From contig NZ_JAKLLN010000001.1 of the NCBI RefSeq assembly GCF_023150065.1, forward strand, positions 1 to 64,000: a stretch of 64,000 nt of DNA. The letters run 5' to 3'. Positions 1 through 64,000 of this stretch are shown here, one piece after another. Numbering within the stretch: the first letter of the stretch is position 1; the number at the start of each line of letters is the position of its first letter. A program made the translations under genes and the position numbers. The DNA comes from Zoogloea sp. (GTDB lineage Bacteria; Pseudomonadota; Gammaproteobacteria; Burkholderiales; Rhodocyclaceae). The notes beneath the pieces are model-generated. The model saw nothing but the letters and a program-made list of their open reading frames with translations. It was not told the origin of the DNA and searched no databases.

Positions 1-428
<428 letters not shown>

Positions 429-440
429 CTAAAACCAAAC

Positions 441-467
441 GGCCTCCGCGAAACCCGGGGCGATTCA
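441..467 (+). repeat. IS3-element right inverted repeat
   Basis: The block from 441 contains GGCCTCCGCGAAACCCGGGG and ends CGATTCA at 467. It lies 13 bases past the transposase stop. From family knowledge, many IS3 elements end in a sequence of this form with a terminal TTCA. The matching left repeat is outside the window. Confidence 0.65.
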
Positions 468-571
468 TTCAGGCAGTACCGGCCTTTGTCGTCGGCACGG
501 ATGGCGGGGAAGGGAGTGGCAAAACACCCCCCCGCTGATCGAGAATTTCGGCACATGCTCCCTGGAGCTAC

Positions 572-613
572 ACTGCCAAAACTGCCAAATCCAGAAAAGA
601 CAGTTTTGACAGT
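572..613. repeat. Imperfect 13-bp inverted repeat
   Basis: ACTGCCAAAACTG (572-584) faces CAGTTTTGACAGT (601-613) across a 16-base loop, with 12 of 13 positions complementary. It lies just beyond the stop of the last leftward prophage gene (643) and 105 bases from the IS end. It could be a terminator for the leftward genes (there is no clear T-run), an operator, or a recombination site. The function is not determined. Confidence 0.5.
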
Positions 614-642
614 ACGGTCCTGGCACACGTAGGTGGATTTAC

Positions 643-873
643 TCAGGAAGCTGGCGCCGCGCCGCTCCCGATATCCGATCGACAAGGACCAGGCCCAGCC
701 CTGCCGCCGTGGAAGCCTCCACCGCCACCGGGTCCGCCCACCAACGGTGTATGGGCAGGCGTCCCGCCACTCCCCATCACATCCACCGGCGCAATGTCGT
801 ACCCGCGCCGGCGGATCCATCCCGCCGCCACGAGCTGCACGAACTGCGGGGCGTTACTCCCGGGCAGGCTCAT
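643..873 (-). CDS. Small glycine-rich prophage protein, unknown function
   Basis: This is a 76-residue frame whose start codon overlaps the stop of the upstream helix-turn-helix gene as ATGA (870-873), with a GGAGG three bases before the ATG. Such coupling supports a real gene. The N-terminal half contains a compact segment (QFVQLVAAGWIRRRGYD) and the C-terminal half is rich in Gly and Pro. I recognise no family. It is the last gene of the leftward transcript, next to the IS3 element, so it could have been shortened by rearrangement. Confidence 0.45.
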   Translation of the reverse strand: MSLPGSNAPQFVQLVAAGWIRRRGYDIAPVDVMGSGGTPAHTPLVGGPGGGGGFHGGRAGPGPCRSDIGSGAAPAS

Positions 874-1112
874 GCCTCCAGGCCCGCGGCGACCGCTGTC
901 CGGGTCTTCCCCTGCCGTCCTCCCTTCTCCCGCTTCAGCGCCGTCTGGCTGGCGATCTGCGCTTCGATGTAGGCCAGCACATCCCGCTCCATCAGCACAT
1001 AGCCGTGGCCGATGCGGGCGGCCGGCAGGATGCCTCTCACCACCAGCTTCTCGGCGGTCCGCACATGGATATTCATCAGCTGGGCAGCGCCCTTGATATC
1101 GACCGTGGTCAT
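870..1112 (-). CDS. Excisionase/MerR-type helix-turn-helix protein
   Basis: This 80-residue protein is probably a DNA-binding regulator or excisionase-like factor. Residues 4-50 have the pattern of the helix-turn-helix_17 fold: an IKGAAQLMNIHVRTAEKLV helix pair, then an IGHGYVLMERDVLAYIE wing. The tail is basic (REKGGRQGKTR). The start at 1112 is chosen because an AAGGA lies at suitable distance before it; an in-frame ATG nine codons upstream lacks such a site. It follows the giant virion-type gene by 44 bases and overlaps the next gene by 4, so it is probably at the end of the same transcript. Target DNA unknown. Confidence 0.7.
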   Translation of the reverse strand: MTTVDIKGAAQLMNIHVRTAEKLVVRGILPAARIGHGYVLMERDVLAYIEAQIASQTALKREKGGRQGKTRTAVAAGLEA

Positions 1113-1156
1113 TCGGTTTTTCCTTCGCTGTAGGTTCATCACGTTGCTGCCGGGGC

Positions 1157-4100
1157 TCACATCCCCGAGGCCATCCGGTACCGCTTGGCCACCTCCTGCG
1201 CAAACTCCGGCCCCTCCATCGCCCGGGCCTGCTGTACCGCCTTGGCCGCGGCCGGCACGCCCAGCACCAGGCGCGGCGGCGTGCCGCGCAACAGCGCCTC
1301 GGCGTTGGCCTGGGAGATGGATGACTGCTTGAGCACCTGGCGGATCTGGGCGGGGTTCATCCCGGCTGCCTGGGCGGCCTGCACCAGCCGGCGCATCTCG
1401 GTGAAGGCCTCCGCCTGCCGGCTCTGCGCTACCTCCCGGGCATCCCGGATGTCCTCCGGAGACACCGGATTGACGCTCCGCAGGGTGCGCGTCAGCACCT
1501 GCTTGGCCTCGGTCATCGCATCGTTGAACTCGAAGGAGCGGTAATACAGCGCCGTCTTCGGATCCATCGTCGAAGCCCGCCAGCCCAACAGCGCCGTCAT
1601 CTCGTCGTTGAGGTCGTAGGGCTGGCCGCTGCCCTCCCGGCGTATGCCCTGGGCCGCCAGCGTCAGCCGCTCGATGTTGCCCACGAAGCCCGGCTGCAGG
1701 GCCTTGCGCAGATGGTTGGCGATGGCGCCGGCCTGGTCGAGGGCATCGGCCCCCTCCTGATACACCTTCCCACCGGAGTCCTTCTTGTTGGCCAGCACCT
1801 GGAAGATCGCCGCGGTGGCGATGTCCGCCCCGAAGAAGGGTGTGAGCATGTCCTTGATCGCGCTGGCCGCCGACTTCTCCCAGGGCTGATCCCGCAGCAT
1901 CGCCGTGATCGGCCGCTTCCAGTAGCCGTACGGGTCCAGGAAGCTCATGTCGAAGTAGCGCAGCTGGCCCTTCTCGTCGCGGCCGGCGAAGAGGAAGGTG
2001 GAGTTCTTCTGCCACTCCGGCGCCAGGTCGCGCAGCGCCTCCTCCTCATCGTCATCCACGCCGGAGCCGGCCTTGCTCAGGGCGGCCAGGCCATAGAACA
2101 GGCCCGACACCACCGCCATGCCCACCGCCCGCTTCATCCCCAGCGCCCGCAGCGCCGGGTTGTCGCTCTTCAGGTCGGCGGCGGTCATGCGCAGCATGTT
2201 CGCGCTGGTGCGCACGATCTCCGCCGGGAAGGACACGAAGGTGCCCATCAGCGGAAAGCGGCTCAGCTTCTGGATGCCGGCGCCCACCATCGAGTACGTG
2301 GGGTAGGTGTCGCGGATGCGCTTGGCCGCCTCGCGCTCGGCCTCGGCCACCGGCAGCCCTGCCTTCAGGAGCCCAGCCTTCTCGTTCTCGAAGCCGATGA
2401 TCTTCCAGAAGTCATCCCCGAAGCTGTAAAAGCCCTGGGCCACCTGGTTGATCTGCTTCACGCCGCGCAGGCCCTTGGCGATCGCGCCGTCACTGGCGCC
2501 GAAGGCCCGCATCACCGTGTCCATGCCGCTGTCGGCCTTGGCGTCCTCGATGAAGCGCATCATCTCGCCCGCGTAGGGCGTGTCATAGACCACCCCCAGT
2601 TCCTTCAGGTGGCGCAGGTAGGCAAGGTCATCGCCGGTGGCGTTCTGGCGCACCTGCTCCCGGAAGGCCGCCACGCTCTTCTTCATCTGGGTCAGGTCGA
2701 AGTGACCGTTGGCCAGGGCGAAGAACATGGCCGACTGCCAGTTGCGCATGGCCGTGGTGGGGGACAACACGGTCTTCCCGTACTTCACCAGGCCATTGGC
2801 CCGCACGATGAACCGGTACAGCTCACCCATCTGTTCCTTGCCCAGCGCATCCTTGAAGGACTGGGCCACCTCCGGGAAGGTCCAGAGTCCGTTCAGCGGG
2901 GCATAGACCTCCGAGCCCTGGGCGGCGATCTGCGTGGTGGCCGAGGGTGGCCGGTCCTTGCCCTCGAACAGGAAGGTGCCCATTCCCATCTCGCGCACCC
3001 GATCCAGGAAGCGCTGGTTCCAGATCAGCCGGCCCATCTTCGTGGCGGACTTGGTGAAGTTCAGCCGTGGATCGGCGTATTCCCCGAGGAGCGCCCGGAT
3101 CACCGGCGGCACGTCCTTCCTGCGCATCAGCACGCTCAAGTCCTTGGCGCCCAGCTTGCCCTCGGCGATGAAGCTCTCCATCGAGTCGTAGGCCGTGCCG
3201 TTTTTCAGGATCTCGGCCAGCGCCACCTCCGCCAGGCGCAGCGCCTCGGCCTCGCCGGTCTTGCCGCCCTCCATGTAGCCGTCTTTCAGGTACTGCCGGG
3301 CCGCGTTGAGGGTGGCCGTCGGCACCTTCTGGAACCACTTCGGATCGTCGAAGGCCTGGTACGACCGGTGCACGTAGGCGCCGACGTTGTTCCGGATCTT
3401 CTCGTACAGCCCGATCTCGTTGATCGCCTGCGCCTTGTCGGCATCCCGGCCGCTCTGCTCGGCCTTGGCCTGCAGCGCGTCGATCCTGCCCTGGATGATC
3501 TGCAAGTATTCGCCGGACAGGCTGTCGATGTACTGGCGCATCGCCACCACGGCCGTCTTCGTGGCCTTGGGCAGGCTGCCTGCCACCTTGCCGGCCAGCG
3601 CCTCGGAGAGGGTCCGCTGCTGGGCCTGGGTGAGTTTGTCGAAGGGCGTGCCGAAGTCCTGCTTCACGGCCTGCTCGAAGCCGCCCACGATGTGCCGGAT
3701 GTCGAATTCCACCGCCTGGAACTTGCTGTCCCGGGCGATCTTCTCGGCAAAGACTGAATCGGGCAACAGGCCACCCGGAGCCAGCCAGCGGCGCAACTGG
3801 CCCTTGGCCTTCTGCCACAGGGACTTGTCCTGCTCGCGCAGCCGGGTGTTCTCGGCGGAGAAGGGGTCGTTCGGATCGGGGCGCGGCCGGCCGGCGGCGC
3901 GGGCGGCGGTATCCCGGAGGCGCTCGGCGACCCGCCCCACGCCGTTACCTTCTGGCGATCCTCGAGAGAACGCGGGCGCGGGGCCGGCCTTCCCATCCGT
4001 CACCACCTGCCCGCGCGCCGCCTTGCCCACCCCGGCCATGGCGTAGGCCACCAGGTCGTCGACCGTGATCGCCTTGAGCTCCACGCCATGCGCCAGCGCC

Positions 4101-7100
4101 CATGCCCGGACCGTGGCCACGAAGTCCCGCACCATGTCCGCCACCTTCCGGCCGATGTTGTGCTCAATCCAGGCGAGGATGGGCCCGTCCGCCCGGGAGA
4201 AGCCGCTCTGCCGCCCCTCCTGTGCGGCCATCTCCACGATGTATGCCGTGGCCTCGAACGGATTGCCCGTCTCGCCCACCGTCTCCATCCGCTCCGCCAC
4301 CCGATCCAGGAAGACGCGCAAGGCCGGCGCCTCCTTCGCCCGGCCTTCGATCAGCGCCAGGGCTTTCTGGTCGAGCGCCTGGCGCTGCTGGCCGTGGACC
4401 ATCTCGTGCAGCACCACGGCGGAGGCGGAGTCCTGGGTGAGGTTCGGTCCCACCAGGTAGGTGATCCCGGTTTTACTGTCGTACAGCCCCTTGGTGTGGA
4501 TGCCGTCCCCGGATTCGAAGAGCTGCACGGCGTCATCCAGCTTCCGGCCGGAGTGGTCGGCAAACTCCTGGGCGTTGCCGATCACCACCAGGCCGCCTGG
4601 CTGGCCGAGGGCGCCGCGGTCCAGCATGGTCTTGATGGCGCCGGCCAGCTTCGGGAAGCGCTCGGCGAAGATCGCGGGCAGGGATTCCGCCGTGATGCTG
4701 GGGCGGGGCAGGGCAGGGGCCGCGGACTTCTGGGCGGTTGGGCTGCCGGCGGCTTCCGGGTTTGCTACACTGGGGTTGCTCTGGCCCCGAGCGATGGGGG
4801 CGCCCTGCCCGGACTCTTCTGCAGGCGCGCCAGCGTATGGGGGCTGTTGTCCGGTAGCAGCGGGTGCGGGTTCGCTCCCATCCCAGAGCACCTTCATCCC
4901 CTTGCGCTGCTGTTTCGCCAGATAGTCGCGGCTGGCCGGAAAGGCCGTGTTGATGCGGTAGTAGTCGCCGCCGTCCGCTGGCTCGAGCTGGACGAACATC
5001 ACATCCTGCCGCGTGCCGCTGATCGCCACCAGCATCTGGCGGTTGGTCGCCTGCAGCACCTCGTTGAAGTTCCTCGCCACGAAAGAGACGAACGCCTCCA
5101 CCGAGGTGAAGCCCGCGTTGCGGATCTGGTTGCCGTGGTTCGCCTCGATGTGGGCCAGGCCCCAGCCCGTGCCGTTCTCGTTCTGCACGCCGTGCTGAAG
5201 CCGGATCTTCCCCGCCTGCCGGCGCATCGCCTGCGCCATCTCCGGCGTGATCTCGCCGAAGTCGATGGAGCCATCCGGCGCAGCCACGAACTCGCCGGCC
5301 TGGCCAGCGCTGCGGGAGAACCGCAGGCCACCGGCCGGCGCATCCTGCTCGGCCGCCGTGTCGCCGCCCTCCGCCTCCTGCAGCTTGCGCGCCATCTCCT
5401 GGTCCAGTGCCTCGGCCCGGGCGGTCGATTCCGGCGAGGCCTGCGCCGCACCGCCGGCCTGCTGCCGATCCAGCCAGTCCATGAACGGCGCGCGGCGTTC
5501 GTTCAGGGTCTTCCCCGCCGGGATGCCGGCCGCGTCGTACAGCAGGCGCTCCACCTGGGGCACGCTCGTGCGGAACTTGAAGTTCGGCGCGGCCTCGATG
5601 TCGGCGGCTCGCTCACCGGTGAGGGCCGAGACAATCGCCGTGCGCGCGTCCGCATGCTCCGGGCCGCCCAGCCCATCGGGGGCGCCGACCCCGTCCGTGC
5701 GGTCCATCAGGATCTGCAGGGCCCGGCCTACTGCCGGCGATGCGGATTCGCCACGTTGGCCACCACCTGCCGCCACAGCAGCGGCGCCAGGCTTCTTGTC
5801 GATCGGAGCTGCAATGCGCTGACCAAGCGGCGCAGCAGTGTTGCCGCTCTTTGCCCAGTCCTTGAAGGCATCAAAGCCCATCGGCGTGATGGCGCCGCGC
5901 CGCTCCGCCCCCTTTCCGTCGGAGAAGTGCGCGTCGTACAGGGCCCGGGCCTCCTCAAGTGAGGAAGCCCCCAGGATGGCCTTGTGCTCGTCAAATTTTC
6001 CCGTGCGGTTGTCGAACTGGTCCACCACGAAAACCGGGCTCTGCACCGGATCGGCCTTGGCGATATACACGTCCACCTGATCACCATCCGCGCCCTGCGT
6101 GCGCTTCACATACCCGTAGTGCGCGCCCATGGTCACAGACCACGGCTTCCCGCCCGGATCGATCCCGGAGCGCGTGGAGCCCTCCGGATTCTCGATGGCA
6201 ATGTCCAGGCCGCCGACGCTCACGTGGCCCTTCTTGTAGTTCCCGGCCTTGGCCTGGGCTTCGGTGGGCTGGGCCCGGTCATTCCTGGGCGAGGTCGCAG
6301 CTTCGTGTGCCGCCGCGTCGATGGCCTCCTGTCCGGCGGCCCGGGATGCCATCGCCTCCACCAGCTTGCCCTGCAGCGCCGAATTGATCTTCGCCCAATC
6401 CGCCCGATGCACGTTCTTGGCGATGATCGGCGGCACGCCCTGCAGGCGCCCGGCCAGCGCCGTCCGCTGCCCGGCATCCATGCGGGCCCAGGTCTCCGCG
6501 GGGCTCGCGGCCGCCGGGGTGGCCGGAGCAGCCGCTGCCGCCGCTCGCGCCGCCCGCACCCGCTCGAGGCCCTCCCGCAGGTTCTTCGGCGGAGCCAGCG
6601 GCACCTTCTCGGCAGGCGCCCGACGCTCCCGGATGCCCATCGCGGCCGGATCCAGCTCATTCGGCGCAGAGGGCTCGACCTCCAGGGGCGCCGGCTGCGC
6701 TGCGCGCACGTCCTCGAAGCGCTGGATGGTCCGCAGTTCGTCCTCGGTCGGGGCGCTGTCGCGGTAGCCCTCCCGACGCAGCGTCGCCGCGAAGCGCCCA
6801 GCCGGGTTCGTCGTCTCCGGATCGGCCAGCACCGCGTCGAGTACCGCGCGCCGCCGGGCCTGCGCCTCCCGCTGCATGGATTCCGCCGTGCGCCGATCCG
6901 CTTCGGCCAGGTCGAACTCCCGGCGCTGCCCCTGCCGGTCGGCGATGCCGGCCCGGCGCTGGGCCACGTCCTGGCGCTCCTGGCTCACCAGGTCGGCGAG
7001 GTCGTTCATTGCGCCGAAGGAACCGGAGGGGGCGGCCTGCGGGCTGGGCGTCGGCGTGGTCTTGCTTGCTGCGGGAAGCGACGAAGGAACGATCTCGTCC

Positions 7101-8791
7101 AGGGGCACGTAGCTCACGGCCTCCCGGTCATTGATCGCTCCTCGCACCATCGCGTAACGCCGTCCGTCCGGACCCGGCTGGGACATCACGTCGACCACCT
7201 CGATCGGCAGATCGAAATCCCGATTGCGCCAGATCGCCTGCTGCCCAGAAGCAACGGACGCATCCGGCCCGATGCGCTCGAAGGTCATGCCAGGATCGGC
7301 AGCCAGTCGCGCCTCCTGCGCCGCTCGGACCTGTTCGGCAGACGTAGCGCCGTCGGCCAGCGTGGAAGCAGCGCCAAGCCGAACGTCTTCAGCCGCCTGG
7401 GTCTCGATCGCAATAGCGGCGCCGGCCGACAGGGGGCCGGTTGCCGGGTCGATGCCCATAGCGGCCTTGCGCATGGCAGCGAGTTCTTCGGCAGGCGGCG
7501 GCGTGTAGGGAATCGGTGCTCCGCTCTCGAGATCCACCTTCCGGCTGATCTGCTGTTCGTCCAGCACCGGCGGTGGCATCACGCCTGCGCGCTCTAGGGC
7601 CTGTTCGTCCAGCACGGGTGCGGGTGCAGCAGCAGGGGGCGGAGTCTCGGCGGGTGGAGTTTCGGCAGCCGGGGGCTGCTGCTGATTCGCCGTGGTGGCA
7701 GGTCTCGTGACGGCTTGATAGGCCTTCTGTCCGGCAAAGGTGGCGGTGCTCTGCCCGAGGGAGGAGAGCGCCTCCAGCGCCGCACCCTTGGAGTCCCAAT
7801 CTCCAGTAGCAATGCCCTGACCCAGATATTCGCCCGCATACTCGCCGGCTGGTTCAAGGGCTGCCGTACCGACGTTGCGCGCAATCTTTTGAGTGCCGGA
7901 GGTTGCAGCCTTGTATTCAGCGTCCGCCGCGATCCGAGCCGCAAAGTCCGGGGAGGCTCTGGCCGCTTTCACTGCGGCCCTATCGGCAACATCTACTCCC
8001 ATTCCTGCCAGCGCCCGATCAGTTGCGGCGCGAGCTGGACCGGAGAGCAGCTTGCTGCCTGCTCCCATGGTCAAGGTGTCGATGGCTGCGATGATGCTTC
8101 CCTTGGTCGCCGTCGTGCCGAGCACCGAATCGCCGTTCCTCTCGAGATATGCTTGGACGGCTTGACGATCTTCGGGGTTGATGCCTGCTGTGTTCAGTGC
8201 CCGAAGCACCTGCTCACCGGTTTCCATGGCCGTGTTGCCAGCAGCGCTGCCAGCAAAAGCACCTCCGACAGTGCCTGCCACCGTGCCGACAGGGCCAGCC
8301 GAAGTTCCGGCCGCACCACCAGCGGCGCCCCCCGCTAGCATGCCGGCCACGGGCAAGACCATGTTCGGGATCTGCTCGACAATTCCGCCCCCCATGGCGG
8401 ATAGATTCTTCCCGGTTGCACGAACAGCCGCCGGAATCGATGGAGCTTCGCGCCAGTCCTTCGCAAACTCGCCGGCCACCTCCTTGATGCCACCGGTGAT
8501 GCCGTCGCCGCGCTCCCAGGCCGCCATCAGTTCGTTGCCTTCCTTCGTGCCCGGGTTTTCTCTGCGGTACGCGGCGCCTTCTGCTACGCGCTGAGCTGCG
8601 CCGGCTGCATCTCCGGTGGCAAGGTTGGCAAATGTCTGTGCGGAATTCTTGGCTTGATTCACGCCCCGCATGAAGGGGCCGTCGGATGTGCTCTCCTTGC
8701 CATACTCCGGATCGTGAAACGGGTTGGCCTGGGACGCCTTGCCGGGCTCGAGTCCATAGTTCGGGTCTTTGAACGGGTTGGTCTCGGCCAT
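1157..8791 (-). CDS. Giant phage polyvalent protein (2544 residues), PLxRFG type
   Basis: This is a very large multi-domain phage protein of the 'polyvalent' class, which family knowledge says is packaged and injected with DNA to protect the genome or modify the host. Seen in order: two copies of an NPFxDPxYG motif (residues 5-13 and 23-31); a Gly/Ala-rich hydrophobic stretch (about 140-195) that could form a channel; Pro-rich linkers; an inorganic-pyrophosphatase-like domain (about 840-985, with HYGYVKRTQGADGDQVDVYI and a DEHKAILG segment); a probable barnase/ColE5/RelE-like nuclease module (about 1155-1315, GWGLAHIEANHGNQ); a zinc-peptidase motif HEMVH near 1462 with a possible third ligand in NPFEATAYIVE; and a C-terminal region with KLSRFPLMGTF near 2175. 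The start overlaps the upstream stop as TAATG. The domain names for the nuclease and peptidase are inference. Confidence 0.75.
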   Translation of the reverse strand: MAETNPFKDPNYGLEPGKASQANPFHDPEYGKESTSDGPFMRGVNQAKNSAQTFANLATGDAAGAAQRVAEGAAYRRENPGTKEGNELMAAWERGDGITGGIKEVAGEFAKDWREAPSIPAAVRATGKNLSAMGGGIVEQIPNMVLPVAGMLAGGAAGGAAGTSAGPVGTVAGTVGGAFAGSAAGNTAMETGEQVLRALNTAGINPEDRQAVQAYLERNGDSVLGTTATKGSIIAAIDTLTMGAGSKLLSGPARAATDRALAGMGVDVADRAAVKAARASPDFAARIAADAEYKAATSGTQKIARNVGTAALEPAGEYAGEYLGQGIATGDWDSKGAALEALSSLGQSTATFAGQKAYQAVTRPATTANQQQPPAAETPPAETPPPAAAPAPVLDEQALERAGVMPPPVLDEQQISRKVDLESGAPIPYTPPPAEELAAMRKAAMGIDPATGPLSAGAAIAIETQAAEDVRLGAASTLADGATSAEQVRAAQEARLAADPGMTFERIGPDASVASGQQAIWRNRDFDLPIEVVDVMSQPGPDGRRYAMVRGAINDREAVSYVPLDEIVPSSLPAASKTTPTPSPQAAPSGSFGAMNDLADLVSQERQDVAQRRAGIADRQGQRREFDLAEADRRTAESMQREAQARRRAVLDAVLADPETTNPAGRFAATLRREGYRDSAPTEDELRTIQRFEDVRAAQPAPLEVEPSAPNELDPAAMGIRERRAPAEKVPLAPPKNLREGLERVRAARAAAAAAPATPAAASPAETWARMDAGQRTALAGRLQGVPPIIAKNVHRADWAKINSALQGKLVEAMASRAAGQEAIDAAAHEAATSPRNDRAQPTEAQAKAGNYKKGHVSVGGLDIAIENPEGSTRSGIDPGGKPWSVTMGAHYGYVKRTQGADGDQVDVYIAKADPVQSPVFVVDQFDNRTGKFDEHKAILGASSLEEARALYDAHFSDGKGAERRGAITPMGFDAFKDWAKSGNTAAPLGQRIAAPIDKKPGAAAVAAGGGQRGESASPAVGRALQILMDRTDGVGAPDGLGGPEHADARTAIVSALTGERAADIEAAPNFKFRTSVPQVERLLYDAAGIPAGKTLNERRAPFMDWLDRQQAGGAAQASPESTARAEALDQEMARKLQEAEGGDTAAEQDAPAGGLRFSRSAGQAGEFVAAPDGSIDFGEITPEMAQAMRRQAGKIRLQHGVQNENGTGWGLAHIEANHGNQIRNAGFTSVEAFVSFVARNFNEVLQATNRQMLVAISGTRQDVMFVQLEPADGGDYYRINTAFPASRDYLAKQQRKGMKVLWDGSEPAPAATGQQPPYAGAPAEESGQGAPIARGQSNPSVANPEAAGSPTAQKSAAPALPRPSITAESLPAIFAERFPKLAGAIKTMLDRGALGQPGGLVVIGNAQEFADHSGRKLDDAVQLFESGDGIHTKGLYDSKTGITYLVGPNLTQDSASAVVLHEMVHGQQRQALDQKALALIEGRAKEAPALRVFLDRVAERMETVGETGNPFEATAYIVEMAAQEGRQSGFSRADGPILAWIEHNIGRKVADMVRDFVATVRAWALAHGVELKAITVDDLVAYAMAGVGKAARGQVVTDGKAGPAPAFSRGSPEGNGVGRVAERLRDTAARAAGRPRPDPNDPFSAENTRLREQDKSLWQKAKGQLRRWLAPGGLLPDSVFAEKIARDSKFQAVEFDIRHIVGGFEQAVKQDFGTPFDKLTQAQQRTLSEALAGKVAGSLPKATKTAVVAMRQYIDSLSGEYLQIIQGRIDALQAKAEQSGRDADKAQAINEIGLYEKIRNNVGAYVHRSYQAFDDPKWFQKVPTATLNAARQYLKDGYMEGGKTGEAEALRLAEVALAEILKNGTAYDSMESFIAEGKLGAKDLSVLMRRKDVPPVIRALLGEYADPRLNFTKSATKMGRLIWNQRFLDRVREMGMGTFLFEGKDRPPSATTQIAAQGSEVYAPLNGLWTFPEVAQSFKDALGKEQMGELYRFIVRANGLVKYGKTVLSPTTAMRNWQSAMFFALANGHFDLTQMKKSVAAFREQVRQNATGDDLAYLRHLKELGVVYDTPYAGEMMRFIEDAKADSGMDTVMRAFGASDGAIAKGLRGVKQINQVAQGFYSFGDDFWKIIGFENEKAGLLKAGLPVAEAEREAAKRIRDTYPTYSMVGAGIQKLSRFPLMGTFVSFPAEIVRTSANMLRMTAADLKSDNPALRALGMKRAVGMAVVSGLFYGLAALSKAGSGVDDDEEEALRDLAPEWQKNSTFLFAGRDEKGQLRYFDMSFLDPYGYWKRPITAMLRDQPWEKSAASAIKDMLTPFFGADIATAAIFQVLANKKDSGGKVYQEGADALDQAGAIANHLRKALQPGFVGNIERLTLAAQGIRREGSGQPYDLNDEMTALLGWRASTMDPKTALYYRSFEFNDAMTEAKQVLTRTLRSVNPVSPEDIRDAREVAQSRQAEAFTEMRRLVQAAQAAGMNPAQIRQVLKQSSISQANAEALLRGTPPRLVLGVPAAAKAVQQARAMEGPEFAQEVAKRYRMASGM

Positions 8792-10830
8792 TACTTCACA
8801 CCCACCAGGTAGCGTGCTGCGGCACCTTGTCCATAGACTGCATCGAACATGGCGGCCTGGTTCGGGCTCTTCTTCAGCGCGTCGATATGGTTCTGGGGAG
8901 GCGTCGAAGATCCTGCGGAAGCTGCCTTCGGCGGAAACACATACTCGCCGGTCCGCTGATTGACCGGGATCGTGCTCAGGATGGGATTCCCCAAGCCGTC
9001 CGTCCCGGTTTCAACTTTCGCCATCGAGAATGCGGGCCGCTCTTCCTTGCCCTGCACGGCCAACAGCTGCCGCGCCAGCTCGTTGCGCCGGGTCGGGTCG
9101 GTCTCGGCGGCAAGTTGCCGCTGCAGATCCGCCTGCCGCTGCGCCTTCTGCAGTTCCAAGACCTGCGCCTGGTTGGAGAGGCCGGCGGTGACGGATTTTG
9201 CGGCGGAGTCTTGCCGCCGCAGGGCCATCTCTTGCTGGTCGAGGCCCTGTTTTGCCGCCGCATCCTGGCGCCCGCTCAGGTGGTTCAGTGCCGCAATCCG
9301 GGAGGCGGCCTTGTCCGAGAAGAGCAGATCCCCCACAGCCTCATCGGGCGTACGCTTCCGGAAACCGATGCCGCCGCCGGCATTGAAGTTGATCTGGTCC
9401 TGCAGCTCGCCCATGCCGGCGCGGATCTGGTTTTCCCGCTGCAGGATGCCCATCACATCGTTGCCGCCCACGCCGGACGCGCGTTGCTCCCCCACGGACC
9501 CAGGCCCGAAGCCCAGGCCCGGAGCAGCCGGTGCCGCCGGCAAGGAGGCATCGTTCCGCAGAGATGCCGGCTGGAAGCCGCCCACCGGGTTGCCCTTCAT
9601 CTCGGCCACCGCCTGGCCAGGATCGATGTTCGTGAAGAGCGGCGACTTGCCGAGCTGGTTGATGCGCTGCACGCCGTTGGTGTTCGCCACGGGCGCCACG
9701 GTGTAGGGCACCGGGCCGGAGTTGGGGGGCGTGGTGCCCGTGGTGGTGCCCGGCTGATCGACCTCGTTTGCCGCGGCGCCTGCAGCAGAGGATCCGGGAA
9801 CGACGGGGGAGGAGGCTGCGGCCGGACTTTTCGGGGCGGCGGGGATGCCGGGTGGTACCGCAGGCTTCTCGGGTTCGGCGATCAGCCCTTCGCGGTTCTG
9901 GTCTCGGATGGCATTCGTGCGCGACTCGAAGGGCGATGGAACCATGGCGCTCAGCGTCTCGCCGTAGGCCGTGCCCAGCGAGTTGAGGGGCCCCTTGATC
10001 GGGGAGGTCGCGGGTGCTGTGGGCCGGGTGGTTGCAGGCCCACCGATCTGGCCGGAGGAGGTGCGGGCAGGATCCAACGCCGGGAGATTCGATACCGGGT
10101 TGTTCCCGGTGGACGGACTCTGCAACCTCGCGCGGTCATCCTCCACCACGCCGCCATTGACGAAGTAGAGCGCATCCGTGGACCGCTGCTCCTGCACCGG
10201 GGTGTGGGTGGCGTTCTTGAGCTGCTCCAGCACCCGGGCGCCAATCGCCTGGAGCTGCTCCGGAGATACTTGGAATTCCCCGTTCGAGAGATTCACGGGT
10301 ACGGCGTTGGCGCTTGCACCCTGTCCGTTCTCGCGCTGTGCCTTGCTCTTGAAGCCGATGCCCGGTTCAGGCTTGCTCTCGGCCTGTGCAGCCTGGCGCT
10401 GGGATCGAGGCTGGAAGCCAAAGCCCTGGCCGGCTGCGGGCGCCGGAACGTTCCGCATGTAATCGGGCTGGAAGCCCAGGCCAAGGCCGGGCGCCTTCGG
10501 CCGGTCCGCCGGGTTCATGCCCGAGCGGAACCCCAGGGCGGCCAGGTTCTGCTCGCCGATCTGCGCCACGGAGTCCGCCGGCACGATGAAGGAGCCCTGT
10601 TCAACCGCCGTCTTGATCGAGTCTGAGGTGCCGGTACCGGGGCCGCGGATCGGGCCGGACCCGGTTGCCTGTGCGAGAAGGGCGGCGGCGCGACTGCCGT
10701 GGCCGAAGCCCAAGCCCGAGGCTTCGGGGTCAGGAGGAGACGACTGCTTGTTGCCGCGCACCTCGCCGCCGTCGGCGAGTTTCTGGGGGTGGGCCTGGGG
10801 CCGGCTGGAACGTTTCTGGAATCCGAACAT
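8791..10830 (-). CDS. Large prophage protein, probable virion/injection-associated
   Basis: This 679-residue, low-complexity, Gly/Pro/Ser-rich protein is coupled to the giant polyvalent gene by a TAATG overlap, so the two are probably made together. The start at 10830 has a GGGAG site 7 bases upstream. Two related modules are visible: GPGTGTSDSIKTAVEQGSFI followed by VPADSVAQIG, and NLSNGEFQVSPEQLQAIG, a type seen in phage structural proteins. A short G-x-G-F motif recurs at least five times (GLGFGHGS, GLGFQPD, GFGFQPRS, GIGFKSKA, GLGFGPGS), as if marking linkers. The central part is Pro/Thr-rich and the C-terminal part has a Gln/Arg-rich helix. The structural role is inferred from neighbours and motif style; no enzymatic motif is seen. 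Confidence 0.6.
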   Translation of the reverse strand: MFGFQKRSSRPQAHPQKLADGGEVRGNKQSSPPDPEASGLGFGHGSRAAALLAQATGSGPIRGPGTGTSDSIKTAVEQGSFIVPADSVAQIGEQNLAALGFRSGMNPADRPKAPGLGLGFQPDYMRNVPAPAAGQGFGFQPRSQRQAAQAESKPEPGIGFKSKAQRENGQGASANAVPVNLSNGEFQVSPEQLQAIGARVLEQLKNATHTPVQEQRSTDALYFVNGGVVEDDRARLQSPSTGNNPVSNLPALDPARTSSGQIGGPATTRPTAPATSPIKGPLNSLGTAYGETLSAMVPSPFESRTNAIRDQNREGLIAEPEKPAVPPGIPAAPKSPAAASSPVVPGSSAAGAAANEVDQPGTTTGTTPPNSGPVPYTVAPVANTNGVQRINQLGKSPLFTNIDPGQAVAEMKGNPVGGFQPASLRNDASLPAAPAAPGLGFGPGSVGEQRASGVGGNDVMGILQRENQIRAGMGELQDQINFNAGGGIGFRKRTPDEAVGDLLFSDKAASRIAALNHLSGRQDAAAKQGLDQQEMALRRQDSAAKSVTAGLSNQAQVLELQKAQRQADLQRQLAAETDPTRRNELARQLLAVQGKEERPAFSMAKVETGTDGLGNPILSTIPVNQRTGEYVFPPKAASAGSSTPPQNHIDALKKSPNQAAMFDAVYGQGAAARYLVGVK

Positions 10831-10987
10831 GAAGGTCTCCCGTGAGATGTATCTCGGGAGTCTTCGGGGCGCCCACGGAACAGGCCACCCCTTCAGGGGG
10901 TTGGGCTGTGCTCGGCTGTGCGTGGCGCGTCCGGGCGCATTTCGGGGGGGGCGGTGTGACATGCCGGCTGAAACCCCGGGTTTCATC

Positions 10988-11122
10988 GGAAACCTGCCTG
11001 GAAACCTCTGGCTTGGAAACCAGGTATTCGCTGGTAACCGACTTGGTAACCACTTCCTGGTAACCCGGGGTTTCCGTGGATACCGCGTTGGATACCAAGG
11101 CTTTGGATACCCGAGGATGCTA
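10988..11122. repeat. Three tandem 45-bp units, each with one hexamer repeated three times
   Basis: Three units of 45 bp begin at 10988, 11033 and 11078. Each holds one heptamer three times: GGAAACC (10988, 11000, 11015), GGTAACC (11033, 11045, 11059) and GGATACC (11078, 11090, 11105). Spacing is 12 then 14-15 bases in every unit. The heptamer is constant inside a unit but differs between units, while the bases between are only loosely conserved. The array lies upstream of the leftward gene that starts at 10830. A solitary unit of the same layout lies at 14361. Function unknown; operator array, replication site or coding remnant are all possible. Confidence 0.8.
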
Positions 11123-11163
11123 GGGTTACCGGGCCCGATAGCGGGTGTCGATGACCTTGAGAT

Positions 11164-11393
11164 CCGAAAGGCCCGAACAACGCCGCGCTGCTGGATGGTC
11201 AGGCTCCCGGCGACTGGGTGCTCGTGCGGGCAGTAGTTTGTGACATGAGCTTCATGTTGCTCTGGAGGGCGACACCAACATCCACGTGTTCTCGCTGTTC
11301 ATCGACATCTTCCCAGGCTCCGGGGACATCCAGCTCTACATCAACCATCCCCTCCCAATGAGAACTATTTTTTCATTTTTACCAAGGCAGTAG
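11164..11393 (+). pseudogene. Possible remnant of a plus-strand coding region
   Basis: Two stretches look like broken coding sequence. The first (from 11164) reads PKGPNNAALLDGQAPGDWVL; the second (11262-11393, another frame) reads LEGDTNIHVFSLFIDIFPGS and continues to a stop at 11391. The second has strong G/C preference at third codon positions, as real genes here have. Neither has a start, and a stop and a frame change separate them. I do not recognise the product. This stretch otherwise holds no gene: between 10831 and 11717 I see only the 45-bp array, this remnant and the hairpin leader. Confidence 0.3.
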
Positions 11394-11542
11394 GCTCAAT
11401 GGCTGGGGGGCGAGTTCAGGGGCACATAGGTGCTTCTCAACGAGAAAAACTGCCAATCACAGAATTGAATCCAGCACAACGTGAACCTGAGGAGATATCT
11501 GACGTGCAGGGGACGCGACAGGCTCGAATACAATGCGCTACA

Positions 11543-11686
11543 TGCGTTCAGCAAAACTGAATGCAGAAAAGGAAAGAGCCCGACGGCGCCAACCGACGAG
11601 CTCTTTGTGAGGCGCCTTGGGGTCGGCCTGACCTGCCAGCGCTACACGGTGTCTTGAAGAGACCTTCAAAGTGTAGCTGATGGCAG
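11543..11686 (+). ncRNA. Structured leader or small RNA ahead of a 31-residue membrane peptide gene
   Basis: Three stem-loops follow one another on the plus strand. TGCGTTCAG/CTGAATGCA is at 11543-11551 and 11557-11565. AAAGAGC/GCTCTTT is at 11573-11579 and 11600-11606. A long composite stem pairs CTGCCA with TGGCAG (11633-11638, 11681-11686) and GCTACAC with GTGTAGC (11641-11647, 11671-11677), with a smaller hairpin inside. The small gene starts 31 bases later and a strong terminator follows it. This could be a regulatory leader or part of a type I toxin-antitoxin-like locus. I found no convincing promoter, so the RNA limits are estimates. Confidence 0.45.
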
Positions 11687-11717
11687 CCGGAAACCCCACA
11701 ACTGCGTGGAGACTGCC

Positions 11718-11813
11718 ATGATCCGTTTCAAGCGGACCCGCAAGAGCACGCAGCTATCCGTGACGGGTGACGTACTGCTGTTGCTGATGCTGCTGTACTA
11801 TCTGACGTTCTGA
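11718..11813 (+). CDS. 31-residue single-pass membrane peptide
   Basis: The frame reads MIRFKRTRKSTQ then LSVTGDVLLLLMLLYYLTF. It has a basic N-terminal third and a C-terminal hydrophobic segment of about 16 residues, long enough to enter or cross the membrane. A GGAG lies 6 bases before the ATG, and a strong intrinsic terminator starts 6 bases after the stop. Together these make a compact monocistronic unit, opposite in direction to the surrounding prophage genes. The layout resembles small hydrophobic toxins of type I systems, but no antisense antitoxin can be shown from the sequence. A small phage membrane regulator is the other possibility. I know no named family for it. Confidence 0.6.
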   Translation: MIRFKRTRKSTQLSVTGDVLLLLMLLYYLTF

Positions 11814-12049
11814 ACGTCGAGCCCGGGGATGCCCGGGCTTTTTCTTGCCCCGAGCCTTGGTTGCGCAGGTGATACCAAGTTCTTTCCCGGCTCTACTGGG
11901 TGCGCCTCCATGGTCCCATCCCCACCTGTGACCACGATCTGCGCCACTGCGCAGAACGTCTCTGCGTCGGTCAGGCTGGGCGGCTCAATGCCCTCCCAGC
12001 GCTGGACGTAGTCTTGAACCACCACGGCATGCAGGGCCGACAGCGACAC
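11798..12049 (-). CDS. Doubtful 83-residue prophage protein
   Basis: A GTG-initiated frame lies 71 bases downstream of the KAP NTPase on the same strand. Its N-terminal part has a plausible protein-like composition (VVQDYVQRWEGIEPPSLTDA), which is why I list it. There is no good ribosome-binding site, and the last five codons run through the opposite terminator and the 3' end of the 31-residue gene. If it is not a gene, 11844-12120 holds nothing I can identify. Confidence 0.3.
   Translation of the reverse strand: MSLSALHAVVVQDYVQRWEGIEPPSLTDAETFCAVAQIVVTGGDGTMEAHPVEPGKNLVSPAQPRLGARKSPGIPGLDVQNVR
11820..11843 (+). terminator. Intrinsic terminator after the 31-residue peptide gene
   Basis: AGCCCGGG (11820-11827) pairs with CCCGGGCT (11832-11839) across a GATG loop and is followed directly by a run of T (11839-11843). 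The stem is a perfect 8 bp, GC-rich, and lies 6 bases past the stop at 11813. Confidence 0.9.
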
Positions 12050-12120
12050 ACGCCGCGTGTCACGGGGGTGCAGGGGGATGAGACGGGTAGGGTGTTGCGT
12101 ATCAGTCCACGTCAGCGAGA

Positions 12121-13512
12121 TCAGGATGAGAAATGCTCGACCAAATTGATTGCAGTGTCGATGCCGCGAAGCCCGCCAATGGGCGGAAGCTGGAGATTGC
12201 CATCGAACCCACTTCTCAGTATGTTGAGGGCGTCCATTCTATCGACGCGTCCCTGCCCAATCTGGCGGGCGCCGTCGAGTTCCGAGAGAAATGCGGAACT
12301 CATCCCGCTATAGCTGAGTGCCCGCAAATACCATTCGAAGTACGTCCCTCCATGTGTCTCCAGGTAGTTAAGAAAGCGCTTGGACTTGCTCAAGTCTATG
12401 AGCACGTCGTCGATGGTCTTGCTACCGTGTAGGAGACCCTGGTAGAGCTCTGGTTGCTTGATGCGGAGCACGATGGCCATGAACAGGTTCATGAATGACC
12501 ATTGTCGCGCCCTGGGTGATGCGATCTTGGTCAAGGCGTAGTGCGTAAAGCACTTTTCCTGATCTCGCGGTGAGCAGGAGAATGCATCGAACAGGCTGGA
12601 TACAAGGTTCTGGGTTGAGAAGGGGCCTGTGAAACCACTTTGTTTGGAGTGCGCTTCAATCGCTTCAGCAAGACCAAATTTCCTGAAAAGCTCGCCAACG
12701 AACGTGGTGCCATTTCCCTTTGGAAGGTTGAACTCCAGGTCAAAGAACCTGCGGAGATAGCCGCCGACATCCATGTCTGCCCCGTACATGGACTTGATGC
12801 TGTGTCCGAGCTGCTCTCGATCCAGTGCAAGCACAAAGACCACACCTGGCACGCTGAAGAAGTGCTTGATGACTTCCAGCACGCGAACGGCGAAAGGGGG
12901 CCGGCAGCGATCGAGCTCGTCGACGAAGATGACCAGTGGCTTACCGCTGACGCCGATCTCCTCTGCGAGCTCCGTGAGCGCATCCTTGAAACCGGCGATG
13001 GAGGCCTTTGCTTCTGCGTAGGCCTCGATCTGAGCTTCGGCAAGCTTGCCCGCTTCGTCGACGAGAAGGTCTTTCAGGGCGTCGTTATCGATATCGACCA
13101 TCCCGGCCGTTGCTGCCTTGATCGCGAAAGGGAGCGCACCACGCACGAGCTTTGAACCAAGGCGCTTGAATACCGCGATCTTCTCCGCTGCAGGATCGGG
13201 GCACCCCTTGGCAGCGAGTTCTTCAGCTTGGCTTTGCAAATCGCCCAAGAGCGCCACCATGGCGTCATCCACGAAGTCGCTTTCCCATGCGTTGAAGAGC
13301 ATGGTGGTGAAGTCGCCTTCAAGCTGGGTTCGCCACATCTCAATGAAGGTGGACTTGCCGGATCCCCATGTGCCATTTATGCAGAGCACGAGGCCATCCG
13401 GTGCTGAGTTGAGCACGTTTGTAAGTACTTCAGCGCATGCCTTGCGGCCAAGCCGATCTTCGGCGTAAGGAGCTTCTTTTGTGATGGTGATCGGGCTGGG
13501 TTTGAAGTTCAT
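12121..13512 (-). CDS. KAP-family P-loop NTPase, probable phage-defence or exclusion gene
   Basis: This 463-residue protein belongs to the KAP (Kidins220/ARMS-PifA) NTPase family. Walker A is GTWGSGKST (about 48-55) and Walker B with the KAP-typical extension is VIFVDELDRCRPP (about 200). The region between carries a weakly hydrophobic stretch (about 115-130) where many KAP proteins insert membrane segments. The family includes F-plasmid PifA, which blocks T7, so an exclusion role is inferred. The gene stands alone, with gene-poor DNA on both sides, and has visibly lower GC than the phage genes around it. The ATG at 13512 has a GAGG upstream; a TTG 10 codons earlier is possible. The trigger and target are unknown. 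Confidence 0.75.
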   Translation of the reverse strand: MNFKPSPITITKEAPYAEDRLGRKACAEVLTNVLNSAPDGLVLCINGTWGSGKSTFIEMWRTQLEGDFTTMLFNAWESDFVDDAMVALLGDLQSQAEELAAKGCPDPAAEKIAVFKRLGSKLVRGALPFAIKAATAGMVDIDNDALKDLLVDEAGKLAEAQIEAYAEAKASIAGFKDALTELAEEIGVSGKPLVIFVDELDRCRPPFAVRVLEVIKHFFSVPGVVFVLALDREQLGHSIKSMYGADMDVGGYLRRFFDLEFNLPKGNGTTFVGELFRKFGLAEAIEAHSKQSGFTGPFSTQNLVSSLFDAFSCSPRDQEKCFTHYALTKIASPRARQWSFMNLFMAIVLRIKQPELYQGLLHGSKTIDDVLIDLSKSKRFLNYLETHGGTYFEWYLRALSYSGMSSAFLSELDGARQIGQGRVDRMDALNILRSGFDGNLQLPPIGGLRGIDTAINLVEHFSS

Positions 13513-13731
13513 GGGCAGGGCCTCGCATGCAGGATGTCTCAATTATGCAATGTGAGCTCACGCTGCGCGGGGTGTGGCATCAAGGTGGGGCATGGGTCCT
13601 GAAGGTCCAAGGCTCGCCAAGCTACGCCTAGCGCGGAGGCTATCGGCCAGCCAGGTAGTCCGAATTGGGGGCGCTGACTGTCAGGCGGAGGAGGAGCACA
13701 AACCCCGGCATGGGGCCAGGGGGAAGGTAAC

Positions 13732-13757
13732 GTCAGTTTCGACAGGCTCACGAAACC
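13732..13757. repeat. REP-like element (TTCGACAGGCTC type)
   Basis: The sequence GTCAGTTTCGACAGGCTCAC with CGAAAC next to it forms a small dyad and contains TTCGACAGGCTC, a short motif common in dispersed intergenic repeats of betaproteobacteria. The same 12 bases recur at 17335-17346 inside a prophage gene. The rest of 13513-13731, between two prophage genes, shows nothing I can name. Confidence 0.5.
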
Positions 13758-14255
13758 TTACCGATTCCCCCGAGCCCTTCCAGCCGCCTCGAGCTTCAGC
13801 CCCCACAAGGTGTGCCGCAACTGGGCATGCGCCCGTTCGTAGGCATCAGAGGCGGCTTCGAATTCCCGTTCCAGTGATGCGGACTCGGCTTCGAGCACTT
13901 GCTGCGCATCCTTCGCGGCGTCGATCTGCCAGGTCAAGCGCTGGCAGCGTGCCCGGCCGTCGGTCGCTGCGGTGAATTCCAGATCCCCCAGCGCAAGATC
14001 CACTGCAGCCAGACCACGGAAGCCGGACCGGACTTCCTCTTCCGCGGCCTGCAGTGTCTCGAGGCGACTAGCTACTGAATCCGCTCGCAAGGAGTGCAGC
14101 TCCCAGGACACCTGGGATTGGTAGGCGGCCTCGGAGGCCTGGTCCATGACGGCCTGCAGCGCGGCAAGGGCCGGGTGATCCAGGAAGCCCTCGTCGGGCA
14201 GTTGGTGCGCCGCTTCGATGACCTCGGCCGGCAGCTCGTTTGCGATCTGATGCAT
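13758..14255 (-). CDS. Coiled-coil prophage protein, unknown function
   Basis: This 165-residue, acidic, mostly helical protein starts at 14255, where an AGAAGGA lies about 10 bases upstream. The frame stays open for another 50 codons upstream, but that extension passes through a hairpin and the solitary 45-bp repeat unit, so I take the downstream ATG. From about residue 60 it has long heptad-like runs of Ala, Glu and Leu (LETLQAAEEEVRSGF; QQVLEAESASLEREFEAASD), suggesting a coiled coil. No motif points to a function. It lies between the replication genes and the KAP NTPase. Confidence 0.55.
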   Translation of the reverse strand: MHQIANELPAEVIEAAHQLPDEGFLDHPALAALQAVMDQASEAAYQSQVSWELHSLRADSVASRLETLQAAEEEVRSGFRGLAAVDLALGDLEFTAATDGRARCQRLTWQIDAAKDAQQVLEAESASLEREFEAASDAYERAHAQLRHTLWGLKLEAAGRARGNR

Positions 14256-14280
14256 GTTCCGTTGTCCTTCTCTTGCGTGT

Positions 14281-14328
14281 TGCAGCAGGGTGCAAGGGGG
14301 TAACGTTTCGCGACCCCCTTGCACTGCA
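14281..14328. promoter_or_regulatory. Strong hairpin upstream of the coiled-coil gene
   Basis: TGCAAGGGGGT (14291-14301) pairs perfectly with ACCCCCTTGCA (14313-14323), and TGCAG/CTGCA outside it extends the stem across a bulge. It lies 26 bases upstream of the leftward gene that starts at 14255. It may be a terminator for upstream genes without a T-run, or an operator or leader structure. Confidence 0.45.
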
Positions 14329-14360
14329 GCTTCATCACCTCGGGTGGTGCGGGATTCCCT

Positions 14361-14405
14361 GCGTACCGGGCTGCGTACCACCGTCTTGCGTACTTGATCC
14401 GCCCC
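14361..14405. repeat. Solitary 45-bp-type unit with a hexamer repeated three times
   Basis: GCGTAC occurs at 14361, 14373 and 14388, so the spacing is 12 then 15 bases, exactly as in the tandem units at 10988-11122. Read on the minus strand the unit also matches those units in the bases that follow the third hexamer (GAATCCC against GAAACCC). It lies 106 bases upstream of the gene that starts at 14255. Confidence 0.65.
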
Positions 14406-14465
14406 CATTGGGTACCGATTCAGGAGCCCAATCGATCATGAAAAAGGCAAACTTTTGTCAGCCCC

Positions 14466-14780
14466 TCATGGGCTTCGCTTTGCCTTCGGCAGAAGCCCGT
14501 TCATGGCAGCCCTCGCCTTGCCCGCATCGGATGTGGGGCCGGTGCTGAGCCCTCCATGGAACTTGCATCGGCCGTTCTCCCAGAGGTCCGTCCGCTTGCA
14601 CGGTGTTCCGGCCCGCGTCTTCGCACCGCAGGTGAGCCCCCGCAGCTCATCGGGGTATTGAGGGAATGTCGGTGGTGGGTGGCCGTAGCCCTGGGCCTTC
14701 CAGGCGGCGTGGATCTCCGCCCGGGCCTGGATGTACGCCTTCAGCAGCTTGCGCCGCTCGCGGTCTGGATCCTCGGTCAT
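14466..14780 (-). CDS. HGGxSTGP-motif small phage protein
   Basis: This 104-residue protein has a Cys-containing centre (TCGAKTRAGTPCKR) and the KFHGGLSTGP motif, a combination seen in many small phage and plasmid proteins whose function is not known. The two Cys of the centre, a third in GRCKFHGG and the His could bind a metal. The N-terminal half is a charged helix. The start overlaps the upstream stop as ATGA (14777-14780), so it is translated with the preceding DNA-binding gene. No catalytic motif is visible. Confidence 0.65.
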   Translation of the reverse strand: MTEDPDRERRKLLKAYIQARAEIHAAWKAQGYGHPPPTFPQYPDELRGLTCGAKTRAGTPCKRTDLWENGRCKFHGGLSTGPTSDAGKARAAMNGLLPKAKRSP

Positions 14781-15703
14781 GCTCCACCCACCAGATTCAT
14801 CAGGATGGCATCCGCTTCTCGCGCGCCCATCCGGTTTTCCTCCCCCATGAACCGCAGCACCGCGACGGATTCCACCTTGGTGCGTGGACGGATCTCGGCC
14901 AGCATCCCGAAGACGAACCAATCCCGGGCGGTGGCCTCGGGGGGCGGGTCACCTCCGTGGCGGCACACCGCCTCACGCAGGCGGTACAGGTCCGACCAGA
15001 AGCGCAGTTCGTGAAGGCAGTCGGCCAGCGTCTGGGGCATCAGCTCGGGGCGGTCCTTGAACCGGGTGGCCACCTGGTTGCAGTCGAAGTCATGCAGGGC
15101 GCCGCTTCGCTCCAGCCCGGCCAGGGTTTCGGTGCAGAACAGCTCCGCGGGCGTCGGATCGAACAGCGCATCCCCGAAGCGGGCCCGTGCTTCGTTCTGT
15201 CTGCAGTTGCGCTCGATGGCCTTCTTCGCCAGCCCCTTCAGGTCACCGAAACCCACGGTTGCAAGGCCGGCAAACGGGTTGCCTGGATTCGTTGCCTGAA
15301 GGAAGGCGGCGTATCGATCCTCCAGCGTCTTCAGCGGTGTCTTGATACGGGTGGCCGCCTCCATTGCCTTGTCGATCAGCGCGGCGTCGCCGGTGTTGAT
15401 CACCGCCTGCAGCCACAGCACGGCATCCAACTCCGCATCGCCGGTGACGCGCTCCTTGGGCGGCAGTTCGGGCACGGCCGGCAGGGTCTGGCTGCTCTCG
15501 CGGATCGGCGGCAGGCTGAACAATGCGCGGTGCGCCGGGTTGTCGCGGAAGACGCCGGCCCTGGAGCAGATCGCCTTCACCGTGCCAAGTGGCAGGCCCG
15601 CCAGCATGGCCACCTCCCTGAAGGAATGCCGGCGGCGCAGCTCGAGCACCTGCTGCCGGACGTCCGCTGAAACCCCGGGTTGCGTGGATGTCCCGTGGAT
15701 CAT
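14777..15703 (-). CDS. Phage protein with N-terminal helix-turn-helix, unknown role
   Basis: This 308-residue protein carries near its N-terminus (about residues 14-50) a resolvase-type helix-turn-helix pattern (VLELRRRHSFREVAMLAGLP then LGTVKAICSRAG). The rest is helical and acidic with scattered Cys, and I recognise no domain. It overlaps the genes on both sides by 4 bases (ATGA), placing it in one translationally coupled block with the winged-helix protein and the HGGxSTGP protein. The position next to replication genes suggests a role in replication or early gene control. That is inference only. Confidence 0.55.
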   Translation of the reverse strand: MIHGTSTQPGVSADVRQQVLELRRRHSFREVAMLAGLPLGTVKAICSRAGVFRDNPAHRALFSLPPIRESSQTLPAVPELPPKERVTGDAELDAVLWLQAVINTGDAALIDKAMEAATRIKTPLKTLEDRYAAFLQATNPGNPFAGLATVGFGDLKGLAKKAIERNCRQNEARARFGDALFDPTPAELFCTETLAGLERSGALHDFDCNQVATRFKDRPELMPQTLADCLHELRFWSDLYRLREAVCRHGGDPPPEATARDWFVFGMLAEIRPRTKVESVAVLRFMGEENRMGAREADAILMNLVGGA

Positions 15704-16170
15704 GCTTCATCGTCTTCCGGGGTGGGGGAGGGCGCCTTGGACTTCGATGATCGCTCCAACTCACGGACCTTGAGACGCAGATCGGCCAAGGCCTGAATGA
15801 CGGTCTGTTCGGTATCGATCCCGAGGTACTGCAGGGCGGCCCCAGCCTGAACGCCCGCCAGCGTCCGATCCTCGCGGGGCGTGAGCGTCAGCACTTCATC
15901 CCCAATCTCGATCTTCACCAGGCCATCGGGCATGACGGTTTTCGAGATGGGGCGCGCCGGCGGATGCAGGATGGCCGGAACGAACACGCCGCGGCTTTTC
16001 CGGATCAGTGCGCCGTCGTCCACCAGGGTGGCCAGGCGGTCATCGATGATCGTGAGGGAGAGGCCGGTGAATTCCCGCAGCGCCTCCCGGGTGACCATCT
16101 GCTCGGTGTTGTGCAGGTCCTGCACCGCATCGAGGATCTGCTGTTTCGTTGTTCGCTGGATTGCCGCCAT
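15700..16170 (-). CDS. Winged-helix DNA-binding protein
   Basis: This 156-residue protein has an N-terminal winged-helix-like domain (about residues 5-65: KQQILDAVQDL, then REALREFTGLSLTIIDDRLA and a GALIRKSRGVF wing). The C-terminal part has a helix that may form a coiled coil (ALADLRLKVRELER) and an acidic tail. A GGAGG lies 8 bases before the ATG at 16170, and a 154-base gap separates it from the helicase gene upstream. It may control the small genes downstream of it. The DNA target is unknown. Confidence 0.6.
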   Translation of the reverse strand: MAAIQRTTKQQILDAVQDLHNTEQMVTREALREFTGLSLTIIDDRLATLVDDGALIRKSRGVFVPAILHPPARPISKTVMPDGLVKIEIGDEVLTLTPREDRTLAGVQAGAALQYLGIDTEQTVIQALADLRLKVRELERSSKSKAPSPTPEDDEA

Positions 16171-16324
16171 CAGTGTGCCTCCTGGGTCTGCTGCATCGTG
16201 GTGCCTTGCTGGAATCGTGGGTTTGTGAAAATCGGGCCGCTGGTGAATTTTTTAGGGGTGGGGTGCGGCATGCCCCTATCCGTCCCCTCAAAAATCGAAT
16301 GGCGGTGCCTTCTCGTCGTTCTGG

Positions 16325-17182
16325 TCATGCTTCAAACCCTCTCCTTCTGTCCGATTTCCTGGGTTGAGGCGATTCGGGGTAGGGACCGTCGTAGTCGGCC
16401 AGGCGCATCAAGGGGCCGTCGAAGGTCAGCAGGCATTCCCCGGTCGGGCCGTTGCGGTTCTTGCGGATCAGCAGATGGGCGAGGCCTTCCAGCTCGGGCG
16501 AATCGCGGTACTCCGATTCCCGGTGGAGCATCGCGACGATGTCCGCGTCCTGCTCGATCTCGCCGGAGTCGCGCAGGTCGGCCAGCGTTGGCTTCTTGTC
16601 CGCCCGCGCTTCGTTGCCGCGGTTGAGCTGGGCCAGGGCGATCACCGGCACCTTCAGCTCCTTGGCCAGGGCCTTCAGGCCACGGGAGATGCTGCCGACC
16701 TCCTGGGTCCGGTTGTCGCCGGTGCCGCGCATCAAGCCCAGGTAGTCGATCACCACCAGGCCCAGCCCGTGGTTACGGTGGATGCGCCGTGCCTTGGCCC
16801 GGACGTAGGCAACGCTCACCGCAGGGGTGTCGTCGATGAAGAACGGCCAAGCCATGGTGCAGCCTACTGCGCTGCTCATGCGGTCATAGTCGTCCTGGCG
16901 GCAAGCGTCGGATCGCATCGCCTGGACGGAGACACCGGAGCGCGCGGCCAGGATCCGGGCGGCGATCTCGCGGCGGGTCATTCCCAGCGTGACGAACAGC
17001 ACCGGGGTGCCGGCCGCCGCTGCGTGGGTCGCGACGTTGCAGGCGAAGATGGTTTTCCCCATCGCGGGGCGGGCGCCGACGATCACCAGTTGCCCCGGCT
17101 CCAGGCCGCCGGTCATCTCGTCGAAGCGCCGGAAGCCTGTCGGGCAGCCGGCAGACCTTTGCGGATCAGCTGGGGCCCTCAT
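16325..17182 (-). CDS. DnaB-type replicative helicase, RecA core only
   Basis: This 285-residue protein matches the C-terminal motor domain of DnaB helicases. Walker A is GARPAMGKT (about 35-43), Walker B is LVVIDYLGLM, and the conserved downstream block is present (IALAQLNRGNEAR, then PTLADLRDSGEIEQDADIV). The usual N-terminal primase-binding domain of about 150 residues is missing; the protein starts almost at the motor domain. It overlaps the second RecA-fold ATPase gene as ATGA. By family it should form a ring on single-stranded DNA and unwind the phage fork. With two such genes side by side, one may be the helicase and the other a loader or partner subunit. Confidence 0.85.
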   Translation of the reverse strand: MRAPADPQRSAGCPTGFRRFDEMTGGLEPGQLVIVGARPAMGKTIFACNVATHAAAAGTPVLFVTLGMTRREIAARILAARSGVSVQAMRSDACRQDDYDRMSSAVGCTMAWPFFIDDTPAVSVAYVRAKARRIHRNHGLGLVVIDYLGLMRGTGDNRTQEVGSISRGLKALAKELKVPVIALAQLNRGNEARADKKPTLADLRDSGEIEQDADIVAMLHRESEYRDSPELEGLAHLLIRKNRNGPTGECLLTFDGPLMRLADYDGPYPESPQPRKSDRRRGFEA

Positions 17183-18105
17183 GCCCAGAACCCCTGGGTC
17201 ATCATGTCGGCAGGAATTGATGCGGGGGAGTCGATGTACTGCATGGAGTCCTTGTCGAACCAGAAGGCCACCTTCCCCTCAAACTCGCCGTTTCGCTGCT
17301 TGTCGATGACCATGATCGCGTCGGCTTGTTGAGCTTCGACAGGCTCGCCAGCCTGTACGGCAGCCTCCTTGGCCTTGTTCCGCCACCAGGTCACCACGTT
17401 GTCCACCTGGTCGGTGATCGATCCGGATCCCTTCACGTCCATCTTCCCCGGAGTCTGCGTCTCGTCACGTCCCTTGCGGCTGTGGGCCACCAGGTGGATG
17501 TGCATGCCTGTGTCCCTGGCGATGGTGCAGAGCGTGTCGATGAACAGCTTCTGGCCGGTGTAGTCGTCCTCGGCCAAGCCGCACTTCATGAGGCTGTCCA
17601 GGATGAAATGCCGAACCTTCAGCTTCTCCGCGGCGTAGCGCATGACGGCCAGGATCCGCTCTCCGGTCACCTGCCCCTGCTGGTCGTAGAGCCAAAGCCA
17701 ATCGGACCAGATGGCGTGAAGGTCGAGAACGTCCGACCGATCAGGATGGCGGGCGCCGACCGTTTGCCGGGTCATGCGGGCGAGGGTGACGACAGGTCGC
17801 ATCTCGAGGCTCGCGATGCAGACCTGCTCCCGTTGGCACACGAATCCGGATGCGGCCTGTCCGAGGGCCAGGCTCTTGCCGTGGCCGTTGATGCCGCTCC
17901 AGAGGGTGACCTCACCGGAGCGAAACCGGATCAAGTCGCGGGTCTTGCGCCACGGCAGCTTGGATCCGGTGAGCTGGGTGCCGTGCTCGAGGTAGTCGGC
18001 CACCTCGTCGGCAAACGCACCGGCGGGAATGAGCTTGTGGGCGGCTTCGGTGCGCGCCATGTAGGCGGAAAAGTCGATGTTGTCGTGAATGATGTTGGCG
18101 GGCAT
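17179..18105 (-). CDS. Second DnaB/gp4-like RecA-fold ATPase
   Basis: This 308-residue protein is a second ring-helicase-type ATPase, closer in style to the phage T7 gp4/Twinkle motor. Walker A is GINGHGKS (about 70-77), Walker B is RHFILDSLMKCG, and an HLVAHSRKGRDET block with VKGSGSITDQVDNVV follows, as in that family. About 50 residues precede the motor with no primase or zinc motif. A REP-like 22-base element (17328-17349) reads through in frame, adding a GEPVEAQ segment. Start and stop overlap both neighbours (TGATG and ATGA). Whether it acts alone or with the adjacent DnaB core is unknown. Confidence 0.8.
   Translation of the reverse strand: MPANIIHDNIDFSAYMARTEAAHKLIPAGAFADEVADYLEHGTQLTGSKLPWRKTRDLIRFRSGEVTLWSGINGHGKSLALGQAASGFVCQREQVCIASLEMRPVVTLARMTRQTVGARHPDRSDVLDLHAIWSDWLWLYDQQGQVTGERILAVMRYAAEKLKVRHFILDSLMKCGLAEDDYTGQKLFIDTLCTIARDTGMHIHLVAHSRKGRDETQTPGKMDVKGSGSITDQVDNVVTWWRNKAKEAAVQAGEPVEAQQADAIMVIDKQRNGEFEGKVAFWFDKDSMQYIDSPASIPADMMTQGFWA
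17328..17349. repeat. REP-like element inside an ATPase gene
   Basis: GTTGAGCTTCGACAGGCTCG has GAGC/GCTC ends and shares TTCGACAGGCTC with the intergenic element at 13738-13749. It lies in frame within the second helicase-like gene and does not disrupt it. Confidence 0.5.
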
Positions 18106-18479
18106 CAGAGGGCTTCCTCAAGTTCGAATGATCTCCAGTCGTCGGCCTGTCCGCGGTCCCAGAACATCCCGACGTGCTCGGGCAGCCAGGCGAGGACATA
18201 CACGTTCAGGCTCCTGGCGAATTCCTTCAGGCGCTTGCAGAGGCGCAGCAGCTGGTCGCTGTAGCGGTCGGCCTGGACGCAGACCGAGAGGCCCACCAGT
18301 GCGCGCAGATCAAGCCGCGCTACCGGCGCCGTCTCGGCAATGACCACTTCCACGCTCACACCGGACCAGTGCCACCAGGGGGTTTGCTCGTAGTTGCCGA
18401 ACAGCACCCACACATCCCCTGGGGGGAGTTGCCCAGCGAGGCGCATCTCGACAAGCGGCTTCAGTGCGTTCAGCAGCAT
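18105..18479 (-). CDS. Small prophage protein between initiator and helicases
   Basis: This 124-residue protein is coupled by TGATG overlaps to the initiator gene upstream and the ATPase gene downstream. It has mixed alpha/beta character, aromatic-rich (WVLFGNYEQTPWWHWSG), with an acidic C-terminus. I recognise no domain. Its position between a replication initiator and two helicase-type ATPases makes a helicase-loading or accessory replication function plausible, but nothing in the sequence shows it. An upstream in-frame extension exists, but it lies inside the initiator gene and has no ribosome-binding site. Confidence 0.55.
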   Translation of the reverse strand: MLLNALKPLVEMRLAGQLPPGDVWVLFGNYEQTPWWHWSGVSVEVVIAETAPVARLDLRALVGLSVCVQADRYSDQLLRLCKRLKEFARSLNVYVLAWLPEHVGMFWDRGQADDWRSFELEEAL

Positions 18480-19342
18480 CAGATGCACCCTCGGAACGGA
18501 TCCGGTGTGCTCGGCGCGGGGCTGCGTGGGATGGCGGCGTTGTTGCGCTCGGCTTCCCGGCGGACCCAGTTGCGCCAGGTCGCCAACCAGTCGGCCTTGA
18601 CTGCGTCCTTGCCGACTTTCGCTCGCCAGTAGTCGCCGAACGTCTCCCCAACCTTCCGGACTTGATCTCCTGACCATCGGGGGACTTCAGCCAGAGCCCA
18701 TTCACCCCAGGCTCTTGGAAGTTGCCAATCGGCAGGCAGTCGCGTTCCCTTCGTTGGGGGATGCTTCTCACCGCGGGGGGCATCGGCCGTCCTGCTGCTG
18801 ACAGGGACCACGTCCACTACTCTGGTCTGTTCACTGGTCTGTTCTTTGCCCCTAGCCTGTTGGGCTACGGTAGAAGTAGCCGAATCGGCTACCGTTGCCT
18901 GTTGGGCTACCGTAGCCGATTCGGCTACACGCATGCCCCTAGCCTGATCGGCTACCGTTGCCTGATCGGCTACGGTAGCCCGTTGGGCAACGGTTGCCTG
19001 TTGGGCTACCGTTGCCGAATAGGCTAGGGTTTCGGGCACATGGATGGTGTAGCGGTTGGCCTTGGAGAAGCCGCCTTTCCCCACTTTGGTGAGCCAGCCA
19101 AGATGCTCGAGCGCGGTAGTGGCAGAGCTCACGTTGGTGATGTGCACACCCGACCGCTTCGAAATCTCGTCGCGCGAAGGGAAGCACTGGCGATCAGGCC
19201 CGCAGAAGGACAGCAACGAGCCCAACACCCGAAGCTGTTCAAGCGTCAGCCGTTTGTCGGCCCACACCTCGATCGGCACAATGCTGAAAATGTCGCCCAC
19301 CGTGTCACCGCCCCCACGGTCGGCGCCGTGCATCGGTTGCAT
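18479..19342 (-). CDS. Phage replication initiator-like protein with internal iterons
   Basis: This 287-residue protein has three parts. Residues about 18-100 are a helix-turn-helix domain (LTLEQLRVLGSLLSF, then PSRDEISKRSGVHITNVSSA). Residues about 108-165 are a tandem repeat of six-residue blocks of the form ATVAQQ/ATVADQ. The C-terminal part has the WADWLATWRNWVRR-like segment (here KADWLATWRNWVRRE) common in phage replication proteins of the lambda O/DnaT type. The repeat is encoded by 18-bp palindromic units that look like origin iterons, as in lambda O. The start is uncertain: ATG 19342 overlaps the upstream gene by 38 bases; a GTG at 19300 just after that gene's stop has a GGGGGCGG upstream. 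Confidence 0.7.
   Translation of the reverse strand: MQPMHGADRGGGDTVGDIFSIVPIEVWADKRLTLEQLRVLGSLLSFCGPDRQCFPSRDEISKRSGVHITNVSSATTALEHLGWLTKVGKGGFSKANRYTIHVPETLAYSATVAQQATVAQRATVADQATVADQARGMRVAESATVAQQATVADSATSTVAQQARGKEQTSEQTRVVDVVPVSSRTADAPRGEKHPPTKGTRLPADWQLPRAWGEWALAEVPRWSGDQVRKVGETFGDYWRAKVGKDAVKADWLATWRNWVRREAERNNAAIPRSPAPSTPDPFRGCI
18863..19016. repeat. Palindromic 18-bp iterons inside the initiator gene; candidate phage origin
   Basis: A 13-bp dyad of the form GGCWAC-N-GTWGCC (complete or with one mismatch) occurs at 18887, 18905, 18950, 18968, 18986 and 19004, with degenerate copies at 18863 and 18923. Within runs the spacing is exactly 18 bases. Perfect dyads are GGCTACCGTAGCC (18905), GGCTACGGTAGCC (18968) and GGCAACGGTTGCC (18986). 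Lambda O likewise carries its origin iterons inside the initiator gene. The role as origin is inference. Confidence 0.65.
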
Positions 19343-19601
19343 CTGCGCACAGCTCCATCACCCGATCCAGCGCTTCGGGCGTCAGGTCATGGAGGAAGGC
19401 GAAGCAGCGGCCGCCGCGCCCCCAGTAGATCGCCGGACTCTCGAGGGCCAGGCTGAAGCCGAACGGGCCGCGGATCGCGTAGAAATGGACCGGCCAGTGA
19501 AACTGCAGGCGGAGGGTGGGCGCGTCATCGTCGAGTCCGCGAGGGTGGCCAGCGGGGTGATCCGCTCGATGACGAGCGGGAAAAGGATAGGAGCGCTCCA
19601 T
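19305..19601 (-). CDS. Small prophage protein, unknown function
   Basis: This 98-residue protein begins at 19601, where GGAGG lies 7 bases upstream, just after the stop of the SSB-like gene. A TTG two codons earlier is less likely. The centre is aromatic and contains HWPVHFYAIRGPFGFSLALE, and the C-terminus has a helical segment with Asp/Glu. It resembles no family I can name. It lies between single-strand-binding protein and initiator genes, so an accessory function in replication is possible. Confidence 0.5.
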   Translation of the reverse strand: MERSYPFPARHRADHPAGHPRGLDDDAPTLRLQFHWPVHFYAIRGPFGFSLALESPAIYWGRGGRCFAFLHDLTPEALDRVMELCADATDARRRPWGR

Positions 19602-19603
19602 GC

Positions 19604-19996
19604 TCAAGCCTCCGTCCAGTTCAGATCACCGGATCCGGGCAGATCGTCGAAGGCATCCCCACCTGTGGGGCTCTCCGGGTCTGCCTTGCGCTTGCGCGGA
19701 CGTGGTGTGGTGCTGGCCACCTCGTCGGCCTGCAGATCGAGGGAGGGGCGGGTGGTGCCATCCTTCGCCTGCCAGGTGCCGACCTTGAGAGCGCCCGCCA
19801 GGCTCACCGAGGCGCCAGCCTTGAGCTGCAGGAGTCGGGCTACGGCTTCATCCTGGAAGGCGATGACGGAGCAGAACACTCGGCCTTCGTCGCCCTGGGG
19901 GACCGAGACGCGGGCGAGGGCATAGGGGCGGCCGCTTTTGCTGGTTCGTTCGATGGGGTTGGCGACCAGATCGCCGAAAAGAAGGACTCGGATCAT
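19604..19996 (-). CDS. ssb: Single-stranded DNA-binding protein (phage SSB-like)
   Basis: This 130-residue protein has an OB-fold pattern: IRVLLFGDLVANPIERTSKS, then PYALARVSVP, FCSVIAFQDEAVARLLQL and GASVSLAGALKVGTW. The C-terminus is acidic and ends in LNWTEA, a variant of the acidic tail that SSB proteins use to recruit partners. The start at 19996 has a GGGGGG run before it; an upstream extension is rejected. By family it coats single-stranded DNA at the fork and works with the helicases encoded downstream. It is shorter than host SSB, as phage versions often are. Confidence 0.75.
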   Translation of the reverse strand: MIRVLLFGDLVANPIERTSKSGRPYALARVSVPQGDEGRVFCSVIAFQDEAVARLLQLKAGASVSLAGALKVGTWQAKDGTTRPSLDLQADEVASTTPRPRKRKADPESPTGGDAFDDLPGSGDLNWTEA

Positions 19997-20007
19997 GCCG
20001 CCCCCCT

Positions 20008-20262
20008 TCAGGCAGTAGCGCCTGATTCGCGGGTACGGCGCTCCATCCAGGCCTCGAGGTCTGCGCGGCGATAGCGTACCTTGCGGCCGATCTTCAGAAA
20101 GGGGAGGTTGTAGCGGCCTGTGCTGCGCCAAACAGAGAGGGTGCCGGGCGAAACGTCGAGAAGCGCGGCTGCTGCGATATCGTCCAACAGATCGGGGTTG
20201 GACGTAATGGCTGCTCGCGTGGGTCGGGCCAGGGCGTTGGTTTGAGCTTGCATCGTTCGCAT
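20008..20262 (-). CDS. AlpA/excisionase-type DNA-binding protein
   Basis: This 84-residue protein has the helix-turn-helix_17/AlpA pattern: DDIAAAALLDVSPGTLSVWR followed by FLKIGRKVRYRRADLEAWME (about residues 26-76). Such proteins are phage excisionases or regulators of integrase genes. It starts directly downstream of an array of 22-bp direct repeats (20324-20398), which could be its binding sites or the site of another regulator. A second ATG three codons later is possible. The gene comes first in the leftward replication block. Confidence 0.75.
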   Translation of the reverse strand: MRTMQAQTNALARPTRAAITSNPDLLDDIAAAALLDVSPGTLSVWRSTGRYNLPFLKIGRKVRYRRADLEAWMERRTRESGATA

Positions 20263-20323
20263 CCGTGTAGTCCCGCTGTGGTGCGGTATGGGTGCGAACT
20301 TTTCATTAATCGAAGACTGATTG

Positions 20324-20398
20324 ATACGACGTCAGGCCGCTAGGCGTACTACGTTTGGCGGCCTGACGTACTACGTTTAGCAGCTAGGCGTACTACGT
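20324..20398. repeat. 22-bp direct-repeat array (core GTACTACGT)
   Basis: GTACTACGT occurs at 20346, 20368 and 20390, exactly 22 bases apart. A degenerate copy (ATACGACGT, 7 of 9 matching) lies another 22 bases earlier at 20324. Flanking bases are also partly conserved (CTAGGC or CCTGAC before, TTTGGCGG or TTTAGCAG after). The array fills the gap between the unknown 313-residue gene and the AlpA-like gene. Spacing of about two helical turns suggests cooperative binding of one protein. Operator or replication/partition iterons are both possible. Confidence 0.75.
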
Positions 20399-20405
20399 AT
20401 GGCCG

Positions 20406-21347
20406 CTAACCGGTGCTCCTATTCGCCTCTCGGAACCATTCAGTAATGGTCCTCAAGGCGTTGTCCTCTTTGAGGCTAAACCCCAGTTTCTTGCCGTGGG
20501 CCATGATCTCCTCCTTGAGTGCTCTGGCGGCCACAGGGGGGGAGATCCACTCCTTTTCCCGATAGAGCTGAGTAGCCCATTCTCGAAGCGCCAGTTTGGG
20601 AGCATGGGCAGCCATGGCGCCCTTCTTTCCGTTGGAGGAAAGAACTTGGGATAGATGAGATGCCCCTCGTTCTTCGACTTCCTTTCGAAGTCGGCGGCGC
20701 TCTTCGGAAAGCTCCGCGACTTTGGCTTTATGGGCCGCGAGCATCGACTCTTGGCCGATCATCCGAACCTTCAGCCAGTTGTAAGTGCGAACTTGTTCCG
20801 CAGTGCAGATTGCTTCCGTCGCATTCAAGACTGCTTTCGCCACGGCTTCAAGGCAGTACCCGTGTTGCTGGTCTCCGTGCGACACGGAGGCTCTGTGCAG
20901 TCGAATAGCTTCATCAATGTGGACAAGGCCAAGGGCAGCGAATAGCTCATACTGACGTTCGGCTTGGAATTCTGGGTCGGAGTAGAGGTCCGCACAGGCC
21001 ATCAGGGCTTCAAGCTCGCTAGTGTTGGTGGGGTTTGGGCAATCTATATGGTCCAGGCGAATCAACGCGCGTGCCTCGGGATCATCAAGGCCGTTCCGCG
21101 CGAGCCAATATTGGAACTCATCGTGAAAATAGCAGTTGATGGCTGCGTCCACGGCTTCGACGAGGATCTCGATCTGAATAGGTTCGCGATACTTCAAGAG
21201 CGCGTGGGCGCGGTTTGCTACAAGTATTAGCCCCAGAATGTCGTCATTGGGGGAAATGGTCGTGTGGGGGTTGGACGGATCGAAGAAATGGAAGGTCGAT
21301 TTCAGCGCGATGTAGCGCCCGAAGTATTCATACGATAGCGGTGTCAT
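20406..21347 (-). CDS. Unknown 313-residue protein with low GC
   Basis: I do not recognise this protein. It is largely helical. The N-terminal 190 residues contain several Cys and His without an obvious metal motif (LDHIDCPNP; SHGDQQHGYCLEAV). A charged helix (AELSEERRRLRKEVEE, about 205-220) may be a coiled coil, and the C-terminal 80 residues (GKKGAMAAHAPKLALREWAT and on) look like a DNA-binding or accessory domain. No membrane segment or signal peptide is seen. Its GC is lower than that of its neighbours, suggesting separate acquisition as a cargo gene. The ATG at 21347 is preferred to a TTG eight codons upstream, though the ribosome-binding site is weak. Confidence 0.6.
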   Translation of the reverse strand: MTPLSYEYFGRYIALKSTFHFFDPSNPHTTISPNDDILGLILVANRAHALLKYREPIQIEILVEAVDAAINCYFHDEFQYWLARNGLDDPEARALIRLDHIDCPNPTNTSELEALMACADLYSDPEFQAERQYELFAALGLVHIDEAIRLHRASVSHGDQQHGYCLEAVAKAVLNATEAICTAEQVRTYNWLKVRMIGQESMLAAHKAKVAELSEERRRLRKEVEERGASHLSQVLSSNGKKGAMAAHAPKLALREWATQLYREKEWISPPVAARALKEEIMAHGKKLGFSLKEDNALRTITEWFREANRSTG

Positions 21348-21416
21348 CGCGGGGACTCGGTCAAGTTGCAATCCGGGCCTCTGGCGCCCGGCCCTTCTCT
21401 TGCTGGGTCAGGCGGC

Positions 21417-21731
21417 TCAGACGGCCGAATGCTCTTTCAGCCATTCACGCAGCGCGTCATTCATCCGGGTTTGCCACCCAGCTCCGCCAGCCCGGAAGGC
21501 GGCGAGAACATCGCGATCAATCCGAATGGCGACCTGTTCCTTAGAGCCAGTTCCAGCCGGCCGGCCGCGGCCTCGGCGGGCGGCTTCAACACCGGCGCGC
21601 AGTTCATCCTCAGTGGCCGGCCGGTCGTCTTCATCCTTACCGTCCCAGACATAATCCTGATCGTCCGTCAGGGCGCGTACAGCGGACAGCACCTGATCAC
21701 GGTTCATCGCATTCGTTTTCGAGCCAGGCAT
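21417..21731 (-). CDS. brnA: BrnA-type antitoxin
   Basis: This 104-residue protein matches BrnA antitoxins. The C-terminal ribbon-helix-helix part (KEQVAIRIDRDVLAAFRAGG, then WQTRMNDALREWLKEH) binds DNA, and the N-terminal part binds and neutralises BrnT. The start at 21731 is chosen for a GAGG 7 bases upstream; an ATG at 21707 is possible, and longer versions are not supported. It overlaps the toxin gene by 35 bases, so both are on one leftward mRNA. By family, BrnA or the complex represses the brnT promoter. Confidence 0.85.
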   Translation of the reverse strand: MPGSKTNAMNRDQVLSAVRALTDDQDYVWDGKDEDDRPATEDELRAGVEAARRGRGRPAGTGSKEQVAIRIDRDVLAAFRAGGAGWQTRMNDALREWLKEHSAV

Positions 21732-21996
21732 CGTACACCTCACGTTCTGGGCCGCTTGCGCGGCGAAAGCTGATAACTCGCGTGGTTTGGTCACGCTCGA
21801 CATGAACCACCGTCAAAACGGCCAAGAAGCCCATCGCGTAGGACAACGATTGAACCCGGAGCTCACCGCCCCGCATTACGGGAATGTCCAATCGAAAACG
21901 CGATTCCAGCACCTCACCCGCATCAAAAAAATCCAATCCGTGCTTCGCAAGGTTGCTTTGGCGCTTTGCCTCATCCCACGTATAGGGTGGTTTCAT
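21697..21996 (-). CDS. brnT: BrnT-type RNase toxin
   Basis: This 99-residue protein is a BrnT toxin, a RelE-fold ribonuclease that cuts mRNA and halts growth. Visible family marks are the N-terminal YTWDEAKRQSNLAKHGLDF and the C-terminal TRVISFRRASGPEREVYDA. It precedes its antitoxin gene, as usual for brnTA. A promoter with a 17-base spacer places transcription start at or within a base or two of the ATG, and no ribosome-binding site is present. The mRNA is thus probably leaderless. In a prophage the pair could stabilise the element or act in defence. Confidence 0.85.
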   Translation of the reverse strand: MKPPYTWDEAKRQSNLAKHGLDFFDAGEVLESRFRLDIPVMRGGELRVQSLSYAMGFLAVLTVVHVERDQTTRVISFRRASGPEREVYDAWLENECDEP

Positions 21997-22002
21997 TGAT
22001 TT

Positions 22003-22031
22003 ACTGTAGATGCGTTATTTCGACGGGTCAA
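22003..22031 (-). promoter_or_regulatory. brnTA promoter
   Basis: On the minus strand TTGACC (22031-22026) is followed after 17 bases by TACAGT (22008-22003). The expected start of transcription is about 21996-21997, the first base of the brnT ATG. This is the best sigma70-type promoter in the prophage part. Confidence 0.65.
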
Positions 22032-22121
22032 GAATATTTGTCGATGCAACAATTAGGCTCCAGCAGCCAGCAGGCCGGGTGCCCACCCCTCGCCCGGCTA
22101 CTTGATGCTGTGTCAAGGCGG

Positions 22122-23471
22122 TCAGGCTGCGCCTCGCTTCGTCGGCAGCGGCAGCACGGTCGCCCCTTCCTTCAGGCCGGCGGCCTCGAGCATTGCCGCG
22201 GTGGCGGTGTTCACCGACTGGCGAACCGGATCAAGGTCGAGGCGCGCATAGATGGCGGTGGCCTGGTGGGTCTTGTGGTTCAGGCTCTTGCCGATGATCG
22301 CCAGCGAGGCACCGGTCTTCGCCTGCCAGCTCCCCAAGGTGCGGCGCAGGTCGTGAATGCGCAGGTCGGTCATCGCGAAGTCGGCGGGATTGATCTGGGC
22401 GTTGATGGCTTCGGCGTGATACCGCTCCTCGGCGTGGGATAGCCCCTGCTCCAGCAGGGTATCGGCCTCCTGGCGGGCAGCGTCATCCAGCTTCAGGGCC
22501 TCCAGCAGGCTGAGCAGGCTGGCCGTGCGCAGGATCGTCGACCATGCCCTTTTCGGCTCTACCAGGTGGCCGGTCTTCCCGGTGCCGGGGAAAACGAAGG
22601 GAGAGGTGTCTGCGCGGCCCTGCCGGGCTTTCAGCACCATGACGGCTTCGGGTGACAGCGGGACGTTCTGCGGCGTGCCGTTCTTGGTGTTGCCGATGCG
22701 CCAAACGGCACCGGGCAAGTCGAGATCACGCCAGGCCATCGCCTGCACATTGGCGCGGCGGGCGCCGGTCAGGAGGGACAGGAGGAAGTAATCGGATTGG
22801 CCGGATCTCGCAACGGCATCGAGCAGGTGGGGCAGCTCATGGCCCTGTGCGAAGCGGTCCCGGTCAGTCGCGGGGTTCTTCTGAACACGGCTGGCGGGGT
22901 TCTGCCCAGAGAAGACTTCCTGGTCGATCATGTAGGTGAAGACCGACGACACGACGGCTATTGCCCGGTCTGCCTGTGCCGCGCTCTTGGCGGTAGTCTT
23001 CTTGTGGATCGCTTTCAGGTCGGTCCGCTGGATCTGGGACAGCTTCTTGCCCGCAACGGGGGAGAGATACAGCCGGAACACGTCGTGGTAGTCCCGCTTC
23101 GTGCGCTCCCCCAGGGGAGAGCCGTCGCGCTTCCGCTTGCCGGCCAGGAAGTCCTCGAAGGCTTCGGCAAAGGTGGGCTCGCCGCGAACTGCACGCCGGG
23201 CTTCGGCCGGATTGGCTCCACTGGCAAATTCCCCGAGGATCTTCTGAGCCTCGTTGCGGGCTTGCTCCACCGTCATGTCAGGGAAACTGCCCAGCTTCAC
23301 CCACGCCATGGACGCGCCAGACCGCTTCACGACATAGAAGGTCCGAGCGCCTGCGTGCGTGACGCGGATCGCAAGCTTCGGGATTTCGGTGTCGTAGATC
23401 GTCACACGCTTGCCGGCCTCCGGGGCCTTCATGGCAAGCAGCGTTGTTTTTGAGAACTTGAGATTCGCCAT
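22122..23471 (-). CDS. int: Tyrosine integrase (DUF4102 arm domain)
   Basis: This 449-residue protein is a phage/island integrase. The N-terminal part (about 1-95) is the arm-binding domain of DUF4102 integrases (TIYDTEIPKLAIRVTHAGAR, then TFYVVKR). A SAM-like core-binding domain follows (about 100-200) and then the catalytic domain with Arg in LLTGARRANVQAM, the HDLRR box, and His/Tyr in LNHKTHQATAIYARLD. An extra helical insertion of about 50 residues (TLLEQGLSHAEERYHAEAIN region) sits before the HxxR box. The start at 23471 has an AAGGTGAG upstream. It acts on the tRNA-Thr site 160 bases away. All catalytic residues seem present, so it could be active. Confidence 0.95.
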   Translation of the reverse strand: MANLKFSKTTLLAMKAPEAGKRVTIYDTEIPKLAIRVTHAGARTFYVVKRSGASMAWVKLGSFPDMTVEQARNEAQKILGEFASGANPAEARRAVRGEPTFAEAFEDFLAGKRKRDGSPLGERTKRDYHDVFRLYLSPVAGKKLSQIQRTDLKAIHKKTTAKSAAQADRAIAVVSSVFTYMIDQEVFSGQNPASRVQKNPATDRDRFAQGHELPHLLDAVARSGQSDYFLLSLLTGARRANVQAMAWRDLDLPGAVWRIGNTKNGTPQNVPLSPEAVMVLKARQGRADTSPFVFPGTGKTGHLVEPKRAWSTILRTASLLSLLEALKLDDAARQEADTLLEQGLSHAEERYHAEAINAQINPADFAMTDLRIHDLRRTLGSWQAKTGASLAIIGKSLNHKTHQATAIYARLDLDPVRQSVNTATAAMLEAAGLKEGATVLPLPTKRGAA

Positions 23472-23473
23472 TC

Positions 23474-23618
23474 ACTCACCTTGAATATGTCGGGCTAGCG
23501 CCGGGCTAGCATGGGCTATCAGATTTGGGCTATTCCCATGCTAGCCCGTTAAGGTGAGTATAGGACGAAACCCTTTGTTTGTGCGGGTTTGTTAAGGTTG
23601 GGGCATCTAAGTTAAGGT
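23474..23618. promoter_or_regulatory. Integrase control region and candidate arm sites
   Basis: Several repeats are packed between the integrase start and the attachment site. A 14-bp perfect inverted repeat is formed by CGGGCTAGCATGGG (23502-23515) and CCCATGCTAGCCCG (23535-23548). An outer pair is ACTCACCTT (23474-23482) and AAGGTGAGT (23551-23559). GGGCTA occurs at 23492, 23503, 23513 and 23527, about one helical turn apart. GTTAAGGT occurs at 23548, 23591 and 23611. These fit an integrase operator plus arm-type binding sites; the assignment is inference. Confidence 0.65.
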
Positions 23619-23631
23619 ATGGGCCCTCTAA

Positions 23632-23676
23632 TTCGTAATGCGAAGGTCACCAGTTCGATTCCGGTCAGCGGCACCA
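23632..23676 (+). other. attR: displaced 3' fragment of tRNA-Thr(CGT)
   Basis: The segment begins in the anticodon loop (TTCGTAA, anticodon CGT) and continues through the anticodon stem, variable loop, T-arm and acceptor to CCA at 23676. The bases before it do not form the 5' half of a tRNA, so it is the copy left at the far end of an integrated element. One T-stem pair is mismatched, as expected for a copy under no selection. The anticodon-region sequence matches the thrW-type tRNA, a common phage target. The intact gene should be at the other end of the element. Confidence 0.85.
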
Positions 23677-23677
23677 A

Positions 23678-23732
23678 CACAAAATAAATCAGCCTGTTAC
23701 GCGAAAGCGTCGCAGGCTGTTTTATTTTGTGC
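23678..23732 (+). terminator. Host tRNA-Thr terminator
   Basis: CACAAAATAAAT with CAGCCTG (23678-23696) pairs with CAGGCTG and TTTTATTTTGTG (from 23713), a long near-perfect stem with a T-rich 3' arm. It directly follows the CCA of the tRNA fragment and marks the return to host chromosome. Confidence 0.85.
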
Positions 23733-23794
23733 TTTCCCCGGACACACATCCGTCTGATGCCGGGTCAGCCCGCATGTCGCAGGGCGGAGCGTTT

Positions 23795-23818
23795 CGGCAG
23801 CCCGGGGGAGGGCTGCCG
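23795..23818 (-). terminator. Hairpin after transaldolase gene
   Basis: CGGCAGCCC (23795-23803) pairs with GGGCTGCCG (23810-23818) across a short G-rich loop, 23 bases past the transaldolase stop. There is no T-run in the leftward direction, so it is terminator-like rather than canonical. Confidence 0.4.
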
Positions 23819-23833
23819 GGGGGGGGGGGGGGG
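23818..23833 (+). repeat. Run of 16 G
   Basis: Sixteen consecutive G lie between the transaldolase stop and its downstream hairpin. Such a run is prone to slippage and to sequencing or assembly error. Confidence 0.9.
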
Positions 23834-23840
23834 TAGACGA

Positions 23841-24920
23841 TCAGGCCGTCAGTTCGAGCAGCTTGCCGAAGGCCGTGGCGAATTGGGCGAGGCCTTCCTG
23901 CTGGAGGCGTTCGCCGAGGACGTTGAGGTCGATGCCCAGGGCGCCTAGGGCGACGATGTGGGTGCCGGCTGCATCGATGTCGCCGGTCACGGTGTTGCCG
24001 CTTACCACGCCGTGGTCCAGGAAGGCGGCGAGGGTGGCGTCGGGCAGGGTGTTGACGGTTTCCGCGCCGATCAGGGGTTCGACGTACATCAGGTCGGGGT
24101 AGGCCGGGTTCTTAGTGCCGGTGCTGGCCCACAGCATGCTCTGGGGGCGTGCGCCGCGGGCGGCGAGGGCGACAAAGCCTGCGCCGTGGAAGCGGGCCAG
24201 GTAGCGCTGGTAGGCCTGGCGGGCGATGGCCACGCCGGTCTTGCCGCGCAGGGCCAGGGCGGCATCGCTGCCGTTTTCTTCGAGCAGCTTGTCTACTAGG
24301 GTCTCCCAGCGGGACAGGAACACGCTGGCCACGGAGCGTACCTTGCTCACATCACCGCCCCTGGCGGCCAGGGCTTCCAGGCCGCGCTGGTAGGCGCCGG
24401 CTACGGCATCCACGTGGGCGAGGGAGAACATCAGGGTGACGTTGAGGCTGAGCCCTTCGCCGGTCAGGGTTTCGATGGCCCGGATGCCGGCAGCGGTGGC
24501 GGGGATCTTCACCAGCAGGTTGTCCCGGGCCACGGCATCACGCAGGCGGCGGGCAGCGGCGACGGTGCCGGCTTCGTCGTCGGCGAGGGCCGGCGAGACT
24601 TCCAGGCTGACGTAGCCGGCGTCGCCCTGGCTGGCGTCGAAGACCGGGCGGATGGTGTCGCAGGCGCGCTGGACGTCTTCAATCACCAGGCGCTCGTAGC
24701 GCTGCTCGGCGCTCAGGTTCTCGCCGCGCATGGCGTCCAGGGCCGGGCGGTAGTCCTGCCCCTCGGCGATGGCCTTGTGGAAGATCGCCGGGTTGGTGGT
24801 CACGCCGGCCACGCCTTGCTCGATATGCCGGGCAAGGTGACCTTCATTGATCAGGGAGCGGGAGAGGTTGTCGAGCCAGATTTGCTGGCCGGCAGCGCGA
24901 GCGGCTTGGATCGGATTCAT
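23841..24920 (-). CDS. tal: Transaldolase
   Basis: This 359-residue enzyme exchanges a dihydroxyacetone unit between sugar phosphates in the non-oxidative pentose phosphate pathway, in the cytoplasm. The Schiff-base Lys is in NLLVKIPATAAGIRAIETLT. Further family marks are GVAGVTTNPAIFHKA near the N-terminus, LSLNVTLMFS, and MLWASTGTKNPAYPD. Length and motifs fit the longer actinobacterial-type (TalB2-like) transaldolase, not the short E. coli TalB. It is the first host gene beside the prophage and follows gspN by 81 bases on the same strand, so it may be transcribed with or after the secretion operon. Confidence 0.93.
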   Translation of the reverse strand: MNPIQAARAAGQQIWLDNLSRSLINEGHLARHIEQGVAGVTTNPAIFHKAIAEGQDYRPALDAMRGENLSAEQRYERLVIEDVQRACDTIRPVFDASQGDAGYVSLEVSPALADDEAGTVAAARRLRDAVARDNLLVKIPATAAGIRAIETLTGEGLSLNVTLMFSLAHVDAVAGAYQRGLEALAARGGDVSKVRSVASVFLSRWETLVDKLLEENGSDAALALRGKTGVAIARQAYQRYLARFHGAGFVALAARGARPQSMLWASTGTKNPAYPDLMYVEPLIGAETVNTLPDATLAAFLDHGVVSGNTVTGDIDAAGTHIVALGALGIDLNVLGERLQQEGLAQFATAFGKLLELTA

Positions 24921-25001
24921 GGACGAAGAACCTGGATGCGATGAGATGTGGAATGAACCTGACATTCTGGCGGAATCGGCAGGGGGATGAAAGGAAGTTT
25001 G

Positions 25002-25754
25002 TCAGGGGGGCGGCCAGTGGATCTCGAACTGCCCTGGCTGGCCGGTTGGTCGCGCTGCGCCACCGGCGATGGCCGGCAGGCGGTTGAGGAACTCCGGTTC
25101 TCCCTTGAGGCTTCCCGTGAAGCTGGGGGTGCGCCCGGGGGCGGCCTCGCCGCTGCCCTTGGCGATCACGTCGCCGGCAAGGGTGTCGAGGGTGTAGTGG
25201 AAGCGTCCGTCCCGGGCGGTGAGCCGGATCTCGTAGTCGCCGAATCGGCGCCCCGGGAACAATGCGGCGCGGGCACCGCGCCAGAGCAGGCGGGCTTCGC
25301 CACTGCAGGTACCCGATAGGGCGCAGCGCCAGGTCGGTGCCTCGATGCTGAGATCGCCCTGCCACCCCGCCCGGGCAACCGGGTGGGGAATCGGCATGAG
25401 GGCGGCGTCGGCGGGAGCGTGGAGGTTCAGCCCCGTCACCTCCAGCCCTGCGGGGCCGGCCTCGACGCGTCCGATCGGGGTGCCGCTGCTCGAAAAGCTC
25501 CATGCCGCGGCAAGCCGAATGAGCGCACCGGTGTCGAACTCCCAGGCCAGGGGCAGCCAGGGCGACAGGCTGCGGCCACTGGCGTCGCGGCTGGCAAGGA
25601 TGCCGTGGCCACGCCACAGGGTGCCTTCGGCCTTCTGCAGGCGCAGGCCTTCGCCGGTGAAATGGGCCAGCAGGCCATCCACCAGGCTGGCCGGAGCCTT
25701 GGCCACCAGAAACCCTAGGCCCAGCGCCAGCACGATCAGCAGCTTCTTCAACAT
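25002..25754 (-). CDS. gspN: Type II secretion system protein N
   Basis: This 250-residue protein closes the gsp operon. A single N-terminal membrane anchor (LLIVLALGLGFLVAKAP) is followed by a periplasmic domain typical of GspN (AEGTLWRGHGILAS; PLAWEFDTGALIR; a segment with Cys pair RCALSGTCSG). The family is present in only some type II systems, and its exact role in the inner-membrane assembly is not settled. It is separated from gspM by three bases. The C-terminus ends in a Pro-rich IHWPPP. Confidence 0.85.
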   Translation of the reverse strand: MLKKLLIVLALGLGFLVAKAPASLVDGLLAHFTGEGLRLQKAEGTLWRGHGILASRDASGRSLSPWLPLAWEFDTGALIRLAAAWSFSSSGTPIGRVEAGPAGLEVTGLNLHAPADAALMPIPHPVARAGWQGDLSIEAPTWRCALSGTCSGEARLLWRGARAALFPGRRFGDYEIRLTARDGRFHYTLDTLAGDVIAKGSGEAAPGRTPSFTGSLKGEPEFLNRLPAIAGGAARPTGQPGQFEIHWPPP

Positions 25755-25757
25755 CGC

Positions 25758-26264
25758 TCAGGGGGTTGCCGGGCTGGCCAGCACGGCGTCGACGCTGGCA
25801 AGGCTGCCCTGGCGCTGGATCTCCATGCGCAGCACCCGCAGGCCCTGATCTTTCTGCAGGGCGGCGAGCCAGGCGATCAGCTCGTTGAAGCCGGCCTGCC
25901 CCTTGATGTGCAGGCCTTCGCCGCCCCCCTGCACGCCGATCTCCAGGCCGCGGCTCTTGGCCGATGCCTGGACGGCCGCGAGCAGGGCGGGGCCGTCCGG
26001 CCGGGTGGCTTGCGTTGCGGCGCGCAGGCGGCTGATCTCCGTGGCGGCTTCCTGCACCTGGTTCAGGCTGGCTTCGGCGCGGGGCAGCCGGCGGGCCAGG
26101 CGTTGTCCCTCGGCGCGGCTCCAGTCGAGCAGACTGACTGCTGCGCCGATCGCCACGACGGTGGCGGCGATCAGGACCAGGCGCTGTTCCCGGGGGCTGA
26201 TGGCCTGCCAGCGTTGTGCAAGCTGGGCAATGGGGCCGGCTGCGGCGGTCTTGATGTCCTTCAT
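25758..26264 (-). CDS. gspM: Type II secretion system protein M
   Basis: This 168-residue bitopic inner-membrane protein interacts with GspL and the ATPase GspE in the assembly platform. A cytoplasmic N-terminal stretch (RWQAISPREQRLVLIA) leads into one membrane segment (about 29-45), then a periplasmic coiled part and a ferredoxin-like C-terminal domain (GLEIGVQGGGEGLHIKGQ and FNELIAWLAALQKDQGL). Start and stop fit the operon; the start overlaps the end of gspL as ATGA. Length is usual for the family. Confidence 0.9.
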   Translation of the reverse strand: MKDIKTAAAGPIAQLAQRWQAISPREQRLVLIAATVVAIGAAVSLLDWSRAEGQRLARRLPRAEASLNQVQEAATEISRLRAATQATRPDGPALLAAVQASAKSRGLEIGVQGGGEGLHIKGQAGFNELIAWLAALQKDQGLRVLRMEIQRQGSLASVDAVLASPATP

Positions 26265-27478
26265 TGCAGGTTCTCCTGGCGCAGCAGCAGATGTGTGGCA
26301 TTGCCTTCCTGGCGCAGGTTGGCAAGCAGGCCGCGGCTGCTCAGCAGGCCGACCAGGGCTTCGGCGCGGGCAGCGGCGGGGCCGCTCAGGGTCAGGTCGA
26401 GGCGGCCTTCCTCGAAGCGCAGGGCGGCGATGCCATCGGTGGCGTCGGTGCCCAGGGCTTCGGCTGCCTGGGCCAGCAGGCTCAGGGCGTCGTCATCGCG
26501 CAGCTGGCCATGGCGTGCCCGCTCGGCGTTGAGCTGCTGGCGCATCTGGGCGGCGGGGGCGACCACCGGTGAGTTGGGGAAGGCACTGCGATAGACCCGT
26601 TCGATGCGCGACTCGAAGCCGCCCAGCACATGCCGCTGCCACAGCACCTCACCCACATTGGTGGCCAGCCAGAGGCCCAGCGCAGCGGTGCCGAGCAGGG
26701 CCGGAGCACGCAGCCGGGCCATCCAGGCCGCGCCACGGTCGCCACTGGCGAACTCGCCATGCAGCAGGTTGGCAGCCTGGCGCTCGTTTCCCTGCCACCA
26801 CAGGTAGGGCGCGGCAGGGTGCAGCGTGAGGCCGCTTTCTGCCTCGGCGGCGGGGATGTCGAAAGCGGGGCTGCCCGGCGCCGGGTGCACGTCGACCCGG
26901 GCCGGGGCTGCATTGGCTGCCCGGGCGCTGGCGGCCTGGGCGGACAGCAGCGGAACCAGGATGTCCCGGTCGAGGGCCAGTGCGGTGCTCGTGCTGGTGC
27001 GCAGGATGGCCCCTTCGGCGGACAGGCTGAGGTGCCAGCCGGCCTCGTCGGCGGGGGCCGTCTGCAGTTGGGCCACCACCCGGCGCGGCACCCGGCCGAT
27101 GGCGGCGAACTGGGCCATCAGGCTACGCAGGCGCTCCCGGGCGATGACCAGCACCCCAGCCAGGTCGCGCTCACCGTCGTTGGCCGGGCGGCGGTGGCTG
27201 AGGGTCAGGTGCTGGGTGTCCGGGTCTTTCAGCAGCCGGTCTTCGAGGGCGTAGCTCAACAGGCGCGGCAGGTCGCGGCGGGCGCCGCGGGGCAGCGGCA
27301 CATCCAGCCAAAGGCACTGGGCGCCGGTCAGCACCACGCTGCATTCGTCGGCAGCCGGCCAGTGGCGGGGGGCGGAATGCCCTTCGGAGAGGGGCTGGCC
27401 GTCGGGCCCGAGGAGCGCCCAGGCGCATTCGGGGCGGGTCGGCCAATGTTCGTCGATGGCAAGGAGGAGGCGGGTCAT
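26261..27478 (-). CDS. gspL: Type II secretion system protein L
   Basis: This 405-residue protein links the cytoplasmic ATPase GspE to the membrane platform. The N-terminal cytoplasmic part (about 1-245) has the actin-like fold pattern of GspL (LPRGARRDLPRLLSYALEDR; VLVIARERLRSLMAQF). One membrane segment is near 262-280 (LRAPALLGTAALGLWLATN) and a periplasmic domain follows. The start at 27478 overlaps the gspK stop as ATGA; a longer frame to 27508 is not supported. It is expected to pair with GspM. Confidence 0.92.
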   Translation of the reverse strand: MTRLLLAIDEHWPTRPECAWALLGPDGQPLSEGHSAPRHWPAADECSVVLTGAQCLWLDVPLPRGARRDLPRLLSYALEDRLLKDPDTQHLTLSHRRPANDGERDLAGVLVIARERLRSLMAQFAAIGRVPRRVVAQLQTAPADEAGWHLSLSAEGAILRTSTSTALALDRDILVPLLSAQAASARAANAAPARVDVHPAPGSPAFDIPAAEAESGLTLHPAAPYLWWQGNERQAANLLHGEFASGDRGAAWMARLRAPALLGTAALGLWLATNVGEVLWQRHVLGGFESRIERVYRSAFPNSPVVAPAAQMRQQLNAERARHGQLRDDDALSLLAQAAEALGTDATDGIAALRFEEGRLDLTLSGPAAARAEALVGLLSSRGLLANLRQEGNATHLLLRQENLQ

Positions 27479-28440
27479 AGCAGTTTCTGCCAAACGATGG
27501 TGGACCATTTCTGGCCCGTGGGGCGATACAGGAGGACTTCCATGCGCACCATGGAGACGCCGAAGCGGGCGCGTCCGGTGGCCAGGAAGTGATGGCTTTG
27601 GATGTCCAGGCCGGTGGTGTTGGCGGGGAGATTTCGGTTCTCGAGCCAGGCGTCGACGCTGGCCACGCTGGTGAACCAGGCCCGGCTGCGTTCGACGGCC
27701 ATGATGCGGGCGGTGTCCAGGGGCAGCTCGGCGATGGCGGCGGCCAGCACTTCCGGCGCTGCCGTATTCACATTGATCAGGCTGTCGCTGCCCGGCAGGG
27801 CGGCCACGAAGGGGCTCAGGCGGGCCACCAGGGCGGGGCTGAAACCGCGCACCTGGGTGAGTTCGCCAACGCTGGCCAGGGGGCCGTTGGCCGGGCTGCG
27901 GGGGGGCTGCTGGGTGCCGTACCAGGACGATTCGGCGCCACCGGGCAGGGTCGGGTTGTCATCCCGGTCGAGCCAGTCGATCAGGGCGTTGGTGAGATCC
28001 AGAGCTTCCGATTTGCCCACCCCGACCAGCTCCAGCAGGCGCAAAAACTGCTCCCGCTCCAGGGGATTCTGACCGTCGATCCGGACCAGCTTGTTGAGGT
28101 TGATGCGGCCGGACAGATCCTGCAGCTCGCCGCTGACTTCGCCTTCTTCCACCGGCGTCGGCGGCACCTTGACGGCCCAGGCCTCGCCCAGGTGATCCAC
28201 GTTGCTGCGGCCGGCATCCTCGGCCAGCACGTTGCGCGCCCAGTCCACGGCGCCGCGGGCCAGCTGGCGGGCCTGGGCCTGGTCGTGGCGGCCGATCACC
28301 TGATCCATGGCCACACCCAGGTCACCGACGGCGGCGGCGGCGATGCCGGCAACGAGGGCCACGGTAAGGAGGGCAAGGATCACCGCGGCGCCCCGTTGGG
28401 GGCCGGCTGGCGCTTGGGTGCGGGGGTGGAGAGCGGCCAT
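27475..28440 (-). CDS. gspK: Type II secretion system minor pseudopilin K
   Basis: This 321-residue protein is the large minor pseudopilin that caps the tip of the pseudopilus with GspI and GspJ. The N-terminus (PQRGAAVILALLTVALVAG) is the shortened prepilin-type signal and helix, here with Ala where others have Phe/Leu after the Gly. Family blocks seen are DLSGRINLNKLV, NALIDWLDRD and a helix-hairpin-helix-like LINVNTAAPEVLAAA. The start at 28440 overlaps the gspJ stop as TGATG. The frame is open far upstream across gspJ, but that part is a shadow. Confidence 0.92.
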   Translation of the reverse strand: MAALHPRTQAPAGPQRGAAVILALLTVALVAGIAAAAVGDLGVAMDQVIGRHDQAQARQLARGAVDWARNVLAEDAGRSNVDHLGEAWAVKVPPTPVEEGEVSGELQDLSGRINLNKLVRIDGQNPLEREQFLRLLELVGVGKSEALDLTNALIDWLDRDDNPTLPGGAESSWYGTQQPPRSPANGPLASVGELTQVRGFSPALVARLSPFVAALPGSDSLINVNTAAPEVLAAAIAELPLDTARIMAVERSRAWFTSVASVDAWLENRNLPANTTGLDIQSHHFLATGRARFGVSMVRMEVLLYRPTGQKWSTIVWQKLL

Positions 28441-29033
28441 CAGCGCAGGGCGATCAGCCGCGTGAGGGTGCCCACGTCGGCCAGATCGAGTTCGAGGATG
28501 ATGGCGTCCGGCAGCAGGCTGCGGCGGTCGGCGGGAGGCCAGGCGTCGGTGCGCACGTTGTCGAGCAGGAAGCGCCAGCGTACGCCGCGCACCCCGTCGA
28601 GCAGGGGATCGACGCTGGGCTGGCCGAGGGCTTCGCGGCCGCTCCAGCGCAGCCATTCGAGGCGCCCGTCCACCAGCCGGAAGCCGACCCGGCGCACGCC
28701 GCGGGTATCGTCCAGGCGCAGGAACTGTAGCTCTGGCTCGCCACTGGCACTGCGACCAAGGACCAGGCCCGGTGCGGCCAGGCTGGTGCCTTCGGTGGGC
28801 AGGCTGCTGCCTGATGCCGCGGGTGACACGAGCTGCTGCAGATCGGTGTCGATGCGCTGCATGCTGCGCCCGATCGCCCGCCAGCGCTCGAAGCCCGCTT
28901 CCAGGTGAGTGCGGCTGGTGGCCACCTCGGCAAGCCCGCGGTAGGACAGCACGCCGAGCACCGCGAAGATGGCCAGGGCCACCATCAGCTCGATCAGGGT
29001 CAGGCCGCGCTGGGCGGGCGGTAAGCGCTTCAT
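28440..29033 (-). CDS. gspJ: Type II secretion system minor pseudopilin J
   Basis: This 197-residue prepilin-like protein carries the processing site RGLTLIELMVALAIFAVLG, with cleavage after Gly and Glu at mature position 5. The C-terminal globular domain has the GspJ pattern (RRVGFRLVDGRLEWLRWS). It forms part of the GspI-J-K tip complex. It overlaps gspI by four bases and gspK by one, in keeping with coupled translation through the operon. Confidence 0.92.
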   Translation of the reverse strand: MKRLPPAQRGLTLIELMVALAIFAVLGVLSYRGLAEVATSRTHLEAGFERWRAIGRSMQRIDTDLQQLVSPAASGSSLPTEGTSLAAPGLVLGRSASGEPELQFLRLDDTRGVRRVGFRLVDGRLEWLRWSGREALGQPSVDPLLDGVRGVRWRFLLDNVRTDAWPPADRRSLLPDAIILELDLADVGTLTRLIALR

Positions 29034-29413
29034 CGCAGGGGGCGGGCCACGTAGCCGGTGAGCCGGGCGATGGCATGGGTGTCGGATTCGGGGGCGAAGA
29101 CGCTCACGTCCACCCGGCGGAACAGGGGGTTGGCGGTGTTCTTGACCTCTTCGCGCCAGCGGTAGGTTCGCCCGGCCTGGTCGGCGGTGCCCTCGTTGGT
29201 GCCGGCGCCGGGCCAGGCGCCGGTGGCGCGCAGCTCGGCCAGCCGGTTCTCGGCCACCCAGTCGCCGATCAGACGCTCGCGCAGTTCGGCGGCGCTCTGG
29301 GCGGTGACGCCCATGGCCCGGAAGGCGGCGGTCAGGGCGATGGCCAGGATGGCCAGGGCAACAAGGGTCTCCAGCAGGGTGAAGCCGCGGGCGCGGGCGG
29401 GCTGCCGCCTCAT
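29030..29413 (-). CDS. gspI: Type II secretion system minor pseudopilin I
   Basis: This 127-residue minor pseudopilin has the prepilin peptidase site RARGFTLLETLVALAILAIA. A typical GspI block follows (ENRLAELRATGAWP), then a small beta-rich domain (YRWREEVKNTANPLFRRVDV). It initiates the tip complex on which the pseudopilus grows. Four-base overlaps with gspH and gspJ are visible. Confidence 0.92.
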   Translation of the reverse strand: MRRQPARARGFTLLETLVALAILAIALTAAFRAMGVTAQSAAELRERLIGDWVAENRLAELRATGAWPGAGTNEGTADQAGRTYRWREEVKNTANPLFRRVDVSVFAPESDTHAIARLTGYVARPLR

Positions 29414-29922
29414 GAGGCCGTGCGGCCCGGCATCTGCAGCCGCACCTCGCCGTTGGCCCTGCCGGTCAGGCGGGCTTCGCCGCCGGGGGTGGTGACACGT
29501 AATTCGTACTCCGGTGCCTGGGTGCCGAACTGCAGGCGGGTGGCGCTGGTCTCGCCGCCCCCTTCCAGGCGCAGACCGCCCCAGCCCATGCCGGCGGGCA
29601 GGGCCTTCTCGGTGAACACCGGTGGGTCGTTGAGGGGGCGCCAGTTGTCGTCGGGGTCGAGGGCCGAGAAACGGTAGCCGTCGGAGAGCAGCTCCACGGC
29701 GATGGGCCGGCCACGCACGATGGCCCGGTCGGCGGTGGCTTCCAGCACCAGGCGCAGGCGTTTGAGGGCCTGGTCGGCGTCGCGGCCGCGCAGGCTGTCC
29801 AGACCCACGCTGAGCCCGGTGGCCATGATGCCCATGATCACCAGCACGACCATCACCTCGATGAGGGTGAAGCCGGTGCTGTGCCGCCGTCGGGGCGCGG
29901 TGTTCATGGGCCGGAAAGGCAC
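29410..29922 (-). CDS. gspH: Type II secretion system pseudopilin H
   Basis: This 170-residue minor pseudopilin has the processing site STGFTLIEVMVVLVIMGIMA, followed by a GspH-type beta domain (RGRPIAVELLSDGYRFSALD). I take the GTG at 29922, which overlaps the gspG stop as TAGTG and has a GGAG upstream; an ATG five codons later is an alternative. It links the tip complex to the GspG fibre. Confidence 0.9.
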   Translation of the reverse strand: MPFRPMNTAPRRRHSTGFTLIEVMVVLVIMGIMATGLSVGLDSLRGRDADQALKRLRLVLEATADRAIVRGRPIAVELLSDGYRFSALDPDDNWRPLNDPPVFTEKALPAGMGWGGLRLEGGGETSATRLQFGTQAPEYELRVTTPGGEARLTGRANGEVRLQMPGRTAS

Positions 29923-30350
29923 TACAGGCTCCAGGAGCCGATATCGGCGTCGAAGCCTTCGCCGCCGGTCACGCCGTCGGCGCCGAAGCTCATCACATCC
30001 ACCTCGCCCTTGAGGCCGGGCATGACGTACTGGTAGGGCTTGCCCCAGGGGTCGAGGGGCAGCTTGTCCAGGTAGGACTTCCAGTTCTCGGGCACCGGGG
30101 CGGTGGTCGGCTTGGTGACGAGCGCCTGCAGGCCCTGCTCGGCGCTGGGGTAGCGGCGGTTGTCGAGCTTGTAGAGCTTGAGGGCCTGCATGACGGCCGA
30201 GATGTCCTGGCGGGCGGCGACCACCCGGGCCTCGTCCGGGCGGCTCATCACCTTGGGCACCACCAGGGCGGCGAGCACGCCGAGGATGACGATGACCACC
30301 ATCACTTCGATCAGGGTGAAGCCGCGGTTGCGGCGCAGGGTTTTGAGCAT
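29922..30350 (-). CDS. gspG: Type II secretion system major pseudopilin G
   Basis: This 142-residue protein is the main fibre subunit of the pseudopilus. It has the processing site RNRGFTLIEVMVVIVILGVL and the strongly conserved C-terminal blocks LYKLDNRRYPSAEQGLQAL and LDKLPLDPWGKPYQYVMPG. The calcium-binding-type C-terminus (SFGADGVTGGEGFDADIGSW) is also present. It is 10 bases from gspF, one of the few operon gaps without overlap. Confidence 0.95.
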   Translation of the reverse strand: MLKTLRRNRGFTLIEVMVVIVILGVLAALVVPKVMSRPDEARVVAARQDISAVMQALKLYKLDNRRYPSAEQGLQALVTKPTTAPVPENWKSYLDKLPLDPWGKPYQYVMPGLKGEVDVMSFGADGVTGGEGFDADIGSWSL

Positions 30351-30360
30351 CGTGGTTTCC

Positions 30361-31566
30361 TTACTTCATCAGGGTGTTGATTTCGATGATGGGCTGCATC
30401 ACGGCCATCACGATGAGCAGCACGAAGCCGCCCATGGCCAGGAGCAGCACCGGCTCCAGCAGGGCGGTGAGGGTGGCGGTGCGGTTTTCCAGTTCGGCCT
30501 GTTGCAGGCGGGCGGCGCGGTCGAGGAGCTCGTCGATGCGGCCGGTGGCCTCGCCGTTGGCCAGCATGTGGATGAGCAGCGGCGGAAACTGGCGGCTCGC
30601 ACCGAGGGCCTTGGAGAGGGGCTGGCCTTCGCGCACCCGCTCGGCGGCCACGCCCACGGCGTCGGCCAGGGGCAGGCGGCTGATCACCTGGCGGCCGGCG
30701 TCCAGCGCCGCCAGCAGGGGCACGCCGCTACCGGCCAGGATGGACAGGGTGCTGGCAAAGCGGGTGGCGTCGAGGGTGCGCAGATGGCGCCCCAGCACCG
30801 GCAGGCCCAGCAGCCAGGCGTCCCAGCGGCGGCGCAGGCTGGTGTCACGCAGGGCGCTGCGCCCGGCCATGAAGGCGCCGACGATGGCAAGCACCAGCAG
30901 CCAGCCCCACTCGCGCAGCAGGGTGCTGACCAGGATCAGGCTGCGGGTGAGCAGCGGCAGGGCCTGCTTGCCCTGCTGGAACACGGACACCACCTGGGGC
31001 ACCACGTAGGTCATCAGGCCGACGATGACCAGCAAGGCCACGCTGGCGACGATGGCCGGGTAGAGCAGGGCCTGGAGGGTCTTGGTGCGCAGGGCGTGGC
31101 TGCGGTCGAGGTAGTCGGCCAGCTGGTTCATGACCTTGGCCAGCTCGCCGGATTTCTCGCCCGCGGCCACCGAGGCCCGGTACAGGGTGGAGAAGGCCTG
31201 GGGGTAGCGGTCGAGGGCGGCGCGCAGGCTGTAGCCGGCCAGGATCTCGGAGCGTACGCCGGCCAGCAGCTGGCGGGTCGATTCGCTCTCGGCCTGCTCG
31301 ATGAGGGCGGCGAGGGCCTGCTCGACGGTGAGGCCGGAGGCCAGCAGGGTGGCCCACTGGCGGGTGAGCAGGGTGAGGTCGGCGTCCTTGAGCTTGCGCC
31401 GGACAGACTTGTTACCCGCCGCGCCGTGGGCCACCGAGGCCACTTCCAGCGGATACAGGCCGCGCTCCCGGAGCAGGCCGCGGGCGGCCTTGCCGGTGTC
31501 GGCTTCGAGGACGCCGGTGGCTTCCTTGCCGGCGGCGTCGAGGGCGCGGTAACGGAAGGCGGTCAT
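30361..31566 (-). CDS. gspF: Type II secretion inner-membrane platform protein F
   Basis: This 401-residue polytopic protein is the core of the inner-membrane platform. It has two repeated GspF/PilC domains, each followed by a membrane hairpin ([21 protein letters not shown] in part near 220, and [20 protein letters not shown] near the end). The N-terminus ([20 protein letters not shown]) is typical. It overlaps gspE by four bases. It couples ATP hydrolysis by GspE to pseudopilus growth. Confidence 0.95.
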
Positions 31567-33029
31567 TCGCGGGTGACGCGGAGCAGCTCTTCGGCCGAGG
31601 TCTGGCCGCTGGCCAGCAGGCGCAGGCCGTCGTCACGCAGGCTGCGGGTGCCGTGGGCCAGGGCGTGGGCGCGAAGTTGGGCTTCGTCGGCGCCGGTGTG
31701 GATCAGGCGCTGGAAGGCTTCGTCGGCGACGATGAGTTCGTAGATGCCGCTGCGGCCGGCATAGCCGGTGCGCGAGCAGTCGGGGCAGCCGGTGGCGTGC
31801 CACAGCTGCGCGGGGGTGTCCGGCCCGAGCAGCTCGCGGTCGGCCGTGCTGCTGGGGCTGGCATTGCGGCAGGCCGGGCACAGCTTGCGCACCAGGCGCT
31901 GGGCCAGCACGCCGCGCAGGGTGGAGGCGAGCAGGAAGGGCTCGACGCCCATGTCCACCAGCCGGGTGACGGCGGAGGCGGCGTCGTTGGTGTGCAGGGT
32001 GGCCAGCACCAGGTGCCCGGTGAGGCTGGCCTGCACGGCGATCTGGGCGGTCTCCAGGTCGCGGATTTCGCCGATCATGATCACGTCCGGGTCCTGGCGC
32101 AGGATGGCGCGCAGGGCCTTGGCAAAGCTCAGCTCGATGCGCGGATTGACCTGGATCTGGCCCACGCCGGGCAGGTCGTATTCCACCGGGTCTTCGACGG
32201 TGACGATGTTGCGGCGCTTGGCGTCCATGCCCTGCAGGGCGGCGTAGAGGGTGGTGCTCTTGCCCGAGCCGGTGGGGCCGGTGACGAGGAGGATGCCGTG
32301 GGGTTCCTTGAGCAGGTTGGCGAAGGGGCGCACGGTGTCGGCGGCCATGCCCAGGCTGTCCAGGCTGCGCTGGCCGTTGCCCTTGTCGAGCAGGCGCAGC
32401 ACGATGCGTTCGCCGTGGGTGGTGGGCAGGGTGGACACCCGCACGTCCACCTGCCGCCCGGCCAGGCGCAGGGCGATGCGGCCGTCCTGGGGCAGGCGCT
32501 TCTCGGCAATGTCGAGGCTGGCCATGATCTTGATGCGCGAGGCCATGGCGGCGTGGAGCGCCCGGTGCGGCTGGGCCACGTCCACCAGCACGCCATCGCG
32601 GCGGAAGCGCACCACCGAATGGCGCTCGTAGGGCTCGATGTGGATGTCGCTGGCCTGCTGGCGCACCGCCTGGGTGAGCAGGGCGTTGATCATGCGGATG
32701 ATTGGGGCGTCGTCCTGAGTGTCGAGGAGATCCTCGACGGCCGGGAGTTCGGTCATCAACTGGGTCAGGTCCACTTCCTGCCCTACATCGGCCACCACCT
32801 CGGCGGCGTTGTCCTCGGCGCCGGAGTAGGCCTCGGCCAGGCGCGCCTCGAAGGCGGCGCGGCCGACGCTTTCGATCTGCAGGGGCAGACCCAGGCTGCG
32901 CCGCACTTCGGCCAGGGCCGTCAGGTCGGCACCCTCGCGCATGAGCACCTCGGCGCGCTCGCTGCCCAGGCTGGCAACGAGCACGCCGTGGGCCTTGGCG
33001 AAGGCGTAGGGCAGGGCGGGGGCGCTCAT
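31563..33029 (-). CDS. gspE: Type II secretion ATPase E
   Basis: This 488-residue hexameric ATPase powers secretion at the cytoplasmic face. Walker A is [10 protein letters not shown] (about 248-257). The Asp box, Walker B region ([20 protein letters not shown]) and His box ([20 protein letters not shown]) are all present. The tetra-Cys zinc site is intact as CPAC and CPDC about 30 residues apart near position 390-425. The N-terminal domain that binds GspL is shorter than in some homologues. It overlaps gspD and gspF by four bases each. Confidence 0.96.
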
Positions 33030-35254
33030 GGGGTGTAGGCGGGCGTGGCCTGCTGGGGGGCGGGTATCGCCGGCGCAGCTTGGGGCGGATTGTCCTTGGG
33101 GCGGTTGAAGGGCACGGCCGGTGGCGGGCTGCCCGGCGGCGGGAGTTCCGGCGGGTTGGGCTCGCCGCGCATCAGCGCGTCGGCCCGGTCGTTGGCGCGC
33201 TGCTGGCCGATCACGTAGTTGTAGCGGTCGGCGGAGATGCCCTGGATGCTGGCGGCGTCACGCAGGATCACCGGACGCAGGAAGACGATCAGGTTGGTCT
33301 TGCCGCGCTTGCGCGAGTCGTAGCGGAAGAACTGGCCAAGGTAGGGCAGGTCGCCGAGCAGCGGGACTTTCTCCTGGCCGCCGCTGTAAGTGTCTTCCAC
33401 CAGGCCGCCCAGGGCGATCATGGCGCCGTCATCCACCAGCACGGTGGATTCGATGGAGCGCTTGGTGGTGGTGGGGCCGGTGGTGCTGGTGGCGGTGGAG
33501 TCGATCACCGAGGAGGCTTCCTGGTAGATCTGCAGGCGCACCGTGCCGCCTTCGGAGATCTGTGGCTTGACCTTCAGGGTCAGGCCCACGTCGCGGCGCT
33601 CGACGGTGGTGAAGGGGTTGGCGGTGGCGGTGTTGCCGGTGGTGGCGTAAGTGCCGGTGACGAAGGGCACGTTGCGGCCGACGACGATCTTGGCTTCCTC
33701 GTTGTCCAGGGTGACGAGGTTGGGCGTGGACAGGATGTTGGCCTTGGTGTCCGACTCCAGGAAGCGCGCCAGCATGTTCAGGTTGGCAATCTCGCGCCCG
33801 CCGACGGTGATGGTGCCGCTACCCAGCAGCAGGTTGAGGCCATTGCCGGGCAGGGTGGTGGAACTGCTGGAGGCCAGGCTGGTGGCCAGGTTGAGGATGT
33901 TGTTGCCGCCGCTGTTGAAGGTGGTGCCGCCGAAGGCCGTGGTCGAGCCGAGCTTGCCGGCCTGCCACTGGATGCCGATCTCGGCGGCTTTTTCGGTGCT
34001 GACTTCGGTGATCAGGGCTTCCACATACACCTGGGCGCGGCGCCGGTCGAGCTGCTCGATGACCTTGCGCAGGTTGTTGTAGATGGCTTCCGGCGCGGTG
34101 ATGATCAGCGCGTTGCTCATCGGGTCGGCCTGGACGATGCCATTGCCGGTGGCGCCTGCGCCGCTGCCGGTCGTGCTGGTGTTGCTGAAGGACGGGGTAC
34201 TGCCGACACTCGAGCCCGTGCTGGTGGCACTGCCACTGGTGCTGCTGCCGGTGGCGCTGGGGGCGAAGCTGCTGGTGGAGCTGCTGCTGCCGGTGCTGCC
34301 CTGGCCGGTGTTGCCCGCCTCGCCGGAGAGCACGGCACGCAGGGTCTGGGCGACCTTGGTGGCCTCGGCGTTCTTCAGGTACACCACGTGGATGTTGCCG
34401 GCCGCACCGGGCTGGTCCAGGTTGGCCACCAGCTGGCGCACGGCGTTGAGCTTGGAGGGGTTTTCCGAGCGCACCAGCAGGCTGTTGGTGCGCGGGTCGC
34501 CGATCACCGAGACCCGCTGGCTGGCGTCGCCGCCGACCCCGGGTGTCGCACCGAGGCTGCCGCTGCCTGCGTCGTTGAGCAGGCGATTGACCGTCTGAGC
34601 GAGATCCAGCGCCGAGGCGTGCTTGAGGTTGATCACCCGCATGTCGCCCTGGGGGACGTCGATGGATTCGATGATGCGGGCGATGCGGCCGATGTTCTCG
34701 GCGTAGTCGGTGACCACCAGGGAGTTATTGCCCGGGTAGGCAGTGACGGTGTTGTTGGGGGACACCAGGGGGCGGATCACCGGTACCAGCTGGGAGGCCG
34801 ATTCGTGGTGCAGGGTGAACACCTGGGTGGTGAGGCGGTCACCGCCGCCGGCGCCCTGGCCCTTGCCCACAGGCACGGCGTGCAGCTTGGCATCGGCCTC
34901 GGGGACGATCTTGGTGATGCCCTGGCCCTCGATGGCGGCATAGCCCTGCAGGCGCAGCGCCGAGAGCAGGATTGAGTAGCTCAGATTGCGCGGCACCGGC
35001 CGGGCCGTGACGATGTTGAGGGTGCCCTTGACCCGCGGGTCCACCACGAAGTTGCGCCCGGAGATCCGGGAGATGGCCTGGATCACGGCGCCGATCTCGG
35101 CATTCACGAAGTTGAGGGACACCGTCTCGCCGGTGCCGGCCTCGTTGGCCAGGGCTGGTACGGCCGGCAGGGCGAGGGGCAGGGCCACGGTGGTGACTAG
35201 GCAGGCGGCAAGAAGCCGGCGGGCGAACCCCGGGGTGCAGCGGGCGTGTTTCAT
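33026..35254 (-). CDS. gspD: Type II secretion secretin D
   Basis: This 742-residue protein forms the outer-membrane secretin channel. A signal peptide ([23 protein letters not shown]) is followed by the N0 domain ([20 protein letters not shown]), N1-N3 domains and the secretin core ([44 protein letters not shown]). Within the N3 region is a long Ser/Thr/Gly/Ala-rich loop (about 310-375). The last 45 residues are Pro-rich; in other secretins the C-terminal end binds the pilotin. It overlaps gspC and gspE by four bases. Confidence 0.96.
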
Positions 35255-35898
35255 TGGCTGGGGACGGGTTGAACCTGAAAGCCGGCAGGAAGGCCGATGG
35301 GAGAGGGGCGCGGGCCCGAGTCCGGTGCTTCGGTGTTGTTGTCGGTGATGGAAGGGGCTTGCAGCGGGGGCAGCTGGCCAATGCCTGCGGGCACGGGGCC
35401 GTTGCCCGGCGGGGTGCCAGGGCTGCCCCGCTCGGTGAGGCGGACGGTCTGGGTGCCACCGCCGGCGGTGATCTGGATGCTGTCGGCCAGAACCCGGGCA
35501 AGACGGACGCCGGGGTGAAGCTCCTGGCCCTCGACGATGCCCTGCTGGGGGCCGCCGTCAATGGTCAGTACGGCCCAGCCCGGGCGGCCGCCGCTGCCTG
35601 TCACCACCGCCTGCAGGGCATAACGGCCGGGTGCGGCGACGGCCGGGCCGACCGTGCCGGGGCGTGTGGCGGCATTGCCCATCAGGTGCCGGCTGGCGAT
35701 GGCCTGGGCTGCGAGTTGCGGATCGCTGGGGCTGGCCACCGGCAGGGCCGGTGGGCGGGGTGCGCTGAAACGCCAGAAGAGATCTGCGCCGACCCAGGCC
35801 GTGACCGACAGGGCCGCCCCCCAGGCAAGCACGGGGCCGATGCGCGTGGCGGACTGCCAGTTGAGGCGGGTTGGATCGAGACGTTGGGAAAGCTTCAT
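35251..35898 (-). CDS. gspC: Type II secretion system protein C
   Basis: This 215-residue bitopic protein connects the inner-membrane platform to the secretin. A short cytoplasmic N-terminus is followed by one membrane segment (IGPVLAWGAALSVTAWVGADL, about 21-41), then the homology region (LMGNAATRPG; YALQAVVTGSGGRPGWAVLT; ELHPGVRLARVLADSIQIT). The C-terminal PDZ or coiled-coil domain of longer GspC proteins is missing; the tail is instead Pro-rich and disordered. It is the first gene of the gspC-N operon. Confidence 0.9.
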   Translation of the reverse strand: MKLSQRLDPTRLNWQSATRIGPVLAWGAALSVTAWVGADLFWRFSAPRPPALPVASPSDPQLAAQAIASRHLMGNAATRPGTVGPAVAAPGRYALQAVVTGSGGRPGWAVLTIDGGPQQGIVEGQELHPGVRLARVLADSIQITAGGGTQTVRLTERGSPGTPPGNGPVPAGIGQLPPLQAPSITDNNTEAPDSGPRPSPIGLPAGFQVQPVPSQ

Positions 35899-35941
35899 CG
35901 GGCGCGCAACACAAAAGACCGTGAATCTTATCCGGCCTGTG

Positions 35942-36754
35942 TTACGGGCGAAAGCTCAGAGTTGTCGCAGGGTATGTGGCGGGCTGCACCACGGGCGGCG
36001 GCCCGGTGTGTTCAGGGGGGCAAAGCCCCGGGGGCAGGGCCGGGCCCCAGCCCAGGGCGTCGATGACCCGGGCGAAGTCACCGTCCACGGGGGCGACCAG
36101 ATCGAGGACGCGGCCATCCACCGGGTGGCTCAACTGCATCCGGGTGCAGGCCAGCAGCATGCGCTGGTTGCCGAACAGGTCCTGGAACAGCCGGTTGTGG
36201 CGGCCCTTGCCGAAGGTGGCGTCGCCGATGATGGGGTGGGCGAGGTGCTTGAGGTGGCGGCGGAGCTGATGGCGTCGCCCGGTGAGGGGCTTGAGTTCGA
36301 CCAGGGCGTAGCGGCTGGTGGGGTAGCGATCGACGGCGTGGGGTAGCTCGCAGGTGGCCAGACGGCGGTAGTCGGTGATGGCGTCCTGGGCCTCGTCGGT
36401 GCTGCGGCGGTCCACCCACTCGGCGTCGTCGCGGCGGCGGGTCAGGGCGTGGTCGATGCGGCCGGACTCGGGCGGGTGGCCCCGCACCACGGCCAGGTAG
36501 GTCTTGTCCACCTCCTGGCGTTCGAACTGCCCGCCCAGGGCGCGGGCGGTGTCCTTGTCGAGGGCAAACACCAGCACGCCCGAGGTGCCCCGGTCGAGGC
36601 GGTGGGCGGGGTGCACGTGGCGCCCCAGCTGGTCGCGCAGCAATTGCACGGCGAAGCGGGTTTCGTGGCGATCGAGCTCGCTGCGATGCACGAGCAGCCC
36701 CGAGGGCTTGTGGATGACGACCATGTGGTCGTCCTGGTAAAGGATGGGGAGCAT
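35942..36754 (-). CDS. truC: tRNA pseudouridine synthase, TruC/RluA family
   Basis: This 270-residue enzyme converts a uridine in RNA to pseudouridine; by similarity to TruC the target is U65 of tRNA. The catalytic Asp lies in AHRLDRGTSGVLVFA, and the N-terminal LYQDDHMVVIHKPSGLLVHR and the LTGRRHQLRRHLKHLAHPI block are family marks. The start at 36754 is the first that leaves a complete domain; the frame is open upstream but without coding sense. No ribosome-binding site is visible. A Pro-rich C-terminal tail of about 35 residues is additional. The exact RNA target is not proven. Confidence 0.85.
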   Translation of the reverse strand: MLPILYQDDHMVVIHKPSGLLVHRSELDRHETRFAVQLLRDQLGRHVHPAHRLDRGTSGVLVFALDKDTARALGGQFERQEVDKTYLAVVRGHPPESGRIDHALTRRRDDAEWVDRRSTDEAQDAITDYRRLATCELPHAVDRYPTSRYALVELKPLTGRRHQLRRHLKHLAHPIIGDATFGKGRHNRLFQDLFGNQRMLLACTRMQLSHPVDGRVLDLVAPVDGDFARVIDALGWGPALPPGLCPPEHTGPPPVVQPATYPATTLSFRP

Positions 36755-36847
36755 GGGCGGGAGGATAACCGGCTTGCCTGTCCCGGGTGGGGCTCCAGGC
36801 AATTGTGCACATGAACAAAATCTGGGTGGCTGGGTCATACTCGACCT

Positions 36848-38947
36848 ATGCAAGATACCCAGCCCATGACTCCGGACCACGTGATGGCGTGCATTCATGC
36901 CGCCCTCCCTCTCTCTCGCCATCAGCAGAGGCATCTGCCGGGCCTGGCCAGGCGGTTGTCTGCCCTCATCCAGGCCGACCATCTCCCCGACCGGATGGAT
37001 GCCTGGCTGGCCCTGAATGCCTGGTTGTCACGAGGCAAGTTGTGGGACGACGTGTATATCGACGCTGCCGACGTGCATGGCTCCGCCACCCAGCGCTTTG
37101 CCGTGCTGATGGATGTGCTGGCGGCCAACCCGCCCCTGGCGGCGGCCCTGCGCCGGGCCCTCGGGGCCATCCTCGACGAGACCGAGGGGGCCAACCTGTT
37201 CGGGGAAGTCGGGATTCCCAGTGATCGGGGCTTCCTGTCGGAGCTGGGGGATCGGACGACCTCCAAGCTGATCCCGTCACCCCGGGACGATCACGATCTC
37301 GGGCATCTGATGAGCCGGAGCTATCCCAACCGGCGTGATCTGACCCTGATCCGCGGGTTGCAGCCCTCCACCCTGCAGCGGGCGGTGGATCTGCTTTTCC
37401 CGGCGGATGAACCGGAGATGACGGCAGCGCTGGAGCGGGCCATGGCCGACGGCTTCCGCCTGCTGCTGGCCCGCGTCCAGGGGCAGGGTCTGTCCCTCAA
37501 GCTGCGGGCCCGCAGCCTGCCCGGGCCGGTTGCCCGTTCGCCCTTCAAACGCCTGGCGGCGAGCGGTGAAAACCTGCTCTGCGCGTGGGAGCAGGGACGC
37601 CTCTCCGGGGCTCTGCTTGAGGCGTGGGAAGCCGATGTGGTGGCCTGCCGGGAAGAGATGCAGATGATCTCGACGCGCCTCGAATCCGAAGGCATCAGCG
37701 TTGATATCGTGTATGGCCTCGATGTGCTCGAACGTTGCCTGGGCCGCATGGAGGCCATCGTGGCGGTGATGAGCACGGGCCGGGAGGCCCCCGGGCCGGT
37801 GCTGGCCCTGCTCCAGCAGCTGGCCTACGCCGCCCATGACAGCACCAGTCTGCGCCACCTTGTGCGCAGCAACCTGCAGCGCCTGCAGCGGCGCATCGTC
37901 GACCGGGCGGGCAAGACCGGTGAGCACTACATCGCCGACAACCCGGCCGAGTATCGCCACATCTGGGTTGCTGCAGCGGGAGGGGGGCTGCTGACGGTGG
38001 GCACCGCAGCGATGAAGATGGCCGTTGCCGGAGCGGGTCTGGCCCTGTTCATGGAGGGGCTGGTGTCGGGAGTCAATTATGCGGTGAGCTTCCTGATTCT
38101 TCAGGCGCTGGGCCTCATGCTGGCCACCAAGCAGCCGGCCATGACCGCCGCCGCCTTCGCGGCGATCATCCGTGACCGCAAGGGCGCCGAGCGCCTCGAC
38201 GTGATCGTCGACTACGCCGCATGCATCTGCCACTCCCAGCTGGCTGCGACCATTGCCAACGTGGTGGTGGTGGCCACCGGGGCCTACGCTTTCGATGCCA
38301 CCTGGCAGTGGGTTACGGGGCATTCCTTCCTCAGTCACGGGGAAGCCACCTACGTCTTTCATGCCCTCAGTCCGGTGGATAGCGGCACGGTGTTCTACGC
38401 TGCGCTTACCGGCTGCATCCTGTACGCCGCGGCGTTGATCGGTGGCTGGGTGGATAACTGGGCGGTCTATCACCGGCTGCCCCAGGCGATTGCCGAGCAC
38501 CGGCTGGGCAACCGCTTCGGCCGCCTGCGCATGATCCGGCTTGCCGGGGTGGTGTCCCGCAACATGTCGGGTTGGGCCACCAACGTGTCCCTGGGGCTGA
38601 TGCTGGGCATGACACCGGTGCTCGGCAAGTTCTTCGGCCTCCCCCTGGATGTGCGTCACGTCACCCTCAACTCGGGCATCCTCAGTCTCGCCACCTCGGC
38701 GCTGGAGGTGGAGTGGGTGGGCACGGGGTTGTTGTCCCTGGCCATTCTCGGGGTGGCCGTGATGTTCGTGCTCAACCTCGGGGTCAGCTTTGCCCTTTCC
38801 CTGTGGACGGCGGTGCGTGCCTATGACCTTTCCCGGGACGATCTGCGGGAGCTCCGCCGACGTTTGTGGCACCGCTTGCGCACCCGTCCGCGGGATTTCC
38901 TGATGCCGCCGCGCCGTCAGGACGTAGCGGCCACCTCTGTCCCCTAG
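36848..38947 (+). CDS. 'SpecificRecomb' family multi-pass membrane protein
   Basis: This 699-residue protein belongs to PF10136, named for site-specific recombinase after an early Neisseria report. What the sequence shows is a helical N-terminal half (about 1-370) and at least seven membrane segments in the C-terminal half (for example around 380-430, 470-490, 515-535, 575-600, 625-660). No tyrosine or serine recombinase motif is visible. A YAACICHSQLAATIANVVVV stretch and the SLGLMLGMTPVLGKFFGLPL loop are typical for the family. Function is unknown; I would not call it a recombinase. Confidence 0.8.
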   Translation: MQDTQPMTPDHVMACIHAALPLSRHQQRHLPGLARRLSALIQADHLPDRMDAWLALNAWLSRGKLWDDVYIDAADVHGSATQRFAVLMDVLAANPPLAAALRRALGAILDETEGANLFGEVGIPSDRGFLSELGDRTTSKLIPSPRDDHDLGHLMSRSYPNRRDLTLIRGLQPSTLQRAVDLLFPADEPEMTAALERAMADGFRLLLARVQGQGLSLKLRARSLPGPVARSPFKRLAASGENLLCAWEQGRLSGALLEAWEADVVACREEMQMISTRLESEGISVDIVYGLDVLERCLGRMEAIVAVMSTGREAPGPVLALLQQLAYAAHDSTSLRHLVRSNLQRLQRRIVDRAGKTGEHYIADNPAEYRHIWVAAAGGGLLTVGTAAMKMAVAGAGLALFMEGLVSGVNYAVSFLILQALGLMLATKQPAMTAAAFAAIIRDRKGAERLDVIVDYAACICHSQLAATIANVVVVATGAYAFDATWQWVTGHSFLSHGEATYVFHALSPVDSGTVFYAALTGCILYAAALIGGWVDNWAVYHRLPQAIAEHRLGNRFGRLRMIRLAGVVSRNMSGWATNVSLGLMLGMTPVLGKFFGLPLDVRHVTLNSGILSLATSALEVEWVGTGLLSLAILGVAVMFVLNLGVSFALSLWTAVRAYDLSRDDLRELRRRLWHRLRTRPRDFLMPPRRQDVAATSVP

Positions 38948-39013
38948 CAGACGGATCGGGGCGGACTCAAGCTTGGGCCCGGGCCGCCGTTAATCCCGCA
39001 CAACACCGGTATC

Positions 39014-39034
39014 TCCCCCGCACCTGGCGGGGGA
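39014..39034 (+). terminator. Hairpin after the SpecificRecomb gene
   Basis: TCCCCCGC (39014-39021) pairs with GCGGGGGA (39027-39034) across a five-base loop. It lies in the 147-base gap before the chemoreceptor-like gene and has no T-run, so it is terminator-like only. Confidence 0.35.
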
Positions 39035-39094
39035 TGCCGCGTGAACCTGACGTCCCCGAGTCCTGCTGCGGCCTGCGCCGCATGAGAGTTCAGC

Positions 39095-39718
39095 ATGAAC
39101 GCGCCAGACCGAAACCTGCACGTGAAAGCCCCCGGCGTGAGCGAGCTCGCGCGCATCGTGCGGGTCAATGAAGAGATCAAGGCCATCGTGTCCACGGCCT
39201 TCCGCATCAACCTGATGGCCCTCAACGCGATCTTTCTGGCCAAGCGGGCGGGCAACGCAGCCCTCGGCTTCGGGGTGCTTTCAAATGAGTTGCGGCGCTT
39301 CGCCCAGGAGCTGACCCGGCACATGGCCACCCTCCGGGACATGACCTCCGGCTCGGTGGGTAGTGTGACCGGCGTGGTTCAGCAGCAGCGCACATCGGCC
39401 ATCCTGGCCGCAGCCATCCGCCTCAGCGGCGACGGTGTGCCGGGTGTACGGGAGGCCCGGCGGCGCGGTGCAACGCGGCTGGCCGAGCAGCAGGCCTGCC
39501 TGCGCTCCCTGGACCTGCGCCTGCGTTCGGCGGTGGAGGAGACCCAGCAGCTGGTCGAACTGGGGGGCGTGCTGGCCCGCTCCGCCAAGATCGAGGCCGC
39601 CTATGGTGGCACCTTCAGCCCGGCGCTGATGCAGGTTTCGACAGATTTTGCGGAAGTGATCGCGCAGATCAAGCGGTCACTGGAAATACTCGGCAAGGAA
39701 CGCCTCGTAAAGGATTAG
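39095..39718 (+). CDS. Miniature, degenerate chemoreceptor-like protein
   Basis: This 207-residue soluble helical protein has a segment matching the chemoreceptor hairpin tip: RINLMALNAIFLAKRAGNAA then LGFGVLSNELRRFAQEL (about 38-72). Compared with the usual tip, the Glu in the AIEAARAGE stretch is replaced (IFLAKRAGN), so contact with CheA/CheW may be lost. There is no membrane segment, sensor domain or HAMP. Long helices follow (about 100-200). It ends 6 bases before the ODP-like gene, so the two form an operon. In Treponema denticola an ODP protein works with chemotaxis proteins as oxygen sensor; a similar partnership is inferred. Confidence 0.65.
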   Translation: MNAPDRNLHVKAPGVSELARIVRVNEEIKAIVSTAFRINLMALNAIFLAKRAGNAALGFGVLSNELRRFAQELTRHMATLRDMTSGSVGSVTGVVQQQRTSAILAAAIRLSGDGVPGVREARRRGATRLAEQQACLRSLDLRLRSAVEETQQLVELGGVLARSAKIEAAYGGTFSPALMQVSTDFAEVIAQIKRSLEILGKERLVKD

Positions 39719-39724
39719 GACACC

Positions 39725-40465
39725 ATGAAGCAGGCCCACTGCATCTATCAGGAAGACGATCACCGCTGGCTCGCCATCGCCCGCGATGCGACCAAGCCCG
39801 GCTACATCATCGACACCAACGAATACGTGGTGGTGAATGGCGACGAAGCCCTGCTGTGCGATCCGGGCGGCATCGAGATCTTTCCGGCAGTGTTCTCGGC
39901 GCTCTCTGCCGAGTGCGATCCGACCCGGCTGGCGGGCATCTTCTCGTCCCACCAGGATCCGGACATCATCTCGTCCCTGGCCCTGTGGCTGGAGTTCAAG
40001 CCTGACCTCAAGTGCTACACCAGCTGGCTGTGGCAGTCCTTCCTGCCCCACTTCGGGGGCCAGGACAGCACCTTCATCCCCATCCCCGATCCCGGCATGA
40101 CCATCCGCCTGGGCGGGCTGGAGCTCCAGGCCATTCCCGCCCACTACCTGCACTCGTCAGGCAACTTCCACCTCTACGATCCGAAGGCCAAGATCCTGTT
40201 CTCCGGGGATGTGGGCGCTGCCCTGCTGCCGGCGGATCACAACGGGCTCTACGTCGAGGATTTCTCCCGCCACATCCGCCACGCCGAAGCTTTCCACAAG
40301 CGCTGGATGGGCTCCGACCGGGCCAAGCGTGACTGGTGTGAGCGGGTCTCCCGCATGGAGATCGACATGCTGGTGCCCCAGCACGGGGCCATCTACCAGG
40401 GCGCCGACGTGCAGCGCTTCATCAACTGGTTCGCGGCACTGGAAGTCGGCGTGCTGCGGGGATAA
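39725..40465 (+). CDS. ODP-type di-iron metallo-beta-lactamase-fold protein
   Basis: This 246-residue protein has the metallo-beta-lactamase fold of ODP (oxygen-binding di-iron protein). Metal-site motifs are SSHQDPDIISS (about 74-84), HYLHSSGN (about 140), LFSGDVGAALL (about 160) and VPQHGAIYQG (about 219). The HxDxDH motif of hydrolases is changed to HQDPD without the following His, as in flavodiiron-related ODP proteins. No flavodoxin domain follows, so it is not a complete oxygen reductase. By family it binds O2 reversibly or senses it. It is paired with the small chemoreceptor-like gene upstream. Confidence 0.75.
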   Translation: MKQAHCIYQEDDHRWLAIARDATKPGYIIDTNEYVVVNGDEALLCDPGGIEIFPAVFSALSAECDPTRLAGIFSSHQDPDIISSLALWLEFKPDLKCYTSWLWQSFLPHFGGQDSTFIPIPDPGMTIRLGGLELQAIPAHYLHSSGNFHLYDPKAKILFSGDVGAALLPADHNGLYVEDFSRHIRHAEAFHKRWMGSDRAKRDWCERVSRMEIDMLVPQHGAIYQGADVQRFINWFAALEVGVLRG

Positions 40466-40536
40466 AGTCGGGGGCCCGCGGTGACGGGCCCGGCGTGACG
40501 ATGGGCGTGTCGCCGGAACACTCTATCCGAGGCGAC

Positions 40537-40923
40537 ATGTACCTGGCTCTCAAGCACTTCCATATCAGCTGCGTGGTTCTCAGCATTGCCGGCTTCACCC
40601 TGCGGGGCTGGTGGTCGATGACCGGATCTCCCCTGCTGCGGGCCCGAGCGACCCGCGTTCTGCCCCATCTCATTGATTCCTGCCTGCTGGCCAGCGCGAT
40701 TGCCCTGGCCTGGATGGCGGGTTTCGTTCCGTTCGTGGATGGCTGGCTGACGGCCAAGATCTTTGGCCTGCTTGCTTACATCGGCCTCGGTGCCGTCGCC
40801 CTCAGGCCGGCACGGCCGCGCATTCAGCGCGCCCTGGCCTTTGCCGGCGCGCTGGCGGTGTATGCCTACATTGTTTCCGTCGCAATCACCAAGAGCCCGC
40901 TCGGCTGGCTGGGCCTGGTCTGA
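40537..40923 (+). CDS. SirB2-family membrane protein
   Basis: This 128-residue protein has four predicted membrane segments and the SirB2 pattern (LALKHFHISCVVLSIAGF at the start, RVLPHLIDSCLLASAIALAW in the middle, and a C-terminal SPLGWLGL). The start at 40537 has a GAGG five bases upstream; an in-frame ATG 36 bases earlier is rejected. The family name comes from a Salmonella invasion regulator, but the biochemical role is unknown. It is convergent with fnr and lies next to respiratory regulation genes. Confidence 0.8.
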   Translation: MYLALKHFHISCVVLSIAGFTLRGWWSMTGSPLLRARATRVLPHLIDSCLLASAIALAWMAGFVPFVDGWLTAKIFGLLAYIGLGAVALRPARPRIQRALAFAGALAVYAYIVSVAITKSPLGWLGLV

Positions 40924-40926
40924 CGA

Positions 40927-41661
40927 TCAGGCCGTGTGGTGGTTGAGGATGCGCTTGAGCCCCGGCGTGTCGAGGATGCGGATGTGCTTTTGCTGCACGG
41001 CCACCAGGCCTTCGTCCTGGAAGCGCGAGAAGGCCCGGGAGACAGTCTCGAGCTTGAGCCCGAGGTAGGAGCCGATTTCATCCCGGGTCATGCGCAGGTG
41101 GAATTCTGACGGCGAGAAGCCCCGGGCCGTGAAACGCTGGGACATGTTGAGCAGGAAGGCGGCAAGACGCTCTTCGGCCCGCATGGAGCCGAGCAGCATC
41201 ATGACGCCGTGGTCACGGACGATCTCGCGGCTCATGATCTTGTGGAACTGGTGCTGCAGGCTCTCCACCTGGCGGGACAGCTCCTCCAGCCGGCCGAAGG
41301 GGATCACGCAGACTTCGCTGTCCTCCAGCGCAATCGCGTTGCAGGAATGCTGCTCGGTGCTGATGCCATCGAGGCCCAGCACTTCGCCGGTCATCTGGAA
41401 GCCCGTCACCTGGTCACGACCGTCCTCAAGGATCACATCGGTCTTGAAGGACCCTGCGCGAATCGCGTAGATGGCTTCGAAGGAGTCACCCGAGCGGTAC
41501 AGATGTTGTTGCCGCTTGATCTTGCGGCGGCTGCCGACGAGCTCGTCGAGCTGGTTGACCTCGCCCGGATCGAGGCCGAAAGGAAGGCACAGCTCCCGCA
41601 GGTTGCACTGGGAACAGGCCGTCTTGATTTCCACCACCGTCACCGGCACTACCGATTTCAT
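40927..41661 (-). CDS. fnr: FNR-type oxygen-responsive regulator
   Basis: This 244-residue regulator of the Crp/Fnr family senses oxygen through a 4Fe-4S cluster. Cluster ligands are seen at C16, C19 and C25 (ACSQCNLRELCLPFG) and one further Cys in EQHSCNAIALE. The DNA-binding helix is in TRDEIGSYLGLKLETVSRAF, with the E..SR residues that recognise TTGAT half sites. The start at 41661 is an ATG; a TTG four codons earlier is less likely. An FNR box lies between this gene and divergent hemN. It probably controls hemN and possibly itself. Confidence 0.93.
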   Translation of the reverse strand: MKSVVPVTVVEIKTACSQCNLRELCLPFGLDPGEVNQLDELVGSRRKIKRQQHLYRSGDSFEAIYAIRAGSFKTDVILEDGRDQVTGFQMTGEVLGLDGISTEQHSCNAIALEDSEVCVIPFGRLEELSRQVESLQHQFHKIMSREIVRDHGVMMLLGSMRAEERLAAFLLNMSQRFTARGFSPSEFHLRMTRDEIGSYLGLKLETVSRAFSRFQDEGLVAVQQKHIRILDTPGLKRILNHHTA

Positions 41662-41712
41662 CTGCACGCGCAATCACCTGAACTGTGTGGTTAAACCAAG
41701 GTTTGGAGCCCT

Positions 41713-41726
41713 TTGATCCACGTCAA
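41713..41726. promoter_or_regulatory. FNR box between fnr and hemN
   Basis: TTGATCCACGTCAA matches the consensus TTGAT-N4-ATCAA at 9 of 10 positions. Its centre is about 61 bases before the hemN ATG and 58 before the fnr ATG. With FNR at -41.5, hemN transcription would begin near 41761. Activation of hemN under low oxygen is expected. Confidence 0.75.
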
Positions 41727-41780
41727 TACGATTTTTGGACGATTCTGCGATTGTTTCGTGCAACCAACAGAAGTCTCTCC

Positions 41781-43175
41781 ATGAACACTACACAAAAAGA
41801 TCTGATCTTCGATCCGGACCTCATCCGCAAGTTCGATGTGAATGGGCCGCGCTACACGTCCTATCCCACTGCGGACCGCTTTGTCGAGGCTTTCAACTCC
41901 GACGCGCTGGGGGATTGGCTCGGGAAACGTACGATCGGCGGGATCGGCAAACCGCTCTCATTATACTTCCACATCCCCTTCTGCAATACGATCTGCTACT
42001 ACTGCGCCTGTAACAAGATCATCACGAAGGACCACGGGCGCTCGGCCAAATACCTGGCCTATCTCGAGAAAGAGGTGGATCTTCAGGCCGCCAGCCTTGA
42101 AGGCCCGCGGGACGTCCTGCAGCTTCACCTGGGAGGCGGCACGCCCACCTTCCTGTCCCATGACGAACTGCGCCAGCTGATGGGCATCGTCAAGAAGCAC
42201 TTCACCCTGGTGCCGGATGGCGAGTACTCCATCGAGGTCGACCCCCGCAAGGTCGATGAAGCCACCGTGGCGCTGCTGGCCGAGCTGGGTTTCAACCGCA
42301 TGAGTGTGGGCATCCAGGATTTCAACCCGGACGTCCAGAAGGCGGTCAACCGGGTACAGAGCGAGGAAGAGACCAAGCTGGTCATCGACGCCGCCCGCGC
42401 CCACGGTTTCAAGTCGGTGAGCGTGGACCTGATCTATGGTCTGCCCAAGCAGAACGTCATCAGCTTCAATCGCACCCTCGAGCAGATCCTGGCCCTGTCG
42501 CCTGATCGCCTGTCGATCTACAACTACGCCCACCTGCCCAGTCTGTTCAAGCCCCAGCGCCGCATCGTCGATGCCCAGCTGCCTTCCGGTGAGACCAAGC
42601 TGCAGATCCTTCAGCTGGCCATCCGCCGGCTCACCGAGGCGGGCTATGTGTATATCGGCATGGACCACTTTGCCAAGCCGACCGACGAGCTCACCACCGC
42701 CCAGCGCCAGGGGCGGCTGCACCGCAACTTCCAGGGCTACTCCACCTACGCGGAGTGTGACCTGCTGGCTTTCGGCGTGTCGGCCATCGGCAAGGTGGGC
42801 CCCACCTACGCCCAGAACGTCAAGACCCTCGACGAGTACTACGACATCCTCGACTCCGGTCGCCTGCCGGTGCTGCGGGGCATCGAGCTGACCCCGGACG
42901 ATCTGCTGCGCCGGGCCATCATCCAGGCCCTGATGTGCCACTTCGAGCTGTCCATCGAATCCATCGAGATCGCGCACCTGATCGATTTCAAGCAGTACTT
43001 CGCCGCCGAGCTGGCCGATCTGCAGGAGATGGAGAAGGGCGGATTGCTCAAGATCGACGAGCAATGGATCTCCGTGCTGCCGGCCGGTCGCATGCTCGTC
43101 CGGGCCATCGCCATGGTCTTCGACCGTTACCTGCGCTCGGATCGCGAGCGCACCCGCTACTCCAAGGTGATCTGA
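41781..43175 (+). CDS. hemN: Oxygen-independent coproporphyrinogen III oxidase
   Basis: This 464-residue radical SAM enzyme makes protoporphyrinogen IX from coproporphyrinogen III without oxygen. The cluster-binding motif is CNTICYYCACNK (about 67-76, CxxxCxxCxC). Other marks are FHIPF before it, LHLGGGTPTFLS, and VSVDLIYGLPKQ. The N-terminal FDPDLIRKFDVNGPRYTSYP is typical of true HemN. The start is the ATG at 41781; the frame is open upstream through the promoter. It is preceded by an FNR box and divergent from fnr. Confidence 0.95.
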   Translation: MNTTQKDLIFDPDLIRKFDVNGPRYTSYPTADRFVEAFNSDALGDWLGKRTIGGIGKPLSLYFHIPFCNTICYYCACNKIITKDHGRSAKYLAYLEKEVDLQAASLEGPRDVLQLHLGGGTPTFLSHDELRQLMGIVKKHFTLVPDGEYSIEVDPRKVDEATVALLAELGFNRMSVGIQDFNPDVQKAVNRVQSEEETKLVIDAARAHGFKSVSVDLIYGLPKQNVISFNRTLEQILALSPDRLSIYNYAHLPSLFKPQRRIVDAQLPSGETKLQILQLAIRRLTEAGYVYIGMDHFAKPTDELTTAQRQGRLHRNFQGYSTYAECDLLAFGVSAIGKVGPTYAQNVKTLDEYYDILDSGRLPVLRGIELTPDDLLRRAIIQALMCHFELSIESIEIAHLIDFKQYFAAELADLQEMEKGGLLKIDEQWISVLPAGRMLVRAIAMVFDRYLRSDRERTRYSKVI

Positions 43176-43228
43176 GCAAACCTGCCCGGCTGGTGCCGGG
43201 CTAGAATGCCAAGGCAAGTGCGACTCCC

Positions 43229-43260
43229 AGCGCCCCGTGCTTCCGCGGGGCGCTTTGCTT
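43229..43260 (+). terminator. Terminator after hemN
   Basis: AGCGCCCC (43229-43236) pairs with GGGGCGCT (43247-43254), followed by TTGCTT. A second small hairpin, CCCGGC/GCCGGG, lies upstream near 43184-43200. Together they separate hemN from the next gene. Confidence 0.65.
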
Positions 43261-43273
43261 CTAGGTCTGGAAC

Positions 43274-43990
43274 ATGCCCGAAACCGGCTATCTCGCAGTC
43301 TTTCTGATCGGCCTCCTGGGGGGTACCCATTGTGTCGGAATGTGTGGGGGCATCGTCAGCGCCCTGACGGTGAATACTGTCCGCATGCCCGGCGAGTCGC
43401 GTCGCGAGTGGCCCCTGCACCTGGCTTACAACATCGGCCGTATCGCCAGCTACACCCTGGCGGGGGCTGCCATGGGCGCCATCGGTACGGTGGGCATGCT
43501 CTTCAACGACATCCTGCCCATCCAGTTGGGTCTGTATGTGGCCGCCAACCTGATGCTCATTGCCTTGGGCCTCTATCTCACCGGCTTCACCCGCGCCCTG
43601 TCGGGGGTCGAGCAGCTGGGCCATCGTCTGTGGGCGCGCATCCAGCCCCTCACCCGGCGCTTCCTGCCCGCCCGTACCGTTGCCCAGGCCCTGCCTCTCG
43701 GGCTGCTGTGGGGGTTCCTGCCCTGTGGCCTGGTGTATAGCGTGCTGGCCACGGCGCTGGTCACCGGTGCTGCCGAGCGGGGTGCGATGCTGATGCTGGC
43801 TTTTGGCCTGGGCACGCTGCCCAATCTCCTGCTGGCCGGCCTGCTGCTCAAGCGTCTGAAGGATTTTGTGCGGAACCGCGCGGTACGGACGGGGTCTGGA
43901 CTGGTGGTGCTGGCATTCGGGGTGTATGGCCTGGTGACGGCGCCGACCCTCGGCAGCAACCTCTGGAATGGGGTTGTCTGCCACTTCTGA
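43274..43990 (+). CDS. TauE/SafE-like (UreH_2) membrane protein
   Basis: This 238-residue, six-segment membrane protein has the family Cys motif GGTHCVGMCGGI (C20, C24) in its first membrane segment and a second conserved LPCGLVYS near 152. Proteins of this type are found with copper ATPases and cbb3 oxidase assembly genes and are related to DsbD/UreH permeases. A role in copper or sulfur handling is inferred from that association. It ends 20 bases before the copper ATPase gene, so the two are probably co-transcribed. An AGG seven bases before the ATG may be the ribosome-binding site. Confidence 0.8.
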   Translation: MPETGYLAVFLIGLLGGTHCVGMCGGIVSALTVNTVRMPGESRREWPLHLAYNIGRIASYTLAGAAMGAIGTVGMLFNDILPIQLGLYVAANLMLIALGLYLTGFTRALSGVEQLGHRLWARIQPLTRRFLPARTVAQALPLGLLWGFLPCGLVYSVLATALVTGAAERGAMLMLAFGLGTLPNLLLAGLLLKRLKDFVRNRAVRTGSGLVVLAFGVYGLVTAPTLGSNLWNGVVCHF

Positions 43991-44010
43991 CACAGGTAGG
44001 GAGCAGTACG

Positions 44011-46206
44011 GTGAGCCAGGACGTGCAGAGCGATTTTTCCGTGAGCGGCATGACCTGTGCAGCCTGTGCCGCGCGCCTCGAGAAGGTTCTGAATCGCCTG
44101 CCCGGTGTCGAGGCGAGCGTCAATTTTGCCGCGGAAACCGCGCGTGTCCGCTATGCGCCCGGCACGCTTGAGCCGGCGGCGATCATTGCGGCCGTGGCCA
44201 AGGCCGGCTTTGCCGCAACCCCCGTGACCGTGCGCGACCGGGAGGCCGACAAGGCCCGCAAAGCCGGCGAGGTGGCCGCCGAGCTGCGGCTGTTCTGGCT
44301 GTCGGCCGGGTTCAGCTTTCCCTTTCTCATCCAGATGTTCGGCATGTTCGGTGCCGACATGGCGGGCAGCCATCATGCGGATCTGCTGCCCCGCTGGCTG
44401 CAGTGCCTGCTGGCCACGCCCGTCCAGTTCTGGATCGGCAGGCGTTTTTACACCGGTGCGTGGGCGTCCCTGCGCGGTGGCGGTGCCAACATGGATGTGC
44501 TGGTGGCCCTGGGCACCAGCGTGGCTTACTTTTTCAGTCTGGCGGTGGTTGTCCTTGGGCGCCACGACCTGCATGTTTACTTCGAAGCCTCGGCAAGCAT
44601 CATCACCCTGGTGCTCCTCGGCAAGCTGCTGGAGGCCCGTGCCCGTGCCCGCACCTCGGCGGCCATCGAGGCCCTGCTGCGCCTGCAGCCACCGATGGCG
44701 TGGATCGAGGAGGCGGGGCAACTGGTCGAGGTGCCGGTGGAGCGGGTGGTGGTCGGCAGTGTTTTCGTGCTGCGTCCGGGGGACGCGGTTCCCGTCGATG
44801 GCCTGGTGCTGGAGGGGGCATCGTCGGCTGACGAGGCCATGCTCACCGGCGAGAGTGTGCCCGTTGCCAAGGTGGCCGGCGATCAGGTCTTTGCCGCTAC
44901 GCTGAACGGTGACGGTGTGCTGCGTTGCCAGGCTACCGGCGTCGGCGCCGAGACCCTGCTGGCGGGCATCGTGCGTCTCGTGGAGCAGGCACAGGGGGGC
45001 AAGCCGGCGGTGCAACGCCTGGCCGATCAGGTGGCTGCCGTCTTTGTGCCGACGGTGGTGCTGATCGCGCTCATCACCTTTCTGGGCGGGTGGTGGTTCG
45101 GTGGCGAGCTGGCGCCGGCCCTTGTCAATGCGGTTGCCGTGCTGGTGATTGCCTGCCCCTGCGCGCTGGGCCTGGCCACGCCGACGGCGGTGATGGTCGG
45201 GACGGGGCAGGGGGCCCGCGCCGGCATTCTCGTCAAGAACGCCGAGGCGCTGGAGCTGGCCGAGAAGATCAAGGTGCTAGTGGTGGATAAGACCGGTACG
45301 CTCACCGAAGGCCGTCCGGCCGTTCTCGATGCACGGATGGTGGCCGGTGTGGCCCGCGACGACTTGCTGGCCCTGGCCGCCGGGCTGGAGCAGACCAGTC
45401 ACCATCCACTGGCCCGTGCTGTGGTCACGGCCGCCCAAGAGGCCGGTGTGGTGCTGAGCCTGCCCGAGGCGGTTCAGGCTGTCAGCGGCAAGGGGGTCAC
45501 CGGACGGGTGGGCGACCGGAGGGTGGTGGTGGGTTCGCCCGATTTTCTGGCTGCCCAGGGTTCGCCCCTGCCGGCCGAGCTGCTCGAGCCCTTGCTCGGG
45601 GCGGCGCTGACACCGGTTGGTGTGGCCGCAGATGGCAAGGCGCTCGGTGCGCTGGGGCTCGCCGACCCCCTGCGGTCCACTTCAAAGGCGGCAGTGGCGC
45701 GCTTGCAGGGCCTGGGGGTGCGTGTCGTGATGCTGACCGGCGATCACCCCGCGGTGGCGGCACGGATCGCGGCTGAAGCGGGGATCACCGAATTTCGTGC
45801 CCAGGTCATGCCGGAAGGCAAGGCCGAGGCCGTCACGGCCTTGCGGGGCGAGGGCCTGGTCGGAATGGTGGGGGACGGGATCAATGATGCGCCGGCACTG
45901 GCGGCGGCGGATGTGTCCTTTGCGATCGGAGCCGGTTCCGACGTGGCCATCGAGGCCGCCGACCTGACCCTGGTGCGCAACGACCTGGCCGGGGTGGCCG
46001 ATGCGATCTCCCTGTCCCGGGCAACCCTCGGCAAGATCCGCCAGAATCTGTTCTTTGCCTTTATCTACAACATCCTCGGCATTCCTGCGGCGGCCTTCGG
46101 GCTGCTCAACCCGGTGATCGCGGGCGCGGCGATGGCCATGAGTTCGGTGTCGGTGGTGAGCAACTCCCTGCTGCTCAGACGCTGGCGCCCCGGAAAATCA
46201 GACTGA
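44011..46206 (+). CDS. copA: Copper-translocating P-type ATPase
   Basis: This 731-residue P1B ATPase moves Cu(I) across the inner membrane. One N-terminal HMA domain carries GMTCAAC (C16, C19). The transport motif is CPCALGLATPTA in membrane helix 6 (about 383), the phosphorylation site is DKTGTLTEG (about 425), and the TGES, SHHPLARA and GDGINDAP motifs are present. The start is a GTG. In this context (TauE/SafE-like gene upstream, fnr and hemN nearby) it may serve cbb3 oxidase assembly like CcoI/CopA2, or copper export with the chaperone gene downstream. The sequence alone does not decide. Confidence 0.93.
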   Translation: MSQDVQSDFSVSGMTCAACAARLEKVLNRLPGVEASVNFAAETARVRYAPGTLEPAAIIAAVAKAGFAATPVTVRDREADKARKAGEVAAELRLFWLSAGFSFPFLIQMFGMFGADMAGSHHADLLPRWLQCLLATPVQFWIGRRFYTGAWASLRGGGANMDVLVALGTSVAYFFSLAVVVLGRHDLHVYFEASASIITLVLLGKLLEARARARTSAAIEALLRLQPPMAWIEEAGQLVEVPVERVVVGSVFVLRPGDAVPVDGLVLEGASSADEAMLTGESVPVAKVAGDQVFAATLNGDGVLRCQATGVGAETLLAGIVRLVEQAQGGKPAVQRLADQVAAVFVPTVVLIALITFLGGWWFGGELAPALVNAVAVLVIACPCALGLATPTAVMVGTGQGARAGILVKNAEALELAEKIKVLVVDKTGTLTEGRPAVLDARMVAGVARDDLLALAAGLEQTSHHPLARAVVTAAQEAGVVLSLPEAVQAVSGKGVTGRVGDRRVVVGSPDFLAAQGSPLPAELLEPLLGAALTPVGVAADGKALGALGLADPLRSTSKAAVARLQGLGVRVVMLTGDHPAVAARIAAEAGITEFRAQVMPEGKAEAVTALRGEGLVGMVGDGINDAPALAAADVSFAIGAGSDVAIEAADLTLVRNDLAGVADAISLSRATLGKIRQNLFFAFIYNILGIPAAAFGLLNPVIAGAAMAMSSVSVVSNSLLLRRWRPGKSD

Positions 46207-46217
46207 AAGGAAACACG

Positions 46218-46424
46218 ATGGAAGAGGTGCTCATCAAGGTGGCCGGCATGAGCTGCCAGGGCTGTGTGAAGAACCTGACCGGAGCCTTGTCGGCCACGCC
46301 GGGGGTGACCAGCGTGGCGGTTTCGCTGGAGCAGGGCGAGGCACGGGTTGGCTATGATCCGGCGCAGGTCTCCGCCAATGCCCTGCGCACGGTGGTGGAA
46401 GACTGTGGTTTTGACGCGAGCTGA
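46218..46424 (+). CDS. copZ: Copper chaperone, HMA domain
   Basis: This 68-residue protein is a single heavy-metal-associated domain with the metal-binding GMSCQGC (C13, C16) and the usual beta-alpha-beta pattern (VTSVAVSLEQGEARVGYD). It would carry Cu(I) in the cytoplasm to the ATPase encoded 11 bases upstream. It ends with a hydrophobic-aromatic VVEDCGFD as in CopZ. The close spacing suggests one transcript. Confidence 0.88.
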   Translation: MEEVLIKVAGMSCQGCVKNLTGALSATPGVTSVAVSLEQGEARVGYDPAQVSANALRTVVEDCGFDAS

Positions 46425-46453
46425 CCGGATTTCCGCCATCAGGGTTTATCCGA

Positions 46454-46476
46454 TGTGAGCACTGCTCACATATAAT
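46454..46476 (+). promoter_or_regulatory. ppa promoter with adjoining 17-bp palindrome
   Basis: TGTGAGCACTGCTCACA (46454-46470) is a perfect dyad with one central base. It is followed without gap by TATAAT (46471-46476), a perfect -10 box. No good -35 hexamer is visible at the expected place, which is at or just before the palindrome. The palindrome is thus placed to act as an activator or repressor site for the pyrophosphatase gene. The regulator is unknown. Confidence 0.6.
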
Positions 46477-46514
46477 GCTGCGCTGTCTTACATCTAATAA
46501 CGGGAGGTAGTGAT

Positions 46515-47042
46515 ATGGGTTTCGATCAGGTCAAGGCCGGCAAGGACGTTCCGAACGACATCAACGTGATCATCGAGATCTCCGCTCAGGGCGATCCGAT
46601 CAAGTTCGAGGTGGACAAGGATAGCGGCGCGATCTTTGTTGACCGCTTCATGGGTACGTCCATGCGTTACCCGATCAACTACGGCTATGTGCCCCACACC
46701 ATCGCCGGCGATGGCGACCCGGTGGACGTGCTGGTGGTCACCCCCTTCCCTCTGGCCCCGGGCGTGGTCATCCGCTGCCGCCCCGTCGGCGTGCTAAAGA
46801 TGGAAGACGACGGCGGTGTTGACGCCAAGGTCGTGGCGGTTCCCGTCTCCAAGCTGACCCCGCTGTACGATAAGGTTCAGACCACCGATGACCTGCCCGA
46901 GCTGCTGATGAAGCAGACCGTGCACTTCTTCGAGCACTACAAGGATCTGGAGCCGGGCAAGTGGGTCAAGATCCTGGGCTGGGGTACCGTCGAGGAAGCC
47001 AAGCAGGAAATCCTGAACGGCATCGCCGCTGCTGCCAAGTAA
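46515..47042 (+). CDS. ppa: Inorganic pyrophosphatase
   Basis: This 175-residue soluble enzyme hydrolyses pyrophosphate to phosphate and so drives biosynthetic reactions. The signature [10 protein letters not shown] and the surrounding family I residues ([44 protein letters not shown]) are intact. A GGGAGG lies before the ATG. A palindrome-linked promoter is upstream and a strong terminator downstream, so it is a single-gene unit. Confidence 0.96.
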
Positions 47043-47062
47043 GCTGTCGCGTCCGTTGCACG

Positions 47063-47090
47063 AAAAGGCCCGCCGCATGCGGGCCTTTTT
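47063..47090. terminator. Bidirectional terminator between ppa and the flavoprotein gene
   Basis: AAAAGGCCCGC (47063-47073) pairs perfectly with GCGGGCCTTTT (47079-47089) across a five-base loop, with T-runs available in both directions. It lies between two convergent genes. Confidence 0.92.
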
Positions 47091-47093
47091 ACT

Positions 47094-48317
47094 TCAGGCG
47101 GCCAGCCCGGCCGCGTGGCCCGAGGCCCAGGCCCACTGGAAGTTGTAGCCGCCCAGGTGGCCGGTGACATCCATCACTTCTCCTACAAAGTACAAGCCGG
47201 GCACGTCGCGGGCCTCCATGGTCTTTGACGACAGGGCGCGCGTATCCACCCCGCCCAGGGTGACCTCCGCCTTGGCGTAGCCGAGGGTGCCGTTGGGGGT
47301 GATCGCCCAGCCGGACAGGGCGGTGGCGATGGCGTCCAGTTCCCGGGCGTTGAACTGGTGGGTGGGTTTGTTCCAGCCCCGCTGCTCGCACCAGGCCTGG
47401 GCAAAGCGCTTGGGCAGGCGTTCGGTGAGCAGGTTGGCCAGCAGGCTCTTGCTGCGGGCACGCTCCCCCAGCCAGTCGCGGACGTTTTCGGCCGGAAAGA
47501 GATTGACCGTGACCTGGCTGCCTCCATCCTCATCGCCGTAGTCCCGTGCCTGCCAGTAGGACGAGGCCTGCAGGATCACCGGCCCCGACAGACCCCGGTG
47601 GGTGAACAGCAGGTTCTCCCGGAAGCGCCCGGCCCCGCACTCGGCCACCGCATCGAAGGCCATGCCCGAGAGCTCCTTGTAGATGGCGAGCTCCTCCGGC
47701 GGCAGGGTCAGGGGCACCAGGGCTGGTTTGGGGGGAACGATGGCGAGCCCGAACTGTTCGGCAATCCGATAGCCCAGGGGGGTGGCGCCGATCTTGGGAA
47801 TGGACAGCCCGCCAGTGGCCACCACCAGGCTGGCGCAGGTGAATCGACCGTGGTTGGTCTCGAGAACAAAACGCGCGTCCGGCTCGCTGCCCGAGGCGAC
47901 CGACTGGAGCGTGCACGGCATGGCCCAGCTCACCTGGCCCTCGTCGCATTCGGCGCGCAGCATGTCGATGATGTCCTGGGCCGAGTCGTCGCAGAAGAGC
48001 TGGCCGTGCTCGCGTTCGTGCCAGGGGATACCGTGCCGGTCCACCAGCCCGATGAAGTGCGCCGGGGTGTAACGGGCCAGGGCCGAGCGACAGAACTGGG
48101 GGTTGCGCGACAGGTAGTTCGCCATACCCACGTCAACATTGGTGAAATTGCACCGCCCGCCACCGGAGATGCGGATCTTTTCGGCAAGCTTGCTTGCGTG
48201 GTCGAGGATCAGTACCCGTCGTCCGCGCTGGCCGGCTTCGGCGGCGCACATCATGCCGGCGGCACCAGCGCCGATCACGATCACGTCGTAGCGGGAATGC
48301 CTGTCAGGGTGGTTCAT
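47094..48317 (-). CDS. HI0933/BaiN-family flavoprotein
   Basis: This 407-residue protein is an FAD-dependent oxidoreductase of the HI0933 family. It has the dinucleotide-binding VIVIGAGAAGMMCAAEAGQR at the N-terminus, the family block KIRISGGGRCNFTN, a second glycine motif VVATGGLSIPKIGATPLGY, and the C-terminal GLYFVGEVMDVTGHLGGYN. The substrate is unknown; some relatives reduce bile acids or act in other reductions. It is convergent with ppa. Motifs are complete, so it should be active. Confidence 0.85.
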   Translation of the reverse strand: MNHPDRHSRYDVIVIGAGAAGMMCAAEAGQRGRRVLILDHASKLAEKIRISGGGRCNFTNVDVGMANYLSRNPQFCRSALARYTPAHFIGLVDRHGIPWHEREHGQLFCDDSAQDIIDMLRAECDEGQVSWAMPCTLQSVASGSEPDARFVLETNHGRFTCASLVVATGGLSIPKIGATPLGYRIAEQFGLAIVPPKPALVPLTLPPEELAIYKELSGMAFDAVAECGAGRFRENLLFTHRGLSGPVILQASSYWQARDYGDEDGGSQVTVNLFPAENVRDWLGERARSKSLLANLLTERLPKRFAQAWCEQRGWNKPTHQFNARELDAIATALSGWAITPNGTLGYAKAEVTLGGVDTRALSSKTMEARDVPGLYFVGEVMDVTGHLGGYNFQWAWASGHAAGLAA

Positions 48318-48486
48318 GGTGGTGGGGCGAAGGGGGCGGGAACGGGCCCGGAGGATAGACTGCGGCTTGCGTTACGGCAAACACCGCGCAGAACTTCATT
48401 TCCAGCACTGTCTTCCCCTGCTAGGCTTCCGGAATACAGGAATGCTCGCCCGCGCAACTGGCGCGGAGAAAAAGGGACACGACGAG

Positions 48487-51400
48487 ATGGGACAGAACGT
48501 GCGCGTGGCCGGTCGGCCGGTCAGATGGGCACTGTGGGGCGCAGGCGTTCTTGCTGCGGTGGGTGTGGCCGGTTTCCTGATCGCGCCGCCGCTGGTCAGA
48601 TCGGCGGCCGAGAGCACCCTGTCCGATCTGCTGCACCGGCCGGTGAGCATCGAGGGTGTCTCCATCAATCCCTATACCCTGTCGGCCGAAGTCCGTGGTT
48701 TTCGCATGCAGGAGCGGGACAGTGACGCGACGGCGGCAAGCTTTGCCTCGCTGTACGTCAATGTCGAGCTGGAATCCCTGTTCCGCGGCGGGGTCGTGGT
48801 CGAGGAGCTCAAGCTCGTTGAACCGGTGATCAGTGTGGTTCGCCTTGAGGGCCGGCGCTTCAACTGGTCGGATGTGATCGACGAGATCCTCAGCAAGCCG
48901 GACGATGGTTCTTCCAGCCACTTTGCCGTCAATAACATCCGCATCGAAAAGGGGCGGGTCGATTTTGACGACAGGCCCGAGGGCAGCAAGCACGCCCTGA
49001 CCGAAGTCGAGCTCGGCCTGCCCTTCGTCTCCAACATGCCGTCCCACGTCACCACGTTTGTCGAGCCGCTGCTCGCGCTGAAGGTGGATGACGCGCCCTT
49101 CGAGGTTCGCGGCAAGACGCTGCCCTTTTCGGCGAATCGGGAGTCCCTGGTCAAGCTGCGGATCGATCGTTTCGACCTGACCCGTTACGTGGATTACATT
49201 CCTGGCGAGAAGACCTTCCGCCTGCCCGGTGCGCATTTTTCCAGCGATCTGGAGCTGCGCTTCGCCCAGCCCCCCGGCGGTGCGCCTGATTTGAGCGTGA
49301 AGGGCACACTGGGCCTGGACGGGGTGGAGATCCAGCACGCGGATGGCAGCCCGGCCATCAAGCTGGGCGCCGTTCGGGTGGGGGTCGACAAGTTTGCTCC
49401 CCTGGTCGGTGAACTGGCCCTCGGTACCGTGTCCATCGACAAGCCCGAGCTCAGCCTGAGCCGCAACCGGGACGGCCAGCTGAGCCTGCTCGCCCTGGTG
49501 CCCAAGCCGGGCCCCGGGCCCCGCACGCCCGACCCGCAGGGCACGCCCGCGGCACCGGCGAGCCCACCCAAGCCCAAGCCGTTTTCCCTGTCCCTGGCCG
49601 AGTTCACGCTTGCGAGTGGCCGTGTCCGTCTCACCGATGATCTGCCTGCCGGCCCTTACCGCAAGACCCTGCAGGATCTGCACCTGTCCTTGCGTCGGCT
49701 GCGCCTGCCGGGCGGCGAGCCAGCAGCCGTGGATTTCGGCTTCGCCACCGAGTCGGCGGAAACCTTTGAACACAAGGGCAGTGTCGTCCTCGAGCCCCTC
49801 AAGGCGAGCGGCACGCTGGTCGCCTCCGGTGTCGATGTCCCGGCCCTGAAGCCTTATCTCGAGGCCGCCCTCAAGCAGACCGAAGTGCTGTCGGGCAAGG
49901 TCGATGCCCGGCTTGCCTACGACGTGTCCCTGGCCGGGGGCGAGCCCAGGATCGGGCTGAAGGCCGAGTCCCTGAAGCTGAGCGACCTGGGCCTTCGCCT
50001 CAAGGGCGAAAAGCAGCCGCTGGCCCGTGTCGGCCTGCTGGAGCTGCGGGATGCGGACGTGGACGTGGCGGGCCGCAAGGTCGTGCTTGGCGAGGTCCTG
50101 GGCAAAGCGACGCGGCTTGGTCTGGTGCGGGGCAAGGATGGGCTGTTGAACGTTCAGCGTCTTGCTGGTGAGGCTGGTGCCGGTGGTGCGGTGGCAGCGG
50201 CAAAGCCGAAGCCGGCTGCTGCCAGGGGGCGCGTCAGTGGAGGTGCCCCCGCCGGGGACTGGCAGGTGGAGGTCAGGCGTGTCGCCCTCGACGATTGGGG
50301 GGTGAGGCTGGAGGACCAGACCCTGGCTCCCGCCGTGGTGCTCAATGTCGAGCCCCTGAGCCTGAAGGTGGAGGGCTTGACCACGGCGAAGGGCGGCAAG
50401 GCCAGGGTGAACCTGCAGGCGGCGGTGAACAAGCGTGGCCAGGTTGGTGTGGCGGGCACGTTGGGGCTGGCGCCGCTGGCCGGCAGCCTGGATCTGGACA
50501 TGAAGGCCGTGGATCTGGCCATGCTTCAGCCCTATGTGACGGAGAAGGTCAAGATTGCGATCACCCGCGGCAATGTCACTTCCCGCGGGCAGCTGGCCTT
50601 CGAGCTTCCGGCGGCCGGTGGCGTCAAGGGCGGCTTCAAGGGCGCCCTCACGATCGGCAACTTTGCCTCGGTGGACAAGCGTAATGCCACCGATTTCCTC
50701 AAGTGGAAATCCTTGCATTTCGGCGGCATGGACATCCGTCTGTCACCGCTGGCCGTCAGCATCGACGAGATCGCCCTGAGTGATTTCTATACCCGGCTGA
50801 TCCTCGATGCCCAGGGTGGGCTGAACATCCGTGAGATCACTGCCCAGCAGGCTGCCGAGAAGAAAGAGGCGGCCGCGGTGAAGGCAGCGGCCGAGGCCAG
50901 CGCACCCGCCCAGCCGCTGCCACCCATCCTGATCAAGCGCATCACCCTGCAAGGGGGCAACATTGCCTACAGTGATCGTTTCATCCGCCCCAACTACGAC
51001 GCCAACCTGACGGGCATGGGCGGGCAGCTCCGGGGGCTCTCGTCCGATCCGGGGACCATTGCCGAGCTGGATCTGCGGGGCCGGGTGGACAACGCCGCAC
51101 CGGTGGAGGTGGTGGGCAAGCTCAACCCCTTCCGGCAGGACCGGGCCCTCGACATCCATGCGTCGGTGAAGGACTTCGAGCTCTCCGGGGTGTCCACCTA
51201 CTCGGCCAAGTATGTGGGCTACGGTATCGAGAAAGGCAAGCTGTCCGCCGATCTGAAGTACAAGGTTGAAGACCGCAAACTCACCGCCACCAACGAGATC
51301 TTCCTGGACCAGCTCACCTTCGGCGAGCAGGTGGACAGCCCGAACGCGCTCAAGCTGCCGGTGCTCCTGGCCGTGTCGCTGCTCAAGAACAGTCGGGGCG

Positions 51401-52116
51401 AGATCGACCTCAAGCTGCCGGTCGGTGGCTCCCTGGATGACCCGGAGTTCAGCGTCGGGGGCCTCGTCTTCAAGGTCATCGTCAATCTCATCGGCAAGGC
51501 CCTGACTTCGCCCTTTGCCCTGCTGGGCTCCGTGTTTGGCGGTGACAGCGAGGAGCTGGCGTGGGTGGATTTCGACCCCGGCTTTGCCCGGGTGCCGGAG
51601 TCTGCCGAGGCCAAGCTGAAGGCCATCTCCCGTGCCATGACCGACAAGCCCGGCCTCAAGCTCGACATCGCCGGGCGGGTGGATACCCTGAATGATCCCG
51701 AAGGCCTCAAGCGGGCCCTGCTGCTCGGCAAGGTGGAGGCCCTGAAGGTGAAGGACATGGCGAAGAAGGGTGAGGCCGTGGAGGACGGCGGACGGGTGTC
51801 GATTGCGCCGGCCGAGTACCCCGTGCTGCTCGGCCGGGTCTATGCCAGCGAGAAGTTTCCCAAACCCCGCAACATGATCGGCCTGACCAAGGAGCTGCCC
51901 GTGGCCGAGATGGAAAAGCTGATCCTCGCCAGCATCCAGGTCGGTGACGACGAACTGCGCCTGCTCGCCCAGCAGCGGGCCCAGGCGATCAAGGGCTGGC
52001 TGGTGGAGCAGGGCAAGGTGCCGGCCGAGCGCGTCTTCCTCCTCGCCCCGCGCAGCGGTGACGATGGAAAGCAGCCCAAGGCCCGGGTGAGCCGGGTCGA
52101 TTTTTCCCTGCGTTGA
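48487..52116 (+). CDS. Large DUF748 envelope protein (AsmA-like)
   Basis: This 1209-residue protein has an N-terminal membrane anchor (about 12-33: [20 protein letters not shown]) and a long periplasmic part with DUF748 repeats, characterised by blocks such as [20 protein letters not shown] and [14 protein letters not shown]. Pro/Lys-rich linkers lie near 340-365. The C-terminal part ([20 protein letters not shown] and [20 protein letters not shown]) resembles an OmpA-like or related terminal domain. The family is related to AsmA/TamB proteins, which act in lipid or outer-membrane homeostasis; its own role is unproven. The start at 48487 is preferred over an open upstream extension. Confidence 0.8.
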
Positions 52117-52132
52117 TCCTCAGGAGCCGTAC

Positions 52133-52444
52133 ATGAGAGTGCAAAAACTCGATGCCGCCGCACGCCTGGCGGCGCTCGCCACGCTGACGGGCTGGCAGGT
52201 GCCCCCGGAGCGGGACGCCATCCGCAAGGTCTATCGCTTTGCCGACTTCAACACGGCCTTTGGCTGGATGAGCCGTGTCGCCCTGATGGCCGAAAAGCTC
52301 GACCATCATCCCGAATGGTTCAACGTCTATGGTCGGGTCGAGGTCGTCCTCAGCACCCATGATGCGGGTGGTCTGACGGCCCTTGACATCCAGTTGGCGG
52401 CCTTCATGGATGCCGCTGCAGCCCTATGCGGCAGTGCGGCATGA
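52133..52444 (+). CDS. phhB: Pterin-4a-carbinolamine dehydratase
   Basis: This 103-residue enzyme dehydrates 4a-hydroxytetrahydrobiopterin, recycling the cofactor of phenylalanine hydroxylase. The signature [20 protein letters not shown] with [11 protein letters not shown] is complete. It lies 16 bases after the DUF748 gene. No hydroxylase gene is in the window, so it may act on other pterins or in another capacity. Confidence 0.92.
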
Positions 52445-52563
52445 TTGTCTGCGCCGAGGGTGCTACCCTTCGGCCACCGGATCTGTAGTTTTCAGCGATT
52501 TCGGCGTTCATGGAGTCTGGGCCGACAAAAATAATCCGGACAATCCGAGGGAGAACACAGCTG

Positions 52564-53493
52564 ATGCATCTGACGTTTGACTGGAGCGGAGCCCTGAAAC
52601 GTTCACGCGTGCGCACCGAGTCGTCGGGGGTAGAGCAGGCGGAAGACCGACGTACCTGGAAGCGCTTTCCCTATGGTGACCGGATCTACCGCTACGGTGG
52701 TACGGCACTCCAGAGCAACTGGTTGCGCCTGCATCGTGGAGATCGGGAACCCTATCCTTCAGCCGACAGCCTGGGCGCGCTGTTGCAGGCCAATCCTGCG
52801 CTGCAGCCCAGCGTGGCTGCACCGGAAATCGTCGTTCCGCTGCTGGAGGAGGCCTGGCGTGCCTATCACGCAGGTGATTTCGCCGATGCGGTGGATCGTG
52901 GCTTGGCCGCCGGGCCCGTCGGGCTGGTGGTGTCGGCCCGGGCTGCAGCGGTCTATGCCTCGCATCTCGAAGAGAACGAGGCGCGGCGGGTGGCCATCCT
53001 CCGCGATGTGGTGGAGTCCTGTTCTGCGCTGGTGCAACTGGCGCCCAACTGGGCCAGTGCCTGGTACGTATACGGACTGGCGCTGGGGCGATTCAGTCAG
53101 CACATCTCGGTGGTCCGGGCTCTGGCCCAGGGGCTGGGCGGAAAGGTTAGGGATAGCCTGCAGAAGGCCATCGACCTGGAGCCCGGGCATGCGGATGCCC
53201 ACGTGGGGCTGGGGGTGTATCACGCCGAGGTGATCGACAAGGTGGGCGCGATGATGGCGGCCTTCACCTACGGTGCCCGCCGTGATGCGGTCACCGAGCA
53301 TTTCGAAGCGGCGCGGGCCCTGCACCCCCAATCGCCGGTGGTGCTGGCCGAATACGCACGGTCTACGGCGTTGGCCTTCGGCAACCTGTACCAGGGGCGC
53401 GCCCACCAGATCTTTGGTGAGGCGGCCGCCTGCCAGCCCGCCGACGCGCTGGAGCGGCTGGATGTGGAGTGGGCCCTCGGCGAAACCGAATAG
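52564..53493 (+). CDS. TPR-like repeat protein, unknown function
   Basis: This 309-residue protein is mainly helical and has TPR-like helix pairs in its C-terminal two thirds (WRAYHAGDFADAVDRGLAAG; LVQLAPNWASAWYVYGLALG; AIDLEPGHADAHVGLGVYHA; ARALHPQSPVVLAEYARSTA). The N-terminal 70 residues are different and basic-aromatic (RRTWKRFPYGDRIYRYGG). There is no signal peptide or membrane segment. The start at 52564 follows a GGGAG; a longer frame exists. Partner proteins are unknown. Confidence 0.65.
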   Translation: MHLTFDWSGALKRSRVRTESSGVEQAEDRRTWKRFPYGDRIYRYGGTALQSNWLRLHRGDREPYPSADSLGALLQANPALQPSVAAPEIVVPLLEEAWRAYHAGDFADAVDRGLAAGPVGLVVSARAAAVYASHLEENEARRVAILRDVVESCSALVQLAPNWASAWYVYGLALGRFSQHISVVRALAQGLGGKVRDSLQKAIDLEPGHADAHVGLGVYHAEVIDKVGAMMAAFTYGARRDAVTEHFEAARALHPQSPVVLAEYARSTALAFGNLYQGRAHQIFGEAAACQPADALERLDVEWALGETE

Positions 53494-53505
53494 GGCCCCG
53501 TCCGA

Positions 53506-53952
53506 TCAGACCTTGGCGCGCACCAGGCGTGCCTTTTCGCGAACCCAGTCGCGTTCCTTCTCGGTCTCGCGCTTGTCGAACTGCTTCTTGCCCTTGGCCA
53601 GACCCACGGTAGCCTTCACCCGACCTTTGGTGTAGTGGAGGTCGAGGGGCACGAGGGCGTAGCCGGCGCGCTCCACCTTGCCGATCAGCTTGGCGATCTC
53701 CTCGGCGTGGAGCAGCAGCTTGCGGGTGCGGGTCGGATCCGGGTGGATGTGGGTCGAGGCGGACTCCAGCGGCGTGATGTGCATGCCGACGATGACGATC
53801 TCGGTGCCACGGATCACCACGTAGCTTTCCTTGATGTTGGCGCGCCCGGCGCGAATGGCCTTGACCTCCCATCCCTCCAGTACGAGGCCGGCTTCGTACT
53901 TGTCCTCGATGAAGTAATCGTGGAAGGCCTTGCGGTTGTCGATGATGCTCAT
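53506..53952 (-). CDS. smpB: SsrA-binding protein SmpB
   Basis: This 148-residue protein binds tmRNA and brings it to stalled ribosomes (trans-translation). It contains the family blocks [32 protein letters not shown] and [16 protein letters not shown], and a basic C-terminal tail ([14 protein letters not shown]) that enters the mRNA channel. The start at 53952 removes a spurious upstream extension. It is divergent from ratA-ratB, an arrangement conserved in many proteobacteria. Confidence 0.96.
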
Positions 53953-54019
53953 TGGCGTAGGCTTGAACGGACGCGTAAAATCGCGCATTTTAACAGCTCG
54001 GTAGTCCGCCCGCGCCCCG

Positions 54020-54457
54020 ATGGCAGCCGTCAAGAAAATTGTCCTGATCGAGTTCACGCCGGCCCAGATGTTCGATCTGGTGGATCGTTGCGAGGATTAC
54101 CCCAAGTTCCTGCCCTGGTGTGGCGGGAGCGAGGTGCATGCCCGCGACGAAAAAGTCACCAAGGCCACACTCCACATCAACTACCACGGCATCAAGTCCC
54201 ACTTCAGCACCGAGAACGACAAGGACTACCCCCGGCACATGCATATCCGCCTGACCGACGGCCCTTTCACCCATCTCGATGGCAGCTGGGACTTCACCCC
54301 CCTGGGGGATGCCGCCTGCAAGGTCGAGTTCAACCTGCACTACGAGTTCTCCAGCCGTCTCATCGAGAAGGCGGTCGGCCCGGTGTTCAGCCACATCGCC
54401 AACACTTTCGTCGATTCCTTCGTCAAGCGTGCCGGGCAGATCTACATCAGGAGCTGA
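54020..54457 (+). CDS. ratA: RatA/Coq10-type START-domain protein
   Basis: This 145-residue protein has the polyketide cyclase/START fold of the RatA/Coq10 family: [28 protein letters not shown], and the C-terminal [19 protein letters not shown]. In E. coli RatA is reported to interfere with ribosome subunit joining; relatives bind ubiquinone. Which role applies here cannot be told from sequence. It is one base from ratB and divergent from smpB. Confidence 0.9.
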
Positions 54458-54458
54458 G

Positions 54459-56832
<2,374 letters not shown>

Positions 56833-56854
56833 GGCATTTAGGTCTCGTGGCAGG

Positions 56855-56882
56855 CAAAGGGCAGCCTTCGGGCTGCCCTTTG
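56855..56882 (+). terminator. guaB terminator
   Basis: CAAAGGGCAGCC (56855-56866) pairs perfectly with GGCTGCCCTTTG (56871-56882) across a TTCG tetraloop. The 3' arm supplies the short T-run. Confidence 0.85.
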
Positions 56883-56992
56883 TACGTCCGGGTTGCGTCC
56901 TGGCGTCATCCGCCGGTTGTCGGCGGTGGGCATCATGACGAGGATCCCGGCGTTTCGCTGAACCTATTGCCCTGGGCACACTCCACATCACC

Positions 56993-57712
56993 ATGCTGAC
57001 CCGAACCTCCCAAGACTCCACCTCTGCCGCCGCCGCCCTCGATCCGGTGGTCGAGGTGAGCGGCCTCTCCCGTGCCGTTGCCGCCGATGACGGCAGCACC
57101 CTGCGCATTCTCGACGACGTGTCCTTCCGCATTCTGGCGGGTGAGGCGGTGGCCATTGTGGGTGCCTCCGGCTCCGGCAAGTCCACCCTGCTTGGCCTGC
57201 TGGCCGGGCTGGACGAGCCGAGCGGCGGCAGCGTGACGATCCGCGGCCAGAATCTGTTTGCCCTCGATGAAGACGGGCGTGCGGCCCTGCGTGGCGCCTG
57301 CGTCGGCTTCGTCTTCCAGTCCTTTCAGCTGCTCCCGGCGCTCACCGCGCTGGAGAACGTGATGCTCCCCCTGGAGCTGGCCGGTCGCGGCGATGCCCGC
57401 AAGGAGGCTGAGCTGTGGCTGGGGCGGGTCGGGCTTGGCGCGCGTCTGGGGCACTATCCGCGCCAACTGTCGGGCGGAGAGCAGCAGCGGGTGGCGGTGG
57501 CCCGCGCCTTTGCGCCCCAGCCGGCCCTGGTACTGGCGGATGAACCCACCGGCAACCTGGACGTGGCGACCGGCGATGCGGTGATCGAACTGATGTTCTC
57601 CCTCAATGCCGAGGCCGACACAACGCTGGTGCTGGTGACCCACGACAACGCCCTGGCCGCCCGCTGTGGCCGGACGCTGCGCCTGGCCGGGGGGCGGCTG
57701 GTGGAGGGGTGA
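56993..57712 (+). CDS. ABC transporter ATPase, LolD/YbbA type, without adjacent permease
   Basis: This 239-residue ATPase has Walker [10 protein letters not shown], the signature [15 protein letters not shown], Walker [13 protein letters not shown] and the H-loop VLVTHDN. It belongs to the MacB/LolD/YbbA group. In that group the ATPase normally lies beside an FtsX-type permease, but here the next gene is the convergent hpnE and the upstream gene is guaB. It may pair with a permease encoded elsewhere. No strong ribosome-binding site is seen before the ATG at 56993, so the N-terminal 15 residues are uncertain. Confidence 0.85.
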
Positions 57713-57721
57713 GGGAGGGCC

Positions 57722-59047
57722 TCAGCCCATCAGCAATGAGCCTTCCTTCAGCCCGCAGCGTTTGAGGATGCTGCGGGCTGTGCCAACGCCACTGCGCACG
57801 GCGGCCTCGAGGGTGGCGGGGTAGGAAGAGTCCACGTAGTCGCCGGCCAGCCAGATGCCCGGCTCCGGTGTGGCGGCAGCGGGCCGGACCAGGCCCGGCG
57901 TGCACGCAAAGGTGGCGCGCTTTTCGGTAATGGTCTTTGACCACCTGAGCGGGGGCAGGGGGCCCAGTGCATGCTGCAGCTCGGCCACCAGCGCGATCTC
58001 GAGCGCCTCCCGGCCGATCTCCTGGTGTGCTCCCCGGGCGCTGATCACCACCCCCACCAGGCCTTCCGGGCCGCCGAGGGCTGCCCGGTCGAAGGCCCAC
58101 TGACCGTATCCACCGTCCAGACCGATCATCGGCTCGGGAAATTTCACCGGCCCTTCGAAGGCCAGCCAGCTGGTGACGATGGGCTCGTGGTGCAGGGCGT
58201 CGATGCAGGCCACCACCGGGGCCATGGCCGGCAGGCCGGCCACCAGCGGGGCGACGTGATAGGGCGCGGTGGCGATGACCACCTGATCGTAGCGGGTGGA
58301 CCAGGGGTCACCGTCCAGCCGATAGCCACCCTCATGGGCTTCGATGGCCTTGATGGGCTCGGCGGTGCGCACCTGATGGCCGCGCATGGCCAGCCAGCGG
58401 GACGCGGGTACCGGAAACAGCTCGGAGAGATCGACCCGCGGGATCAACAGGTCGGAGGCCGAGGCCGCCGCGGCCAGGCTGTCTTTCAGAACGGTGGCGA
58501 AGACCTGGGCCGAGGCCTGATCCACCGGCGTATTGAGGGCCGCCACGCACAGGGGTGCCCAGATCAGGCGCGTGAGGGTGTCGGTCTGGCCGCTGTCCGC
58601 CAGCAGCCGGGAAACCGGCCGGTCGGGCTCGACGCGGTAGGCCTGGCGTTTGAGCTGGCTCATCAGACGGGCCATGGCACGCTTGTCGGCCCAGCTCAGG
58701 CCCTTGGCCCGCAGCAGGCCGATGGCCAGGTGCAGCGGGGCGGGCAGAGGGGCGGCGCGGAGTTCGCACAGGCCGGGGTAGACCAGGGCCAGGCGCCGTG
58801 TTTCCAGGACGTTGGGGCGCACCCCCACCAGGCGCAGCATGCGCAGGGTTTCGTCGTAGGCGCCGAGCAGGATGTGCTGGCCGTTGTCCAGCCCGTAGTC
58901 GAGCTTTTCGACCACCCGGGCGCGGCCGCCCAGGGTGCGGGAGGATTCAAACAGGCTGACCCGCGCGCCGCCCCGGGCCAGGGTGACGGCGGCCGCGAAG
59001 CCGGCGTAGCCGCCACCGATGACGGCCACCTGGGGCGTGGCGCTCAT
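57722..59047 (-). CDS. hpnE: Hydroxysqualene dehydroxylase
   Basis: This 441-residue FAD-dependent amine-oxidase-type enzyme carries out the last step from hydroxysqualene to squalene. It has the dinucleotide-binding [20 protein letters not shown], then [20 protein letters not shown], and the C-terminal FAD-contact [20 protein letters not shown]. It overlaps hpnD by four bases, so hpnC-hpnD-hpnE form an operon. No squalene-hopene cyclase is in the window, so the destination of the squalene must be encoded elsewhere. Confidence 0.92.
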
Positions 59048-59880
59048 CCCTTGAACCAGGTGGTGCCGGCCAGCCAGATCTTGCGCAGCGGGGTGAGGGA
59101 GGTGCGCCGGTCGAGCACCAGGAAGCCGTCGGCCTCGATCTCGTCGAGCAGGCTGCGATAGATGGCGGCCATGATCAGACCCGGGCGCTGGGCCTTGCGG
59201 TCTTCGTCGGGCAGCTGGGCAAAGGCCTGGTCGTAGAACTGGCGGGCCCGGGCAGCCTGGAACTGCATCAGCTCGCGGAAGGCGTCGGAGTGCTGACCGT
59301 CGAGGATCTGCCGCGCCGGCACATTGAAGCGCTGCAGTTCGTCGATGGGCAGGTAGATGCGGCCACGCCGGGCGTCCTCGCCCACGTCGCGGATGATGTT
59401 GGTGAGCTGGAAGGCCAGGCCCAGATCATGGGCGTACTTGAGGGTCTGGCGGTTGGTGTAGCCGAAGATCTCGGCCGACAGCAGGCCCACCACGCTGGCC
59501 ACCCGGTAGCAGTAGAGGTGCAGGGCCTTCCAGTCCAGGTAGCGGGTCTGCTGCAGGTCCATCTGCATGCCGTCGATGATCTCGAGCAGCTGCTCCCGGG
59601 GCAGGTTGAAGCGCTTGCCCACGTCCTTGAGGGCCTGGCCGACCGGGTGCTGGGGCTCGCCGTCAAAGATCTGCGCTACCTGGTGGCGCCACCAGTCGAG
59701 CTTGGTCTGGGCGATCTGCATGTCGTGGCATTCGTCCACCACGTCATCCACCTCCCGGCAGAAGGCGTAAAGGGCCGTGATGGCCTGGCGCCGCTCGGGG
59801 GGCAGGAACATGAAGCTGTAGTAGAAGCTGGAGCCGCTGCTGGCGGCTTTTTCCTGGCAATAGGCGTGGGGGTCGCTCAT
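59044..59880 (-). CDS. hpnD: Presqualene diphosphate synthase
   Basis: This 278-residue trans-isoprenyl synthase condenses two farnesyl diphosphates to presqualene diphosphate. The two Asp-rich motifs are in YAFCREVDDVVDECHD and LTNIIRDVGEDARRGR. The start at 59880 (MSDPHAYCQEKA) fits family N-termini; a GTG three codons upstream overlaps the hpnC stop and is possible. Together with HpnC and HpnE it makes squalene. Confidence 0.93.
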   Translation of the reverse strand: MSDPHAYCQEKAASSGSSFYYSFMFLPPERRQAITALYAFCREVDDVVDECHDMQIAQTKLDWWRHQVAQIFDGEPQHPVGQALKDVGKRFNLPREQLLEIIDGMQMDLQQTRYLDWKALHLYCYRVASVVGLLSAEIFGYTNRQTLKYAHDLGLAFQLTNIIRDVGEDARRGRIYLPIDELQRFNVPARQILDGQHSDAFRELMQFQAARARQFYDQAFAQLPDEDRKAQRPGLIMAAIYRSLLDEIEADGFLVLDRRTSLTPLRKIWLAGTTWFKG

Positions 59881-59885
59881 GGGAG

Positions 59886-60707
59886 TCACCGTGTGGCGGC
59901 GCGCCAGGCGAGGCGCAGCCAGTCTTTCTTGCCGAGCTTGGGCCGGCGTGCAAACACGTCGTAGCCGTTGGCTTCGATCCTGTCGAGGATGGCGAGCCCG
60001 CCCTGGACCACCAGGCGCAGCTCCCAGCCGATGCGGCCGGGCAGGCGTCGGGCGAGGGGGGCGCCTTCGTTCATCATCTGGCGGGCGCGCTGGATCTGGA
60101 AGTCCATCAGCGCGGAAAAGTTGTGGGTCACCTGGCCGCCGGCGATACAGGCCTCGGTGACGCCGAAGCGCTCCATGTCAGCCTGGGGCAGGTAGATGCG
60201 CTGCTTCTGCCAGTCCACCGCCACGTCCTGCCAGAAGTTGATCAGCTGCAGGCTGGTGCAGATGCGGTCGGACAGGGCCAGGTTGTCGGGGCTGTCGGCC
60301 TTGTAGAGGCATAGCAGCAGCCGGCCCACCGGGTTGGCGGAGCGGCGGCAGTAGTCGCAGAGCTCGGCAAAATCAGCGTAGCGGGTCTTGCCCACGTCCT
60401 GGCTGAAGGCGTCGAGCAGGTCGCGGAACAGGCCGGCCGGCAGCTTGAAGGCCCGCATGTTGCGCCCCAGGCGCTCGAAGATCGGCACCAGGCTGGGGTC
60501 GTCAAAGGGGCGCTGTTGCTCGATGGCCAGCAGGGCCCGGCGGTAGTCGTTGAGGCGCGCCAGGCGCATCACCGGCACGGCATCGCCTTCATCGGCGATG
60601 TCATCGGCGCTGCGGGCAAAGGCATAGATGGCCTCGACTGGCTCGCGCAGGTGCGCGGGCAGCAGAAAGGAGGCCACCGGGAAGTTTTCGTAGTGGTCGA
60701 CGGGCAT
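59886..60707 (-). CDS. hpnC: Hydroxysqualene synthase
   Basis: This 273-residue relative of squalene synthase converts presqualene diphosphate to hydroxysqualene. It starts with the family-typical ENFPVASFLLPAHLREPV, and has YAFARSADDIADEGD and INFWQDVAVDWQKQRIYLPQ as the two metal-binding regions. It is the first gene of the hpnC-hpnD-hpnE operon and is divergent from the ABC transporter genes, with 78 bases between the starts. Confidence 0.92.
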   Translation of the reverse strand: MPVDHYENFPVASFLLPAHLREPVEAIYAFARSADDIADEGDAVPVMRLARLNDYRRALLAIEQQRPFDDPSLVPIFERLGRNMRAFKLPAGLFRDLLDAFSQDVGKTRYADFAELCDYCRRSANPVGRLLLCLYKADSPDNLALSDRICTSLQLINFWQDVAVDWQKQRIYLPQADMERFGVTEACIAGGQVTHNFSALMDFQIQRARQMMNEGAPLARRLPGRIGWELRLVVQGGLAILDRIEANGYDVFARRPKLGKKDWLRLAWRAATR

Positions 60708-60785
60708 GGGCGCGCGGAGTATACCCTGCGCGGGTTAAGGCGCCGACCTTGGGAACCGACTGTTCCCGCTCTCCTCTGATACGCC

Positions 60786-61439
60786 ATGCTCGAAATACAA
60801 AATCTGTCCCGCCACTTCAATGGTCGCGTGGTGCTGCGGGAGGTGTCACTGCAGCTTCAGCCCGGTGAATATGTGGCCATCGTTGGTGAATCGGGGGTGG
60901 GCAAGTCCACCCTGCTCAATCTGGTGGCCGGCCTGGACCGGCCCGATGGCGGCCGCCTGTGCCTGGACGGGGAGGACTACGGCCAGCTCGACGAGGATGC
61001 CCTGACCCGCCTGCGCCGGGACAAGCTGGGCTTCGTCTTTCAGGCCTTTCATGTGCTGCCCCACCTGACGGTGAGTCAGAACGTGGCCCTGCCCCTGTGG
61101 CTGCAGGGCCTGGATGCGGCCGCGGCGGCAGTGCCGGCCAGCCAGCTGCTCGACGCGGTGGGCCTGGCGGAGCGCGCCGACAGCTGGCCGCGGGAGCTCT
61201 CCGGCGGCGAGATGCAGCGCGTCGCCATTGCCCGGGCCCTGGTGCATTGCCCGCGTCTGGTGCTGGCCGACGAGCCTACCGGCAACCTGGACCCGGCCAA
61301 CGGCGGCAAGGTGCTGCAACTCCTGGCCACGCGCATCCGCGAGGCCGGCGCCATCGGCATCCTGGTCACCCATTCCCTCGAGGCGGCGGCTACCGCCGAC
61401 CGGGTGCTGCGACTCACGCCGGAAGGCCTGTGCCCATGA
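60786..61439 (+). CDS. ABC transporter ATPase, LolD/MacB type
   Basis: This 217-residue ATPase has Walker A GESGVGKST, signature LSGGEMQRVAIARAL, Walker [13 protein letters not shown] and the H-loop ILVTHS. Its stop overlaps the permease start as ATGA, so the two form one transporter. This type usually works on lipoproteins or periplasmic substrates by mechanotransmission rather than classical transport. The permease and a third exported protein follow. Confidence 0.9.
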   Translation: MLEIQNLSRHFNGRVVLREVSLQLQPGEYVAIVGESGVGKSTLLNLVAGLDRPDGGRLCLDGEDYGQLDEDALTRLRRDKLGFVFQAFHVLPHLTVSQNVALPLWLQGLDAAAAAVPASQLLDAVGLAERADSWPRELSGGEMQRVAIARALVHCPRLVLADEPTGNLDPANGGKVLQLLATRIREAGAIGILVTHSLEAAATADRVLRLTPEGLCP

Positions 61440-63928
61440 GGCTGGCCCCGGTGTTCCTCGGCTCCCTGGCCCGGCGCCGTATGGCCACCCTGTTCTCCCT
61501 GGTGGCCATCGTGCTGGGCGTGGCCCTGGGCATGGCCGTGCAGGCCGTGCACGAGGCCGCCCTGAGCGAGTTCGGCCGCGGCCTGCGCACCCTGGCCGGC
61601 CAGGCCGACCTGCAGGTGCTCGGCCCGCGCGGGGGCTTCGACGAAGCGCTCTATCCCCTGCTGGCCGCAGCCCCGGAAGTGGCCGACGCCAGCCCGGTGG
61701 TGGAAGTCGATGCCCGCCTGGCGGGGCGGGAAGAAAGTCTCAGCATTCAGGGTGTGGATCTGTTCTCCCTGGCCCGGGTCACGCCCCGGCTGTTGCCCCG
61801 GGCGGCCGACGAGGGCGAGCGCTTCGCGGCGCTGGCCGACGACGCCCTGTTCCTCACCGAGGGCGCGCGCCAGGCCCTGGGCGTCAAGGTGGGGGAGGTA
61901 CTGCACTTCCAGGCCGGCGCGGGCCGGCTGGCCCTGCGGGTGGCCGGCGATCTCCCCGGGCTGGACGACGGGCAACGCCTCGCGGTCATGGACATCGCCG
62001 GCGCCCAGTGGCATTTCGGCCGACTCGGGCGCTTGACCCGCATCGACCTGCGCCTGCGCGAGGGTGTGGCGCCCGAGGCGGCCCGCGCGGCCCTTCAGGC
62101 CCGGCTGCCGGCCGGGGTGGTGGTGGCGCTGCCCGAGGCGGCTGAGGACGAGGCCGCCAACCTGTCCCGGGCCTATCGGGTCAATCTGACCCTGCTGGCG
62201 GCCATTGCCCTGCTCACGGGGGGCTTCCTGGTGTTCTCGGCCCAGGCTCTTTCCGTGGTGCGGCGGCGCACCGAGTTTGCCTTTCTGCGGGCCGTGGGCC
62301 TGGCCCGGCGCACCCTGTTCGGCTGGCTGCTGGCCGAGGGGGCGGTGGTGGGGCTGCTTGGCGGGCTGCTCGGCGTGGCCCTCGGCCATGCCCTGGCCTG
62401 GGGCGCGCTGGCGGTACTGGGCGGCGATCTGGGGGCCGGCTACTTTTCGGGGCTCAGCCCGCGACTGCAGTTCCAGCCCGGGGTGAGCGCGCTGTATGTG
62501 CTGCTGGGCATGGTCGCCGGTCTGGCGGGCGCCTGGCTGCCGGCCCGTGAGGCCGCCACCGTCTCGCCGGCCCGGGCCCTGAAGGCCGGCGACGAGGCCA
62601 GCGTGGGCGGCGGGCAGGGCCATCCGCGCCTGGGCCTGGCCGTGCTGGTGGCAAGCCTGCCCGCCTGCCTCATTCCACCGCTGGAGGGGCTGCCCCTCGG
62701 GGGCTATCTGGCGGTGGCCTGTCTGCTGGCCGGCGGCGTGTTGCTGCTGCCGGCCCTGGCCGCCGTGCTGGCGCGCCTGCTGCCTCAAGACGGCCCCGTT
62801 TCTGCGCGTCTGGCTGCCGCTCGCCTGTCGGCGGCGCCGGGCCACGCGGTGGTGGCGGCTGCCGGGGTGCTCACCAGCGTGGCCCTGGCGGTGGCCATGG
62901 CCATCATGGTGGCCTCCTTCCGGGATTCGGTGGACCAGTGGCTGGGCCAGATCCTGCCTGCCGATCTTTATGTGCGCGCGGGCCGGGCCAGCGGCAGCGG
63001 GCATCTGGATGAGGCCCTGCAGGCCCGCATCGCCGCGCAGCCCGGCGTGGGCCAGGTGGACTTCATCCGCCACGACACCCTGCGCCTCATCAGCGGCCAG
63101 CCGCCCGTGGCCCTGATCGCCCGCCCGGTGGCGGCAGACGGCAGCGACCTGCCCCTGGTGGCGCGGGCGGGCGGCGCGGGCACGCTGCCGCGCGTCTGGA
63201 TCTCCGAAGCGCTGCAGGATCTCCTGGGCTGGTGGCCGGGCCAGCAGGTGGCGCTGCCCCTGGCCGGCCGCAGTGTGCCGGTGGCGGTGGCCGGCGTGTG
63301 GCGCGACTACGCCCGCCAGACCGGCGCGGTGATGATCGGTCTGGCCGACTACCGGCAGCTCACGGGAGACAGGCTGGCCAACGATGCGGCGGTGCATCTG
63401 GCCTCCGGCGTCCGGGCGGACGATATTGCCGATGCCCTGGCCAGCCTGGCTGGCCCCGGCGCCCTGGAGATCGCCCGGCCCGGTGAGATCCGCGCCATCA
63501 GCCTGCGTATCTTCGACCGAACCTTCGCCGTCACCTACCTGCTCGAGGCAGTGGCCGTGGCCATCGGCCTGGCCGGCGTGGCGGCCAGCTTTGCAGCCCT
63601 GGCAGCGGCGCGGCGACGGGAGTTCGGAATGCTCCGCCACCTGGGCCTGACCCGTCGCCAGATCGGCGCCATGCTGGCCCGGGAAGGGGCCCTCGCCGCG
63701 GGGGTGGGGGTGCTCGGTGGCATGCTGGTCGGCGGGGCCATCGGCCTGGTGCTGATCGAGGTGGTCAATCGCCAGAGCTTCCACTGGAGCATGGACCTGC
63801 ACGTGCCCTGGCTGTCCCTGCTGTTCTTCGGCGCCGGGCTGGTGGCCCTGGCCGCGGTGGCGGCGGTGCTGGCCGGCCGGCAGGCCATGGGGCAGAGCGC
63901 TGTGCTGGCCGTGCGGGAGGACTGGTGA
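61436..63928 (+). CDS. FtsX-type ABC permease (double-domain)
   Basis: This 830-residue permease has an N-terminal membrane segment (about 15-37), a large periplasmic domain, three membrane segments near 255-375, a further block of membrane segments and a second periplasmic part, and a final set of three (about 700-810). Two FtsX domains per chain, with about 8-10 membrane segments, is the architecture of permeases that act as one large chain. The start overlaps the ATPase stop as ATGA and the end overlaps the next gene as TGATG. The substrate is not known. Confidence 0.85.
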   Translation: MRLAPVFLGSLARRRMATLFSLVAIVLGVALGMAVQAVHEAALSEFGRGLRTLAGQADLQVLGPRGGFDEALYPLLAAAPEVADASPVVEVDARLAGREESLSIQGVDLFSLARVTPRLLPRAADEGERFAALADDALFLTEGARQALGVKVGEVLHFQAGAGRLALRVAGDLPGLDDGQRLAVMDIAGAQWHFGRLGRLTRIDLRLREGVAPEAARAALQARLPAGVVVALPEAAEDEAANLSRAYRVNLTLLAAIALLTGGFLVFSAQALSVVRRRTEFAFLRAVGLARRTLFGWLLAEGAVVGLLGGLLGVALGHALAWGALAVLGGDLGAGYFSGLSPRLQFQPGVSALYVLLGMVAGLAGAWLPAREAATVSPARALKAGDEASVGGGQGHPRLGLAVLVASLPACLIPPLEGLPLGGYLAVACLLAGGVLLLPALAAVLARLLPQDGPVSARLAAARLSAAPGHAVVAAAGVLTSVALAVAMAIMVASFRDSVDQWLGQILPADLYVRAGRASGSGHLDEALQARIAAQPGVGQVDFIRHDTLRLISGQPPVALIARPVAADGSDLPLVARAGGAGTLPRVWISEALQDLLGWWPGQQVALPLAGRSVPVAVAGVWRDYARQTGAVMIGLADYRQLTGDRLANDAAVHLASGVRADDIADALASLAGPGALEIARPGEIRAISLRIFDRTFAVTYLLEAVAVAIGLAGVAASFAALAAARRREFGMLRHLGLTRRQIGAMLAREGALAAGVGVLGGMLVGGAIGLVLIEVVNRQSFHWSMDLHVPWLSLLFFGAGLVALAAVAAVLAGRQAMGQSAVLAVREDW

Positions 63929-64000
63929 TGCAGCGCCGCCGCTTTCTGCTCGCCCTCGCCGGCCTCGCTGCCGCACCCGCCGGCGCCGTGGAGTTTGCTC
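63928..64000 (+). CDS. Exported protein, N-terminal fragment (cut by window end)
   Basis: Only 24 residues are visible: a basic start (MQRRRF) and a hydrophobic segment ending LAAAPAGAVEFA, which looks like a signal peptide; the RRRF start allows a Tat signal. The gene overlaps the permease as TGATG. In many bacteria an ABC ATPase/FtsX permease pair of this type is followed by a lipocalin-like AttH/CrtC-domain protein, so that is the likeliest product, but the visible part cannot confirm it. Confidence 0.6.
   Translation, partial: MQRRRFLLALAGLAAAPAGAVEFA

What the first reader, a model, noticed from the sequence alone, without database searches (positions are those of the whole stretch)
10988..11122. 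45-bp units in which one hexamer appears three times and changes as a set
Each of three tandem 45-bp units repeats one heptamer three times at the same 12 and 14-15 base spacing, and the heptamer is GGAAACC, then GGTAACC, then GGATACC. Substitutions have spread to all three copies within a unit but differ between units. Ordinary tandem duplication would not give this; it suggests that the three copies must match each other. Read on the minus strand the units also give a regular V-S/T pattern (VSKPEVSRQVSDETRG and VSKALVSNAVSTETPG), so a coding origin is possible.
Basis: seen in the sequence. Interest (0 to 1): 0.75.

Follow-up and report, generated by a model that had tools for sequence, protein, structure and literature searches.

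The report
Satellite array of phage packaging sites
The odd repeats look like a row of DNA 'load me' tags, each in the style of a different bacterial virus, which probably lets a small parasitic DNA element be packed into the shells of several kinds of virus.

Summary
In detail: three 45-bp units, each repeating one word three times (minus strand GTATCC, GTTACC, GTTTCC). A fourth unit (GTACGC) lies 3.3 kb away. Simulations gave none (0 in 60).

The same triple, at 15+12 bp, lies inside the small-terminase gene (terS, phrog_1206) of many phages. In 178 of 196 distinct terS genes all three 6-mers are identical. The word differs between phages and follows the TerS helix-turn-helix: 21 recognition-helix types, none with two majority words, though only 12 types have two or more genes. 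TerS pairs up to 97% identical in their C-terminal part differ in helix and word together. So the word is probably the TerS recognition site.

Clusters of units with different words lie outside terS in Zoogloea, Simplicispira, Paraburkholderia, Aquitalea, Leclercia and a Pseudomonas MAG. Words almost never repeat within a cluster (1; shuffled mean 7.9). None of 15 bearer genomes has a convincing terS (positive control 4 of 4). The element seen between host genes (L314, ~13 kb) is satellite-like.

Most likely these are packaging-site libraries for many helper phages. Binding and packaging are untested.

The parts
11078..11111 (-). unit with word GTATCC three times (spacing 15+12 read on the minus strand)
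   Evidence: 86% identical over 43 nt to terS of Pseudomonas phages 8P, USP_18 and USP_25
11033..11065 (-). unit with word GTTACC three times (14+12)
10988..11021 (-). unit with word GTTTCC three times (15+12)
14361..14393 (-). fourth unit, word GTACGC three times (15+12), at the 5' end of the open frame 13758-14408
   Evidence: the same unit lies near the clusters of L087 and L088
8791..10830 (-). gene just downstream of the array (the frame is open to 10986; start at 10830 is inferred); phrog_11341, its part similar to a late gene of phage 8P
   Evidence: PHROG hit; tblastn 42% identity over 31% of the protein to phage 8P near 24.4-24.9 kb
1157..8791 (-). 2544-aa protein with PHROG virion-structural and DarB-like antirestriction matches and a Pfam InPase domain
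12121..13542 (-). KAP-family P-loop NTPase
14777..15703 (-). phrog_6204 protein; a relative lies in the array-bearing contig L497
16325..17182 (-). DnaB-like helicase
18479..19342 (-). replication initiation O-like protein with HTH_36 and internal ATVA repeats
   Evidence: tandem repeat 18885-19016
22122..23471 (-). tyrosine integrase, at the end of the element next to genes that look like host genes
   Evidence: Pfam Phage_integrase 1.7e-15

Best explanation
Each unit is a recognition site for the small terminase (TerS) of one specificity class of phages: three copies of a 6-bp word that the TerS recognition helix reads. In ordinary phages of this group one unit lies inside terS itself and marks the phage's own DNA for packaging. 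The array in the window gathers sites of four classes (GTACGC, GTATCC, GTTACC, GTTTCC) in a mobile element that carries no terS of its own in the sequence seen. It most likely lets the element, a phage satellite or a satellite-like prophage, be recognised and packed by several different helper phages. Shown: the triples, the match inside units, the one-word-per-helix rule, the clusters of different words outside terS, the near absence of repeated words, no convincing terS in the bearer genomes. Inferred: physical binding of TerS to the words, packaging of the element, use of several helpers.
For: terS genes: 178 of 196 distinct genes have identical 6-mers at all three sites, 11 two of three, 7 none; spacing of 5 and 4 codons in 195 of 196. 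Among 187 genes with a readable helix and a majority word, 21 helix cores give 9 words and no core has two majority words; 9 of the 21 cores are single genes. Codons match beyond the protein: 178 of 183 genes with equal dipeptides have equal codons at all three sites, against a shuffled mean of 123 and maximum of 133 in 2000 shuffles; for VS 51 of 53, mean 28.5, maximum 35 (relatedness not controlled). On a tree of the C-terminal part the word changes at least 35 times for 10 words; L339 and L083 are 97% identical there but GTACGC/SEGAIR and GTTGCC/SHQAIS. A further 36 terS loci from pattern scans fit the rule by eye. Arrays: 17 clusters, 50 exact units in 15 of them, 42 of 50 with a word also seen in terS; 1 repeat of a word within a cluster against a shuffled mean of 7.9, 0 of 5000 shuffles as low. 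Selection-free check: of 126 pattern-scan loci 14 have two or more exact units; 10 have all different words. Fresh scans: 14 of 17 loci have their unit inside terS; the other three (two contigs) have no terS hit and 2-4 units, all different. Bearer genomes: 0 of 15 with a convincing terS, two weak hits at E 0.005 and 0.009, while 4 of 4 known carriers gave E of 1e-53 or better. L314 lies between host-like genes and its 10 scanned proteins include integrase, O-like initiator and DnaB and no terminase, portal or capsid. One unit of Leclercia and of L191 is 93-96% identical in the linkers to a terS with the same word, so capture from terS occurs.
Against: No binding or packaging experiment. Helix and word lie roughly 90 nt apart in terS, so a linked exchange of one DNA segment could produce part of the association without contact. 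For only 8 of 29 array units is the best terS linker match a terS with the same word, so most units are not shown to be captured from a same-word phage. 8 of 50 units have words (GTAACA, GTAACC, GTAGCC, GTAAAC) not met in the terS set. Clusters L126 and L128 have no exact unit. The window's element is cut by the contig end, so its lack of structural genes is not shown. Several arrays sit beside tail tape-measure or virion-protein genes, so the bearers are not all minimal satellites.
Confidence: 0.72

Rival explanations
1. Decoy array: the units soak up TerS of invading phages and so defend the host or the element, without packaging of the element.
For: Bearer genomes lack a convincing terS of this family, so the targets would be incoming phages; sites of several classes are collected.
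Against: Titration should favour many copies of a site; clusters hold almost only one unit per word (1 repeat in 50 units). Where seen, the clusters lie in elements with integrase and replication genes, which need a way to be packed.
Confidence: 0.15
2. Dead terS fragments: scraps of terS genes left by old recombination, without function.
For: Linkers of array units resemble terS linkers (mean identity 0.50 against 0.30 for shuffled linkers, 29 units) and the Leclercia unit is followed by a terS remnant.
Against: The words stay identical within units while linkers diverge, also where spacing is out of frame (14+12, 13+13); up to 8 exact units side by side; words hardly ever repeat; clusters occur in elements of several genera.
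Confidence: 0.07
3. Sites for a protein of the element itself, for example the phrog_6204 protein (window 14777-15703; also in L497), which could act as an adaptor like the Rpp proteins of enteric islands.
For: A phrog_6204 gene occurs in two array-bearing elements; Rpp redirects TerS in enteric islands (PMC9026076, abstract and passages).
Against: One element protein would not need many different words; the words are those of phage TerS classes (42 of 50).
Confidence: 0.04
4. Ordinary coding repeats of a repetitive protein.
For: Open frames run over parts of some clusters.
Against: Unit distances break the frame within clusters (for example 46, 109, 40, 70 bp), and the window units are 14+12 and 15+12; the match is at codon level.
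Confidence: 0.02

Closest known systems
Lambda-type cosB (R1-R3 sites read by TerS; lambda, 21, N15 specificities)
   Same: Three copies of a short TerS site; different phages have different site sequences that go with different recognition helices (PMC4669245, passages).
   Different: Here the three sites are direct repeats 15 and 12 bp apart inside terS, with no inverted R2 and no search made for an IHF site; clusters of different classes outside terS are not described in the passages seen.
pac site inside the terS gene (P22)
   Same: Packaging site within terS (22-bp pac in the P22 TerS gene; PMC9611059, passages).
   Different: P22 pac is a single asymmetric sequence; here a triple word with many classes and a helix-word rule.
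Phage satellites that share a packaging site with the helper (SaPI, PICI, PICMI)
   Same: Integrase, AlpA-like or HTH regulator, primase or helicase, no full virion gene set, dependence on helper packaging.
   Different: In passages seen, enteric islands use a lambda-like cosN plus Rpp with no R repeats (PMC9026076), PICMI has no identified cos or pac (PMC10803314), StCI-301 has two near-identical putative cos sites of one type (PMC13376191). None has a set of sites of different classes.

Membership tests
TerS recognition site (pac/cosB type) | site lies in or beside terS of the phage | tested here: met
   triple inside terS in phages; 178 of 196 distinct genes exact. For the window array itself: not beside a terS
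TerS recognition site (pac/cosB type) | site sequence goes with the TerS recognition helix | tested here: met
   21 helix cores, none with two majority words; 12 cores with two or more genes
TerS recognition site (pac/cosB type) | TerS binds the site | not testable with these tools
   needs a binding assay
Lambda cosB proper | R2 inverted relative to R3 and R1, IHF site between R3 and R2, cosN adjacent | tested here: not met
   the three words are direct repeats 12-15 bp apart; IHF site and cosN were not searched
Phage satellite | integrase and own replication genes, no complete virion gene set | tested here: met
   for L314: 10 scanned proteins; L128 and L317 partly scanned. For the window element inconclusive: the contig ends at window base 1
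Phage satellite | mobilised by a helper phage | not testable with these tools
   needs transduction
Phage satellite | att sites and exact ends | not tested
   only a tRNA search of window 1-30000, 0 genes

The most novel reading that the evidence does not exclude
Satellites keep a growing library of packaging sites, one per TerS specificity class, partly taken from terS genes of phages they meet, and thereby a heritable, readable helper range; the TerS helix-word rule allows helper and satellite to be matched from sequence alone.
Probability: 0.55. Interest if true: 0.92.

Novelty: new variant of a known kind. Interest (0 to 1): 0.85.

Why it matters
Two open questions become testable from sequence. 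First, how TerS reads DNA: a 2022 review calls it unanswered (PMC9611059, passages) and a 2024 paper calls it a major debate (PMC11331095, abstract and introduction). A large natural set of helix-word pairs with repeated switches gives direct predictions. Second, which satellite is moved by which phage: a 2024 review notes that shared cos/pac motifs would show it but are often unknown (PMC11389934, passages). If the arrays are packaging sites, they list the helper classes of each satellite.

Tried and rejected
AlphaFold of TerS: not accepted. PDB by sequence with the TerS profile: three matches at E 0.099 to 0.99, none a terminase. TerL of phage 8P in six bearer genomes: nothing, but no positive control. 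Related loci of the downstream gene in viral contigs: none. Order-wide array pattern: 2 of 399 genomes, one the window's own. Family-wide triple pattern: 67 of 296 genomes, but the backward control pattern also rings often, so most of those hits are chance. E. coli: 154 of 5,426 genomes share about 170 bp around the Leclercia GTTCGC unit (18% of the query, about 79% identity); in the one I read (L324) the middle copy is GTTTGC, so it is not an exact unit, and the rest of the Leclercia array is absent there. Same-word tandem units in L235, L253 and L268 (Polyangia, an actinobacterial MAG, Streptomyces) were not followed; they count against 'always different'. The two-class idea that the array is only a mutated terS copy was dropped because several different words lie side by side.

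Rows dropped before counts: 64 of 260 terS loci as duplicates; for the helix rule 7 genes without a majority word, 1 with spacing 4+4 and 1 with an unreadable helix. L176 was dropped as a near copy of L191. The 17 clusters were picked by me, partly for having different words; related Zoogloea elements and the related L318 and L191 are counted apart. one search is the check without that choice.

Literature: nine searches of an open-licence library showed no array of packaging sites of different classes; subscription papers are not held.

Full report
What is there. Read on the minus strand, window 11111-10988 holds three units, each with one word three times: GTATCC (15+12 bp), GTTACC (14+12), GTTTCC (15+12). 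Heptamer triples of this kind occur four times in the 64 kb and in none of 60 Markov simulations. The fourth is GTACGC at 14393-14361. The array lies just upstream of a gene of phrog_11341 (8791-10830; start inferred) and a 2544-aa protein with virion-structural and DarB-like matches. On the other side lie a KAP NTPase, a phrog_6204 protein, DnaB-like helicase, an O-like initiator and an integrase. The contig begins at window base 1, so the rest of the element is not seen.

The lead. Blastn of 1 kb around the array found three Pseudomonas phage records (8P, USP_18, USP_25) with 86% identity over 43 nt, covering the GTATCC unit, inside the gene annotated as terminase small subunit. Translated, the phage 8P gene reads KADALVSKAAVSKPVSTET there.

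terS survey. TerS relatives were fetched from viral contigs and phage records. Of 260 loci, all had a TerS hit; 196 genes were distinct. At the aligned sites 178 of 196 have the same 6-mer three times, 11 have two of three, 7 none; spacing is 5 and 4 codons in 195. Words by majority: GTACGC 102, GTATCC 45, GTTTCC 9, GTTAAC 8, GTTGCC 8, GTTCGC 6, GTGCGC 6, GTTAGT 2, GTTACC 2, GTGACC 1 and 7 mixed. The encoded pair changes with the word (VR, VS, VN, VA, VT), but serine is written TCC in some and AGT in others, and valine GTA or GTT. Among 183 genes with equal pairs 178 have equal codons at the three sites; shuffling within pair class gives a mean of 123 and at most 133 in 2000 shuffles. So DNA, not only protein, is kept. 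These shuffles do not control for kinship.

Helix-word rule. The residues of the presumed recognition helix go with the word: SEGAIR and kin with GTACGC, [TS]HGA[IV]N with GTATCC, SHTAIN/SHAAIN with GTTTCC, SHV[TNS]I[SN] with GTTAAC, SHTAIQ or [ST]HQAIS with GTTGCC, SDTAIR with GTTCGC, AESGIR with GTGCGC, SDA[AG]II with GTTAGT, SHVAIN/SHPAIT with GTTACC. In 187 usable genes 21 cores occur and none has two majority words; 9 cores are single genes and cannot test the rule. A further 36 terS loci found by pattern scans extend it, for example SHVAI[GAQSN] and SHAAIS with GTTACC; I compared these by eye and saw no core with two majority words. On a tree built from the C-terminal part alone the word changes at least 35 times (10 words; shuffled labels at least 73), and the pair L339/L083 is 97% identical there but differs in word and helix. 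The closest alternative is that helix and word, about 90 nt apart, are exchanged together; the same core-word pairs in proteins only 26-37% identical in the C-terminal part do not remove that objection. That the helix is a DNA-reading helix rests on weak HTH matches and on the general HTH pattern (my own knowledge).

Arrays elsewhere. A same-genus genome (G012; its contig lengths equal those of Zoogloea sp. UWPOB_ZOOG1) has two such elements (L087, L088). A family-wide pattern search and scans of viral and genome contigs gave more: L314/L198 Zoogloea (GTACGC, GTTACC, GTTCGC, GTATCC, GTTTCC, GTTGCC, GTAACA, GTATCC), L217 Simplicispira, L266/L316 Paraburkholderia, L270/L317 Aquitalea, L212/L318 Leclercia, L222/L320 a Pseudomonas MAG, and others. 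Seventeen clusters hold 50 exact units, 15 clusters at least one. In three clusters a palindromic or near-palindromic word also counts on the other strand; otherwise the units of a cluster lie on one strand. 42 of 50 units use a word of the terS set. A word is repeated within a cluster once; shuffling units over clusters gives 7.9 on average and never 1 or fewer in 5000. Since I chose these clusters, the check is: among 126 pattern-scan loci 14 have two or more exact units, 10 with all different words, L198 with one repeat among 8, and three from other phyla with one word only. Two fresh scans gave 17 loci: 14 have a unit inside terS (L494 also a GTTTCT triple elsewhere), three (two contigs) have no terS hit and 2-4 units, all different.

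What carries them. L314 is about 13 kb between host-like genes (named by eye): integrase, small regulators, O-like initiator, DnaB, array, a phrog_11341 gene (also a weak tape-measure match) and an HTH_17 protein; no terminase, portal or capsid among the 10 proteins scanned; further small or overlapping frames were not scanned. L128, L317, L127, L322 and L316 have primase- or helicase-type genes, and L128, L317 and L127 an integrase. Leclercia, Herbaspirillum (one exact unit) and L497 have the cluster near a tape-measure gene, the first two also a neck protein. phrog_1206 terS: no match at E 0.001 in 23 genomes of the genus, and 0 convincing in 15 bearer genomes and 2 virus records (two hits at E 0.005 and 0.009 in long unrelated frames). 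The same search found terS in 4 of 4 known carriers at E of 1e-53 or better, and a TerS protein query gave 3 of 3 carriers and 0 of 3 Zoogloea genomes.

Origin of units. Linkers of 29 units resemble terS linkers (0.50 against 0.30 shuffled). The GTTGCC units of L318 and L191 match terS L078 at 93-96%, with a terS remnant downstream in Leclercia. For 8 of 29 units the best terS match has the same word. So capture from terS happens, and change of word in place is also possible.

Reading. One unit in terS marks a phage's own DNA; several units of different classes in an element without terS would let it be packed by several phages. Decoy function is the main rival; one unit per class argues against it. 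Neither binding nor packaging has been tested. In the passages read, known satellites carry a site of one type or none, and nine literature searches showed no such array (listed under Tried and rejected).

Noticed in passing
window 18885-19016: 18-bp tandem repeats inside the O-like replication gene encode ATVA repeats, like iterons in the gene of an initiator; possibly the origin of the element.
   Followed up: no
window 14777-15703; L497 769-1701: phrog_6204 protein of unknown function shared by two array-bearing elements; candidate packaging adaptor.
   Followed up: partly
L318, L321, L497: Array-bearing elements carry a tape-measure gene, and L318 and L321 a neck protein too, near the array, without the rest of a virion gene set having been seen.
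   Followed up: partly
L324 about 9001-9171 (E. coli): 154 of 5,426 E. coli genomes share about 170 bp with the Leclercia GTTCGC unit region; in the one read the middle copy differs and no gene is annotated.
   Followed up: partly
window 1157-8791: 2544-aa virion-type protein with an InPase domain and DarB-like matches.
   Followed up: no
window 21417-21803: BrnA-type antitoxin gene near the integrase.
   Followed up: no
window 20335-20408: 22-bp tandem repeat, 3.4 copies, beside open frame 20406-21371.
   Followed up: no
L317, L318, L322, L191: Units with words GTTAAC or GTAACC have 13+13 spacing instead of 15+12; GTAACC could be GTTACC read on the other strand.
   Followed up: no
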